DNA of 64,000 nucleotides from Bryopsis sp. KO-2023 (lineage: Eukaryota; Chlorophyta; Ulvophyceae; Bryopsidales; Bryopsidaceae). Location of the stretch: positions 3,038,001 through 3,102,000 of the forward strand of contig BSYQ01000013.1 of NCBI GenBank assembly GCA_030272585.1, written 5' to 3'. The notes under the pieces are model-generated. The model was not told the DNA's origin, searched no databases, and was given only the letters and a program-made list of their open reading frames with translations. This document shows positions 1 to 64,000 of this stretch, piece after piece (the first letter of the stretch is position 1; every line of letters starts with the position of its first letter). The translations under genes were made by a program, and so were the position numbers.

Positions 1-1392
1 GGCAAGAATCGCAAATCATGCGTCCCAGATGGCTCAGTAGGTGGCGTAGAGGCTGTGAAGGAGGTTACCATTAATGTGGCAGAAGCTACCTCAACTGAAG
101 TTGGTGGAGTCAGCATCGAGATTCAAGCTGGTGTTGGTATTGGGTCTGGTGAATCTCCCAGCCCTGAAGAGTCTCCCAGCACACCAGAGGAGGAGACTGT
201 GACTTGCCCCGAAGGAACATTTGTCAAAACCAAGGACAACACTTGCATGGACTGTGATGCGAACTGCGTGGAAGGTGGCTGCACTGATGGCATTGGATGC
301 AACCAGTGCAAGGCAGGATTCTACAGGTCTGCAGTCGATCCCTTCTGGCCATTCGAGTGCAAGGAGTGCACCATCGAGAACTGTGAAGTGTGTGAGGATG
401 CTGTCTTCGATGCCTGGCCCAAGTTCTGCACCAAGTGTGTGGAGGGATTCGAAGTCCAGGACAGGACCACATGCACCCCCATTGCAGTACCTGAACCAGT
501 TGTGGAGCCCACCCCTGAACCAATTGTGGAGCCTACCCCTGAACCAATTGTGGAGCCTACCCCTGAACCAATTGTGGAACCCACCCCTGAGCCGGTTGTG
601 GAACCTACTCCTGAGCCAGTTGTGGAGCCTACCCCTGAGCCGGTTGTGGAGGAGCCCACTCCAGAGGTGGAAACCGTGACTTGCCCCGAAGGAACATTTG
701 TCAAGACCAAGGATAACTCTTGCATGGACTGTGACGCAAACTGCGTGGAAGGAGGTTGCACGGACGGCATTGGATGCAACCAGTGCCAGCCAGGATTCTT
801 CCGATCCGCAGTCGATCCCTTCTGGCCTTTTGAGTGCAAGGAGTGCACCATCGAGAACTGCGAAGTGTGCGAGGACGCCGTCTTTGATGCCTGGCCCAAG
901 TTCTGCACCAAGTGTGTGGAGGGATATGAAGTCCAGGACAGGTCCACCTGTGTTCCTGTGCAACCTGCACCCACTCCAGAGGAGCCAGTGGCCACCCCAG
1001 AGGAGCCAGTCCCAGTTCCAGAAGAACCTGTTGCCACTCCAGAAGAGCCAGAGGCTGTCCCAGTTGAGGTGCAGCAGGTTGAGACCCCCGAACCCACCCC
1101 TAGTGAGGGTGCCTGCCCAGAGGGCTACTTCAGGGAGATGAAACAGCAAACCTGCATGAAGTGCGATGATAACTGTACCAGCTGCGCTGATGCTATGGGT
1201 TGCACTGCGTGCAAGCCGGAGACAAAAACCTACCGAAGCCGACACGACCCATTCTGGCCTTTCTCTTGTGTGTCTTGCCCCATCGAAAACTGCTTGCAGT
1301 GTGTCGACGGTGTGTTTGACACACAGCCAGTGCGATGTGCTTTGTGCGGAAACGGCACAAGCAGATACAATGGAGGCACCTCGTGTGTCTAA
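1..1392 (+). CDS. Modular Cys-rich protein, 5' end outside window
   Basis: The frame is open from base 1 to the TAA at 1390-1392, giving 463 residues, so the start lies upstream. Three Cys-rich modules of about 90 residues (roughly residues 68-163, 228-322 and 373-463) each begin with CPEG, contain repeated CxxC pairs and a DPFWPF motif, and resemble furin-like/growth-factor-receptor Cys-rich repeats or protist surface-protein repeats. Modules 1 and 2 are nearly identical; module 3 has diverged. They are joined by Pro/Glu/Thr linkers, the first built of PTPEP(V/I)VE units. Such modules usually sit in secreted or surface proteins with disulphide bonds, but no signal peptide or membrane anchor is visible in this part. 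A 384-codon antisense reading frame is a composition shadow. The exact function is unknown. Confidence 0.8.
   Translation, partial: GKNRKSCVPDGSVGGVEAVKEVTINVAEATSTEVGGVSIEIQAGVGIGSGESPSPEESPSTPEEETVTCPEGTFVKTKDNTCMDCDANCVEGGCTDGIGCNQCKAGFYRSAVDPFWPFECKECTIENCEVCEDAVFDAWPKFCTKCVEGFEVQDRTTCTPIAVPEPVVEPTPEPIVEPTPEPIVEPTPEPIVEPTPEPVVEPTPEPVVEPTPEPVVEEPTPEVETVTCPEGTFVKTKDNSCMDCDANCVEGGCTDGIGCNQCQPGFFRSAVDPFWPFECKECTIENCEVCEDAVFDAWPKFCTKCVEGYEVQDRSTCVPVQPAPTPEEPVATPEEPVPVPEEPVATPEEPEAVPVEVQQVETPEPTPSEGACPEGYFREMKQQTCMKCDDNCTSCADAMGCTACKPETKTYRSRHDPFWPFSCVSCPIENCLQCVDGVFDTQPVRCALCGNGTSRYNGGTSCV
487..655 (+). repeat. 24-bp coding minisatellite
   Basis: About seven tandem 24-bp units encode the PTPEP(V/I)VE linker between the first two Cys-rich modules. 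Units differ at only a few positions, mostly synonymous, so copy number has probably changed recently by slippage or unequal exchange. Confidence 0.85.
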
Positions 1393-2011
1393 TTAGGGGA
1401 ATCATTGGAGGATCAACGAGTTGGGTTAAGAAATTACAGAACTATGTACATGTCTTTAGGGTAAAAAGAATAATGGATGGTCAAGTTGGTGTGCTGCCAC
1501 CAGTCTCTCAGTTTCTGCAAGTACCCGGCAGACCATTTTTGCTGAGGGCAGTGTGGCAGACGCTATTTTTTGGTTTTTAGGATTGCCTTGATCATCCTTG
1601 GTGCTACTATTATGTTCTCACCGATCAGAAATAATGTGAGTGTCCCTTGCTGGATTCGCCGGAAAATATAACTAGGTTGGAATTCTCGCGTGAGGTTGAA
1701 TTGCGGACACACCGATTGATATATGGAAAGTGAGGCTGTGTCAGCCACATAAAGCGAGATGTATAAATGCAAGGGCATGAGCAGGAGATTGGTTAAGTTT
1801 TTCCTGTGTTGGTGAAAGTCTTGTTGGGAGCATGGATACAATGCCATGACTCTACGGGAGAGCTTGTAATCAAGAGTGTTTATCGTCAGACTGGAATGAG
1901 CCGGAATTAATTGTTGAAAACAATCAATGAATTACAGTAGACTTTACAAGATACAGTTGATCCTTGACTGCGACTGTGGCGAGGCTTCGAATCCTTTCGT
2001 CGCAATCATAA
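1393..2011. other. Spacer between converging genes
   Basis: About 620 bases lie between the stop of the Cys-rich gene (+) and the stop of the lipocalin-like gene (-). They presumably hold both 3' UTRs. I see no conserved coding frame, RNA gene or repeat. Confidence 0.5.
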
Positions 2012-3317
2012 TTAAACCCTCTTCCAAACCGTCCTGGTAAAAAAAACAACCTCATCAGTCCATGAAATATGTGAATTCTGCCACCACCCATGAACAGAAA
2101 CGATGTCGCTGCAAAGTTTCAGCACAATGTTTGCAGCCATATCTTTGTTGCGGCATACCTCAGCCTGCACTCCCGTCCTGTTTCTCTCCATATGTACACA
2201 TCAATTTCCATTTCCTTCCCGTCAGGTGTAAAATGAAACGTCTCGGTCATCCCTCCTTTACACGGATCGTTCCACCACAGCCTGCACAGTTTCAAAACGA
2301 AACTTTAAAACATGTCGTCTTTGGGGCCAGCAAAAAAAACGTCAGTCTACCTCACTCTTTTCCCACCTGGTTGAATAGCCCGTTTGGGTCAAGCTGGTTT
2401 GTGCGTGGAGGGCCCCTCTTCTCAAATCTCGTCGGCGGAACGTTTGCTCTTCGCCGGACAAGGGAAAGTTCTCCACCAGGTCCACCAGTCGAAATATTTT
2501 CGCAATCTGCGCGATCCTGACATCGTCGATGTCGAGCTGCACACAAAATCACAAAACACATGCACATTGCCGTTTGTATGTCCCATGCCCACCAGCAGAA
2601 AGACCTCGTTGCGCTTCCACCCACCTCAAGCATGTCAGACTTCTGCAGAGCTTTTCTGAACACCCATCCCAGTTCAAGCACCTCGCACATTTCCTCGATG
2701 CCGTCGCTCCTTGAGTGGTCTTGCAGCCACGATCCACTCATTTGCTTCAGCCTTTCAACGGATATCGTTTCCGGCTCTGTCTCCCGTCGACCCAAGCTTT
2801 GCTTCGAGACTGCGGTGTCGTCATTGTCGTTCCCTTCGTTCAAGTTCAACGACGCCCCCAGACCAAAAGTTCTCTTGCGCACAGTGACCTCTGGGACCGT
2901 TTCGACAGGTGCACTCTCCACTTGGGTATTCCCCCGTTCGGCGAGAGGCTGAGCGACCGGTGTCGAAGTAACCATGATCGCAGCAGTCTTACAACCCTTG
3001 CTTCTGCCGTCACCTTCCTTCTGCGAGATGCTCTGTGCCGCTTGAATTCGTGGGGGCGCGTCGACTGGCATTTTTCCACCACACAAACGAGAACCCTTTT
3101 TTCTCAATTTCTTCAGTAAGCCCGACTTTTTCTTCTTCGTTTTACGGTTTTGGTGTCCATCGGCCTCCAGCCGCCAGGGTGCGTCATGCCTCTCATCTCT
3201 CCCTGTGAATGACTCCTTCACTACGAGCCCGCACACTGGCGTGAAATATCCCGATGAACCCGACTTCGCTGACGAGAAGCTCGGTTGAGATGCACAGTTC
3301 ACTCGCAAGGAAGTCAT
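2012..3317 (-). CDS. Lipocalin/FABP-like protein with N-terminal extension
   Basis: Four exons on the minus strand, 3317-2625, 2536-2367, 2281-2159 and 2033-2012, join in consistent phases (0, 2, 2) to give 335 residues ending in a TVYKR-like tail. The first ~185 residues are Ser/Lys-rich with a KTKKKK stretch and look like a leader or disordered region. The rest has the pattern of a small lipid-binding beta-barrel: a start like SGSWLQD, a central LEL.WVFRKAL segment, a basic RRRDLRRG strand, WWNDPCKGGMTETF, a PDGKEMEI strand and the terminal strand. The family assignment is from pattern memory, not a search. The start is the ATG at 3317; the frame stays open upstream to about 3446. It diverges from the kinesin gene across a 585-base spacer. 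Confidence 0.7.
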
Positions 3318-3902
3318 CGCAACTGAAACTGATCGCAGCCCAGGTCCCGATTCCCTGATCCGTATCCGCTCGAAGCGCAACCAAGCAATGGCAAGAAAAC
3401 AATATGGCTGTGTTTGCAGCGACACGCTAACTTGCCAATATAGCAATCGGAGTGGTCGAAGCAGGAGACTGTTGGGACATGTCTCGCGACTGAAGTGATT
3501 GGGAAGTCCACCCCACCCATGGCGGCTGCGTTTTCAATTTCCCTAGCGCGGATGTCTCTTACCTCGACTCGACTGCTGATCTCGATCCTTCCCACGAACG
3601 CAGACCCCGAGGGGTGCCTGTCACGCCGCACCATCGCGCCAACCAAGGAAAACGAACCAAAGGGGCTAGTAGGTGTCAATCATCCATGAATTTCTTAATC
3701 ATTCAAATTGGAATTGAATGCGATCAAACCTCCCCCCCCACGCGGGCGTTTCCTGCCGAATCCATGCTCACTCAACATTTAACCAGGAAAACCTGCCAAA
3801 ACGCTTCTGCGTCGGCGGAAATATCATCCACGCTGCACACCCTTTCGCAGTTTTCTTTGAAAACCTCTGACACCCCCAAAACAGCACTGATCTGACGATA
3901 TA
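3318..3902. promoter_or_regulatory. Divergent promoter region
   Basis: This 585-base spacer separates the start codons of the lipocalin-like gene (-) and the kinesin gene (+), so it should hold both promoters and 5' UTRs. It is GC-richer than the introns. No TATA box stands out. Confidence 0.4.
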
Positions 3903-6900
3903 ATGGTGCGACTGGCGACTGCGGCACAAATCGAGGAGCATAGGGATGAATTTCAATCCTTGCTGTCCCAAGTCGAGGAAAACAGCACCAGCAGCGGCTC
4001 GCAATCTCGCGAGTTGCACCCCAACGCCAGCGCTCATGTTTTCGCTCGAGTCAGACCGGTGCTACCCCACGAGACAGCGGGACGCCACTTCAAAACCGTG
4101 TTCGCTGGGCACGATGGCGAAATGAAAGTCCACATGCTATCAACGACCCTGAAGGGCTTCCCCAGACTGGCTCCATCCGAATTCAAAGTAACATTTGCCG
4201 ATCGCGTAAAGAATTGGGATTAGTCCCATGATATTTTTATTTTATTTTGATGAGAGCAGAAAGCTGACCTCACAGAGTCTGACTTTGCAGCCAGCATTCG
4301 GTTACATATTCTGAGGGAAAAACAGGAAGATTTCCTCCCCCTCAATTCCTGTTTTTTAATGCCGTCAGGTGGACAGATCCTTCGGAGCTTCGGCCCAAAA
4401 TGCCGATATTTACCAAGTGGTTTGTCGGCCTTTGGTTGACCTTGCCAAGAAGGGAGGCAGTGCCACCCTGTTCGCATACGGTCAGACTGGGAGCGGAAAA
4501 ACTTACACCGTGGCTGGGCTGGTCGAGTTGGCGGCTGGTGATTTGTTTGTGGATGCCCAAGGCTTGGAAATAGGAGTTTCTGTTGTGGAAATCCTGGGCA
4601 GCGATATCAGGGAGTTGATGGGGGAAGATGTCGGAGCCCCCGTCCAGCTTCTGGAAGACCAGTGAGAATCTGTTGACTTCCAAATGCTGGAAAACAAAAG
4701 TAAATATTAATTTTGTGGGTTCTTTTTTGTTCAACTATGTTGGATGGAGGCCTGGGAACTTGTTCATTGTGCAATTGCTGTTTGCTTTCAAAAAACATAA
4801 ATAAATGCATTTTTACAAGCTTGCGGGGTGCGTCAGCTGATGGGCGAACCGGTCGATCTCTAGAAACATTTTTCATTTCGTTTTTTAAGAAAGAAAGCAT
4901 TTCTTCAATTTATTATATAGAAGAATAAATAATATGTATATATTTGAAAACAAAACAATAGTACATATTTATTCAATATTTGGTTGGCAAGCTATGCATA
5001 CCAACCAATACGATATTTTAAAATAACCTGGCACAGGAATCCCGTTTTTTTATGGTTAAAAACCAGAGGTGGGCATTCAGCCATGACAAGATCCATTAAA
5101 AAAGAATCAAAAAAAAAACCATAAATAGATCTTACATTTCTTGGGTTTTGAATTATATAATTTGGTGGTACCTCTTCAATTGCTGTACAGATTTGGACGA
5201 GTCCAGCTGCGTGGCTGTGTTTCCCAAGTTGCGAGAAATTCGGATGAATTGAAGGCTTGCATTTCGCAAGCTGTGGAGTTGAGGAGAACGGAAGCCACCG
5301 AGAAAAACGACACATCGTCTCGATCCCACATGATCATCCGGATCTCGATCCGAAACGTGAATTTGGTGGAAGCCGATGAAGGGCTTTTGTGTCTGGTGGA
5401 TTTGGCAGGTGGGCATGATTTTGGCGGTGTCTGGTGTTTTTGGCGGCCTTGTGTTTTTCCTTTCTAGCTTTTTGGTGGATTTTTTGGTGTGTTTTTGTTT
5501 TTTTTTTCTCTGTATGTTTTATAGGAGAGGATTTGTGCTGGCTTAATTTTGAAAAAAATGATGGCAAAAGAAGTGCAAGAAAATGAGTGGCGTTTTTGCA
5601 ACGAGCTTATCAAATTATGCCATATTAATTCATTGAAAAAAATTAAGAAGGGGATCCTGTGGTGCTTTTTCATGACATCCCTCGTGCATGTGTTTTCTTC
5701 TTCATTTTCTTACTCCACATTCACATCCATTTCTTGTTGTTTTTTTTGTCAATTTTATCGCTTTTTCTCCTCACTTTTCTTGTTTTTCCTCTTGCATTGC
5801 ATTGCTTTCTTTCTTTCCTTTTTTTTTTCTTTTACTTCAAACTTTTTTTTTTCAATTTTTTTTTAAGGGAGCGAAAGCGCCAAAGACACATCCCATCACT
5901 CGACGGATCGATTGAAAGAAACCAAATTGATCAACACATCGTTGATGACCTTAAAAGACTGCATGAGAAATCGATCGGCCGTTTTTCAAACCAAAGGCCG
6001 CATCCACATTCCTTACAGGGCTTCCAAACTCACGCTGGCGATGAGGGACTGTTTTGAATTGGCGGTGAGGCGACCCATCAAAGCCGCCATCATTGCTTGC
6101 GTCAGTCCTTTGGAAATGGATGGGCCGCATTCAGTGAATACTCTGAGGTGAACAAGGGTGGGGAAAATTCCGAGCGATGAAATTTGCTCAAGGCTCTCAT
6201 TTTTATATTTTCTTGTTTTCTTAATCATATTAACTATATTTATTTTTATTTTTTTATATTTTTTTATTATCATTTTTCTTTAGACTTTAAACCATCTTCC
6301 ATTATGATTTTTGGTATTATTCTCTTTTCTTTTTTTTTGGGGGGGGGTGGGGGGGGGTGGAGAAAGGAATTCCAACAACCATTTTGTGGAGCACTTCCTA
6401 GTCGTGTATTTCTGTATCGATCAAGACGGAATTATGAATTTGTTTGTTTTTTTTTAATTCAAAAAATGTGCCGTTTAGGAGACCAAGCCCAAATCACAAA
6501 TAGTTGGCTGATTTAAACAACAAAATATTCTAGCATGATTATTATAGTTATTTCTTTTCCTGTTCTTTTTTCTGTTTTTTTTTGTAACAATTACCATCTT
6601 GAACAGCAGTGGAAGAAGAGATTTTTTAACGATTTTTTTTGTACGAGTCAGATATGCTGCTGGAATTCGTGTGGCCCCCAAGCAAATCGTGATGGAAGCC
6701 GACAAGAAAGACCCCATGAACTGGGACAGAGACACCGTCCTTCGATTTCTGAACAAAGCAGGGGGAGGATTAGTCATCGTGGATGACCTGATTCCGGAGG
6801 GCTCCGGAAAAACCCTGGTCGAAATCCCGGAGCATGAATTCATGAGCCGAGTTTTGAAGGCCGGCACCATGTCTGACAAGCAGGCGAAGGAGCTGTATTT

Positions 6901-7009
6901 GAAATTGTGGAAGCTGGTGGTGGATGCGAGATCGAGGTTTCGATTCAAACAAAAGAATGTCACGGCGGCTCCTCCTGAGCAAGAAGAGGATAAAATGGAA
7001 GAATGTTGA
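3903..7009 (+). CDS. Kinesin-13-like motor protein
   Basis: Five exons, 3903-4205, 4369-4661, 5191-5408, 5868-6147 and 6652-7009, splice in phases 0, 2, 1, 2 to a 483-residue protein. The motor domain fills about residues 50-345: the P-loop GQTGSGKT at 139-146, switch I NDTSSRSH at 238-245, and switch II DLAGSE at 269-274 split by the third intron, followed by INTSL, HIPYRASKLT and the NTLRYA end of the motor. The layout, with the motor near the N-terminus after a short lead, fits the kinesin-13 (microtubule depolymerase) group or relatives. The C-terminal ~130 residues hold a compact helical region (DTVLRFLNKAG through KLWKLV) that could be SAM/pointed-like, then an acidic tail. The protein is short for a kinesin and has no long coiled coil. 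Subfamily is less certain than the motor itself. Confidence 0.88.
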
Positions 7010-8119
7010 CCGGAAAAAAAAAACTGGGGGAAAAGTATTTTGTTACAAAAGAGAAAGGACAGGAATAGGTGGAAGTGTTGATATATGCGTGTAATAGGCA
7101 AGATCGGTAAAAAAGGGACTGAAAGATGTGGTATTTAAACAAGAAGGAAAAACCCAGCGAAGATGTCTGACCTGTAAAAAAAAAGAAAATTAATTGAATT
7201 TTAGAAATGAGGTGGAATTGCAAATGGTGAAGGCTGATTTTTTCCATTTCCCCTCGAATGTTGATAATTGCGATCTCTTGCTGGAAGGGAGGTAAAAGAC
7301 ACCCATCCACATTTAGACGTTCAGGATTTTGTAATTTTATTTCCAACAAGGATCCAAGGAATGGAAGAGGAAAACAAGAAGCAAAAGGAGAAAAGAGGTT
7401 TTTTTTTTTTTGAAGGGAAGAAAGTGGAAAGCATAATTGATTCTCAGGATTGTCGGGAAAGATGCTTAGATAGGCTATTATATTCTATGCACTTTTGTCA
7501 GAGGAGCTGTAACTTACAGCCTGTAAGTCAGCGGAGAATCTTCTTTCACTTTAGTAGGTCGTTGTCTGTTTCAAGTGTCGATCAACGAGCGAATTGATGG
7601 GATTCACACAACATGGATCTTTCAGACGAGACAGCTTTCCACCAGGGGGTGCTTTTGTTTTATGCTTTTTTTTTGTTTTGAAATTCAGTCGGTCCATGAT
7701 TGAAATCATGCCTCATCAATTTTCCAGATGATAAAAAGTAGATCCAGATGCCCAGCGAAGATACATGGTATCACAACTGCCCCCCCCCCCCCTCCCTCCA
7801 TTCCCCTCAGTCAGACATCGTGCAAAAACCAGCAGGAAAAGAAAAACAAAAAAAAACTGAAAGCGACCCCCAGAAGCAGCAAGTTCTTGAAAAATGAGCA
7901 ACCCCCCCCCCCAATTTCATCAAATGTCCTGCAAATATATTTCATACAGCCAGTGTCGGGTCAAATCCTGAGTCTTGATTTTCCCCCACATATATATATA
8001 TCGAACCCTCCTATACATCCCCCCTCCGTTCGTTGAGAAAACTGAGAAAATCAAGAAAACCCAGGAAATGGGGCAAGAAAAACCAAAAAAAACAGTGAAG
8101 AGGGTGGTGATGACATAAT
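7010..8119. other. Spacer between kinesin and EHD genes
   Basis: About 1.1 kb between two converging genes, AT-rich with A, T, C and G homopolymers. It presumably carries both 3' UTRs. No coding exon or RNA gene is recognisable. Confidence 0.5.
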
Positions 8120-11100
8120 TCATTCGTAAGGATTGTGAAACTGTTTGACCAGAGCAGGAAGATCCACTGAAAGCACTTCTTCTAAGGTTTTCAACATTTT
8201 TTTGTCAGTTTTAGGGAAGGAAGCCAGGTCGAACGATTGTAGAATTTGCCTGAATCTCGATACATCGGGGAAATCACCGGCGGCCAGTTGGTGTTCTCGT
8301 CGCACCTGCAGTTCATTGAAAAAAAATGACATGAAGAAAAATTAAAAATAGAGAAAAAAATGAAAAAAAAAGAAAAAAAAAGAGCTTGTTAGTCTTGTTA
8401 GGAAAAACGATTCAGGAAGGGGAAGCCTTTTTTTTTTTTGGGGGGGGGGGGGGGGGTTAAAGTTGGTTTTTACAAACATTGCCGACTAAAAAAAAGCCTT
8501 GACCAAAAAAGGAAGCGGGTACGATTCGAATAGGCATCTGTTTTTTGTTAATATATTGTTTTGACAAATTGAAAGAGGATGACTAAAGTAAAACACAGTC
8601 AAGCCCTTTGATTCCATATTCTTTATCATCAATACAATGTGCATCTTTTTTTTTTTTTTTTTCTGATGCAAATGTTATGATGTGTTGGTCCAATGGAAAG
8701 CAAAACTGTGAAGAAAAAAAAAATTGCTGGAGCACTCACATGATCAAAATGTTCGTGGAGATTATCGAGCACTTTGTTGGAGGCCGATTTCTTCCCGAAC
8801 ATCGAAGGCAGCTGCTTTCTGAGATGACCTATCAAGAGGATGTGAATCTTAGCAGCCCGCACTCGCTTCACAAATTCGTTGACCTACAGCAAAAAAACAC
8901 ACAAAAAAAATGAGTCCAATTCTCATTCCCACCCCCCCCCAAAAAAAAAAAAGAAAAAGAAAAGTAGATTGAGAAAAAAATGACCATTTTCAACTTCTTC
9001 TCAATTGCCTTTTCTTTTATGAACACTGAACATGAAATTCAGACATATTCTTACATATGAAAGAAAATTGAAGAAAAAATATATGAAAAAAGGGGGTGAT
9101 TTCGGGTACCTTTCGATCGCAGCTTCGTTGTGGAATTTCGAACAGATCGTGCAAAAGGTTAGCTTGTTCGGCTTCGAATAATTCCTTTGCGTATGGGTTT
9201 TTGTCCGTCTCAATTTCCTTGCCTGCATTGAATGATCCTGCAACACGAACACACCACTGAAGTCTCAACAGAAAAAAAAAAGATAAATTATTTGTTTGAT
9301 GTATTTTTTTAAAAGATAAATTAGGAAAAAAGGGGGGAGGGGACATGCACAGAAGCTTCCCCTGCTTTTTTGTTTGCTTGGTATTGCTTGTTTTTTTTTC
9401 TTTACCAAATCCTTTGTCGAATTCCCTTTTTTGAAAATCTTAAAACTAAAAATAAAAAACTATTTAATAAATCATTAAACTAAATAATCACTGAAACAAA
9501 ATACATAATCTATTTATTTATTTAGAGTTTTCCTTTCATGCTTACCTATATAAACTCTGCACACTTCAGGAGATCGAAACACTTTTCCCAGCGACCACAT
9601 CAACGCTCCGTACACTCGCATTAATTGCTGCTGACTCACCTAAATATTTTTACAAATCGTCTGAATTATGTAACAAATGAACCAAATTTATAAGAATAAT
9701 TGCTTGGAAACTCAACTCACCTGATCGCCCTTGTTCAGCACAACTCTGATTTTGTCGTCGTGTCCTTTCAGTGCATTGATAACCTGGATCATAAAAAAAC
9801 AAATATTAATACAGGTTTCAGTTTTCAGCTGTTTTTTTTTCAGTTTTTCTGTTCTACCTAATACAAAGACATATAAATGCAAACAATGATTGGTTTCACC
9901 GCCTTCGATTGAGGAGTCGTAATATTTTTCAACAGCTCTTTTGATTTAATATATATATATATATGGACCTATACCTTTTTGAATTCGTCACTGATGTCCA
10001 GCTTGTAAGGGTCGAACAGCAGAAGAATCAAATCGCACCGTGACGCAAACCATTCGCAAACCTGATTCCATTCAAGAGAACCCATTAAAAAAGACTAGTT
10101 CCAGAAAATATTCCACAGCAAAAAATTTGGACATGAAAAAAAAACCCACCACAGTCACACAGTCCTTCCACCAAAGTGATTGGATTGCTGTATTTAAAAA
10201 AAGGAAAGGAAAGGAAAAAAATAACTGGAAACCATATATTTTGTTGCCCTGTGTGTATGTCTGTCATGCAGCCAGGGCACAAAACTTACCCCGATGAAGT
10301 CGTATTGCCTTTCGACGCGTTGCTTTTCCCCAGACAAAACTCCAGGAGTATCGACCAAGGTGATTTCATCCAGCAATTTCGAAGGGCATTGCGCACACTC
10401 GAATCGACTCAAGAATCCAGTTCCAAACATTTGCAAACCCTGTTTTTTTATTCAACGGAGGAAGAAAGGATAGAAAATTCATCAGGAAAAAACCAAGACA
10501 CATTTCACACTGAAGAAGAAAAAGAAAAAAAAAGCGCCAGAGAACCCTCCCCCCCTAAAGAAACAAAAAGAAAAGAAAGGAAGAAAGAAAGAAAGAAAGA
10601 AAGAAACTTGCAGGAAAAAAAACAAAACTGAAAAATGTGATTGAGTATGGTCAAAAATGAACGCACTCACTTGATAGGGCATGTCTGGCTGGACTGCAAG
10701 GGTGTTTCCAGGGGTTCGTCTTTCCTCGAAGCCTTGCATGCAAACCACGAATCGATCCGTAGTAGGTTCCGGGCCGATGTGAGCTCCGGGGTAATCCCTC
10801 CCCAATAGATGCTTTATGAAAGTCGTCTTTCCTGTTTATCCAAAAAAATAAAAAAATATATCAAAAAAGAAAAAGAGTGGGGGGAGGGGTTGGGAAAAAG
10901 TCTTAAAAAAAATAAAAAAAAAAGCACAGAAATCTGTGGAAACACTCGGATTTGTGAAAAGAAGTTTTGGTCGATTTGTTGGAGAAATCTTCGTCGTTGT
11001 TGTTGTTTTTTTTGCGAGGGGACATGGAACGGCATATCTGAGACGAATATTTTCACAATTCCACGATTTTCTCGATTGCTGCACTTGTTTTCATTTTTTT

Positions 11101-13261
11101 AGATTCGTTTGCATGCAGAACTTCGAGGCTGGAAACCCCTGTTTTTTTTGAACTGGAACAAAAAACTGGGGCAATACAAGAAACAGAAAAATAATAAAAT
11201 AATGAATGAAAAATCACTAAAAGATAAGAATTCAATTTTTAAGAGACAGTTTTCATCCCTTTTTTTTCCATCAAATTTGTATTTATATGTCTTGCGTTAT
11301 ATATGTACATATATAAATATACATTTTTTCTCTTTTAAAAAAATGAGACACTCACTTTTTCGAAATATATTTTTTTCAACCCATCGACGACGGACGTACA
11401 CACACTCGCAGGCAGAGGCTTTTTTTTTTTGCCCCCAATAGCTGGTGCATGTTGTTCTAGCAGGGGAGAGAAAAAAATTCAAAAAATCAATTTCAATTTC
11501 AAAAAAAAAAAAAATCCTAGGACCAGTTTCAGAAAATTTGACCGTGTGGCACCAATTATTTTCATCCATGCTGCTCAATGTTTGAAAAAAAAAAAATTGC
11601 AATCAGCGTATGCACAAAAAAGAATTCAAAAAGGTTGGAACATCCAAGAGATCTCAATGATCAGCAGAAAAAAAATCAACTAAGCTAAGAAAAAAAGATG
11701 CATGATAATCAACATGATATGCTTTACATGAAGCCAAAATCGGTCAGAATCTGCTAAAACCAAAAGAGTGACCCTTACTTCCAAAAAAAGTGAGAATATC
11801 CATCTTTCTCACTCTCCCTCTTTATTCAAAATGAGAAATTCCCAAAGAAAGCCGTCCCCATATCAAGGATTATTTTTTTCCCCCTCCGAAGGCAAGCCTT
11901 TTAAAATAAAATTAAACACCTGTATCTATTTCCCCCCCTCATAATCGGGCAGAGATCGAACCTGGATCATAGCTAGTTTTGTTCGCAGGGATTTGCGTGG
12001 CAGACATTCCAGCGGTGATGGCCTCCATGCCATCCATCCGGGGTGCTGCGATGCCTTCCCTCAAAGCCTCCATGTGTGCGTCAGGATCCAGCTCTTTTCC
12101 ATGCTGGGCCATCGATATCAGCTCCATTGCCTAAATAATAACATAATATCATAATGTGTAATGGACCATATAGAATGCACATCACATGGAAGTCACGAAG
12201 GGATTTTGTTGTTTTGATTTCACAAAACGAAACTCTAATTCGAGCTAGAATTAGCAATTGGGGTTCTCCTTTTTAAGATATCATAGACTTTCTCACAGAG
12301 TAATCTTACAGCCTATTTAATTGCGAATTCTATTGTAATGCTCGAGATGTGGTGACAATTGGCAAAACTTTTAATTGGGAAAAAAATAATAACCTTGGCC
12401 TTTTTTTCTGTGTTGTTTTTCAAAGTCTGCAGTGGATGCTGCTGATGCCATCGAAAAGGGAAAAATATTTTGACACAACAGCAGATTATCCAAAATATTT
12501 AAATCAAATGAATATATTTTAAGACATTACCTTGTGGAACGAGAATCTTCCCAAGAAGCCTTCTCTCTTGCTGTCAGCCAACCCCCATACCTGCAGCAAC
12601 AGCATTGCAGTCTTTCCCGAATAAATTTTGTTTCACATTGAACTGCTGGAAAAAAGGTAAAAAATAGTAAACATAATCTACAAAATATTTATATATGTGT
12701 GTGTGTGTGTGTCTATGCATATATATTACTATTTCTTTGTTTTGTTCAAATGTGCTGATCAGGGCTTTACTCTATGCAAATAGGCGATATGGGTCCTATT
12801 GATAATGTCATATCAAATCCAATCAACTTATTTCTTTTTTTTTATTTTTTTATTTTTCATCCACTCAGCAATCCATTTTTCTTACCCTCGAATTTCCAGT
12901 TTTCAATATTTTTTCATCAACACAAGAGAAAAAATAGCAGCAGATAAAATTTAAGACAAAAATTCCATGGGAAATAAATTGAAATGTATCTTTTATGAGG
13001 CAATATTTATTTCACTGAAGGATTTTAAGAAAATTTTGCTTTTTAATGTTTGCATTGGAACAAGATTGATCGATTAATTTTTCTTAGATACTATTTTCAT
13101 CAGTTTTCTGCAGCTGCACTTCATGTAAAATCCTCTCAGCTCAAAAACAGTGCTGATTAACCGACCAACCGACCACCCCACCTTCGCCAGAATATCTCGG
13201 GGCAGGCCCGAGCGCTCGAAAAACTTCACAGCATCGGGACCACTCAATCGCCCATCCTCAT
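8120..13261 (-). CDS. EHD1: EH-domain dynamin-like GTPase (EHD1-like), incomplete model
   Basis: EHD proteins are membrane-remodelling ATP-binding dynamin relatives acting in endocytic recycling. Exons on the minus strand: 13261-13182, 12590-12531, 12130-11962, then 10831-10671, 10439-10290, 10061-9975, 9783-9721, 9639-9546, 9237-9110, 8883-8740 and 8305-8120. The first three give an EH domain (DEDGRLSG Ca-loop-like, VWGLADSKREGFL). The rest give the G domain and helical tail: KTTFIKHLLG, GPEPTTDRFV, VDTPGVLSGEKQR (G3), VVLNKGDQ (G4), MWSLGKV, and the C-terminal NEFVKR...LPALVKQF. Phases agree at each join within the two groups. EH-first order matches plant EHD1. The exon with the first half of the P-loop and the linker helix (expected between 11962 and 10831) and the first exon were not found, so the model is partial. 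It may be a pseudogene, but the visible exons are free of stops. Confidence 0.85.
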
Positions 13262-14465
13262 CTGCTCAAGAAACAAAGAATCCCACAAAAACCGTCAGGG
13301 ACGTTTCTTCCAGTTTTCCCTACCAGCCGACGAAACGACGCTGCCAAGCAACTTGTGAAACGCGCCCCACACGACTCAACGATCCCCGGTTTTTAAAAGC
13401 CACTGGTGACGTGATGCGCGATTTTCGCGTCTATAGACGTTGGAAGAAACGAAGGAGGGATGGCGACGCACTCGCCTGAGTCCGCGTAAGCAAACCACTT
13501 GTCATATGTCGGTGTGTTGTTGGGGTGTTCCATCTCGCTTTTCGTTCGCGCGCGCGCGATTTCTCTTAAAGCGCTGAGCTGAGCTTTCTTTCCCCCACCC
13601 CCACACAGAGGCGCAAAAACACGAAAGAAAAGAATTCAGAACGAAGCTTCAACCGGTCCCATTTCGGGGTTTTTTTTCCCGTTCGAAACACCATCATTCC
13701 GATCACGTCAAGTCGTCTGTGGTGAGTTCAGGATTTTTCAGTTGATTCCTTCTTGAGAGATTTTTTTTTCTCTTTTTCAATTTTTCCACAGGGTCAGAAA
13801 AAAACCTAACAAAATCCATTCCTTCTCTGTGGAAAAAGACAATTTTGATTTTGTTTTCTTTAGGGGGGAAGGGGTGCAACCCCCCCCCCCCCCAAAAAAA
13901 AAAAAAAAGAAAAAAAAAAAAAAGGGAAAGAGGAGGGAAGGATAAGGTGAAAGAAATATGTTTGCGATTTTACAGAAAAAATAGTCAACGATTAGTCATG
14001 TTCTTTTTTTTAATTTAAGAATCTGGATTGGCGTGATGCAGCAATGTTTTTTTTTGGGTGGTGGAGCTTATTTTGGGGTGACTGTTTTCGTTATTACTGT
14101 CCCGATAGAACAGGCGAACGTCTGGAGAAGCGAAGTTTTACGCGACGTTTTATTCCGCACGAGGGGTTTTGGATTGTTTTTTTTGGTGCAAGGCTGGACG
14201 ACCTCTACAGGGGCTGTTTGCAGCTTTGATATTTGCTGCGTTTCGAAGAAAAGAAAAGAAAAAGCTTCGGGAGAAAGAAAGCCAAGCGCAACGCTTCTCG
14301 GCATCGGTAGCTTCCGTCGTCTTGGTTCAGTTTGTTTCGCATCTCTTTCCGATTTTTTTTTCGGGGAAGTTGGAGGGATTCCGACGGCGGGTGAACAGAA
14401 ACTGAGCGGGAGGCGCACGGAGAAAAACAGTGCGAAAGATTTAAAAAAATAGACAGCACATCCGA
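13262..14465. promoter_or_regulatory. Divergent 5' region of EHD and DnaJ genes
   Basis: About 1.2 kb between the first recognised EHD exon (-) and the DnaJ start (+). It should contain the missing 5' exon(s) of the EHD gene and both promoters. It has a C-run/A-run junction near 13880 and a GC-rich stretch with CGCGCG near 13550. I could not place the EHD start codon. Confidence 0.4.
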
Positions 14466-17400
14466 ATGGCGGAGTCTTCGTCGCAACTACCGAACGAAAA
14501 TCCTCCCGACACACCGGGGCCATCCTCGGCGGGGGCACCCAACGAGCCTGGCGCCCCTACCGAAGAGAATTTCGACTTCTCGGATTTCTTCTCGCTGAGA
14601 CGACCTCGGGACGCTCGGGCGGGTTTAGCGTCAGGGATTAAGTCGATTGCCAAGGGTGTAGTGGGAGGGACCGCCAGTTTGGTCGCGGCACCCGCTGTTT
14701 ACGCCAGCCAGGATGGGTGGAGGGGTTTCGGGAAGGGTCTGGCGGTGGGCGTGGCTGGGGCTGCTGTTTTGCCGGTGGTGGGTGTGGCGGTTGGGGCGAC
14801 GCAGATTGTCAGGGGAGTGTACAACACGCCGGAGGCATTGGTCGAAGTGACGCGCGGGAAGTATTGGGATAACTTGAAAAGGGAATGGGTCGACGACCCG
14901 CCGATGCACCTGGCCACCGAGGAGCAGATTTTTGGCCGGACGACGCCTGCACAAGCGATGCTCGGGCAAGGTAGCTGACCAAACACAGAAACCGCTTCTA
15001 TTTTAAAAAAGAAAGTAAATTCTTTTTTTCTGAACAAAAATGTTTCTAATCTATATATGTATACCTATTTTTGGTTTAAGAAATGGAAATGGGAGATGAA
15101 GGAAAGAAACCCGGGAATGAATGGAATCTGATTTTTTTTTTCAACTTTTTTTTTTTCTGAAGTCTTTTTTTTCTGGTGTTTTTTTTAATAATAATTATTG
15201 CAGGGGCTGCAGGGGATCCTGCTGGCTATTATGAGATTTTGGACGTCCCCATGGATGCCCCTGCAGAAGTGATAAAACGGCAATATTACTTGTTGGCCCG
15301 GAAATATCATCCTGATAAAAACCCGGACGATCCGGATGCCAAGGATCGGTTCCAGAAACTGGGAGAAGCTTACCAAGTGCTGGCAGACCCTAAACTCAGA
15401 CAATTGTAAGAGTGGTTTATTATTTTATTATTATTTTCTTGTTTATTTACTCAAATTTATTAGTCAGGGATGAGAGCCTCATGAAGTCTGTGCACTATGC
15501 AAATGAGTGATATCGAAAAAATATCTTTATATATACATCTCTATATATATATGATATGTTTTTTTTTTTTTTTGGGGGGGGGGGGAGGGGGGGACAGGGA
15601 CCAGTTTTTTTTTTCAAAACGTTTTTTTTTTTTTTTTTTTTTTTTTTCTTTGGAGGGGGAAAGAAGGGGGAGATTGCGTATTTTTTTCTAGAAGGTTTTA
15701 AGAATGGGCACATGTTAGGAGGGCTGATGTCTTTTCTGTCGCTTTCCCCTGCTTGAAAATTCAGATACGACCAAAGCGGAACGGACGGTCTGGATAACAT
15801 GAACTTCATGGATGGGGTGGAGTTTTTCGGGATGCTGTTCGGCTGCGAGCAGTTTGAGTATTTGGTCGGAGAGTTATTTTTGGCAACAACCGCTCGGTTA
15901 TCAGGAGATATGTTCGACCCAGTGAGTGCATTCTCTTTTTATGCCGGACGAAAATGGAAAATTGAGAATCTGTTTGTTTTCGCAAATTCTTCATGGCGAA
16001 TAATTTGAAAAAACAAACAAAAGAATGAAGTTCAATCTTGTTTGTTTGGAACTAATTTATTAAAATAATATTTTAAATTGTTGTGGAAAAATAAGTAAAT
16101 AATAATGATAAATAAATTCTTAGTAAATAAGTTGGGGATACAGTTACTGGAAAAGGGGAGGGGGGGGGGGGAGAATTTAAAAAGCCAAAAGAATTAAGAA
16201 TTAAAAAAAAAACGAAAGAATGGCTGATGGATGTGTTGATTTCCCTCAGGCGATCAAGAAAATTCAACACGAACGGGTGGAAAAGCTGGCGGTGAATCTG
16301 AAATCGCTGCTGGAAAGATGGGTTCACGGCGACAAGGACGGTTTCCTATTGGCGCAACGGCAGGAAGCCGAAAGGCTGTCGGGGCTGTCCTTCGGAAATA
16401 CCATGCTGTTCGCCATTGGCCGGATGTACGAGCGTCAAGGGACGATTTACCAAGGGGATATCATCCAGAGCACCGTTGCCATGTTCAAACAAAAAGGCGA
16501 CAGCATCAGGTGAAATTGAATATTTTTTGCTTAATTTGAAAAATACAAGGGGGGGGGGTCTTGTGTTTGTTTGTTTTTTAATGTCAAAAGCCCTGCACTA
16601 GGAGAGAAACGAAAAAGAAAATAAGTTACAATGCGCCCATTGAAAAAAAAAGGAGAGTGAGGGAGAAGAAAGAGTGAGGGAATCGAACAGAGTGATAGTT
16701 CTTTTGTTTTGTTGGAAAATTATATTAATAGAAAGATAGAGTTGCAAAAACAAGAAAAGAAAAGAATCTCAAAGTTTTGCGCACACATTCATTTCCAGAA
16801 TTTTTTTTTCTCGAGGCCATGGCGAGAAGATTCCACTCATCCTGTTTATTTCTTTTGTTTTTTTTCCCTCCAAGTCCAAGAATTGCATGTTCATCCATTG
16901 TTGCAAGTTGAGTAACACCCTTCCCCTACCCCCCTCCTCCAGGTCTCACATACAGGCAGCTCACCTCGCTGTCAAAGCTTACCAAGTCCAGCGAAAACTC
17001 GAAAAATTGGACGGACGCTCCAAGAACAATGAGGAAACCCAGGATCCTCCCTCATCCTCATCGGCTGATCCTGAGGAAGCTTCTGGGAAGCTGAACGAAG
17101 GCCCTGTGGAAGCTTCCGGAAATGAAGCTTCGAACAGTCAGAGCGTCCCTGGGGATGAACCTGGGTCTCCTGAGGCACCCTCTCCATCGGACGCCTATGA
17201 ACAAATGATGAACCGGCATAAAATGGAGGAGGATGCTCTGCCTTTGGTGCTGGAGGCCATGTGGGCAGCCAATGTGATCGATATTCAAGGAACTCTAAAG
17301 AAGGTTAGAGGAGGGGGGGGGGGGGGGGGGAAAATTATTTATCTATTTATTTATTTTTAATGGAGTTTTTTTTTCTTCTTTTTTTCTCTCTTTTTGGGGG

Positions 17401-17742
17401 TAGTATGTTCTTCCCAGGAAAGTGTGCAAAAATTGAATTTGATTGTTTTTACGATGATTCCCCGTGGTTTGAATAAGGGGTGTGGAGAGTCCGGTGTGTT
17501 TTTTCCGGATCTGCTCATTGATATTCATTTTGTTTACTTTTGTGTTTTTTTTTCTTTTCTGTTTTGTCCCCTGGAACCACCAGTTTTGGCACGGATATAG
17601 CCCTAAACCGAATCACTAGCAATTTTTCAAATTCCAAAAACCAAGCAAAGAAAAGGAGGTTTTGCAAGAAAACGATGGAACACCACCATCACGATCGGCA
17701 AGTTTTGTTTGTTTGTTTTTTTTAGTTTATTTTCCCGAAATT

Positions 17743-17782
<40 letters not shown>

Positions 17783-18028
17783 GTTTCGATTTAAACCAAG
17801 GTGTGTAAACGAGTGCTGACCGGGATTCCGAAAGAAATGGTGAGGGCGAGGGCGGAAGGATTGCGGGAAATGGGCAAAATTTTCTGCGAAGTGGGTGGAA
17901 ATCCGAGGGAGAGCGGCCGGGGTAACGGGGGTTCGGATGCTAAACAAACCATCGAAGACGCCATGCTGAAAGTGGTGGAAAAACGACATCAAATGGACGA
18001 GAAAATTCATGGGGAATCAACAGACTGA
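14466..18028 (+). CDS. DnaJ (Hsp40) protein with DnaJ-X domain
   Basis: Six exons, 14466-14970, 15204-15405, 15765-15921, 16250-16509, 16943-17303 and 17801-18028, in matching phases give 570 residues. Residues 1-50 are Pro/Ser-rich and probably disordered. Residues ~60-135 form a Gly/Ala/Val-rich region ([19 protein letters not shown], then KGLAVGV and GVYNTPEAL) that looks membrane- or lipid-associated. A J domain follows at ~177-245 with HPD at 204-206, to stimulate an Hsp70 partner. The remaining part is the DnaJ-X region ([67 protein letters not shown]), interrupted by a low-complexity Ser/Glu/Pro insert. The same N-terminal region plus J plus DnaJ-X is, as I recall, found in several algal and stramenopile proteins. 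The client is unknown. Confidence 0.88.
17741..17779. repeat. (TG)n microsatellite in DnaJ intron 5
   Basis: About 18 TG dinucleotides in the last intron of the DnaJ gene, ending some 20 bases before its 3' splice site. Confidence 0.9.
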
Positions 18029-19368
18029 CATTCATGTTTTCACGTTCAATTTCTTTTTTTTTTTTTTTTCTCATTCTGAAATTTGACAAAAGAAAGGAAG
18101 GGGGGGGGGGGGGGAGGGTGGGGATTTTGCCATCCCCCCCCCAAAAAAAACAGAAAGAAAGAAAGACAGAAAGAAAGACAGAAAGAAAGAAAGGAGGATA
18201 CAGGAGATGCGCTCGTATTTTTTTCCTTTCTCTTCCAGTGATGTTTTTTTGAAAAAAAATCACCCCCTCCCTCATTAAAAGAAAAAAGAAATTGAAAAGT
18301 TGTAAGGATGTTTCATTGAAATTCGACTTGTGGAAGAGGGGGTGGGGTGCGTTTTTTTTGTTTCACCGATCATTCAAGCAAAGCTTTTTTTGGGGGGGAA
18401 AGTGTGGTGCGTGAAACACTGGATTCATTGTAACAAAGGTGACAGAAAAAGCAATAGGTTTCATGGGGATGGCACCGTGGCATTGGTTGGTTGGTTGGTT
18501 TCGACTGAAAAGAAAAAAAAAGCAAGGGGTAAGAAGTGGCATTGAGGTTGGTTTAGAAAGCAAGAGATAAGAAGCACCGAAGAAAGGGAAGAAAAGTACA
18601 ACTGAAAAAATTTCGAACTGAACGGGGGTAGAGGGGGTTAGATTATTGGGTGTAGGTTATCCTCGTGATGAACCCTGCTCCGACGGGATGAGTGCATCTG
18701 TAATTGAAAGGGGTTGTTTTTTTCAACATGGTTGAGAGAAATACCCAAGGGCTTCCTTGCTGGTTTTTATCATGCAAAAAAAAAAAAAAAAGTGAAAGTG
18801 CTTAGGGTGTGTGTGCATTTTTTTTTTGGGGGGGGGGGGTCGATGTGAGTGTAACTGATTATATAGCATTTAAGAACTGGGAAAACGGGGAAGGTGTTTC
18901 GCCCCGGCTTCTTGCCGAGGGTTGACCAAACTTAGTTTTTGTTTCTGGGAGCCTGAATCTTTGCACCAGAATGCGATGTTTGACCGACTCCATTGTGGGG
19001 AACCGAAATTGATAATGGTGTAGATTCACATTCTTACACTATGAAAAGCACCACCAAAGTCCCTCCAAATACAACAACCAAGAGTATTTAACTGTACAAA
19101 CTGCTAGGAACCACTCAACCGAATTACCCCCTTCCACAATGGTGTCTAACTCTTCCCCACAGAATCCAATGTTTGGATGCAAAATATTACATGAAAACAA
19201 CTGCCTTTGAGCCTACCTGTCCTTTTCCATACAAAAAAGTACATCCTCTCTGCAGAAGAACTGACCAAACTTCTTTCCCAGTCTGACCACATTCCCATGT
19301 CTGACTTCGGAGTTGATGCAGTCCAGGTTCAGAACTCCATGAATTCCTCCCTCCATTCAGTTTTCGCG
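18029..19368. other. Spacer downstream of DnaJ gene
   Basis: About 1.3 kb with the DnaJ 3' UTR and the BolA promoter/5' UTR. It holds an AGAAAGAAAGAC microsatellite near 18150-18191, TTGG repeats near 18485, and several T-run/G-run junctions. A stretch near 19040-19110 resembles 21090-21160 (see findings). No gene is recognised. Confidence 0.5.
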
Positions 19369-20339
19369 ATGGTATCTACCGTGTGTGTTCGACCTCTGGC
19401 CTGCGTCGCCGTCAGTCGATCGGGTGTCGAGAAGCGATCGCTCACATCAGCTTTTCGAGTGGGTCGAGCCCGTCCGCGGATCTCTATCAGCAAGCGCTCG
19501 AAATGTGTAATACGGGCCATTCAAGTGTCAGGGCCTGGCGGTGGTGGCGGCAATCCACCTGACCCTGAACAAGGAAAAATGACTGAAGAATTGATCAATG
19601 GAATGAAGGTTGGGATCGGTGTATTTTTGGTTTCTAGGGATGTGTCATGCTGGAATGGGGAAAACCAGAAGCACTTTTTTTTCTCTTCTAAATCTTTTCT
19701 TGATTTCTGGTGGTGTGCCAACCATGTACACATATTCTTCACTGACTGAACATTATAGCTTCTCACCAGCCCCCTACACACAGACACAAACGAAAAACAA
19801 TAGATACGAAAGCCTGGAAGGCCCCCCCCCCTTTCCTCCACACAAACAAACAGAAAAAAACCCACTGAAACTTCCCCTGCATGTTGACCGGTGAAAGGGA
19901 AAAAAGAAAGATGAAAAGACGACCATCATTGTTACATTTTTTCTTCACAACACTTGCACATCGCATGAACGTGCATGTATGTACGTGTTTTTTTGTTTTT
20001 TGTTGAATCGATGCACAGTTGGGGTCTGGTTTTTTTTTCTATCGCAAATGAGTTGTAGGGGGGATCCACTCATTGGGCATATAATTATATATAACGCATA
20101 TATTTTGTTATGTGTAGACCAAAATCAGCGAAGCGCTGGAAGCTGAGAAAGTAGACATTGCCGATATATATGGGGATGGCCGCCATGTCAGCATCGATGT
20201 GGTTTCGTCGACTTTCGAAGGCCAAAGCAGCGTCCAAAGGCAAAGAATGGTTTACAGAGCTATTTGGCTGGAGCTGCAAGATGCTGTGCACGCTGTAGAT
20301 GCAATGACCACGAAAACTCCTAAGGAAGCAGCAGGCTGA
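19369..20339 (+). CDS. BOLA4: Plastid-targeted BolA protein (BolA4-like)
   Basis: Two exons, 19369-19608 and 20118-20339, joined in phase 0, give 153 residues. Residues 1 to about 65 are rich in Ser, Arg and Val with few acidic residues, as in a chloroplast transit peptide. The mature part is a BolA domain: [16 protein letters not shown], then [31 protein letters not shown] and a [12 protein letters not shown] end. The wording is very close to plant and cyanobacterial BolA. BolA proteins pair with monothiol glutaredoxins and act in Fe-S cluster handling or its regulation. The start is the ATG at 19369; the frame is open further upstream but only this ATG gives a leader of normal length. This gene is the best evidence that the organism has a plastid. 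Confidence 0.9.
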
Positions 20340-22522
20340 GCGCTCCATTTTTGGTTCGTGTTTTTTGGTTTTTAATGGTTTGGTGGTGGTGGGTGCTTTC
20401 CCCCCCCTTCCTTTTCCCAATGACACCAACCGTGGGTTGGTGGGTTGCTCCGGTCCCCCACCCCCCAAAAAAAGGGGAAGAAAAAAGCAAACTTTATATC
20501 CGATTAGATTGATTTTTGTGGTTTGAAATGAAGTGGTATTGTTTGTCTTTTGGTTTTTTTGGCTTTATATTTTTTTTTTGGGGGGGGGGGGAGGAGAGGA
20601 GAGTTACCAAAGATGTGCTGACAGGTTTTCCAGGGAGGAAACCCAATTTTAAAAAAATGAATTTGGCGTTCATTTGGATCGGGAAAAAGAATGCCGGTAG
20701 AATTCTTGCACGATCGTGGCTTGTGTGGAGCTGTCTAGAAAGAGTTGGTGTGGAAATATTTGTTTGAAGAAAAAATATTGTAAGGAAACAAAAGGAAAGA
20801 AACCCATCACACTCAATATCGTTTTTCTTTTTCAATGAATCGTGCAGAATCGCCCCACTCCACCCAAATTTGCATGGATACCCACTCAGCCCTCCATTAT
20901 TATGACTAAAGCCTAAATTCCTGTTATTTTAGCTGACGAATCAAAAGGTAGAATTGAAAACTACCTTATCTTGATTTCTATAAGAGAAGATTGTGCGCTG
21001 CTCATCGCTCTTAAATTCGTATCATGTGCTGTGTTTCATTTAGATATTGTTGAATTCACATTTTTACAGCAAAAAGTACCGACCCCTGTTCCAACCAAAG
21101 TCCCTTCGAATAACACAAGCCAGAGTCCTAACTGTACAAACTGCACAGCGACCACCCAACTGAATCATCTTTTTACAGAACATAGTTCTTTTAGCGAAAG
21201 ACTCCATCCTCTCCATTCCTTTCACGGTCACTCCCCGTGACTGCTGCTGAGGTTTTCCTACAGGAAAACCCTCAGTGCAACACATGGCTTTCCCCCCATC
21301 TTTGGAGATTCAAGGGATATCGCCGAAGATATGGAGCCTGTTGGCAATTCTATCGGCATTGCCGATTCGGCAATTGTTCCAAGGTGGCTGTTGATCGAGT
21401 ACTTGCGGTGGTATATTGTAATTCTGTATGTTTGATTGTGGTGGTGGTGGTATGCTCTGAGCAATGCTGCAAATGCAACCATTCCCATCATGGTTTCAGG
21501 GATTGGTTTTCTCAGTATGAAAGTTTTTCGAGGTTTTAATGGTATATTTTTTCAAACCGAAGAACCAGCAGTAGATTCATTAAAAAAAAACCCACCCAAA
21601 CAACACATCTTTTCTCCTCCGCCCACCAAGGACTTCCAACTTTTAGACTCTTTTGTCAGTTTTCCCTCACCTTTCGAGGAGAGGAATCGATAGACAATTG
21701 GTGAGTGCAACCAACAACAGTATGATGCGCTGTCTATCTCAACATGTAATTTGATGTTTGTTTGTTTGTCTATCTCAACATGAGCAGATTCAGAAAGAGG
21801 AATCAAATTGAGTCAGTTGAGTTGTCGAGAAGTTTCACAAACAAACAAAAATTACATATATGTTGAGAAGTTTCACTGCATGTCGAGTCAAGTCGATGTC
21901 CGTAAAGTTAGCTCATCATATTAAGTGAAATAGATTGGTGTTTTTATTCTGATAGCAGTCGACTCTTATTATGGGTGGGAGTGTTGAGAAGTTCACTGTG
22001 TCAGATTAGGTGAGTTATTTGTGTTCCTAATTTGACAAGAATTCTTGCACTCCCTTTCAGAACAGTCTCCAAAGTTAGTTTCATTTCCATCAACGGGCTG
22101 TGAAGTTTGACTGGATGGAAATAAAAATCAAATGGAGAGATGTATAGTTATCAACAACAAAACGTAATAAGTTTGAATCCCTTCAATTATTTTTTACATC
22201 CCGAAGCAACACAATGAGAATCGGGTCTGTAATGAAATTTTGCTCCTGCAACGAATTGAAACTCGAAAAACTCTGAACACACTGAAAAGAAATTAAAAAA
22301 AACAAACTGAGGTGATCAAATAGATCGAAAAATAAAAAAAACGCTCCAACAATCCATGAACAAAACTGACCACCAACAAGTCGAAACAGGACTGGACGCT
22401 GAGTCTGTCATGAAGCGTCCAGCGAAACGACTTGCTGCCTGTATGGTGTCTGGAACGCAATGGCAGCTCTACAGGCCACGTCTCAGAACCAACCCAAAAA
22501 AATCACGATTGACGATTCAATT
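20340..22522. other. Spacer with a possible unassigned exon
   Basis: About 2.2 kb. At 21071-21170 a short stretch after a good 3' splice site (ttttacag) encodes a Pro/Thr/Asn-rich peptide with NCTNCT. At 21260-21430 another open stretch encodes a hydrophobic peptide (RWLLIEYLRWYIVILYV). Neither could be joined into a gene. A diverged copy of the first stretch lies near 19040. The remainder, including tcaacatg/tgttgag repeats at 21730-21900, shows nothing else. Confidence 0.35.
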
Positions 22523-23774
22523 TTAAGGTTTGGGGGGACACTCGCATTCGTATTTGCCCGTTGGCTGCAACCAAAGAAGAACACATTTCAATTTGAGCGT
22601 TCCACTATATAGCGCTGAATCAATTTGGTGCTGTCGAACTACCAGCTGCTTACCACACACACTTGGTCCCCCTCGAGAGTGCAGGTCTTGCATTCTTTTT
22701 TGAGATCGCAGTCGTCTGCAGGACAGAAAAGAAACACTTCAGACAAAGCTGGCCACACCGTCGAAATCAGTCGTATGCATCAAAACGAGGGACTCACCGT
22801 CCCCGTCTCCATTGCCAGGGTCGTCATCTCCATCATCGGGGTTGTCGCCTCCATTGCCAGGGTTGTCATCTCCATCGTCGGGGTCGCCACCTCTATTGAA
22901 ACGAGAACGACCGCCGCCGCCTCCGCCTCCTCCGCCTCCACCACCACCTCCGCCTCCACCGCCACCTCCACCGCCGCCTCCACCACCACCTCCTCCACCG
23001 CCTCCGCCTCCGCCTCCTCCTCCGCCGCCTCCAATGCGGCTTTCTGGTTCATCTTCGTCTTCGCCGCTTTCCGGTTCATCTTCATCTTCGCCGCTACCCT
23101 TCCCTTTGTTCTTTCTGCCTTTGCCTCTCCTTTTCCTCCCCTTGTTTCCTCTGCCTTTCTTTCTTCCCAAGAGACGTCTCATTCCGGAATCGCAAACCGC
23201 TCTTCCAGTACAGCAAGACTCTTTCCTAGTGTCAGGATCGACGCATTTACCAGAGCCGTTGGCTTTCCTGCCAATGCACTGAATGACGCGGGGGGTGCAA
23301 TCTTGCATTTCTTTACACTGGGGATGATCAACACAGACACTCGTCAGATAACAACGCCAGCTGCCCTTTCCAAACGTTGCTCTCTGCGACAGGACTCACC
23401 TCTCCACCCTTGTTTACGCATCTGCCCATGCACTGTTCCTTTTTGAGCACCCGCTCAACGCCTGCAAAACAAAAGACACAGATGAGGAGTGGTTCGTCAC
23501 CGCCGGAACAGCACAGCAGAAAAGCAAATCCAACTTCATGGCAAGGACCATATACCAAACTTACAAGGCTTTTGTGTCTGCAGCAACGATCTCTGGGGAC
23601 CAAGTTGCAGCACCGTCGAGGTGTCTGCAGAAGAAAGCGTCAAACGATGAGCCGCCAACCGGGTCCGCAATGCTGAACAGCCAGAGCAATGTTCCTGAGC
23701 GCACCAGTGGGGTGAGCAGAGTGACACGTGGCCAAGGCACCGACGACGGAGAGCAACAACCACATAGCGTTCAT
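22523..23774 (-). CDS. Secreted Cys-rich protein with polyglycine tract
   Basis: Six exons on the minus strand, 23774-23660, 23625-23566, 23461-23400, 23317-22798, 22715-22654 and 22564-22523, splice in phases 1, 1, 0, 1, 0 to 286 residues. Residues 1-19 (MNAMWLLLSVVGALATCHS) are a clear signal peptide. Next comes a Cys-rich part (EQCMGRCVNKGGE, QDCTPRVIQCIG, ESCCTGRAVCDSG), a basic Gly/Lys/Arg-rich segment, two EDEDEPESG-type acidic repeats, a run of 41 glycines at ~175-215, Asp/Gly/Pro/Asn repeats, and a small EGF-like Cys tail (CDLKKECKTC, YECECPPKP). It looks like an extracellular matrix or wall protein with opposite-charge blocks. The poly-Gly reads as poly-Pro, poly-Ala or Ser/Thr in other frames; those are shadows. 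No named family was recognised. Confidence 0.75.
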
Positions 23775-23936
23775 TGTGTTGCGTCGGGATTCGCGGTTTG
23801 GAAAGCCCCCGGAGCTCGTATTTGAGCGCACTCTTCCTCTTCCTCGTAGCACCAGCGTTCCATCGCCCCCCCATCCTTGGCTTGATCGACCTCCTCCTCT
23901 CCATCACGACGTTCGCCACTCTGTGCTTTCACCCTG

Positions 23937-23990
23937 GCCGGTCCTCACCGGTCCTCACCGGTCCTCACCGGTCCTCACCGGTCCTCGGCC
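23937..23990. repeat. 10-bp tandem repeat upstream of secreted gene
   Basis: About five tandem copies of ACCGGTCCTC lie some 165-215 bases upstream of the start codon of the secreted Cys/Gly-rich gene. The position fits a promoter-proximal array, but a regulatory role is only a guess. Confidence 0.8.
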
Positions 23991-25130
23991 ATTGGAACTC
24001 TCCGAGTCTTGTTTAACCAACGTTGGGACTACGACATCCAAGGTTCTTGACCTCTTCTGTCTTGATTGCGTCTCTTTTGATTCTTGTTCGTTTGGTCAGA
24101 CTCAAAGTTCTTTGGTCCCAAAAGAACCATCGATGCATCCAGCTCAGTGCTCAGTGAGACAGGGTGAAACCATGCACCCCTGTCCCTTCTTCTGGACAGT
24201 CATGAATCTGTTCACCGGGTAAAGCAACAGTTCAAAGTTCAGGCATCCCATAATAACCGTTAGGGACGTTGAATTGGTCTGGCATCTGATGGATCGGGGC
24301 TGCAATATTAGAAACACCAAAATGTTGGTTAACCATGAAGGCCGCTAAGCTTTTCATCCAACCCCTTTGGAGGGCACAACTGACGGTGGCGAGTGTTTTG
24401 GTGCAAAAAAAAGGAGGTTAGATTCAACCTCCTGAGTGGAATCGATGAACCGCAACAGGTGGAACTGGACTCCGCTGCATTGTGAATTTTTGAAAAAGCA
24501 TCATGAGGTCGTACAGATGTTGTTGAGATTGGGGAAAGGTGAGACAATTCTCCTTTCTATGTTCCTCTGGTGAGATCTGGAAGCCTTTTTTTTTCCCTGA
24601 GCAGCAAACCACACCACTGCAAAACTTGCTCCTTGACGTCCAGCTTTAAAGAGCTCTGGTACGGACTGAGGCAGAAGATTTGCTTGGTGGATTTTTTTTT
24701 GTTACCATTTTTGTTGGTGCCAACAAATCGCCATTGGGGTTAATCCAATTCGAGTGGCTCGGTTTCTTTTTGATTTATTCCGGTTTAGGGTTCATTTGAT
24801 GGTGACTGGGAACAAAAATCTCAGCAATCTTTTTGCAGCTTCCGAGGATATTACACAGATCGATGTCCAGAATTAAGAAGCTGCCCTGAGTTAACTTTTT
24901 TGCCTATTTTTTTTTCCACTACGTACGCACAATCAAGGATCATCAGAAGATAAGCCAAAATAAGATTCTATTCCAGGGATCTCGTTTCACCAAAAAAAAA
25001 AAATATGGAAAAGCTTTTTTTTTCCCTGCATTGCTTCTGCAACTATGATAAACTTTCTTTTCCCCTCCATTGTTTTTTTTGTTTTTTGTTTTTTTCCCAA
25101 AGCTATCCCCCACCCCCTCTCCTCGGCAAT
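23991..25130. other. Spacer with no recognised gene
   Basis: About 1.1 kb between the promoter of the secreted gene and the stop of the SANT-UBA gene, both on the minus strand. It should hold the SANT-UBA 3' UTR. No supported exon was seen. Confidence 0.5.
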
Positions 25131-28100
25131 CTACAGTCCCTGCATAACGTACCTCACCAACGAGAAATTCCGCCTGCAAAATATCGGCATAGAAAAAGGA
25201 AAAAAAACAAAAAAAACAAAAACACTTTTATTGGAATTCATTTCGTCCCTTTGTTTTTTCTCTATTGTTTTTTTTTTTTTTTTTTTTATGTTTTTTTTTG
25301 TGTTTGATGGGGGGAATGCCTTGACAGACGGGGGTTGGAAGAGGGAGGAGAAACGTTCCGAATTTTTTTCTTACGTGCAGTTCTGCAGCAGATATTCAAC
25401 TGCACGGTCAACGTTGAGGTTCGATTCTTGCAGCGCTTCTTTTGCCAATCGAACAGAAAATCCCATCGAAACGATGCTTTGGATGTCTGTTTCGAAAGCA
25501 ACCTACGCCAGATAAGGCCAGTCACCCCTCAAGGGAAAATAAAAGCAACAAATAAAAATGCACATGTAAAAATGCATACGTATTGTTATTTGGGAAAAAA
25601 AAAATCAGCAATGGAAAAAAAACCAAAACAGTCGAGAGGAGGGGGAAAAAGAAGAAGAAAAAAAAAGGATAATGGTTCCCAACGCTTCGGGGGTCACACT
25701 CCAGGAGGGATTAGTTATCACAGATATTGATTGCATCAGAAACGAGCAGCAAAAAAAAATTAACACAGTCAAACACAGCGCCTTCAAAAAAAAAATAAAA
25801 AAAATACGCCCTCCTCCGCTCCATTTTCATCTTTTCGAATTTTTTTTATGTCTTTTGGGTACAAGGAGGGGGAAAATTACTTTTTTTCTTTATCAATTTT
25901 TTTTTCTCAATTTTGTTTTTTCTCACCTCAGCAGCACTGCGGCTGTCTTCCTCCATCAAATCGGCATCGACGCTTCTTATCCCCCGTTTTTTGGCGGCTG
26001 GAGCTCCGCATGCTGCTACAGCCATCCTCTTCTTGTTTGGTCGATTCGACCTCTTCTTTGCAGGCGTTGGTTTTGATGCTTTTTCTGATGGTGACAGACT
26101 ACCCAGCTCCTGATCGAAAGCCTTGTCTCTGGGTTTTTTACCCAGCACTTCGGCAATCGATCGCTTGCGTGAAGGGATTGGAGAAGCTACGGTGGGTGCA
26201 AGACCGTTCCCCTCTTGATGCTGCAATTGAGTATCTCTTTTCACACACACAAACAAAAAAAGTTAAGATTTCATCGGGTTTTTTTTTTGTTGTTTTCGTT
26301 TTTTTTTTTCGTTTTTTTTCTGGGGGGAGGGGGGCGCCTTTTGGTGAATTCCATGAATCAAATAAAGAGAAACAAAGAAGCAGAAAGGTAATAAAAAATA
26401 AAAATGGCAAAACAGTTTTGTTCGAGAACTCACCCCAATACTCTAGCATCCCTCGGTGGGGCTGTCGCTTTTTTCGCAGGCGCTTGCTTTCCTGCAGCTT
26501 GTTTCGGCTGAGGTTTCTTAAAAACTTCTGAAATTTCGGTAGCGACCAGCTTGGACTCTTCCTCCGTCTTTCTTTCCTTTCCGGCGTTCATTCCCTGCTT
26601 AACGGGGGTTTCTTGAGGGGGATTTTCACCTTGCTTCTGTTTTTGCTTTCCATAGAGATCCACTAATTTGACGAGATGGCTTCTGAGGTGAATCAGAAGT
26701 CCAAGCCGACCTTCTCTATCCAGTGAGCTTGCATCCAGTTCTGTTTTTTTTTCCCCCACCATGGGAAAAATAAACAAAGAAAATAAAAAGATAAGCTACC
26801 AGTTAGTGGGTCTATCACCCAGTGGATGGGCTCCATGATTCTGGAAGCCTCTAAATTTAATACTCTTATTTTATTTCAAAAAAAGAAATGATCGGGAACG
26901 AAGCAGCGAAAAAGAGGAAAATTGCAGACTTTGAAAACAAATGTCATAGTTTTTTTTAAAAGGATCAACAGCAAGGAGAAAAAAAAAAAAAAAAGGTGCA
27001 TTCGAGGTGTGGAGATAAGTGCGTTCAGCGACCCCCACCCATCAAGGAAGAGTCTGGCGCATCTGGCTGGGCAGCAGGGAGTGCCAGCTTCTTCTCCTTC
27101 AGAATTTCTTCCAGCAATTCGCATGCACGCTCGATTTCCTCTTTCTTTAAGCCGTATCTGAACTTTCACAAGCAACGGACATTTCCATTAAACAAATGAT
27201 TTTTTCTGCACAAATCTGGGGCATCCAGGTTCTTCTTTGAAGTGCTAGTCGAAAGAGTCGAGGAAATTCAAGGGTTAGGAAAATCCCTTGGATTTTTTTC
27301 TTTCTTTTTCTTGAATTGTTTGAAGGGGAGGAGAAGCATATTGATGTTGATATTTATATTCATAATACTTACTATTTCTATAATTAAAAGAGACAATTTT
27401 TTTTTCAACCTGAACAAAAAAAAACAAAACATCTGCCAAATACAGCAAAGATTCCGTCATTGGAAACACTACAAAACAAAGAAACGTAAACGAAAAAACT
27501 GGAAGAAAAAAATACACAGAAACAACACTCACTTTGCTTGTGTGTCTGTCCTCCATTGCTGTTTCATTTTCTTCGTGGGAGGGGCTATAGCGATTAAAAA
27601 AAAAAAAAAGTCAACAGAAAACAAAAGAAACAAAGAAAAGCACCCCAAAAACATTTGTCAAAATGGTATCCAATGATAAAAAGACAACAAAACAAAAAAA
27701 TCTGAATTTTGGCATGTACAGGGCACCCTCTTCATATGGTGGGTTGTTCGTGCAAGACGATATTTCAACAGAGCTTTTCCACCATTTTTTTTTTATAAAT
27801 AATTCTTTTAGTTATGTATGGAGGGTTTTTTTTACTTCGATAGCATCAGAAAAGCTTGATGGCGAAGTCTAATAAAAAAAGCATTCTTAACGCCGGCCAA
27901 AATTTTGCATGAAGTTAAAAATTCCACCTTGACTCCCTTTGTTCGTTTGTGTTTTTTTTTGTTTTTTTTGCGCCACTTACCGCCACTATATATAATCAGG
28001 CCACACTTGCGCGTAACATTCATTCTGGTTTCGTTATGTTCTCGAATTCGATCGATGTCTACATGGAGCCCAGTGCATCCTGCCAAAAAAAAATAAAAAT

Positions 28101-28595
28101 CAGAAACAGTAAATTGAAAAAGTAAGCACAAAAAATGGGGGAAATAAAGAAAAGAAGCAGGCCATTGGAAAAACCCTGAGGAGATTTTGCTGACCAAAAA
28201 TATATATATCTTGGCAGGAACAGGGATTTTCTTTTGGTATCAAGGGCCTCCCCCCCCCAAAAAGAAAAAAAGAAAAAACTGTTTTTAGTGAGGGAAGTCC
28301 AGAAGGATGTCTTTCACATCCACTTTACGAATTATCAATCGTCTTTGTTTCAGTAGTTTTTTTCTTCACACTTTTGCGTACCTGCTAGCGACTGCTGGCC
28401 TAAGAGGCGTTGCGTTTGCCCGTTTAGTTGCTGAATGGTTTTCCCGGGGAGCAACCCGCTCTTCTGAATCTTGGCCCACTGGCCCACGCTAAACTTCATC
28501 AAACACAGCTTCAAGATGTGGCATTCCTCCTTGGCCCACCCCGGCGACGATGTGAAATTCCACCTGCGGCCGGCCGAAATCCTCTCTTGCTCCAT
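25131..28595 (-). CDS. SANT/Myb-like protein with C-terminal UBA domain
   Basis: Eight exons on the minus strand, 28595-28382, 28079-27981, 27584-27533, 27157-27039, 26740-26434, 26236-25927, 25502-25375 and 25173-25131, join in phases 1, 1, 2, 1, 2, 0, 2 to 423 residues. Residues ~19-72 are a SANT/Myb-type helix-turn-helix (GWAKEECHILKLC, FSVGQWAKIQ, LLPGKTIQQLNGQTQRLLGQQS), followed by a conserved-looking GLHVDIDRIREHN and a helix YGLKKEEIERACELL. The middle is Lys/Pro/Ala-rich with likely nuclear signals (KKRSNRPNKKR). Residues ~372-409 are a UBA domain (IVSMGFSVRLAKEAL, NVDRAVEYLL). The protein probably binds DNA or chromatin and recognises ubiquitin. An in-frame ATG at 28631 is an alternative start. 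A similar SANT module occurs, as I recall, in scattered protist and fungal proteins of unknown role. Confidence 0.8.
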
Positions 28596-28631
28596 AGCGA
28601 GTTCGAAAAAACATAGCGTCGAAGAGAACAC

Positions 28632-29606
28632 AGCGCTTGAAACGGATACTCACAGGGATTTCGCATCCCCAAGCTTGGGCCCTCGCCTCTCCATCGTCGA
28701 AAGCGTCGCCCTTCGGCAAAGGACGGCGTTCGGAGAGAACAGAGATTTTGGATGCGCTGTCTCGCAGCAAACAGTGTCAACAAATTGCACGAACGCGTGT
28801 CTGCGCTTTGGCAGGGTGGCCCGAAAGCAACCTTTCTGGCCTCATGTACACAGGGGAAGAGCGACGACGTGAAGTGTCTGACTGCCAGAATCTACTAATG
28901 CCAAAACCCAATTACCAGCGATTTACTAATTGCTGTAGTGCTGCAGCAAGCAAAATATCGAGATGTCAACGCGCAGGCGAACTCGCCTGCAAACCAACGA
29001 ACACACGAGTCTACCTGCGCACACCTTGCAAACTTTGATAATGAACAGCGACAATTAGTATGCGCGCTATTGGTGTTCAGCGCTTTTATCGCGATTGGAG
29101 GTCTTTTGACGATCGCGAAGTGTGTGAAGCACAGATGGGGCGACGGGCCTCCGACACTAGGCCTGCGTTTGGGAAAAATATTTTGACATTCATTGATTCA
29201 TTCAAATTCTGTTAAAGAAGAACAACATGAAAGGAAAACTTATTGAAAGAATTTGGGGGGGGGGGGGGTGAATTACTTGTACGATATGGTGTAAAATCAT
29301 TGTAAAATCGGGGGAAACCCCATGGATTAAACCGCAGGCTGTGGTAGGGTTGTGCACCTGATCGATAACCAGCAAACGCATCATAAGGAAATTCAAGATA
29401 TCATGAATTGGTTTAATATATGTGAAGGCTAGAATGAATGGCAGTGAATGCATCCATGAAGTGATGTGACATCCATGTGGGAAAAAGTGTGAAGGATGAG
29501 AAAAAGAATACTTCGATTGTCAAAACAGAAAGACGTAAAATATTATTCAGAAAATATCTTAAAAGAGTGAGATGGGAAATATTTTTGAGGAAATCATTAA
29601 AAAAAG
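28632..29606. other. GC-richer 5' region and spacer
   Basis: Bases 28632-29190 are unusually CpG-rich and open in several frames on both strands, as expected for the SANT-UBA promoter. No frame resembles a known protein. Bases 29190-29606 are AT-rich with nothing recognised. Confidence 0.4.
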
Positions 29607-29714
29607 TTAGGTGAAAGAGACTATTTTCCCAGGTGGAGGTATTCCAGCAGCAACAGATTGGTATTCTGGATCAAGCCGAAGCACATCACTGTTTGACCAG
29701 CCTGTCATTCTCAG
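29607..29714 (-). CDS. Possible terminal exon, unassigned
   Basis: After a 3' splice site (tttccag) at 29715, 35 codons with protein-like content (RMTGWSNSDVLRLDPEYQ, then a Gly/Pro turn and a stop) run to 29607. It could be an alternative last exon of the membrane protein just upstream, whose 3' end has possible donors near 30237 and a strong GTAAGT just after its stop, or the end of another gene. Weakly supported. Confidence 0.3.
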   Translation of the reverse strand: MRMTGWSNSDVLRLDPEYQSVAAGIPPPGKIVSFT

Positions 29715-30198
29715 CTGGAAATGAAATCCATCAAAAAAATTAGCTAAACAACTGATCCAGAGAAAATCGTTTTTAGGATTTGTCGTGGGCAACCTTCGGC
29801 ACCCACAAATATAAACTGAAAGAAAGTGAACTGTTCCACATATGCTTTCGAAAAAGGTCCTGCACCTATTTTTTCTTTCTATTTCGTTTTGCTCGGTTCA
29901 TTTTGATTTTCACAATAACTCACCCCCCAAAAAAAATTACCCAAAGAAAATCGCCACCCCACTTGAACACTTGCGTGTAAAAAAAATATATATTTTTTGT
30001 GGTTGGATACTTGGCTCCTGATTTTCAATTTTCAAAACAACTGATAGTCAGCCAGAAAAGCTCTTGAACAAACACGATCAAGACTCAATTTGAATGTACA
30101 TGATATGACTAAAAAAAGATTCATTTTTGACTCTTACGTGAAAAACGGCCCCCTGAGTGTCAGTCAGTTCCACTTACGTACAGGGTATACAGATTCGA

Positions 30199-31286
30199 CT
30201 ACTCGACGCCCATTTCAACCAGCACCTTCAATTTCACTTCCAAAACAAACAGGGAGGCCACCTGAATAATGGCTGAAAATATCCCGATGAGGCTACCGGC
30301 TCCCAGAAACTGACACCTCTCTTTGCAAGCATCCATCAAAATACCGACAGCGATCAGCACCACTGCAGCATCCACCACCGCAGCAAGAGGTCCGATGGCT
30401 TTTATGCTGCGGTGCATGGATTCTGCGGCTGACAGGTTCCTCTCGGCTTCTGGCCGAGAATATCGACCGTTCAGTGTTACAACGACTAGCCACAATGAGA
30501 TCACGCAGGCGAAAGTTGAGAGGATGACAGGGTCCAGTTTCCATTTTTCGATGGCATGCATCATGCATGAAAGCAGCAGGAAAAATGCAAACAGGAAGCT
30601 CAGGACTCCGGATGCACCCATCAGCACCACCATCAAAGGAACCAGTTTCGACCACTCTTCCAAGAACCTTTTTTTCTGTCAATTAACCAAAAGGAGGAGG
30701 GGGAGGATTGTCAGTGCGATGGCAAGCGACACTCAAAACATCGAATCTCAGCAGCCTATCGAATCTCCATGCAGTTTTTTTGACATGCGGTTTTGCAAAC
30801 ATCCCCACCTTTTCATCCACATAGGATTCTACCAGTTTTGCAACTTCCTTGATTTTTTCTTCATTCTCTTTTCCTTGGTTGAGCTGTGCTGCTGGTGGTG
30901 CTTCTGGATCGACCACCTCTTCACTGGGTGCAGGGTAATCTGGAATTTGGCCCCGTTCGAAACCACCTTCACATGCAGGAGAAAAATCAAAAATAATAAA
31001 CTTATGAATAAAACTAATGGGAAAAGACTAAATTTAAGAAAAGCAGGAAATTCAATCCTGCTTTCTTTTGTTGTTTTTTTTGGTTTCTGCTGTGGGAGCC
31101 AACTAGGATGAGAATTTCATTCAGTTCCTGAATTTAAAACCTGCAGATCTTTTTCCACAACAGTTTCATTCCCTTTTTCCTACCAGTTCTTGCACCGATG
31201 CAATTTCCTGGTGGCTTCACCACCGCCGCCAGAAAGCACAGCCAAACACCAAAAAGCAAAGGGCCTCGGGGGAAAAAAATGATCAT
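30199..31286 (-). CDS. Signal-peptide protein with four membrane segments
   Basis: Three exons on the minus strand, 31286-31184, 30966-30809 and 30675-30199, join in phases 1 and 0 to 245 residues. The first exon encodes a hydrophobic N-terminus (LLFGVWLCFLAAVV) like a signal peptide. Residues ~35-95 are hydrophilic and acidic with a short amphipathic helix (EEKIKEVAKLVESYVDEK). Four hydrophobic stretches follow at about 98-124, 137-158, 180-203 and 210-234, separated by short charged loops. No family was recognised; the layout suggests a small endomembrane or plastid-membrane protein. The C-terminus may differ if the exon at 29714-29607 is used. Confidence 0.65.
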
Positions 31287-33823
31287 TCGATTGAGCTATC
31301 GTTCAAACGATCTCTCAGACAAGAGAGGGGCGGCCCGGAAATGTTTCGTCTGCGTGAAAATCTCCTCCGAGTTTCGTTTCGTTGCGTTCATCGACTGGCG
31401 ATTGTAATAACAGATCGGAGGAAGGATATGCCAGCCGCGAACGTTTTTGGCGTCGCACAGGCTGCCGAGACGGACACGAAGTTTTACCGATTGGGGTGTT
31501 GGTTATTTTTGAAACAAGGCTGGCCACGCAGCATCGAATTGAAGAATGCCCAGAATAGCGTCGCCCCTGAGTTCCCACACATTCACACATTCGATAAACC
31601 CTTTCCTAGTTTCTGCCAGTTCGAAACGCCGTCAAACGTGATCGACCCGTCACATGCACTCGACAAACCCAGGCAAAGCAAACCAGGGGTGCCGCGAGAT
31701 GGGAAAGAAACAACGAAACACCAGCGCTTTGCTCGCTGGGGCATCTTTTGAGCTTGGGACCTCATTCAAGTGGGGACTACCAAGGGTCGACTGAGCAAGG
31801 TCCGTCTCAGTCCCCCTCTTGAAGAAAGGAGCCTGGCTCAAAGCAACACAACGACCGAACTGATGGGGAGTTTGTCAATTGTGCCGAGTGCGCGCGCGCA
31901 GGGATCCACAACCATGCAAGAAAACGCCTGCAATTCGCCGAGGTATGAGGAAAAGTCTGACGGAAACGCTGTACCGCTGTGATGCGGCAGTACTTGATTC
32001 CGTGAAAGCGACAGCAAGGCGGCTGACGTTTCCTAGATTCGTGCGAAGAGGGAAAGAACCCCACCCCGTCGCCCACCACGTTTCTGTTTCTGGCAGACGG
32101 AGCCGGGAAATGTGTGGACGAGAATTCCTGTCGGTTTTATTACGTGGACCGTTTCGCAGAGGTGTCCGTCTTTCTCAGGGTTCCGTGATGCTCCTGTGCT
32201 TCCGCTACTTTTCCCCTTGCATGTAGAAGTCTTTTCTGCTAGGTCGTTGGTGGTTTTTTTCTTTACCGCGGCGTCTCGGGGATCGCAAAAGCACAACAGG
32301 GTGTTTGGGAAAAAAAACAAAGTTCACGAAGTCCTTTTTTCAAGGGGGGGATTTTGATCTCGCAAAAACGCTCTCCCGACATTTATGCTCCGTTGCTTCG
32401 AAAACTGAAGCGAGACATCGCTGGCTTTCGCGGACCGGGAAAACCGTCGGCGCAGTGTATTCACTTGGTAAGCGATCGCTCCCCGTCTCTTTTATGGGGG
32501 AGAGAGGCTGTAGACCGGCGTTTTGGTTTGTTTTCTTTCCGAACTGCTCCATGAAACTCTCGATCGTAGACGCCGAGGTCAAGCGTGCCCTGATCGGTTT
32601 CTCGCTTTTTTCGGGGTGCTGCGAAACCGTTGCATCGTTTCCTCGTTTCCGAACTTGCGACGCGAAAAATAAAAAGCAGAAAGATCAATCGGTTTGCGAA
32701 GCGCAGGTGGGTTGGAACGGAGTGTTCGGTGCGTTTCCCTCTTTTTGTTTTCGCGAGTCTTGTTCTCGGCCAGACAAAGCGTCCTTCGCGCATGCGGTCC
32801 AGTTAAGTGCGAACGAAAAAAAAGAGTAAACGAATGATTGATAGGTCGTGGTGGCCCGATCGCCCCGCAATTCTCTTTCAAGACGATGCTCCTCCAAGCG
32901 CTGCTCGCCGATTTTCGCGCCACAATTTTCCGCGATCGCGCGGTCAACCTCGCTCCGGTACCCCGCCTCTGCGATGGCCTCCGAAATCACGTGCACGAAA
33001 TTGGCGCTGCGAGCAGACGTGGGAACGTATTTCTTTCGCGGAGCGCATCGACAATTCGACGTTAGAGAATTTTTGGGGGTTTCTGGGTAGTTCAAGAAAA
33101 AAAAATCCCGCAAACAGCTGGGGAATAGATCGAGTAATTCGCATAACTGAGGGTAAACAAAAAAGAAAAAAAAAACGAGCTTAGCACGTAACGGAGGGAC
33201 GCGCGCGCGTCCCACGAATGCGTTTTCAACCCCAACCCCATGTTTTGAAAATTCTCGTCGCTTGGTGCTGTTCGATACGAGTAGACGCTCGTGCATGGTA
33301 ACGCACTCTGGAATTTTCCTTTCGTAGTGGAAGGGGTCTATTCTCGAGAATTCGAACAGCACTGGGGGTCCTTAGTAACCGTTTCCCCGCGGACGAATCT
33401 AAAAACGCCTTGAACCTTGGATTGGCAATGTGTTTTTAGGGTGCCCCTACCCCCCAAAAGAAACTGCTAGCAAATAGATATTGGTTGAGCAAGTATGACC
33501 TTTTTCCAAACTGGCCCCGTATGTCTACCTAAAATATAAGCATTGAAGGAGCCAGGCTCGTGTCTGTCTGGAAAGAAAAAGATGTTGGCTTTTTTGGGGG
33601 GGTTCTTCTGGGCTGTTTAGAATTTGTGCTTCCTTTCCCAGCTTAAAAAATGGCAGTAGTCCTCCTTTTCGTTGAGCATGGCTGGAATCGCATCATTATT
33701 GAAGTGTTTTTTTGTTTTGTTTTGTTGGGTCTTGTGTCAGGGTAGATAAGCTTTGGAAAAAATCGAAGAAAAAACAAAAAAAAATTGACCAAAAAAAACC
33801 AATCAAAAAGTCCCCCATTCCCA
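31287..33823. promoter_or_regulatory. CpG-rich region between diverging genes
   Basis: This 2.5 kb stretch separates the membrane-protein start (-) and the beta-helix start (+). From about 31300 to 33400 it is rich in CpG (CGCG runs, GCGCGCGC near 33200), unlike the AT-rich spacers elsewhere, and has open frames of 130-225 codons on both strands that overlap one another and resemble nothing known. It may be a promoter/5' UTR island or hold a noncoding RNA. Confidence 0.4.
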
Positions 33824-36274
33824 ATGGAGCTGAGCAGAGTTGACGTGAGTACCCGATTTCAGAATTTTTGGCTGGTTTTTTTGTTTTTATTTTTAGTTAT
33901 GCTTTTTTTTCCCCTCGGAGAAGAAATCCATATTCATTTTTTGCAGTACGTTTGTAGCCATCATATCCATAAGAATTCAATGCACATGGTAATTGCCTCC
34001 CTACCCCCCCCCCCCCCCCCAAAAAAAAAGCATTTTCTGTCTGGGCCCTTCCTTGAAAGACACCCCATTTGCTGGTTGGCGGCTTCGTGTGGGTTGGAGG
34101 GAATCCCACCAGATGTTTGATTTTTTCAAAATGATTACAGGTGATTTTGGGGAAACCCACGGGCCCCACGGTGCCCTTCGATCTCCTCGAGAAGCAGCTG
34201 CAGCAGTATTCCAACTCTGAGGGATTCAACCTCGATTTGGGCGGGGCTACCATGATGGGGAGCTGCTTCGACGGCCGATTGAGCCAGGCCGGACGCATCG
34301 TAATCTCCAACGGTACCATCGTGGTGGATGTCCTGGGGGGGGTCGCCAACATGGTGTTGAGAAACGTGGAAATCGTGGCGCCCGACCATGGGGAGGTCGC
34401 CTTCGTGGATTGCGACATTCAAATGCATGGGTGCATGGTTCGCTCCGGCCCCGTCGTGATCTGTGGCAAAAGCAAAATCGAAATGTCCGATTGCGTGGTT
34501 TCGCACTCGATGGCTCATGGGGTGGTTCTGCACAGCGGGGAGGGCAGCCAGCTCACAGTGGTGAACTGCGACTTCTTGGAAAACAGGCAATCGGGGCTGT
34601 TCGTGAGTGCGATGTTTCAAGGCGAGAAGCGGGTGCTGTACGAGCAGACCTACAAGAGGGACACCGAATTCCAGCCGGGGCGATTGACCGCCGTGAACTG
34701 CCGATTCAAAGACAACGAGGAGTTTGGGGCCGTGGTGATCGGGAGCGCCATCGGGAAATTCACGAAATGCGTGTTTCAGAATTCGCAGCGCAGGAGTGGG
34801 TTGGTGTGCGGACCCAGCACGAACGTCTCGGTGTACGGGGGGCAATTCATCAACAACCATGAAAACGGGATATACGTTTACGGGGGGGGTTCCATCGCGA
34901 ACATCGATAACTGTAGGTTTGTAGGGTCGAGGGAGTTCCATGGATTAGTCATCCGCGGGGTGGGGACAAGAGCCACCGTCACGGGGTCTGAATTCACGTC
35001 AAACCATAAGAGTGGGGTGCTGGTGAAAGACGGAGCCCAGCTGACGATGGAGGATTGCTTGACCAGGGGGTCCCAGGAGATTCACGGTCTGGACGTCCGG
35101 GGGAAAGGCACCGAAGCGCGGGTCGTCAAGTGCGATTTCGTGGGGAATTATAACACCAACGCGGTGGTGCATCTGGGTGCGAGTGCGATCTTCGAAACTT
35201 GCACGTTCAAAGGGGCAAAAAGCATGAACGGGTTGAGGGTGTCCGATTCTGGCACCGATGTGACTGCAACCGACTGCGATTTCCTGGACAATTACAACGA
35301 CGGGGTTTGTGTTTACGGAGGAGCCATCGCAATGTTTGCCAGATGCACCCTGGGGGGTTCCAGAACCGGCCATGGTTTGGAAACCTTGGGGAAAGGGACG
35401 GACGTGTCGGTGGGGAATTCCTTGTTTACTGACAATCACCAATCGGGGGCTTTCGCCCATGGGGGTGCGACTCTGACGATGGATGGGTGCATCAGCCGAG
35501 GGGCTGAGAAGCTGCATGGGGTGGAGGTGTGCGAGCCGGGGACGCGGGCCTCGATCGCGCACTGCAAGTTTTCTGACAATCAGCAGAACGGGGTGTTCAT
35601 TCAGAGGGGGGCCATCGCCAGCTTGAAGGGGTGCACCAGCGTGTCGTCCAAAACGATGCATGGCATTGAAGTCAGGGATAAGGGAACACAGGTAACCGAA
35701 AGTGAAAAAGGGGGCTGAAAGGCCTTAGTAAGGGGGGGGGAAGTGAGAAGGAAAAAAAATGTGACCCAGGAAAAAGTGAAAAAGGGGAAAAGTGTGACCC
35801 GGGAAAAAGGAGAAAGGGAAAAAGTGTGTCCCAGCAAGTGAGAAGGGGGATAACCTACAATGAAGTATAGTTTCTTAATGAAATATATTTTTTGGCATGA
35901 GCTGGCCTAATTCCCTCTTTTTTTTGTTTCTTAATGAAATATACTTTTTTGGCATGAGCTGGCCTAATTCCCTCTTTTTTTTATTTCCTTTTCTTTTCCC
36001 CCAGGTATCCATCACGAAGTGCACCTTTGCTAGAAATCAATGGTGCGGAGCATACATTCAACGTGGCGCAGCTTTCGTCGGCTGTTCCAGCATGTTCAGT
36101 GGGGACAAACCCGGTTTGGATTTGCAAGTGGATGTCAAAAGCTGCGAAATCGACACCAGGGATTGCACTTTCCAAACCAGAGAGTCCGGCCGATGCCCCT
36201 CGGCCTGGAATCTTTTCCCCAACCTTTTGAAAGGGAAATCCATCCTGGATTCGTGCGCCCCAGCCCATAAGTGA
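33824..36274 (+). CDS. Right-handed parallel beta-helix repeat protein
   Basis: Three exons, 33824-33844, 34141-35691 and 36005-36274, joined in phase 0, give 613 residues. The first exon encodes only seven residues. From about residue 50 to 580 the protein is a run of short beta-helix coils of the pectate-lyase/NosD type: each has a Cys or small residue in a T-x-x-C-x-F strand, an Asn-rich turn (DNxxxGVxV), and a Gly-Ala step; units ending in HGL(D/E/V)VxGxGT alternate with units of the CxFxxNxxSG type. No signal peptide or catalytic motif is evident, so it may be a cytosolic scaffold or carbohydrate-binding protein. The GC content is markedly higher than its surroundings. Confidence 0.85.
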
Positions 36275-39200
36275 TGCTTCTTCCTTTGAATACATGTCCG
36301 ATATTGCTTTCGTTTTTTGTTTTTGAACTTCTCAACCTCCCTCAAGAAAGAGGGGGGGAGGGAGAAGGGGGAGGGGGGAAACATTGTGGGAAAAAAAAGT
36401 TGCTGTGTATATGAAATCCAGAAAATATTGTAGCAGTGTTGAAAGGGGGGGGGGCGAAACAGTGAAATTTCAAAGAGGGAGGTTTTTGAAGGAAAGAAGA
36501 AAAAAAAGGGACGGGGGGTGGGGTGGGGGGGAAAAGGGGATGTATTTCTACGGAAGAAAAAAAAAAGAAAAAGGAGAAAGGAAAATGGTGAATGTGCGTA
36601 TGTGTGTGTTTTCTTTTTGGTAAATGAAAAATATATATAAAAATATATTTTAATTGTGTGGGCGTATGGAAGTGGGAGGAGGAGGAGGTTGATTTTAATG
36701 GGATTTAGTGTTGGGAGAAAACCCCCTTTTTTTTCCAAGAGAGAAAAAAGGGTAACATCAACTGGAAACAAAAACTTAAAAAAAAAAGAGAGAAAAGAGT
36801 GAGAGACAATGGTATCAACTGGAAAAAAAAAAAGAAAAAAAACCCAAAGATTTGCACAATTGCTCTTTTTTTTTCGAGGAAAAAAAAAAGAGAAAAGAAA
36901 AATATGTATGTTAGTTGAGGGATGGGATGCTAACGATGAAGTTGGTCGGTCGAAAGAAAAAGGAGAAAAAAACGAAAGGTAAAAAAAAAAAAAAAAGGCG
37001 TCACTTTTTTAGAAAGTAAATTTGATGTGGGAAGGACTGCAGGTGGTTTTGATTTGAGATAGGGTAGGTGACGTTTTTTTGCTTCGTTTTCCTTTTTTTT
37101 TCTTTTTTTTTAAAGATTTGTTTTTTCTTTTTCCCACTTTTTTTTTTTGCCCTCTTTTTTTTAACGCATTATCGATATTGTCGGTTGGTTGGTTGGTTGG
37201 TTGGTTGCATTCTTTTTGTGGGGATTTTGTGGTAAATTAGCATGTATTTTCGAAAAGAGAAAGTAGCGAGCTGTCGATAGAGTCCCTCAAAAGAAGAATT
37301 TTAGAAGTGGGTGCAGAACAAAAAAAGAGGGACGGGGAAGAAAAAGGGTTGGAAAAAAAAGAAAAAAAAGAAAAGAAAAGGAAATTGTGATCGATGTGAA
37401 AAAAAAAGCCACAAAAAAAGGAGAGCAGCGATCACTGACTGGCGAAGAGGAAGGAAAAAAAAGAAAAAGAGAGGGAGTCTAGTTAGCGTATGGGTTTTTG
37501 GAAAAAAGAAAAAAAGAATAGGAGGGGAAGACAAATCCTTCCTACCTTATATTCTTTTTTTTTTCTTTTTTTTCTCTTTGTGGCCTCTTTTTTTTTGTGT
37601 GAGTGGTGGTATTTTACCTGGACATCAAAAAATGCATGTATGCATGCATGTCAAGCAGAGTATAGGGGGGGGAATACACCACTGGAGTTAATAGATATAT
37701 GCATTTTTGCATGTGTAAATTGGGGCGAAAAAACACAAGAAAAAAAAGCGAGAAGAGGAGAAGAAAAAGAGAACGCATACAGTCGATAAAATAATGGCGG
37801 GCCTTTTTACTGCACTCAGTTTTGTGTGATGTGCATTGAAAATGGTTGGATTTCTCATTATCCAAGAAAAACAAGAAAAAAAAGAGTGAGAGAGAAAAAG
37901 CAGAAAAGGAAGTACATCTGGAAGATTTTTGCAAAGAATAAAAAAAAGAGAAAAAAAATGTGAGAAAAAAGTGTGAGAAGGAGACCAACAACGGAGCAAC
38001 AACAGCAAGTCATTAGGTCTCGGGTTTCTCGCCCGAGTTTTTTTCTTTTTCTTAATTTTAATTTTCATGGCTATTTCCGGTTTCATTTTTTGTTGGTTTT
38101 GTGAATCAACGAGTATATAGCTTTTCCCTCTCTTCCCCCTCCCAATGGGTGAAATAGAAGTTATTCGAAAAAAGAAAAAATAGAAAAAAAAGGAAAGAGA
38201 AAAAAAAAACAACAGGAGGCAAATCGAGAATTTGTGGTTGTAATTTCAAAAACAGGTGAAAAAGAGAGAAAAAAAAATGAGGATGGCATTTTAAACCCTG
38301 TTTTTTTCTCTTTTTTTTTCCCTTTCTTTCCCTTTTGGGTTACCCGAAGAATTCGAAAAAAAAAAAGACAAAAGCAACTAGAAAAAGGGGAATTTTTTTT
38401 TCCTTTCAAGGGGGAAAGAAAAACCCGAAACGGAGACAGATAAAGGGCAAGAAGGAAAAAAAAAAAGAGATTGGAATTTGTTGAGGAGGGAATTGATATG
38501 GGCAGCTGTTTTTGCCGATCGTATTTTGTCGTAGTGTTTTTTTTTTCTCTTTTTTCGAAGTATCTGTCTGTGATAAATTTAGTCTTTTTTTTTCTTTCTT
38601 TTTACCCTGATTATATTTGTTTCCCTTGTGATTCGTTTTTTGGGGAAGTTTTCTAGGAAAGAAGATGCACCGAGGGGAAGCGGATTTTTTTTTGGGGGGG
38701 TGGAGGGGGGTGAGGGGCTTTTCTGGGAAAAACACAGATATGAGGGTTGTTTTTTATTTTTTTTTCTCTCAAAGAAAAGAGGGAGGAAAAAAAAATGCAT
38801 TTTGATCAACCAAAAAGGAAAAGAAGTTTTTTTTCTTCTCGTTCTTGCTTGAATTATTGAAGAGGGATTCTGTCTGGAGAACGCGAAGACCTGCATGGCA
38901 GACATATGTGCAAACTCATGTGATGCCCAATAAATTCCCGACTTGAGGAAAAAAAAGGGGGAAGGGGAGGAAGAGAAAAGAAATAGATTGAAAGGAGGGA
39001 AAGTAAGATTTTGAAAGAAAAAAGGGCAGAAGAAAAACGAATTTGAATGAAGTAATTGATTTCGTGTTTTCTTTTTTTTCTTTTAGAAGAGCGAAAGAGG
39101 GAGGGGGGGGGGGATTTTGTGGGTTTTCGTTGGGCTCGATTTGTAACTTGCGAAAAGTGAAAGAAAACTACACGAAAGAAAGGGAGGGGAAATTCGAAAA

Positions 39201-41690
39201 AACACCGTCAAGAGGGACGGAATTCGAAAAAAAGAAGTTTCGAAAAAAAATCTGAGGGAGATTTGAAATCTGGATTTTGCTGATCTCTTTGGGTTTTTTT
39301 GTTTTTTTTTCTTGCCTCTTCTATGTGTGTGGTTTTCTTGTAGCCCTTGTTTTTGTTTTTTTTCTCGTTGATTTTTTTTTTCTCTGAGGGATGTGGTGAG
39401 TGGGTCCGGGATTCGGAAAAAAAAAAAAAAAAGGAAAAATGCCCCACCATGTCTTTGGGGTGGGAAGACCAAAAAACAAAAAAAAACAAGTCAAAAGTGG
39501 CCTCCACTTATTTCCTCAAAGTCGCATTGGCACTTAAAAAAAAATTATTTGGATGAAAAAATGCATAGATCATTTTCGTGGGTTTAGTCAGGAAAAGCAA
39601 CATAAGTAGAGTGGTCAAAAGAGGGAGAAGGGTGAAATTTTGAAAAGAGGAAGAGGAGAGGTAAACCAGCGTTTTTGAAATTTGAAAAAGAGGAGAGGAA
39701 AAAAACGTGGAGTTCAGTTGGTTTTTTTTTCTTCCCTTGTTAATGCTTGGTTGCTTTGCCCCCTGTTTTTCTTTTTTTTCTAATTTCACCATGGGGGTTG
39801 GGAAGAGTTATTATTGTGAATTGGATTTGAATTGGAGAGAGCGGGGGGAGGGAAAACCAATTAAAAAAGACACCTGTTTCTTTCAGGGTTTGTGGGGGGT
39901 TGTTTTTTGGGGGAAAGAAAAATCGAAAACCCTATAAAAGAAACCAGAAAAATCGAAAACCCTATAAAAAAAAACAAGGGAATTTTTACATATGTATGTG
40001 AGTGTTTCGAAAACATAAAGAGGCTTATCTTTTCTTTTCTTTTTCGTTTTTTTGTTTTTTTTACTACGCTTAGGTTTGGGGTTGTCATTGTTTTTGAAAA
40101 TGAAAGTACAGTGCTTTTTTTCCTTTTTTTTTTTTTTCTTTTTCAAGTGAAATTAGTTTTAATTTCTCTTTTTATACTGTTCATGGGAGAGTTATTAAAG
40201 AAAAAAAAAATTCAATCATATGTCACCACTCAATTCAAAGATGGACTCCTTAAAACAAAAAAGAGTCAAGAGGGGCGGGCAGGGTTTCAGTGAAAATGGT
40301 TCAAAAAGAACACAAAAAAGAAAAAAATCAAAAATGGGTTTAAAAAATATTTTCATGTCATTTACAGTAATTGCTGCTTTTTTTTTCCAAAGTTTATCAT
40401 TGCGAGAGGTATTGCGTCTTTGGGAGAAATTTCAAAAAGGGTTTTATTGAATGTATGTCATAGTTGAAAAAAAAGGGGTGGATTCGTGAAAAAAATATAT
40501 ATATACGATGGGGGTGTTGAAAGGGGAATCAAAAAAATCAAAAATTTCTACATGGGACCAACGGATTGTGATATTTCAAGGAGCAAAAATCTTTTTTCTT
40601 TTTCTTTTTTCTTTGATGGGAAAACTATTCATTCAAGAAAGGAGGATTAAAGCCCAGGAAAAAAACGGTTGGATTAACCCCCCCCCCAAAAAAAAGGAAA
40701 AAAAAAACAGGAAAAAAGAAAAAAAAATCATATTTGCGTTTTTATTTACATCAAGTAGTTGGGAAAGAGAATCAGCATTGCAAGGGGGGGGGGGAGGGGG
40801 AGGAAAAATTTGATGATATGCATTTGGCTTTTATCTTTTTTAAGATATTGAAAAGATTATAAAAAAAAATTGTCAATATTTCACGTTCTGTATGTATTAT
40901 TTCTGTTCGATGTGTTTTGTGTGTTTTCAGGGGAAAAAAAAGAACTACCAAAGGTTTTTCTTTTCCATTTCCCTTTTCTTTTCATTATCAAACTGTTTTC
41001 TTCACTTTATTTTCTCAGTACGATATATTTTCCTTTTTTTTCTCGTCACGTTATTTTCAAAAGGGATCGAAAAGTTAATAAGAGAGGGAAAAAAAAGCAA
41101 AAAAAAAACAAGCAAGAAAGAAAGTAAAAGAGAAGAAAAGAACTTGGTGGAAAAATGGCATGGTTTTTACTTGGGTGTGTTTTGACTTGTTTTGGTGAAA
41201 AGAGCCAAAAAAAAAAAAAAGATGATCGAAAAGAAGAGTAGTAAAATACGAGGGAAAAAGAAGAAGAAGAAAGGGAAGCGTTGTTTTGGGGAGAGGTTTT
41301 GAATTGAACTCGCAAGAGTGGCAGTGAAAGGGCTTTTCCATGTGATTCATGTATTTGGCAGGTTGAAAAATTGAAAGCATTTTGGTATTTCTTGTGGATG
41401 TGATGTTTGTTTTTTGATGTTTGGTGGGTTTTCGCATGCATCGTATTCTGTAGCATCTCGGCATGCACATGCAGTGTGTCGAAATCTGGTTTTACCTGAT
41501 TTGGAAATTCTGTCCGTTTTCCACAGCAGAATTCAAGGTTCAGTGATACATGTTTGGGTATCACTTCGACAAATCAAAAACAGGCAGATAGGAAAACAAC
41601 CCACCTGATTTGGAACCCCAAATTTTTTTTTTTTTTAATTTGGGGGAAACAAACCTAGAATTACAAGAATGAAGGAGTGAACGAAGGGGA
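36275..41690. other. Low-complexity spacer
   Basis: About 5.4 kb of purine-rich, homopolymer-rich DNA downstream of the beta-helix gene. It includes five to six TTGG units near 37180-37207 and many A-runs and T-runs. Many apparent open frames are Lys/Phe-rich products of this composition. I see no supported exon, RNA gene or mobile element. Confidence 0.55.
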
Positions 41691-41924
41691 GTTTGAGCCA
41701 GGTTAATTGGTCATTGCTCTGCGGTTTCCAGGGTGTCTATACATTGATGCATGCTCTATATCACAGAACCATGGATGATTCATTCAATAAAAACAGGAGG
41801 GGTCATGGTTGTTCTCCTCCGCACCCAGCAGCCAAGTCTTCTTGTTTCGTTGAAATCGTTCCTCCCCTCCCCCCCCCAACAGTCGATAAATCAATGATTA
41901 CAACCCACAAAAACAGCGCCATCA

Positions 41925-44375
41925 CCCACAAACCGGTCACGTGATCGCGCCGCCACAACCAGGTGACCTCATCTGTCCCTCCAACCCCACCGAGTTTGCA
42001 AACGTGTGGGAGTGTTTTCAAAAACGTTCAATTAAGCTCAATTCAGCCTGCATTTGACGTCACCTGGGGGTGGCGGCGCGATCACGTGACCGGTTTGTGG
42101 GTACCTGATCGTTGAGGGCACCGAAAGCTCGTGGCGGTAGTATACCCCATTGAAATTGGAACAGACGCGTGATCTTTGACGAGATGGGCGTGTTGCACCT
42201 AGTGCTTAAACCCGAGTTTCCAGATGGGGGGTTCAACCCCCAGCTGCCACCTATGAATTTCCTTGCCCACTCTTTTTTCCTTGACCCACTTTTTTTTGTG
42301 TCAGTTGGTGGCTCAGGCCACAACACATGCAGTCCCAGTTCTTGGGCTCCACCCCACTCCAAAAGAAACACACCCAGAATTCCTCTTGGGTTGGGTGCTC
42401 CTTTTTTTGGTGCTACCTGGGGTTCCCTCGACTAGCCCTGCTCCCTCCAACCACACCGAGTTTGCAAACGTGTGGGAGTGTTTTCAAGAACGTTCAATTA
42501 AGCTCAATTCAGCCTCCATTTGACGTCACCTGGGGGTGACGGCGCGATCACGTGACCGGTTTGTGGGTACCTGATCGTTGAGGGCACCAAAAGCTCGTGG
42601 CGGTAGTATACCCCATTGAAATTGGAACAGACGCGTGATCTTTGACAAGATGGGCGTGTTGCACCTAGTGCTTAAACCCGAGTTTCCAGATGGGGGTTCA
42701 ACCCCCAGCTGCCACCTATGATTTTCCTTGCACACTCTTTTTTCCTTGACCCACTGTTTTTTTGAGTCAGTTGGTGGCTCAGGCCACAACACATGCAGTC
42801 CCAGTTCTTGGGCTCCACCCCCCCCCCCCCAAAAAAAAAAACACACCCAGAATTCCTCTTGGGTTGGGTGCTCCTTTTTTTGGTGCTACCTGGGGTTCCC
42901 TCGACTAGCCCTGCTCCCTCCAACCACACCGAGTTTGCAAACGTGTGGGAGTGTTTTCAAGAACGTTCAATTAAGCTCAATTCAGCCTCCATTTGACGTC
43001 ACCTGGGGGTGACGGCGCGATCACGTGACCGGTTTGTGGGTACCTGATCGTTGAGGGCACCAAAAGCTCGTGGCGGTAGTATACCCCATTGAAATTGGAA
43101 CAGACGCGTGATCTTTGACAAGATGGGCGTGTTGCACCTAGTGCTTAAACCCGAGTTTCCAGATGGGGGTTCAACCCCCAGCTGCCACCTATGATTTTCC
43201 TTGCCCACTCTTTTTTCCTTGCCCCACTGTTTTTTGTGTCAGTTGGTGGCTCAGGCCACAACACATGCAATCCCAGTTCTTGGGCTCAACCCCCCCCCAA
43301 AAAAAACACACCCAGAATTCCTCTTGGGTTGGGTGCTACTTTTTTTGGTGCTGACTGGGGTTCCCTCGACTAGCCCTGCTCCCTCCAACCACACCGAGTT
43401 TGCAAACGTGTGGGAGTGTTTTCAAGAACGTTCAATTAAGCTCAATTCAGCCTCCATTTGACGTCACCTGGGGGTGACGGCGCGATCACGTGACCGGTTT
43501 GTGGGTACCTGATCGTTGAGGGCACCAAAAGCTCGTGGCGGTAGTATACCCCATTGAAATTGGAACAGACGCGTGATCTTTGACAAGATGGGCGTGTTGC
43601 ACCTAGTGCTTAAACCCGAGTTTCCAGATGGGGGTTCAACCCATCTAGATGCTACCTATGATTTTCCTTGCCCACTCTTTTTTCCTTGCCCCACTTTTTG
43701 TTGTGTCAGTTGGTGGCTCAGGCCACAACACATGCAATCCCAGTTCTTGGGCTCCACCCCCCCCCCAAAAAAAAATACCCAAAATTCCTCTTGGGTTGGG
43801 TGCTCCTTTTTTTGGTGCTGACTGGGGTTCCCTCGACTAGCCCTGCTCCCTCCAACCACACCGAGTTTGCAAGCGTGTGGGAGTGTTTTCAAGAACGTTC
43901 AATTAAGCTCAATTCAGCCTCCATTTGACGTCACCTGGGGGTGGCGGCGCGATCACGTGACCGGTTTGTGAGTACCTGATCGTTGAGGGCACCAAAATCT
44001 CGTGGCGGTAGTATACCCCATTGAAATTGGAACAGACGCGTGATCTTTGACAAGATGGGCGTGTTGCACCTAGTGCTTCAACCCGAGTTTCCAGATGGGG
44101 GTTCAACCCCCAGCTGCCACCTATGATTTTCCTTGCCCACTCTTTTTTCCTTGCCCCACTTTTTTTTGTGTCAGCTGGTGGCTCAGGCCACAACACATGC
44201 AGTCCTAGTTCTTGGGCTCCACCCCCCCCCCCAAAAAAAAAACACACCCAGAATTCCTCTTGGGTTGGGTGCTCCTTTTTTTGGTGCTAACTGGGGTTCC
44301 CTCGACTAGCCCTGCTCCCTCCAACCACACCGAGTTTGCAAACGTGTGGGAGTGTTTTCAAGAACGTTCAATTAA
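41925..44375. repeat. ~468-bp tandem repeat array
   Basis: Successive copies of the marker cgagtttgcaaacgtgtggg start at 41991, 42457, 42930, 43395, 43862 and 44331, so the unit is about 465-473 bp in five full copies plus a partial one. Units are nearly identical apart from a C-run/A-run tract of variable length and scattered changes. Each contains CACGTG and a TGACGTCA-like TGACGTCACC. The array starts with a 32-bp perfect inverted repeat (41925-41956 against 42070-42101). It is interrupted by the outer retroelement and resumes at 63926. No protein seems encoded. Confidence 0.9.
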
Positions 44376-44764
44376 TGATACGAACGTCCGTCGTATGACA
44401 CGCGGTTCGGCCCACTCACCCAACACGTGGTTCGGCCTGACAGTAGTCGGACCGAACCAGCTCACCATCATCATAGTCACACATTAAGGGAGAGGTCCAG
44501 GCCGCCTCTGAGGTGGCAACCCTCAGTTCGGCCTGGAGCCTCACATTCAGCTTAGGGTCCATTAGGACACGGCCAAGGGGCCATTAGAACGCTGAGTTGG
44601 ATGAAAGGGTTGGACAGGCTGTCGGCCCGGCCGAATACTTATTCGGCCCGGACCACAGCCTCATTGTAACTTGGACACATTGTAAAGTTCCTTGTTTTGA
44701 AGTGTATTCCGTGCTCTAGACGTAAGTCCACTCGACTAGTCTATTTGTTCCAACGTTTGTATCA
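44376..44764 (+). repeat. 5' LTR of outer element
   Basis: 389 bp, TG...CA, with 6-bp inverted ends. It matches 63537-63925 at every position I compared. It should contain the promoter and poly(A) signal. Confidence 0.93.
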
Positions 44765-44766
44765 AC

Positions 44767-44778
44767 TGGTTTCGGAGC
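44767..44778 (+). other. Primer-binding site of outer element
   Basis: TGGTTTCGGAGC starts two bases after the 5' LTR and would pair with a tRNA 3' end finishing in CCA. The nested element uses the same 12 bases. Its spacing resembles the tRNA-Met-type sites of plant Ty3/gypsy elements, but the tRNA was not identified. Confidence 0.75.
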
Positions 44779-44809
44779 CGAAGCCGGAACCAAGACCCAT
44801 ACCACCCGT

Positions 44810-45289
44810 ATGTCGAACAGCCACCCTACCTCGCCCCAGTCCTCCGCCGGCACACACGAACACCCGACTTCCCGTTATCTCACGGTGCCAGAGGAGCTGG
44901 TCGCACCACATTGGAGAAGGTTTTACATCGACCAACTGGCCTTTTGCTACGGCGGCCCAAGCGTTATCGAGGGCGTACCTCCCGGACTTGAGGGACCACC
45001 TATTCGAAGGCCGAGCCCCGTACCACCACCTACCGGGCCGAACGACAACGACGACACAGAAAGTGTCGTAAGCTGTGACTCCTGCTTCACAGAGGAGGAA
45101 AGAAACGACCCGGAGTTTCTGCGTTTCTACGCTGAAGTCCAGGAGCACCTACGCAACCGGCGGGCAAACTCGGCCGAGGAACCCCTTCGCAATCGGGACC
45201 CACGGCTCGCACACGGAGTCCAACCATGGACCTCATACCGTACGAGCCAGCCGAAGCCATCGCCTATCCCGACGGAGTGGAGGAGATGA
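44810..45289 (+). CDS. Upstream ORF overlapping gag, outer element
   Basis: A 159-residue ORF starts at the first ATG after the PBS and overlaps the gag start by 64 bases in another frame. It is Pro/Ser-rich at the start, has the segment APHWRRFYIDQLAFCYGG, a CDSC pair, and a charged helix. It resembles no known domain. The nested element has an ORF of similar size and position, suggesting real coding capacity rather than chance. Confidence 0.55.
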   Translation: MSNSHPTSPQSSAGTHEHPTSRYLTVPEELVAPHWRRFYIDQLAFCYGGPSVIEGVPPGLEGPPIRRPSPVPPPTGPNDNDDTESVVSCDSCFTEEERNDPEFLRFYAEVQEHLRNRRANSAEEPLRNRDPRLAHGVQPWTSYRTSQPKPSPIPTEWRR

Positions 45290-47484
45290 GCGCTGGGGAC
45301 AGTATGAGCCTGGGGACCGAAGAAGATCCCCCTCCGGTGCAAGGCGTATTTGTGCAGAACAACATCCAGCACAATGTGCAGAACGTGCACCACGTGGAGG
45401 TGAACCAGGACGAAACATCTATCACTGTGGCCCAGCTGGCGGCCAACACCGAAGAATGGGCGGGACGTACTCAGGCCGAGCTGTACCAAGCACTCAACGA
45501 AGTGCGAGGAGAACTCCATCATACCCGCGAAGAAGCCGAAGCTCGACAATGGCAAGTGGCCAACGAGCAGGCCGAAGCCATGAACACGGCCCTCGAGAAC
45601 CAGAGAGCCGAATTGGAGGACCATCACTGGGAGGACCGCGTTCGGTTGGAAGAGGAGTTCATCCGACGGCTCGAGCACCTCAAAGCCGAGAACGGGCATC
45701 TCGTGGCCGAAATGGAAGAACGTATGTACCTGGCCCAAGAACGTGCGGCCGCCAAGGCAGCTCAAGATTTCCAAGACCTTGGAGCCCGGACCGAAAGGCT
45801 CACGTTGCAAGTGGCAGACCAGCGGGCCGCTGTCGAGACGCTCGGGGTCGAAACAAAGTGTCTACGGGAAGACTACCCATCCGTGGACGAGCTCGTGAAG
45901 TTATGGTCCAAGCAAGTTCCAGCGCAGCCCCAAGTCATTCCTGTGTACATGGCCGGAGCCGGAACCCAAACTGTGACCCAAACTACACAAGCGCCACCCG
46001 GACCACCCCCGTCTTCCAGTTTTCAAGACGCGCCCCTTGTTTCTCCCATCATCAGCAATGCACCCGCGGTACCTATTCTCGCGCCACCCAGTGGAGCGCC
46101 CAACCAACGGCGAGCCGGACCACCACCAGGACCTGTCATTCGAGAGCCCGGTTCTGCACCAACGGGCGGGCCGAGGCCGAGCCGAAGAGACCCAGCGGCC
46201 GCCGCAAGGCCACCCAGCGGCCAGAACCAAGCCACCAATCCTACACCGCCATCCGGCCAAGGACCTCCCATAGCACCACGTCAAGAACCACCCCCTGGAC
46301 CCAGTCAGCCACAGGGAGTTGGAGCTGTCGGATTCAATTCGGGAACGGACCCGTTTGCGGGCCTGGGTTCCTATGCCTCAGTTGGACAGCAGGACCCCAA
46401 CTCCGGATTCCGAGACGCTCCAAGAAGACGGCGGCCAGGAGGAGGAGGCGGGGACGATGGTGATGGAGGTGGTGGGCCGAATGGACCAGGAGGATCTGGC
46501 GGGCCGAATGGACCTGGTGGGCCGAATGGACCGGGAGGAGGACCAAATGGACCTGGCGGCGGGCCGAACGGACCTGGAGGTCCCGGAGGACCTGGCGGAC
46601 CGGGAGGACCATTTGGACCACAATTACCCGGAGGGCCACCAGCAGCCGGAGGCAATGGATTGAGACAAGTCAAGATACCAATGCCACGAGCTTTCAACGG
46701 CACCGCGAATGTCACGGACTGGCTGATGCGTATGGGCCGATGGTTTCGCGCCCAGGCCATTCCAGAAGAGCTATGGCTTCAGGTCATCTGTGCCAACACG
46801 GAGGGCCCTGCAGCCGAATGGATGAATTTGACCGAGCTCAAAGTAATGGAGGGCCGAAGACAGCCATTTGCCGACTGGCGCTCGTGGGCCGAGGAGGCTC
46901 GAAAACTGTTCCAGCCGACGACAACCTCTGAACACGCCCGAGTCGAGTTACGAACCCTGAGGCAGACGACCTCAGTAAAGGACTACATCAAGCGCTACAA
47001 CAGCGTTTGTTTCAGGATCCCGGATATGAGTGAAGCGGAGGCATATAGCGCATTCACCGCAGGCTTGCGTGAACCGATCCGAAGTCAAGTTGTTGGCTTC
47101 ATTCGTGACGACGTGCAAGCCGCTATCGAAATGGCCGAACGGCTCGATGGTATCCGTGGACTTCATAACTCGAGTGAAGGCCGGGGTGGAGGAGGTCATC
47201 AGCGTTGGAATCGAAGATCAAGAGTTAACAGTATTGGCGACAAAGCCGGAGATGATCGTCTCAACTACATTGGTGGAAACCGCGGCCGGGGAGGTTCAAG
47301 CCGAGGCCGAGGCCGAGGCCGTGGCCGCAGTGGGGGAAGATTTGGAGGACGAGGAGGTGGAGGCCGATCTACCACACCAAGTGGAAGAGGAGGCCGGGGT
47401 GGAATATCATGCTACTTATGCGGAGGAGATCATGGGATCAGGAATTGTCCCAAGCTCTCGGCCGCAAAGCGTTCGATAAACTGA
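45226..47484 (+). CDS. gag: Gag polyprotein of outer Ty3/gypsy element
   Basis: 752 residues from an ATG in good context. In order: an acidic leader, a long coiled coil (about residues 65-210), a Pro/Ala-rich region, a Gly/Pro/Asn collagen-like run at ~405-465, the retrotransposon gag capsid domain at ~480-640 (PRAFNGTANVTDWLMRMGRWF through MAERLDG), an RGG-box stretch and a CCHC zinc knuckle (CYLCGGDHGIRNC). Such Gag forms the virus-like particle and binds RNA. The collagen-like run and long coiled coil are unusual additions. Pol lies in the -1 frame and overlaps gag by 76 bases. Confidence 0.92.
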   Translation: MDLIPYEPAEAIAYPDGVEEMSAGDSMSLGTEEDPPPVQGVFVQNNIQHNVQNVHHVEVNQDETSITVAQLAANTEEWAGRTQAELYQALNEVRGELHHTREEAEARQWQVANEQAEAMNTALENQRAELEDHHWEDRVRLEEEFIRRLEHLKAENGHLVAEMEERMYLAQERAAAKAAQDFQDLGARTERLTLQVADQRAAVETLGVETKCLREDYPSVDELVKLWSKQVPAQPQVIPVYMAGAGTQTVTQTTQAPPGPPPSSSFQDAPLVSPIISNAPAVPILAPPSGAPNQRRAGPPPGPVIREPGSAPTGGPRPSRRDPAAAARPPSGQNQATNPTPPSGQGPPIAPRQEPPPGPSQPQGVGAVGFNSGTDPFAGLGSYASVGQQDPNSGFRDAPRRRRPGGGGGDDGDGGGGPNGPGGSGGPNGPGGPNGPGGGPNGPGGGPNGPGGPGGPGGPGGPFGPQLPGGPPAAGGNGLRQVKIPMPRAFNGTANVTDWLMRMGRWFRAQAIPEELWLQVICANTEGPAAEWMNLTELKVMEGRRQPFADWRSWAEEARKLFQPTTTSEHARVELRTLRQTTSVKDYIKRYNSVCFRIPDMSEAEAYSAFTAGLREPIRSQVVGFIRDDVQAAIEMAERLDGIRGLHNSSEGRGGGGHQRWNRRSRVNSIGDKAGDDRLNYIGGNRGRGGSSRGRGRGRGRSGGRFGGRGGGGRSTTPSGRGGRGGISCYLCGGDHGIRNCPKLSAAKRSIN

Positions 47485-50417
47485 AGGTCCGGGGCGCGAG
47501 GCCACCTACCCTGGACACAAATGCGGGTGGTATCGGGGCCGAGGTTCCGGAAGATTTTGGGGAGGAGCAAGCAGAAGGAATAGATGATAGAAAAATGACC
47601 AAGAGAGTTACTTGGCCGAACAAGGCGGAAGAGCATGAAAAACGGATAGACACTAGCTCCAGCTCGCATAGTTCCAATACTGCAGCGCGAGCCGAGTCCC
47701 ATGGAACAGGACTCAATGAAGGAGCGGATGATACTGGCCACGCACGGCCTGGGGTATCATCAGGGGAACCACCATCCACTGTACAGCTCGGCCCGCAAGG
47801 CAACCGAGGGATGGACGGTTCAAATTTTTCTCAAGTGCCGGGGGCACTCAGTCGCGCCGACTCTGCAGTGGCCGACAATTTTTCTTACATCGCCAGGACA
47901 GGAAACACCTGTTCCAAAGGGCGGTTTACTGGCTTCGAGATAGCCATTCAAGTTGGAGACCGACCGGTGAAGGCATATGTGGATAGCGGAAGTTGGGAAA
48001 ACTACATCTCAACGGCAACTCAAGCACGACTGGAATTGGAGGCAACCGGAGAGCACCGCACCTTGGTCATGGCGGATGGTTCCAAGGGCTCAACCCGGGG
48101 CCGAGCCGGACATGTTCGATTTCGATCGGGCCGAGCCACTTTTGTCGCGGATTTTCATATCTTTCCCGACATGGCATACGAGATGATTTTGGGCATCCCG
48201 TGGCTTGTGGCCGAAAACCCCGATCTCTGCTTTCGGACACGGACAATCTCGGTTCAGCGGGGGAAGACAAGGATTTCTCTCCCTCTAGCTATCTCGGGCA
48301 AGCCTCGACCCACCGAGACTATGAGCGTGGGCGACATGGAACAGACATCCGCGGCCAAGCTTTTAAAGGATGCGCGTGCTGGACAGGGAGACGTTGTGAT
48401 GGTAGTGGTTACCGAAGCCGAGGCCGAACAAAACGATGAACATACCAAGGATGATATCAGCAAGTTAGTTCGGCCCGAGCTATCAAAAGCGATCACGCAG
48501 CTCTTAACGGACTACAAGCGAGTATTCGCATCTGACCTTCCTAAAGGACCACCACCGGTCAGGAACGGTCATGAATTCGAGATCGAACTGGAGGAAGGAA
48601 CGAAGCCGATCTTTCGGCCTATGTACAAACTCTCTCCAGCCGAACTCGCGGAGGTCCGGAAGCAGCTCGACTACATGTTGGACCGAGAGCTGATTCGGCC
48701 CTCAAAGAGCCCGTGGGGCGCCCCCATCCTTTTCGCCAACAAGAAGGATGGAGGGCTTCGCTTTTGCATTGACTACCGGTGGATCAACCAGCGGACGGTC
48801 AAGAACCGCTACCCACTCCCTCTCCCTGAAGAATTATTGGACCGCCTCCAGGGAGCCAAAATCTTCACTCGGCTGGACTTGCGCTCGGGGTATTGGCAGA
48901 TGCCCATCCGGGCCGAAGATCAGGAGAAGACCGCTTTACGGACCCGTTATGGGCACTACGAATACAAAGTAGTGCCCTTCGGCCTAACGAACGCACCCCC
49001 GCAGTTCATGGCGATGGTGAACGACCTCTTCCGGGATTTCCACGATAAGTTTCTGGTGGTCTTCCTGGACGACATCATCGTCTACAGTAAAACGGAGGAG
49101 GAACACGCGGAGCACCTTCGGCTCGTGCTGGACAAGCTGGCCGAGCATCAGCTCTATGCGAAGGCGTCAAAGTGTTCCATCGCCGTCAAAGAACTGGATT
49201 TCGTGGGGCATTGGATTTCGGCCGACGGCATCTCCCCTCATCGCAGCAAGACCCAAGCCATTCAAGATTGGAAGCCCCTACAGTCTGTGCCGGAAGTGCG
49301 GAGTTTTCTGGGCATGGTGTCCTACTACCGACGCTTCATCAGGGAGTTTTCACGGATTGCTGCTCCCATACAGAAGCTCGTCAAGAAGGACCAAGCCTGG
49401 GAATGGGGTCCGGCCCAGACCTCAGCGTTTCAAGAGCTCAAGGACCGACTCACTTCGGCCCCAGTACTCTTGATCCCGGACCCGGCCAAGCCGTATGTTG
49501 TTGCCACGGATGCATCGGACTTCGCATTAGGAGCTACCTTAATGCAGGGCAGCAAGGAGGAAGGTTATCAGCCCATTGCATTTTTGAGCCGTTCCCTGAA
49601 CTCCGCCGAGCAGAAGTATTCGGCCTACGAAAGGGAACTATTGGGCATCTCCTATGCTCTCGCCCAATGGCGTCACTACCTGGAAGGAGCTCCTGGTGGG
49701 ACTACGGTGTATACGGATCACCTCCCAGCTACCCATTTTCTACAGCAACGCGTCCTTTCACGGACTCAAACGCGTTGGTTGAAGTCTGGATCGTTCCAGT
49801 CTATCAAGCCGAAGATTTTATATCTTCCGGGCCGAGCCAATTTTGTGGCCGATGCGCTTTCTCGCAAGCCACAACTCCGGCTCAATGCGATTTTGGGGGC
49901 CAAAATCTCGCCCGGGGAGGCACAAGACTGGCAAGCCGCCATAAAGGAGGACCCTATTCTTCGACCAATCGTGACCCAACTTGAAGAGGGACGAGCAGTG
50001 CAGGGGTACACCCTGACCCCAGATGGACTGCTCATGTATCAAGCCAAGGACGTTGGAGCCGAGCCGAAACTCGTTGTGCCGGTTTCTAAACGCCAGGTGG
50101 TATTGCACGACCACCACGATGTGCCGATGGCGGGACATCCAGGGAAAGCTCGGACAGCCGAGCTTGTGAGCCGAAGACATTGGTGGAGAGGCTGGCGCCG
50201 AGCCGTGAACCACTATGTCGAATCGTGCCCCACTTGCCAGATGATGAAGACCGAGAATTCCAAGCAGAAAGGGTTGCTACACCCTCTGCCAGTTCCGGCC
50301 TACAAGTGGGAGCAGCTGACGACCGACCTCGTTACTGACTTACCGAAGTCTAACGGGTACACGGCCGTGGCTGTCTTTGTGGATCGGCTCACGAAGATGT
50401 GCAAGTTCGTTCCGTGC
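47409..50417 (+). pseudogene. pol: Pol of outer element, N-terminal part, split by nested insertion
   Basis: About 1003 codons in the -1 frame relative to gag. In order: a disordered linker, an aspartic protease (YVDSGSWENYIS), reverse transcriptase (KPIFRPMYKLSP, the FLDD catalytic box in VVFLDDIIVYSK), RNase H (VATDASDFALGAT, YERELLGISYAL), the integrase HHCC zinc finger (HDHHDVPMAGHPGKA to CPTCQMMK) and the start of the integrase core. The frame then meets the nested element between two codons at 50417/50418 and ends within its LTR at 50480. The rest resumes at 59461 in the same frame. Confidence 0.93.
50413..50417. repeat. Target duplication of nested element, left
   Basis: CGTGC here and at 59456-59460 flanks the nested element, the 5-bp duplication typical of Ty3/gypsy integration. 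Confidence 0.9.
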
Positions 50418-50881
50418 TGTAAAGACTGCGCTGTAGACTGCGACTCTGAAGCAGTCTGCCAGCCTGAAACAACAGCCTAGAAGGCTGCAACAAGTTCTGA
50501 CACGAGAGAGCGGGAGAGAGAGAGTGTTCAACCCCAAAATCGAGTTACAAGAATACCCTGAGGTGCTGCCCAAATACCCTAGGCTGCACCTCTGATCCAA
50601 ACTGATCGTTCGAGGTCCTATCCATCAACATGACCTGACAGTCTGCCTCAGTGTCAGGTCCCCTGTCTGAAACCTTCTGAGCTGCCAGCCCTGCAGAAAA
50701 GCGTCTGCTGAGCTGTCAGCCCCCATTCACAGATCTAAGGGTTCCGCCCTGCTGCAGCAAACCGGCTGCAGCATTGCTGGTTCCCTAGAACTGCAGGCCT
50801 GTCAGTTCCCCTGAACTGCAGGTCTGCCAGTTCCCTGAACTGAGGATCTGACAGTTCCCCCTGAACTGTAGAATCCTTACA
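50418..50881 (-). repeat. 3' LTR of nested element
   Basis: 464 bp; in element orientation it begins TGTAAGG and ends CTTTACA. Rich in CTGCAG and short tandem sub-repeats around TGAACTG. Confidence 0.93.
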
Positions 50882-50894
50882 TTCCTCCCCATCT
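50882..50894 (-). other. Polypurine tract of nested element
   Basis: AGATGGGGAGGAA on the minus strand lies directly upstream of the 3' LTR, the expected plus-strand priming site. Confidence 0.75.
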
Positions 50895-51851
50895 AGTTGG
50901 CAGTAGTCCCTTACTGCCCCAAAAGATTATAATAACAACCTTTGCCCCTTTTTGGATGTCAACTTTTTTTTTTAACTTCTCTTCCACAGAAACTGGGTTT
51001 CGAAAGGGGTTATGTTATATAAGGAAGTCAAAGCAGTTCTGCAAGAACACTGTATTCAGGAAATTGTCCTAATGCAACAGAAACCCAAAATACCCTGAAA
51101 AATCAATTGGTAACACCCTTGCTGGAAAATTACAACCTGAAGTGTTTGTTTCTGCCACCATCTTGCACTACCCAGGAAATCCAGAAAAACTACCTTATAA
51201 AAAGTTCAAAGCAACAAGGAAATCATAGTCAGTTTAATTCTGCCTTCCCTAGAAGATTTTCCTACAGCCCACAAGGTCAGCTGAGACACCAAAACTTCTT
51301 GGCAAACAAAAACCCCCTTTTCCTGCAGAATACCTGAGTCACCTGATTACCCAATCCATTGCAACTCTGTATAATAAAAACCCATTTGACTGGACTTCCC
51401 TCAAAGGTCACCATGCAATTCCTTACTCTCCCTTTGGCTAATTCAGTAACTCTTATTTCAGATTGCAAATATGGAATTCTCTAGCAATAACATCTTACCC
51501 CTGCTGGACTTGCAATGTATCAACAGGTGAACCATTTTCATAACCAAAACAGGTTGCAAACTTCAGAGTTTTCATCTCAACCTGATCAGAAACTGCAAAA
51601 AGATCCTTGTCCACCTCCAACACACTGATCACCAGAAACTGGACAGCCCTAAGGGTTTAACCCTGCCTGAAAAATTCCACTTCCAACACACTGATCACCA
51701 GAAACTGGACAGCCCTTGAAAAATTCCACTTCCAACACACTGATCACCAGAAACTGGACAGCCCCAAATCACCAATTCTTTCACTGCACCCCCTGAGCAA
51801 ACCACATTCAATCATCCACTCCCATGGTCACACCTCCTGTCGATTCCTGCC
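50895..51851. other. 3' noncoding region of nested element
   Basis: About 960 bases between the post-pol ORF and the polypurine tract. Apart from the three short tandem repeats it holds no frame or structure that I recognise. Confidence 0.6.
51620..51765. repeat. Three tandem ~33-60 bp repeats in nested element
   Basis: The string ccaacacactgatcaccaga followed by aactggacagccc occurs three times between the post-pol ORF and the polypurine tract, with spacers of different length. Confidence 0.8.
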
Positions 51852-52718
51852 TCAGGTCGCCGGACGTTTCAAGCCCCTCTTTGGCGCAAGCGCGGGCACA
51901 CTCCAGCGGATCTCTCGAAGTGGCACGCAGTCACGATTGGTTCGTCCCGGGGAGGCTGGCTGCGTTGGCAGGGGTGGACTGATGACCGCAATCCGCAAGG
52001 ACGTCAGCACCCTCGGCGCCATGACCGTGTGCTCCCGCAGCTGGCACAGCCCGCACTCTTTCGTCGCATCCACCGAGACCCCCTTTCGCGTTTCGCTGAG
52101 TCGTCCAACCACCTCCAAGCTCCCGTCTGGGTTCGTTCTCTCCACCGTTACGTCTGGCGCGTACCAGAGTCTCTGGACACAGAGGTCCCTGCAGCATACC
52201 CTGTGCTTCCCACATGGAAGCTCCCGAACTGGTGCCCCAAGAGACCTCGCCGTCTTGAAGCAAAGCGAACAGCCACGTCCCGTTTCTTTCAGCGCCGTCT
52301 CCATCTCACTCTTTTGGTCTGCTGCAGGTTTTTCTGGTTCAGGGAGCCCTGTGTCCAGGAAGCCGAAGGACAACTCCTCTTCGGAATCCAACCGCGTTAC
52401 CGGCATTTTCTTCGCCCACTCTCGCCACGCTCTCAGCTCACTCTCGGCAGCACTCAGAGACCCTTGCAGCTTCCACTTTTCCTGCTCCACCTTTTGACAC
52501 TTGCTCCTCAGCCTTTCCAACTCCGCAACGTCGACTGCCCTCTTCCGCAGGACCTGCACAGCCTCCTCAAACGCCACAACCTCATCTGCCCCCTTGATCA
52601 CGTCGGCTTTCTCCACCGCTGCCGCAGGGATAACCACAGGGGCAGCCTCTGCTGGCTCACTGCTGCTGGCGGGGGTTGAGACGATAAGGGCGGCCTGGTT
52701 TGCTGGTTGCTGATCCAT
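51852..52718 (-). CDS. Post-pol ORF, coiled coil plus RING-like module, nested element
   Basis: 288 residues from an ATG, about 185 bases after the pol stop in element orientation. An Ala/Pro-rich N-terminus is followed by a coiled coil (~50-105), then a Cys/His cluster: CSLC, 15 residues, CGKHRVC, CRDLC, 41 residues, CGLC. This ligand order and spacing fit a RING-type zinc finger. It sits where some Ty3/gypsy elements have an envelope-like gene, but has no signal peptide or membrane segment. The outer element carries a matching ORF. Confidence 0.65.
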   Translation of the reverse strand: MDQQPANQAALIVSTPASSSEPAEAAPVVIPAAAVEKADVIKGADEVVAFEEAVQVLRKRAVDVAELERLRSKCQKVEQEKWKLQGSLSAAESELRAWREWAKKMPVTRLDSEEELSFGFLDTGLPEPEKPAADQKSEMETALKETGRGCSLCFKTARSLGAPVRELPCGKHRVCCRDLCVQRLWYAPDVTVERTNPDGSLEVVGRLSETRKGVSVDATKECGLCQLREHTVMAPRVLTSLRIAVISPPLPTQPASPGRTNRDCVPLREIRWSVPALAPKRGLKRPAT

Positions 52719-52902
52719 GTTGATTCCTTTTTTTTTTTCCTTTCCGAACGATAGGCTCCTCTTTCTCTCTTCTTGCTCTGCGCACGTAACTTGCTAGACA
52801 GTTTCCGACTCCAGTATACTGCACACCTATTTCTGTTTCTGTCAGGGGTTGCTTCAGTCTGTCAGAGACATCAACCTGTCACCTCTGCTTGATCTAGTCC
52901 TT

Positions 52903-55900
52903 TCAGCTTCTTATCTCAAACTCACGTAACTTGTCCGGTGCGTTTCGCAAGTTTCTGGCAGGTTCCCAGGTGTCCTCCGATTGATCATAACCCTGCCACC
53001 TGACAAGGTACTGCTTCTTGCCCCTGACAGTCCTATCTGCCAGAATCCTGTCAACCAGATACTCCTCTTGGCCTGCCACCATCTCAGGCTCAGGTTGCCA
53101 CCTGGGTGCCTCCCTGTCAGGAAAGCTGCCCTCCTGATCTTCGAAAGCAGGTTTCAGCTTGGACACATGGAAGGTGTTATGAATTTTCCAATGACCTGGC
53201 AGCCTCAGCCTGACTGCAACTTCAGATAACCTCTTCAGAACTACAAAAGGTCCACAGTATTTTGCAGTCAATTTCCTGCTCAACACCTGTGGTAGGGGTA
53301 AGTCCTTTGTGGCGAGAAAAACTTTGTCGCCCGGCTGAAAGCCCCCTCCCCTTCTGTTTTCGTCCGCCCCCTGGCGTTGACGTGCCTGAGCAGAAGCAAT
53401 GTTCCTTCTGCAGGTTTGCAATGCAGTCTGCCAAGTAGACCACCAATCATCCACTGCGGGGCAAGCTGTAGCAGCTACAGCACTTGCAGGAGTTCTGGGT
53501 TGTTGTCCATTCATCAAATAGAAGGGAGAAAACCCAGTTGTAGCATTTATGCTGGAATTGTATGCAAATTCTGCAGCATCCAAATGCATATCCCAATCTG
53601 TGCCTGCAGGTTCCACATAACTGCGCAGAATTTCCTGCACTGTTCTGTTAGCTCGCTCAGTCTGACCATCTGTCTCAGGATGATAACTGCTAGACATTGC
53701 TAACCGAGTGCCTGCCTTCTTCCAAAGAGCCCTCCAAAAATTGCTAGTGAAACGACTATCCCGATCAGAAACAATTTCTTGAGGCAATCCAAAGAAACGA
53801 ACCACATGTTGGAAAAACAAATCTGCTACCCCTGCAGCAGTAACTGTCTGCTTTGTTGGAATGAGTCTGATCATTTTTGTGAATCGATCCACAACCACCA
53901 GCAAATAATCTGACCCTTTCTGAGTCCTTGGCAAAGGTCCAACAAAGTCCAATGAAACACTAGTCCACCTGCCATCTGGAATTGGCAAGGGCTGCAGCTT
54001 ACCCAAGGGCTTCTGAGTAGAGGCCTTGTTTCGTTGGCAGGGAATGCAATTCCTTACATACTTCTGCACAGATCCTGAAATAAGGGGCCAGAAGTAATAC
54101 TGCTGAACCCTGTGCAGGGTCTTCCTCCTGCCCAGATGTCCTGCCAATGCAGACTCATGGCAAGCATGCAGTATCTTTTCCCTGAGCCCATCTGCTTCAG
54201 GTATCCACCATTTCCAGGAATGACCAACATGCCTCCAAAGTTTCAGACCATCCCATTTCACATGTGGAGGTCTGGAAGGTGCTCCAATCAGCTGCCAACA
54301 CAATGGGTCCTTCTTGTAAGCTGCCAGCACTGCCTGCTGAAATTCCCGATCTGCTGTCAACCTTATCCTTGCATTCAGCTGAGGACCATGTTCCTCTGCC
54401 TGATGTGTGGCCCTGCTCAACGCATCTGCCACCACATTGTCTCTGCCTGGCCGGTACTTGATCTCGAACTTGAAGGATTGCAGAGTCTCCATCCATCGTG
54501 CCTGCCTCTGTGACAGGTGAGGCTGGGTGTGCAAAAATTTTAGAGGTGCATGATCGGTGTGCACGGTGAACTCCTGAGCATCCAAGTAGTGCCTCCACAC
54601 TTTCAGAGCATGCACCACAGCCAACAGCTCCTTTTCATGAGTCGCATAGTTGAGCTCTGCCGGTTGCAGTTTCCTGCTTTCATATGCCACTGGTTGCTGA
54701 CCCTGCCCCTGGTCCTGTGTTAGGACTGCTCCAATAGCATAGTCTGAGGCATCTGTGATCACCTCGAATCTCAGACTTGGGTAAGGCACCAAAAGCACTG
54801 GTGCAGACATTAACGCCTCCTTGACATCCTGCATTGCTGCAGCTTCTGCCTCAGTCCATTTCCACACTGCCTCCTTTTTCAATAGAGCAGTGAGTGGTTT
54901 GGCTCTTGCAGAAAAATCCTTGATGAATCTTCTGTAATAGTTTGCCAATCCCAGAAATGACCTGAGATCCTTCACTGAAGTCAAAGGTGGCCAGTCCCTG
55001 ATGACCTGCACCTTACTCTGCAACACCTGTACTCCTGCAGCACTCAACTCATGCCCCAGAAACTCAACTTGCTCCTTGCAGATTTCACATTTGGAAGCTG
55101 AAGCATATAATTTTTGCTCCCTCAATCTCTGCATCACCTTTTTCAAGTGAACCTTGTGTTCTGCCCAACTCTTGCTAAAAATCAAGATGTCATCTAAGTA
55201 AACGATGCAGAAGGCATCCAGAAAATCATGTAACACGTGATTCATTGTGTTCATGAAGGTGGCAGGAGCATTTGTCAGCCCAAAAGGAAGAACAGTGTAC
55301 TCGTAGAGGCCATACCTGGTGCGGAAGGCCGTTTTCTCACAGTCTGCAGGGTCCAACCGCACCTGATGGTAGCCTGCGCAGAGATCAATTTTGCTGAAGC
55401 AGCGAGCTCCCTGAATCTGATCCAGCAATTCCTCTATCCTTGGGATAGGGTACCTGTTCTTCACCGTTAGTTTGTTAAGTGCCCGAAAGTCTACGCACAT
55501 CCTAAGCTTTCCGTTCTTCTTAGGAACAAACAAAATTGGTGAACCCCAGGGTGACTTGCTAGGTCTGATAAAACCCTGCTTCAGTAACTCTGCCAACTGC
55601 TTCTTCAATTCTTCTCTTTCTGCAAAACTGGCTCTATAAAGCCCCTTTTTCACTGGTTCTGCCCCTTCTATCAATTCAATCTTGTGGTTCACACCCCTGT
55701 CAGGAGGCAATTCCTGCGGCAGTTCCTCTTTAAACAAATCCTGAAACTCCTTTCTGATCTGTTTTTCTAGCTCAACTGCCTCTTTCTGTTCCTCTGACAA
55801 GGTTTCTGGTTCACTGCCTCTCACTGCATCAGTACTTTCCAAACCATTTATTGAACATCCATTATTTACTTCCCGTAAATTCAATAGGTACATCGGCAGG

Positions 55901-57066
55901 CCCTTGCGAGCTGCCCGAGCTACCTCATGTGCAGACATGAGGTCCAAATCTGCTGTACTGCAATCTTCCAATCTGCCTGTTTGCATTCTAAGTTTAACGA
56001 CTCTACCCTGAGGCCCCTGCAAAGCCACTATCTTTTCCTGCCAATCTATGGTGGGGTTATGTTTGATCAACCAAGACATACCCAGCACCAGGTCATATCT
56101 GCCCAGTGTTACTGCATACATCTTTTCTTCAGACACAAACCTCCCCATCTTGACACTGGCCTGCAGTTCTTTTTCTACCTTTTCCGAAGTCCTGCCATCT
56201 GCCAACTGAACTTCAGAAACTGCCTCAGAGTGTTGTGTCTGTATGCTGTTTTCCTGCAACCAATCTTTCGAAACAAAATTGTCGGTTGCACCACTATCTA
56301 TCAAAATTCTAGCAAAACAATCTGCCACAAACCCTGTGGTCTTCAACATTCCCTGAGTCCCCCCATGGACTCCTCTCAACTTCAAAAGTGGGGGTTCATC
56401 CAAGCTATATCCTTTAAAGCAAACTTCATTAGGTCTGCCCAGCCCAGATTCCTCTCTCACTGAAAACAGGTCTGCGGTGTCTGCCCTCAGATCACCAGCA
56501 GCACCAACATGCACTGAAAAATCATGCAGGTCAGGTGTGGCCCCGCCTGGCCCTGCACCTACTGCCTCTGAGAATTGAGTAGTTGTGGCTACCGTAGGCA
56601 CATCAACCCCCTCAATCTCACTCCATGACCCTGCAGGTGTCAGTGCCTCCTGCACTACACCTTCAGAATCCTTCTCTGAAACATCTGCAGATGCTGCGAC
56701 TCCGCGCCCAGCATCTACCATTGCACTCTTCAAACAAACTGCAAGCCTCCCCAACTTCGGCAGACCACTTGCAGTATTGCTCACCTTCTCCCTAAGGCCT
56801 CCAGAATTCCCTGCACCGGTGTCCCTGCCTGGACCACCACCTGCAGAAATTCCATCCATGAATCTTACACACTTCTCCTCGGTTACGGCTACACACGGCT
56901 CATCAACCTTAGAATGGACTCCACGCCCATAGGCTACCCTCCCCTGAGGTAACACCTTGTGTGGGTGGCTACGCCGACCTTCCCACACTCCACTTCTGTC
57001 CTCCTGCTTCTCTTCTCCACGGCTGGCAGTCTCTCCAGACTCCAGCCTGCTCAGTTTTCCTGACAA
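52903..57066 (-). CDS. pol: Pol polyprotein of nested chromovirus
   Basis: An open frame of 1387 codons overlapping the gag end by 16 bases in the -1 frame; the first codon in the frame is TTG, so expression is probably by frameshift or readthrough from gag. Domains in order: a long linker (~1-230), protease (LIDSGATDNFVS), reverse transcriptase (catalytic YLDD in IVYLDDILIFSK), RNase H (VITDASDYAIGAV, THEKELLAVVHAL, HTDHAPL), integrase with zinc finger and a DDE core (SLDFVGPLP, VSDRDSRFTS, YHPETDGQTERANR), a GPY/F-like region (KYCGPFVVLK) and a C-terminal chromodomain (YLVDRILADR, YLVRWQGYDQSEDTWEP). All catalytic motifs seem intact. The chromodomain probably guides integration to marked chromatin. 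Confidence 0.95.
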   Translation of the reverse strand: MSGKLSRLESGETASRGEEKQEDRSGVWEGRRSHPHKVLPQGRVAYGRGVHSKVDEPCVAVTEEKCVRFMDGISAGGGPGRDTGAGNSGGLREKVSNTASGLPKLGRLAVCLKSAMVDAGRGVAASADVSEKDSEGVVQEALTPAGSWSEIEGVDVPTVATTTQFSEAVGAGPGGATPDLHDFSVHVGAAGDLRADTADLFSVREESGLGRPNEVCFKGYSLDEPPLLKLRGVHGGTQGMLKTTGFVADCFARILIDSGATDNFVSKDWLQENSIQTQHSEAVSEVQLADGRTSEKVEKELQASVKMGRFVSEEKMYAVTLGRYDLVLGMSWLIKHNPTIDWQEKIVALQGPQGRVVKLRMQTGRLEDCSTADLDLMSAHEVARAARKGLPMYLLNLREVNNGCSINGLESTDAVRGSEPETLSEEQKEAVELEKQIRKEFQDLFKEELPQELPPDRGVNHKIELIEGAEPVKKGLYRASFAEREELKKQLAELLKQGFIRPSKSPWGSPILFVPKKNGKLRMCVDFRALNKLTVKNRYPIPRIEELLDQIQGARCFSKIDLCAGYHQVRLDPADCEKTAFRTRYGLYEYTVLPFGLTNAPATFMNTMNHVLHDFLDAFCIVYLDDILIFSKSWAEHKVHLKKVMQRLREQKLYASASKCEICKEQVEFLGHELSAAGVQVLQSKVQVIRDWPPLTSVKDLRSFLGLANYYRRFIKDFSARAKPLTALLKKEAVWKWTEAEAAAMQDVKEALMSAPVLLVPYPSLRFEVITDASDYAIGAVLTQDQGQGQQPVAYESRKLQPAELNYATHEKELLAVVHALKVWRHYLDAQEFTVHTDHAPLKFLHTQPHLSQRQARWMETLQSFKFEIKYRPGRDNVVADALSRATHQAEEHGPQLNARIRLTADREFQQAVLAAYKKDPLCWQLIGAPSRPPHVKWDGLKLWRHVGHSWKWWIPEADGLREKILHACHESALAGHLGRRKTLHRVQQYYFWPLISGSVQKYVRNCIPCQRNKASTQKPLGKLQPLPIPDGRWTSVSLDFVGPLPRTQKGSDYLLVVVDRFTKMIRLIPTKQTVTAAGVADLFFQHVVRFFGLPQEIVSDRDSRFTSNFWRALWKKAGTRLAMSSSYHPETDGQTERANRTVQEILRSYVEPAGTDWDMHLDAAEFAYNSSINATTGFSPFYLMNGQQPRTPASAVAATACPAVDDWWSTWQTALQTCRRNIASAQARQRQGADENRRGGGFQPGDKVFLATKDLPLPQVLSRKLTAKYCGPFVVLKRLSEVAVRLRLPGHWKIHNTFHVSKLKPAFEDQEGSFPDREAPRWQPEPEMVAGQEEYLVDRILADRTVRGKKQYLVRWQGYDQSEDTWEPARNLRNAPDKLREFEIRS

Positions 57067-58220
57067 TCAACAGCAAAATGGCCCAACTTGTCGCAGTTGT
57101 AGCACCGCACATTTGCTGCAGCGCGACCTGCGTCCATTCTGCTTCTGCCTGCTGACAAACTTTCTCCAGACTTTCGCCTCTGTCTGCGAGGACTGCCACT
57201 GCGTCCCCTGCTCTTGCTGCGACTTGCGTCACGGCGTTTGCCGTCGTCAAAACCCACACGGTTTCGCTGGAGGCCATCAACCTCCATGCGGTCACCTGAT
57301 TGGGGAATATAACGCGGTGTCTGCCGATCGTCAAATCTGCCACGGTTGAAACTCTGAGACCTGCCTCTGCTCTGCGAGCGTCCTCTGCTCTGTGAGCGTC
57401 CTCTGCTCTGGGATCGTCCCCTGCTTTGGGACCTGTCCCTGCGTGAACTTTCACGCCTGGCTCTGGGACTGCGGCCTCTGCGCCCTTCTCTGCGGTATAT
57501 CTCCAGAGGTCCTTCCCATGTAGCGGCAAGTGCTATTGCACGCTCCAAATCTGCAGGATCTTCCATTTCAACCTTAGTGCGCAAACGATCATTCAGACCT
57601 TCTATGAAACGAAACAGCTGCTCCCCAGCATTGCTGTCGTTGATCTGCAACATGAGCCTGCGAAAATCGTGCACATATTCTGCGACAGTCATTCGACCCT
57701 GCTTCAGGCGTGACCATTCACGTCTGAAGTCCTTGTTCTCGTTGGTCTTGCCGAACTGCCGTCTGAGATCTGCGACTAGTGCGGTCAGATCTGTAGGCAA
57801 AGCCCTCTGGCCTGCCATTGCCTCTTCGTAACGACTTCTCCACCATGTACCTGCAGCACCTCTTAAACAGCCTGCAGCCACCAAAACCTGCTGTTCCCTG
57901 TCTCTGGTTGCAGTCAGATCATAATATGTCTGCAACTGAACCTGCCACTCGTTCAGAGGAACATCCTGTGGATCACCATACCAGGAGTCAGGGCCTTTTG
58001 CCCTTGCTTTACCCAGAGCTGCCGGCGGATGCTGCTCGGCCAACCTAGTCCGTACTGCGTGCCGGACTGCATCGTCCATCTGCGCGTTGACATTAGCGGC
58101 GACCTGCCTCAGGTGCAGGATCTCTTCCTGCATCTCTGCCATGCCCCGCCTCAGACCCTGAAGATCGAACGGATCTGGGGCTGGCGTTCCCATCTGGGGG
58201 TGCTCGTCTGTGCCTGACAT
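57051..58220 (-). CDS. gag: Gag of nested chromovirus
   Basis: 389 residues from the ATG at 58220; the frame is open further up without an ATG. A short coiled coil (MAEMQEEILHLRQVAANVNAQ) leads into the gag capsid domain (VPLNEWQVQLQTYYDL, AAGTWWRSRYEEA, RFIEGLNDRLR), then an Arg/Ser-rich tail with five SQSRGR repeats and a CCHC knuckle (CYNCDKLGHFAVDC) just before the stop. It overlaps the small upstream ORF by 128 bases. Confidence 0.9.
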   Translation of the reverse strand: MSGTDEHPQMGTPAPDPFDLQGLRRGMAEMQEEILHLRQVAANVNAQMDDAVRHAVRTRLAEQHPPAALGKARAKGPDSWYGDPQDVPLNEWQVQLQTYYDLTATRDREQQVLVAAGCLRGAAGTWWRSRYEEAMAGQRALPTDLTALVADLRRQFGKTNENKDFRREWSRLKQGRMTVAEYVHDFRRLMLQINDSNAGEQLFRFIEGLNDRLRTKVEMEDPADLERAIALAATWEGPLEIYRREGRRGRSPRARRESSRRDRSQSRGRSQSRGRSQSRGRSQSRGRSQSFNRGRFDDRQTPRYIPQSGDRMEVDGLQRNRVGFDDGKRRDASRSKSRGRSGSPRRQRRKSGESLSAGRSRMDAGRAAANVRCYNCDKLGHFAVDCQEN

Positions 58221-58578
58221 TCCTCCTGTTCCGCTCACGCCTTTCCTGCGTTGCCCTCTGCGATCTGTAGATCGGACACTGAGGGTCAGAACAGTCGTAG
58301 TATCTGATAATATTACCACTGCGTTCTGCCTTCCTGTGGCCGTGAGGAGGCGCTCTGAGAGGAGGTGGAGGTACCACTGCCAATGGGTGTCTCACCGGAC
58401 CCAAAACCTGCACTGGTCTGGGTAACCTGTAAGGGGCTGAAACCCAGTCCCCTGAGAAAGTAAACAGATCAGGTGGCAGGTTTCCCTGAAACTCTGCCTC
58501 ACACTGGATAACAGTCTCTACGTCTGATTCTGCTTCACTTCCACTACTCTCCACTGTCACAGGTTTCCCAAAACTCAT
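58093..58578 (-). CDS. Upstream ORF overlapping gag, nested element
   Basis: 161 residues from the ATG at 58578, in a different frame from gag. The N-terminus is acidic/Ser-rich, the middle aromatic and Pro-rich (LFTFSGDWVSAPYRLPRP), and the C-terminus has CSDPQC followed by an Arg-rich stretch. No family was recognised. Same position and size as the upstream ORF of the outer element. Confidence 0.55.
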   Translation of the reverse strand: MSFGKPVTVESSGSEAESDVETVIQCEAEFQGNLPPDLFTFSGDWVSAPYRLPRPVQVLGPVRHPLAVVPPPPLRAPPHGHRKAERSGNIIRYYDCSDPQCPIYRSQRATQERRERNRRNVRHRRAPPDGNASPRSVRSSGSEAGHGRDAGRDPAPEAGRR

Positions 58579-58587
58579 GCAGCACAC

Positions 58588-58978
58588 TTCTGCAGAAAGC
58601 CACTACAACACCGGCTAATTCCGACTAACCAAGAAGCCTTGCGCGAAACCTGCGTCTTCTAGATCTGCGCCGCCGCGCCTACTCTGATTAACCTAGAAAA
58701 CTTGCGCAAACCTGCGTCTTCTAGACCCTGCGCCGCTGCGCCTACTCAAACCTGCACTCAGGCAGTACTGCGATTTCGACCTTTTAGAAAGCTGCGCCTG
58801 CCTGCGCCAAACCTTTCTGGGATCTCTCTGAAAGCTGCGCCTATCTGCGCTGAACCTTTCTGCGACCTCTCCTTTGAAAGCTGCGCCTGCCTGCGCTACC
58901 TTTCACCAGAACTTCGTTCTCTCCTTTGCTTCCTCTTGAAGCCTTTCAGGAACGCTGCGATCTTGTCGCCAGCCCTGA
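58588..58978. other. 5' leader of nested element
   Basis: Between the PBS and the first ORF in element orientation. It contains several copies of a GCGCAG/AAAGCTGCGCCT-type sub-repeat. No coding frame. Confidence 0.6.
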
Positions 58979-58990
58979 GCTCCGAAACCA
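58979..58990 (-). other. Primer-binding site of nested element
   Basis: TGGTTTCGGAGC one base inside the 5' LTR, identical to the outer element's site. Confidence 0.75.
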
Positions 58991-58991
58991 A

Positions 58992-59455
58992 TGTAAAGAC
59001 TGCGCTGTAGACTGCGACTCTGAAGCAGTCTGCCAGCCTGAAACAACAGCCTAGAAGGCTGCAACAAGTTCTGACACGAGAGAGCGGGAGAGAGAGAGTG
59101 TTCAACCCCAAAATCGAGTTACAAGAATACCCTGAGGTGCTGCCCAAATACCCTAGGCTGCACCTCTGATCCAAACTGATCGTTCGAGGTCCTATCCATC
59201 AACATGACCTGACAGTCTGCCTCAGTGTCAGGTCCCCTGTCTGAAACCTTCTGAGCTGCCAGCCCTGCAGAAAAGCGTCTGCTGGGCTGTCAGCCCCCAT
59301 TCACAGATCTAAGGGTTCCGCCCTGCTGCAGCAAACCGGCTGCAGCATTGCTGGTTCCCTAGAACTGCAGGCCTGTCAGTTCCCCTGAACTGCAGGTCTG
59401 CCAGTTCCCTGAACTGAGGATCTGACAGTTCCCCCTGAACTGTAGAATCCTTACA
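58992..59455 (-). repeat. 5' LTR of nested element
   Basis: 464 bp, matching the other LTR except one base at 59285. Confidence 0.93.
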
Positions 59456-59460
59456 CGTGC

Positions 59461-60417
59461 ACCAAGGAGGTGTCGGCGAAGGGATACGCCGAACTCTTTC
59501 TCTCCAAGGTATTCCCAACCTCAGGGATACCAGAAGTCATAGTCTCCGATCGAGACCCAAGATTTACGAGCCAGTTCTACAAGGAGTTGTTTCGGCTCGT
59601 GGGTACCGATCTAAGGATGTCGACCGCTCACCATCCGCAATCTGATGGACAGAGCGAGGTAACAATCCGAACACTGGAGAACTTCCTTCGGCCCTACATT
59701 GAAGCAAGGCCGGAGACATGGAGCGACTACCTCAGCACGGCCGAATTTGCCGCAAACAATTCGGTCAACGCCAGCACCAAATATACCCCTTTCTACCTGA
59801 TGTATGGGCAACACCCAAGAGGCCTGGAGGCCGACCGGCCGAGTACCAACGTGGAGGCGGCCGAGGCCATGGTGAGCCGAATGAACCGAGACCTAGAAGA
59901 GGCCAAAGCAAACTACGCTTCGGCCCAGGAGACCATGTGTGAGAGCGCCAACAAAAAGAGGCGACATGTGGAATTCGCAGTGGGGCAGGAGGTTTGCCTC
60001 CGAAGTGCCCACCTCCCTCTGGCCGTAACCAAGCATATTCCGGCCAAGGTCAGGCGAAGGTTCATCGGGCCGTTCAAGGTTGAGGCCGTAATATCACCAG
60101 TGGCCTATAGGCTCGACCTCCCACCCGGCTGGAGGCTTCACCCTACATTCCACGTCTCCAAGCTCAAGGAATACAAGCGGTCCGAGGAGTTCGTGCGGGA
60201 TGCACCTCCCGGCCCGGCTCTTATCGATGAGCTGGATGGAGAAGAGGAATACGAAGTGGAGGCTATTGTCAGGGAGAAAGGAAAGGGAAGAGGAAAACGT
60301 TATTTGGTTTGCTGGAAAGGATACCAACCCCATGAGGCAACATGGGAGCCGAAGGAGAGTCTGACACATTGTTCAGATCTGCTGGCCGAGTTCGTTGCAC
60401 GAACGGGCCGAGCATGA
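59461..60417 (+). pseudogene. pol: Pol of outer element, C-terminal part
   Basis: The remaining integrase core (VSDRDPRFTSQFYKEL, HHPQSDGQSEVTIRT), GPY/F region (RRFIGPFKVEAV) and chromodomain (YEVEAIVREK, RYLVCWKGYQPHEATWEP) of the outer pol, about 318 codons. It resumes in the same frame right after the duplicated CGTGC, showing that pol was intact when the nested element landed. Confidence 0.93.
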
Positions 60418-60738
60418 CTGGAGGAAGCTTCTGATGCAACTGACGAGGGTGATGGGGGAGTTGGAAGTCATGATGACGAACTGATGAGGTCAACCTCGGC
60501 CGGAATGGGACGGTACCTCAAACGAGGCGGTACCTCGGAAGTTCGGAGGGAATTCCCATCCCTCGTCACATCAGAGTGTACCTTTCAGTTGCGCAACGTG
60601 TCTGACCGGTACCTCATCGGCGAATTTAAAGAGAAGTAACGAAGGCGCTACAGAAAGCCTTTGTCGATTTCAGTCAAAAAGAAAAAAAGGAGAGAGAGCC
60701 CACACGGCCGAACACAGAAAAGAAAGGAAAGAGGAGCC
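60418..60738. other. Spacer between pol and the post-pol ORF
   Basis: 320 bases with no other frame; possibly holds a promoter, splice site or reinitiation signal for the downstream ORF. Confidence 0.4.
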
Positions 60739-62145
60739 ATGGATCTGACAGCGGCCAACTTGGAGCGATTTCTGCAGGACGCGCGACAGTCCACTGAGCA
60801 GAAGAACAAGCTCGAGGCCGAACTTGCCGAATGGCAAAATAGGGCCAACGAGGCGGAGAAGCGGGCAAAAGCCGCTGAGGAGAAAGTGGCTCAGTTGGAG
60901 GAACAGCTGAAAACGCAGCGCTTGGATGCGTTTCGGCAAGCAGCAGTGTGGGGGCAGGAAAGGGAAAGGCTGGCGAAAACAGCCATGACCGAGGCTATCG
61001 ACACCCTCAACCGTGGACTGCAGCGTATGGAAATGGACCAACCTCTGGCCGAGGAAAAAGAAAAAGAAAAAGAGCACGTGGAAACCGAAACGGTGGAAGA
61101 CTCGGTACAAGAAGAAGTCGCTGCGGAAAGGCCACCAGAGGGACCATCGTCAACCCCACTGAAGGTGGTGGTCCCGCGACGAAAAAGGTCGAGGAAGCTC
61201 AAAGGCCGAGGGGTGGGGAGGTTCATCCTGGACGAGGCCATGGAGGTGGACCAGGCTGAGGCCGAGGGGGAGGACGAGCAGCAGCTGTGGGATTACACGG
61301 AGGACCCATATGCGGATTTGGACGAAGCTCTTCCCCCGAGGCCGAAGCCTGGTCCCGTCCTGCTCTCAGGGAGTGAGGATGACCCCATTTCGGAGGAGCC
61401 TCCGAAAGCATCGTCCCTACCTCCACCACCACCTCCAGCGACCGTCCCGACCACCTTCGCCTGCGCAGCTTGCGCATACCCGAGGGAAGCTCCCCGTCCA
61501 GGATTGGATCGCGTGCTCTGCGAAAAAGGGCATCTTTTGTGCAAAAAACACAATGTGGGGTTGAGGATCGCGGCCAGGGCGGGAGCCCTCATCTCGGCCG
61601 ACGAATCAGGAGGACCTTACCTCCCGCGCATACAGGACCTCATCGGCGAGGGAACCCAAGGCGTCAAGCCGATCCTCCCCTTCGACGCCCCACTCCCGGA
61701 CTGTCCAAGCTGTACCAAGGCAGCGCTGAAGGGTCGTTGGCCTGGCAAGCTTAAAGAACAGGTCGGCACCTGGAACCAGTCATGGGCTGCACAGGACAGA
61801 CCCCTGTCCTGTGCATCGCACAGGACAGGGTTCTGTGCGGGTTCTGTGCACCCTGTGCTGTCCTGTCCTGTGCGGCGAAAATCCACAGGACAGACCCACG
61901 TCTGTCCTGTGCTGTACAATGACTGTGTAACCCCGGACTTCGACCCCCTGTACAACCTGTGCGCACACGTGAGACTGTGTACAGCACAGTGCGCAGTCTG
62001 TGCAGCACAGACTGCGTACTGTGCTGCACAGACCACGTGTACTGTGTGCTGCACAGACCAAGTACTGTGCAGCACAGTACTTGATCTGTGCAGCACAGAC
62101 CTTGATCTGACCAATCTTACGCCTGTTTTAGACAGGTCGGTGTGA
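60739..62145 (+). CDS. Post-pol ORF, coiled coil plus RING-like module, outer element
   Basis: 468 residues from an ATG in strong context, about 320 bases after the pol stop. Residues ~5-115 form a coiled coil (LERFLQDARQSTEQ, AEKRAKAAEEKVAQLEEQL); an acidic/basic linker with PRRKRSRKLKGRG follows; then a Cys/His cluster near 61462-61715: CAAC, 15 residues, CEKGHLLCKKH, 50 residues, CPSC. The spacing between the first pairs equals that in the nested element's ORF. The last ~115 codons lie in CTGTGC-rich DNA and are probably not original, so the native C-terminus is likely lost. Function unknown; ubiquitin ligase activity would be speculation. Confidence 0.6.
   Translation: MDLTAANLERFLQDARQSTEQKNKLEAELAEWQNRANEAEKRAKAAEEKVAQLEEQLKTQRLDAFRQAAVWGQERERLAKTAMTEAIDTLNRGLQRMEMDQPLAEEKEKEKEHVETETVEDSVQEEVAAERPPEGPSSTPLKVVVPRRKRSRKLKGRGVGRFILDEAMEVDQAEAEGEDEQQLWDYTEDPYADLDEALPPRPKPGPVLLSGSEDDPISEEPPKASSLPPPPPPATVPTTFACAACAYPREAPRPGLDRVLCEKGHLLCKKHNVGLRIAARAGALISADESGGPYLPRIQDLIGEGTQGVKPILPFDAPLPDCPSCTKAALKGRWPGKLKEQVGTWNQSWAAQDRPLSCASHRTGFCAGSVHPVLSCPVRRKSTGQTHVCPVLYNDCVTPDFDPLYNLCAHVRLCTAQCAVCAAQTAYCAAQTTCTVCCTDQVLCSTVLDLCSTDLDLTNLTPVLDRSV
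61780..62118. repeat. CTGTGC/GCACAG-dense region, left of palindrome
   Basis: Short palindromic motifs such as CTGTGCAGCACAG and TGTCCTGTGC recur every 15-40 bases. A similar region lies to the right at 62720-63110. Together they look like the outer part of a foldback element. Confidence 0.7.
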
Positions 62146-62716
62146 CTTAATTAAGCGCACATAAGCGTGCTAATCGAGTATCAACCAACTGGGAAGATAC
62201 TTAATTAATTAAAGAACTAAGTGATATTATTATATCCATTATCAATGCATGAATGACGTGAGCCAAGCTCACCAGCCTCGAAATAGGGCTGTCGATCGAC
62301 AATAGGATTCGAACTCGGGTTGGCTAAGTCCGAGTCCTACACACCAAACCAATGGCGGACCCCACCACAGGGACGCCCAAGTGGGGGCTGTTACCCTTAA
62401 GTACCTAGTTTTCGTAATTAAAAAAAATGGGTACTTCAAGGTAACGGCCCCCACTTGAGCGTCCCTGTGGTGGGGTCCGCCATTGGTTTGGTGTGTAGGA
62501 CTCGGACTTAGCCAACCCGAGTTCGAATCCTACTGTCGACTGACAGCCCTATTTCGAGGCTGGTGAGCTTGGCTCACGTCATTCATGCATTGATAATGGA
62601 TATAATAATATCACTTAGTTCTTTAATTAATTAAGTATCTTCCCAGTTGGTTGATACTCGATTAGCACGCTTATGTGCGCTTAATTAAATCACACCGACC
62701 TGTCTAAAACAGGCGT
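62119..62716. repeat. ~600-bp foldback palindrome
   Basis: Two arms of about 287 bases (62119-62405 and 62429-62716) are near-perfect reverse complements around a 23-base loop (62406-62428). Mismatches are few. Each arm also contains a smaller hairpin (GTAGGA...CTCGG / CCGAG...TCCTAC) with a GTTCGAATCC string like a tRNA B box. Cruciform or hairpin formation is likely. Confidence 0.9.
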
Positions 62717-62719
62717 ACT

Positions 62720-63120
62720 AGGTGTAAGACCGTAGTCTGTGCAGCACAGACTGCGGACTGTGCAGTACAGTACTTCATCTGTGCTGCACAGTCCAGACAG
62801 ACTCTGCACAGACGTGTGGTCCCGAGCGCCTGTGCGCACCTGTTCTGTCCTGTGCGCAGCACAGGCAATAATCGCCCTGCACAGACGTGTGGTCCCGAGC
62901 GCCTGTGCGCACCTGTTCTGTCCTGTGCGCAGCACAGGCAATAATCGCCCTGTGCTGCACAGACAGGCGCACAGACCTGCACAGTCAGCGCACAGACCCA
63001 TGTCTGTCCTGTGCTGTACAAGTCTGTGCGCCTGTGCTGCACAGGTCGAACCCTGTGCACAGAACAGACAGTCTGGTCTGTCCTGTCCTGTGCACAGGGG
63101 TCTCGGCCCATGTCTGGTCC
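62720..63120. repeat. CTGTGC/GCACAG-dense region, right of palindrome
   Basis: Mirror region of 61780-62118, with the same palindromic words. It ends near TCGGCCCATG, which loosely mirrors CATGGGC near 61784. Confidence 0.65.
62804..62950. repeat. 73-bp tandem duplication
   Basis: Two adjacent, apparently identical 73-bp copies starting ctgcacagacgtgtggtccc lie in the CTGTGC-rich region right of the palindrome. Confidence 0.88.
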
Positions 63121-63520
63121 AGAACTGGGTTATTTTGTTTTGAGTTCTGACCCAATGGTTTTTTTTATACAATGGTTTTTATACAGTGGATTGGCCAGGC
63201 TGGGTCAATCACCTGCTTTCTGGATACTTATAAGGGAATCTGAATTTGGACCTTATGGATTGCTTTGTGCAAACAGTTAGCTGGTTACAGTACATGATTC
63301 GGCCTGCAGGTGGCAGCCTTATCATTTGGTTGATTTTTGTTGATAATTCGCTTAGAGTTTTTGAACACTCTTTTAATTCAGCGAAGGTTAAACATTATTT
63401 GACTCCCTTAAAAGCTAAAGGCTTGTTGGATGCCTTGAAAGCGTTTTGTGTGTGTCTATGCGTATGTGTGAGTGTAACCCCCAAATTTCGGTTACTTGGG
63501 TACGCGAGGCGCGTACTTGC
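63121..63520. other. 3' noncoding region of outer element
   Basis: About 400 bases with TG-rich stretches and no gene, leading to the polypurine tract. Confidence 0.5.
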
Positions 63521-63536
63521 GTGGGGGGGGAGTGGT
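63521..63536 (+). other. Polypurine tract of outer element
   Basis: A GTGGGGGGGGAGTGGT stretch directly before the 3' LTR, the expected plus-strand priming site. Confidence 0.8.
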
Positions 63537-63925
63537 TGATACGAACGTCCGTCGTATGACACGCGGTTCGGCCCACTCACCCAACACGTGGTTCGGCCTG
63601 ACAGTAGTCGGACCGAACCAGCTCACCATCATCATAGTCACACATTAAGGGAGAGGTCCAGGCCGCCTCTGAGGTGGCAACCCTCAGTTCGGCCTGGAGC
63701 CTCACATTCAGCTTAGGGTCCATTAGGACACGGCCAAGGGGCCATTAGAACGCTGAGTTGGATGAAAGGGTTGGACAGGCTGTCGGCCCGGCCGAATACT
63801 TATTCGGCCCGGACCACAGCCTCATTGTAACTTGGACACATTGTAAAGTTCCTTGTTTTGAAGTGTATTCCGTGCTCTAGACGTAAGTCCACTCGACTAG
63901 TCTATTTGTTCCAACGTTTGTATCA
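63537..63925 (+). repeat. 3' LTR of outer element
   Basis: 389 bp, same sequence as the 5' LTR, followed by the ATTAA target duplication. Confidence 0.93.
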
Positions 63926-64000
63926 ATTAAGCTCAATTCAGCCTCCATTTGACGTCACCTGGGGGTGACGGCGCGATCACGTGACCGGTTTGTGGGTACC
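63926..64000. repeat. Continuation of the ~468-bp array
   Basis: The 75 bases after the outer 3' LTR continue the repeat unit exactly where it was broken at 44375, after the duplicated ATTAA. Confidence 0.9.

Follow-up and report, generated by a model that had tools for sequence, protein, structure and literature searches.

Two families of cysteine- and histidine-bearing accessory proteins encoded after pol in chromoviruses of Bryopsis sp. KO-2023, with relatives in a repeated KDZ-like unit

The DNA under study, here called the window, is a stretch of 64 kb from the coenocytic green alga Bryopsis sp. KO-2023 (Ulvophyceae, Bryopsidales), whose genome has 91 Mb in 28 contigs. It holds two chromoviruses, one inserted into the other. 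The outer element (44376-63925, plus strand) is bounded by a 5' LTR (44376..44764) and a 3' LTR (63537..63925), with 390 identities over 391 compared positions, and it is flanked by the target duplication ATTAA, as read by eye. Its gag lies at 45226..47484, and its pol is split in two by the nested insertion: the first part (47409..50480) encodes the protease, reverse transcriptase (RT), RNase H and H2C2, and the second (59456..60417) the end of the integrase and the chromodomain, all on the plus strand. The nested element (50418-59455, minus strand) has a 5' LTR at 58992..59455 and a 3' LTR at 50418..50881, identical to each other at 463 of 464 positions, with CGTGC read by eye as the target duplication at both ends. 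Its gag (57051..58319, minus strand) has a Retrotrans_gag match and a CCHC knuckle, and its uninterrupted pol (52903..57066, minus strand) encodes protease, RT, RNase H, integrase and chromodomain. RT, RNase H, H2C2 and the chromodomain were matched in both pols, and the Pfam Chromo profile was found at the pol end with E 3.6e-16 in the nested and 5.9e-14 in the outer element. Thus, with RT, integrase, a C-terminal chromodomain and LTRs, both elements are chromoviruses (Ty3/Gypsy).

As originally predicted, an open frame follows each of these chromodomain-ending pols, at 51852-52718 (minus strand) in the nested and 60739-62145 (plus strand) in the outer element. The nested frame, termed type N, is intact, encodes 288 amino acids and starts 184 nt past the pol stop in a frame different from that of pol. 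It has a heptad-like, predicted helical segment at about residues 55-105 (52404..52556, minus strand) and a putative zinc-ligand region at residues 150-225 (52044..52271, minus strand), with the order C-x2-C-x15-C-x2-H-x2-C-x4-C-x41-C-x2-C. The outer frame, termed type O, has a similar plan, with a heptad-like, predicted helical segment at about residues 7-95 (60757..61023, plus strand) and putative ligands at residues 242-325 (61462..61713, plus strand), C-x2-C-x15-C-x3-H-x2-C-x2-H-x50-C-x2-C. Its native part covers only 346 residues (60739..61776, plus strand), as compared with 403-407 in intact copies. When aligned with one such intact copy of 407 amino acids (L022), the window ORF breaks off at 61776 and restarts at 63118. 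The interval (61777..63117) is a foldback repeat of 1341 bp, which has taken the place of 316 bp of outer sequence, among them about 60 codons at the end of the ORF. On this alignment the last 122 residues of the open frame are read in from the repeat, and their native status was rejected. All eight ligands lie upstream of the break, and intact O copies finish in a basic tail. Pieces resembling the foldback repeat are present at many other sites in the genome.

A search for the Cys/His layout in the six frames of the window found it at two places, the two ORFs and none other, and first-order Markov copies gave none in 3.2 Mb. The predicted layout is confirmed; the coiled coil that was predicted with it is a heptad-like segment by an ad hoc, crude score, which stands in for a coiled-coil predictor and is weak in two of the sampled rows, L059 (5'-truncated) and L068. 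The original prediction also saw no membrane features, and this is borne out: across 19 ORF rows the highest mean hydropathy over 19 residues is 1.42, which does not suggest a membrane helix, and a hydrophobic (transmembrane or fusion) segment was found by this measure in none of the 19. Basic clusters occur in 13 of these rows and are lacking in six, five of them among the seven N rows.

For the wider genome, seven N and 12 O rows were sampled from pairwise searches and from the reading of post-pol stretches; in the genome searches the best candidates were scored, and copy counts are accordingly lower bounds. The eight Cys/His ligands are kept in all seven N rows and all 12 O rows at 25-50% identity. 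The N rows share the pattern C-x2-C-x(12-20)-C-x2-H-x2-C-x4-C-x(38-43)-C-x2-C, and the O rows C-x2-C-x(12-16)-C-x(2-3)-H-x2-C-x2-H-x(39-53)-C-x2-C. The spacing of exactly 15 residues, noticed earlier in both window proteins, is thus a coincidence, since this gap varies from 12 to 20 in N and from 12 to 16 in O. Of the layout thought to be common to both, the ligand order holds, but the sixth ligand differs, being set in C-x4-C in N and in C-x2-H in O. These patterns describe rows already chosen, and L065, L068, L069/L076 and L073 were picked by eye from their cysteines. Because the rows were chosen partly by this feature, leave-one-out profile searches serve as the independent test. Every omitted row was recovered, with E from 4e-10 to 3.5e-45, against about 1e-4 or worse for the best of 200 shuffles.

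The ORFs also bear the mark of purifying selection. The dN/dS ratio is 0.100-0.162 for six O pairs (dS 0.24-0.61), and a single N pair at dS 0.38 has 0.215, compared with 1.03-2.28 in an off-frame control on the same alignments. A close N pair (dS 0.05) gave 0.287 and a close O pair (dS 0.04) 0.034, each from few changes, and in between-family comparisons synonymous sites are saturated. At least 59 genome rows span at least 280 of the 288 N residues without a single in-frame stop; most of them are young copies, so that the absence of stops proves little alone. Copies lacking the ORF or free of constraint, which were named beforehand as one half of the outcome that would count against the idea, were found for neither family. 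The proposal of an accessory gene other than env behind pol is upheld: such a gene, conserved and under purifying selection, occurs there in several families of chromoviruses. It is almost certain that N and O are two accessory protein families in this alga.

The further proposal that the two proteins are one module by descent found no support, and on this point the other half of that outcome, the lack of a profile match, did occur. The N and O profiles match nowhere beyond the ligands, and shuffles in which the ligands are kept equal or outscore the real comparison. BLASTP of N against O gave no significant match (E 0.29). The HMM-HMM comparison that had been advised (hhalign, three N-O profile pairs) was likewise not significant, with probabilities of 1.7, 0.3 and 1.3%, and the N-O score of 16.4 (probability 1.3%) lies below the mean of 19.4 and the maximum of 32.0 for 60 ligand-kept shuffles. 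There is a weak hint to the contrary, as an O ORF was the top decoy in all seven leave-one-out N searches (6.8-10.5 bits, once tied with a shuffle). The residual likeness appears faint and driven by the ligands. As far as their sequences tell, the ORFs thus belong to two families, N (nested) and O (outer), which are not demonstrably one.

Relatives of these proteins in the protein database, among the matches listed and with most searches scoring a capped set of about 8,000 candidates, are two Bryopsis gene models (P0003, P0005) and a partial record labelled Parasphingorhabdus (P0004). No relative was found in viral_contigs with P0002 and P0004 as queries or in genome_contigs with P0004; NCBIfam gave coiled-coil-like noise and nothing useful. 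In the open-access literature, where results were judged mostly by title and abstract, these algal ORFs were not found described.

Inside the alga the association with pol is tight. In the nested family an ORF match stands directly after pol in 22 of 22 copies, 186-193 bp past the last pol match, and in the outer family in 34 of 34, at 314-339 bp; the copies counted are full-length pol rows of at least 99% (nested) or 98% (outer) identity, and several of the ORFs are partial. The type of ORF follows the pol clade, with six N and eight O families. In a tree of 16 rows, built on the integrase end and chromodomain, the six N rows group together (93/91), and so do the eight O rows with L078 (99/99), where L078 is the first branch (split 80/81). 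Long branches are flagged in this tree (L067nested, N_L065), and starred inner branches number four of 13. The family of the L067nested row is labelled there as putatively ORF-less. In the L078 chromodomain family no zinc pattern was found downstream of pol; of the 40 places scored, 37 show the family ending 777-785 bp past the pol stop, and the remaining three are copies that share longer flanks. Since this family has many copies without the ORF, the ORF is not needed by every chromovirus of the alga.

ORF and pol also differ in their synonymous divergence. Between the window's nested copy and L089, dS is 0.049 in the ORF and 0.846 at the pol end, and the DNA identity jumps from 78% to 98% near the end of pol. 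The outer family and L048 present the opposite case, with a pol-end dS of 0.046 and an ORF dS of 0.561. Such unequal values, in opposite directions in the two pairs, indicate that the ORF recombines within a 3' module, and the ORF half is, on these comparisons, evidently exchanged between subfamilies by recombination. As for its expression, the gap between pol and ORF is 57-321 nt in ten rows and falls in all three frames, which simple read-through does not explain; each of the ten AUGs has a purine at -3. This would suit independent initiation at the ORF's own AUG, presumably on an RNA that is spliced or subgenomic.

The two types meet outside the chromoviruses: C4 and C5 carry a repeated unit in which one N-like and one O-like ORF stand head to head. 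On the opposite strand, 3' of the O-like ORF, are open frames with Pfam matches to CxC5, KDZ and Chromo, all below the curated cut-offs (21.2, 20.5 and 20.1 bits against 26.9, 26.6 and 25.1). The open frames with the CxC5 (E 3.4e-4) and KDZ (E 4.1e-4) matches follow one another in the order expected. At six of six places the KDZ-like frame and the O-type match are on opposite strands with 263 or 277 bp between them, and an N-like ORF, by eye, is present at all six (about 2-6 kb away) and at a seventh, on C8. On C4 the repetition extends over at least 11.9 kb, from about 6424700 to past 6436599. The O-like ORF of the unit is clearly related to the retroelement O ORFs (E 2.6e-20; E 1.4e-41 to L062), and the N-like ORF has its relatives in the L065 family of retroelements (E 4.6e-4; profile E 4e-10). 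The unit is rich in internal repeats. It is probably, and with good confidence, a KDZ-type mobile element. What is new here, as read from these matches, is that O-type and N-type ORFs occur in one repeated unit, together with a gene that resembles a KDZ transposase and matches a chromodomain.

ORFs common to retrotransposons and a DNA transposon would have their role in a step common to both. A DNA transposon goes through no capsid, reverse transcription or membrane fusion step, which makes such roles unlikely, and the steps that remain would be access to chromatin, the choice of a target, the evasion of silencing and the turnover of host proteins. In the model proposed, the N-terminal heptad-like part would oligomerise, and the Cys/His region would fold with zinc into a compact domain, perhaps RING-like, that binds other proteins. 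The protein may act in the nucleus, where it would help the element to escape silencing or to handle host chromatin or ubiquitin factors. We hold this nuclear, host-directed role tentatively, at somewhat less than an even chance. The basic clusters are weakly consistent with a nuclear protein, and the presence of N and O in the KDZ-like unit hints against a capsid or envelope role and in favour of the host-directed one. A bolder and rather doubtful reading is that N and O make up a portable anti-silencing kit of a new kind of protein, with host chromatin or ubiquitin pathways as targets, which LTR retrotransposons with a chromodomain would share with a KDZ-type DNA transposon that also bears one; the DNA transposon would then use both types at once, and each of the two retrotransposon clades a single type.

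A more specific and unlikely proposal is that the proteins are RING-type E3 ubiquitin ligases, which would form oligomers by way of the N-terminal part and attach ubiquitin to a host factor of restriction or silencing. In RING domains the eight ligands follow the series C,C,C,H,C,C,C,C, or its H2 variant, with the pairs in register. The order in N and O (C,C,C,H,C,C/H,C,C) fits, and the last pair reads CP-x-C in O rows. The sixth ligand, however, is His in O, and in N x4 rather than x2 separates ligands 5 and 6. The advised check against Pfam RING profiles gave weak RING matches of several kinds, all far below the curated cut-offs. The best, PF24921 RING_XB3-XBAT31 (E 0.0025), concerns two N members of one family and scores 18.2 bits against a cut-off of 50 over positions 1-24 of 57. 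Other sub-cut-off matches are zf-C3HC4_2 (E 4.2), Sina_RING (E 7.1) and Prok-RING_4 (E 2.2 in N, 0.072 in O), and non-RING zinc families match O members equally weakly. The PDB search with P0002 found nothing, and PDB profile searches gave one chance-level match each (E 1.2 for O, 1.5 for N) and no relative. The structure models are of low confidence, with mean pLDDT of 42.7 from one sequence and 44.1 from three.

Alternatively, the proteins may serve the life cycle of the LTR element itself as a nucleic-acid chaperone, assembly factor or integrase partner. Their place after pol and the agreement of type with pol clade favour this, yet the relatives of both types beside a KDZ-like transposase, the recombination of the ORF away from pol and the one chromovirus family without it make it quite improbable; an integration or target-site role for both element classes is possible. 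If the KDZ-like unit were a composite of nested elements, the sharing between classes would be only apparent. Its sub-threshold KDZ and CxC5 matches and its wealth of internal repeats would suit such an origin, but order, strands and the O-KDZ spacing are constant at the six places, and no pol ORF is present in the pieces examined at C4 and C5, so we judge a composite distinctly unlikely. Envelope-like proteins have nothing but the post-pol position on their side and, in view of the hydropathy of the 19 rows, are scarcely credible. Near-identical young copies can stay open without selection, and the ORFs could in that way be chance frames or functionless passengers; the off-frame dN/dS control, the ligands that do not vary between families and the leave-one-out recovery make this extremely improbable.

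Accessory genes are of interest as they reveal a host barrier that an element must pass. In this alga the ORFs stand behind pol in two clades, with no fewer than 14 chromovirus families among those sampled, and in the searches made no relative of this kind of gene was detected outside the alga. If the sharing across classes is true, the step in question is common to both life cycles, and the function can be directly tested on silencing, chromatin and ubiquitin. The setting for such tests would be a coenocyte, whose single cytoplasm holds many nuclei.

Among known systems, REM1 of Chlamydomonas is a green-algal chromovirus whose ORF3p carries a PHD finger, of ligand pattern C4HC3, and a chromodomain. 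That protein is encoded in reverse orientation and fused to the chromodomain, whereas N and O lie on the sense strand, apart from the chromodomain, and their pattern is not that of PHD. The INT of REM1 is described as truncated and in the reverse frame (PMC2774666). LTR retrotransposons of bdelloid rotifers carry non-envelope ORF3 genes for a GDSL esterase or a DEDDy exonuclease (PMC5408684). Like N and O, these are extra, family-specific, non-envelope ORFs after pol, and by the title of that work they are shared by diverse retroelement types; unlike N and O, they encode known enzymes in animal hosts, and no zinc-finger or RING ORF is reported in the part of the account drawn on here (PMC5408684). 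In orchids, Ty3/Gypsy elements of a plant lineage have an additional ORF for an AlkB-like RNA demethylase, with a proposed function in host surveillance, though its catalytic domain is a known one and it belongs to a single lineage (PMC9289625). In fungi, KDZ and other DNA transposons carry a TET/JBP dioxygenase that is proposed to defeat silencing (PMC12730594). There too an accessory gene spans unrelated transposon lineages, KDZ included; that gene encodes a known enzyme of DNA transposons, whereas N and O are two families of putative zinc proteins that are carried by LTR elements as well.

When the Bryopsis genome (G000) was searched with the N ORF, the accessory Cys/His reading frame that follows pol in the nested chromovirus, in-frame stops were found in eight matches, and all eight lie on contig C2, as if old, decayed copies had been retained there. 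A separate search of the genome returned another family of N-like ORFs, at 30% identity and with open frames of 367-454 aa (G000:C4:3216685, C7:451719, C4:2017398, C13:2386737 and C15:205509). Divergent N-like and O-like accessory ORFs are further seen together with a KDZ-transposase-like gene within one repeated unit, 11.9 kb or more in length, located at G000:C4:6424700-6436600 and at the five other KDZ places (loci L060, L069, L076, L077 and L085-L088).

The O ORF, the counterpart in the outer chromovirus, shares 93% identity with P0004, a partial protein record labelled Parasphingorhabdus. This record is probably algal DNA within a bacterial assembly; bacterial genomes are described as having been assembled from this algal culture (PMC12509668).

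Part of the outer element is replaced by a foldback repeat (61777-63117), the arms of which (62045-62417 and 62418-62790) are 91% complementary. Short repeats are present on its flanks, and pieces resembling it occur at many places in the genome. Tandem repeats with a unit of about 467 bp occupy 41883-44415, and a 78-bp piece of them has an identical copy at the window's right edge (63923-64000).

At another locus, L066 (G000:C1:3972000-3974800), opposite-strand frames adjoin a chromovirus and, judged by eye, look like a DIRS-type element with a tyrosine recombinase.
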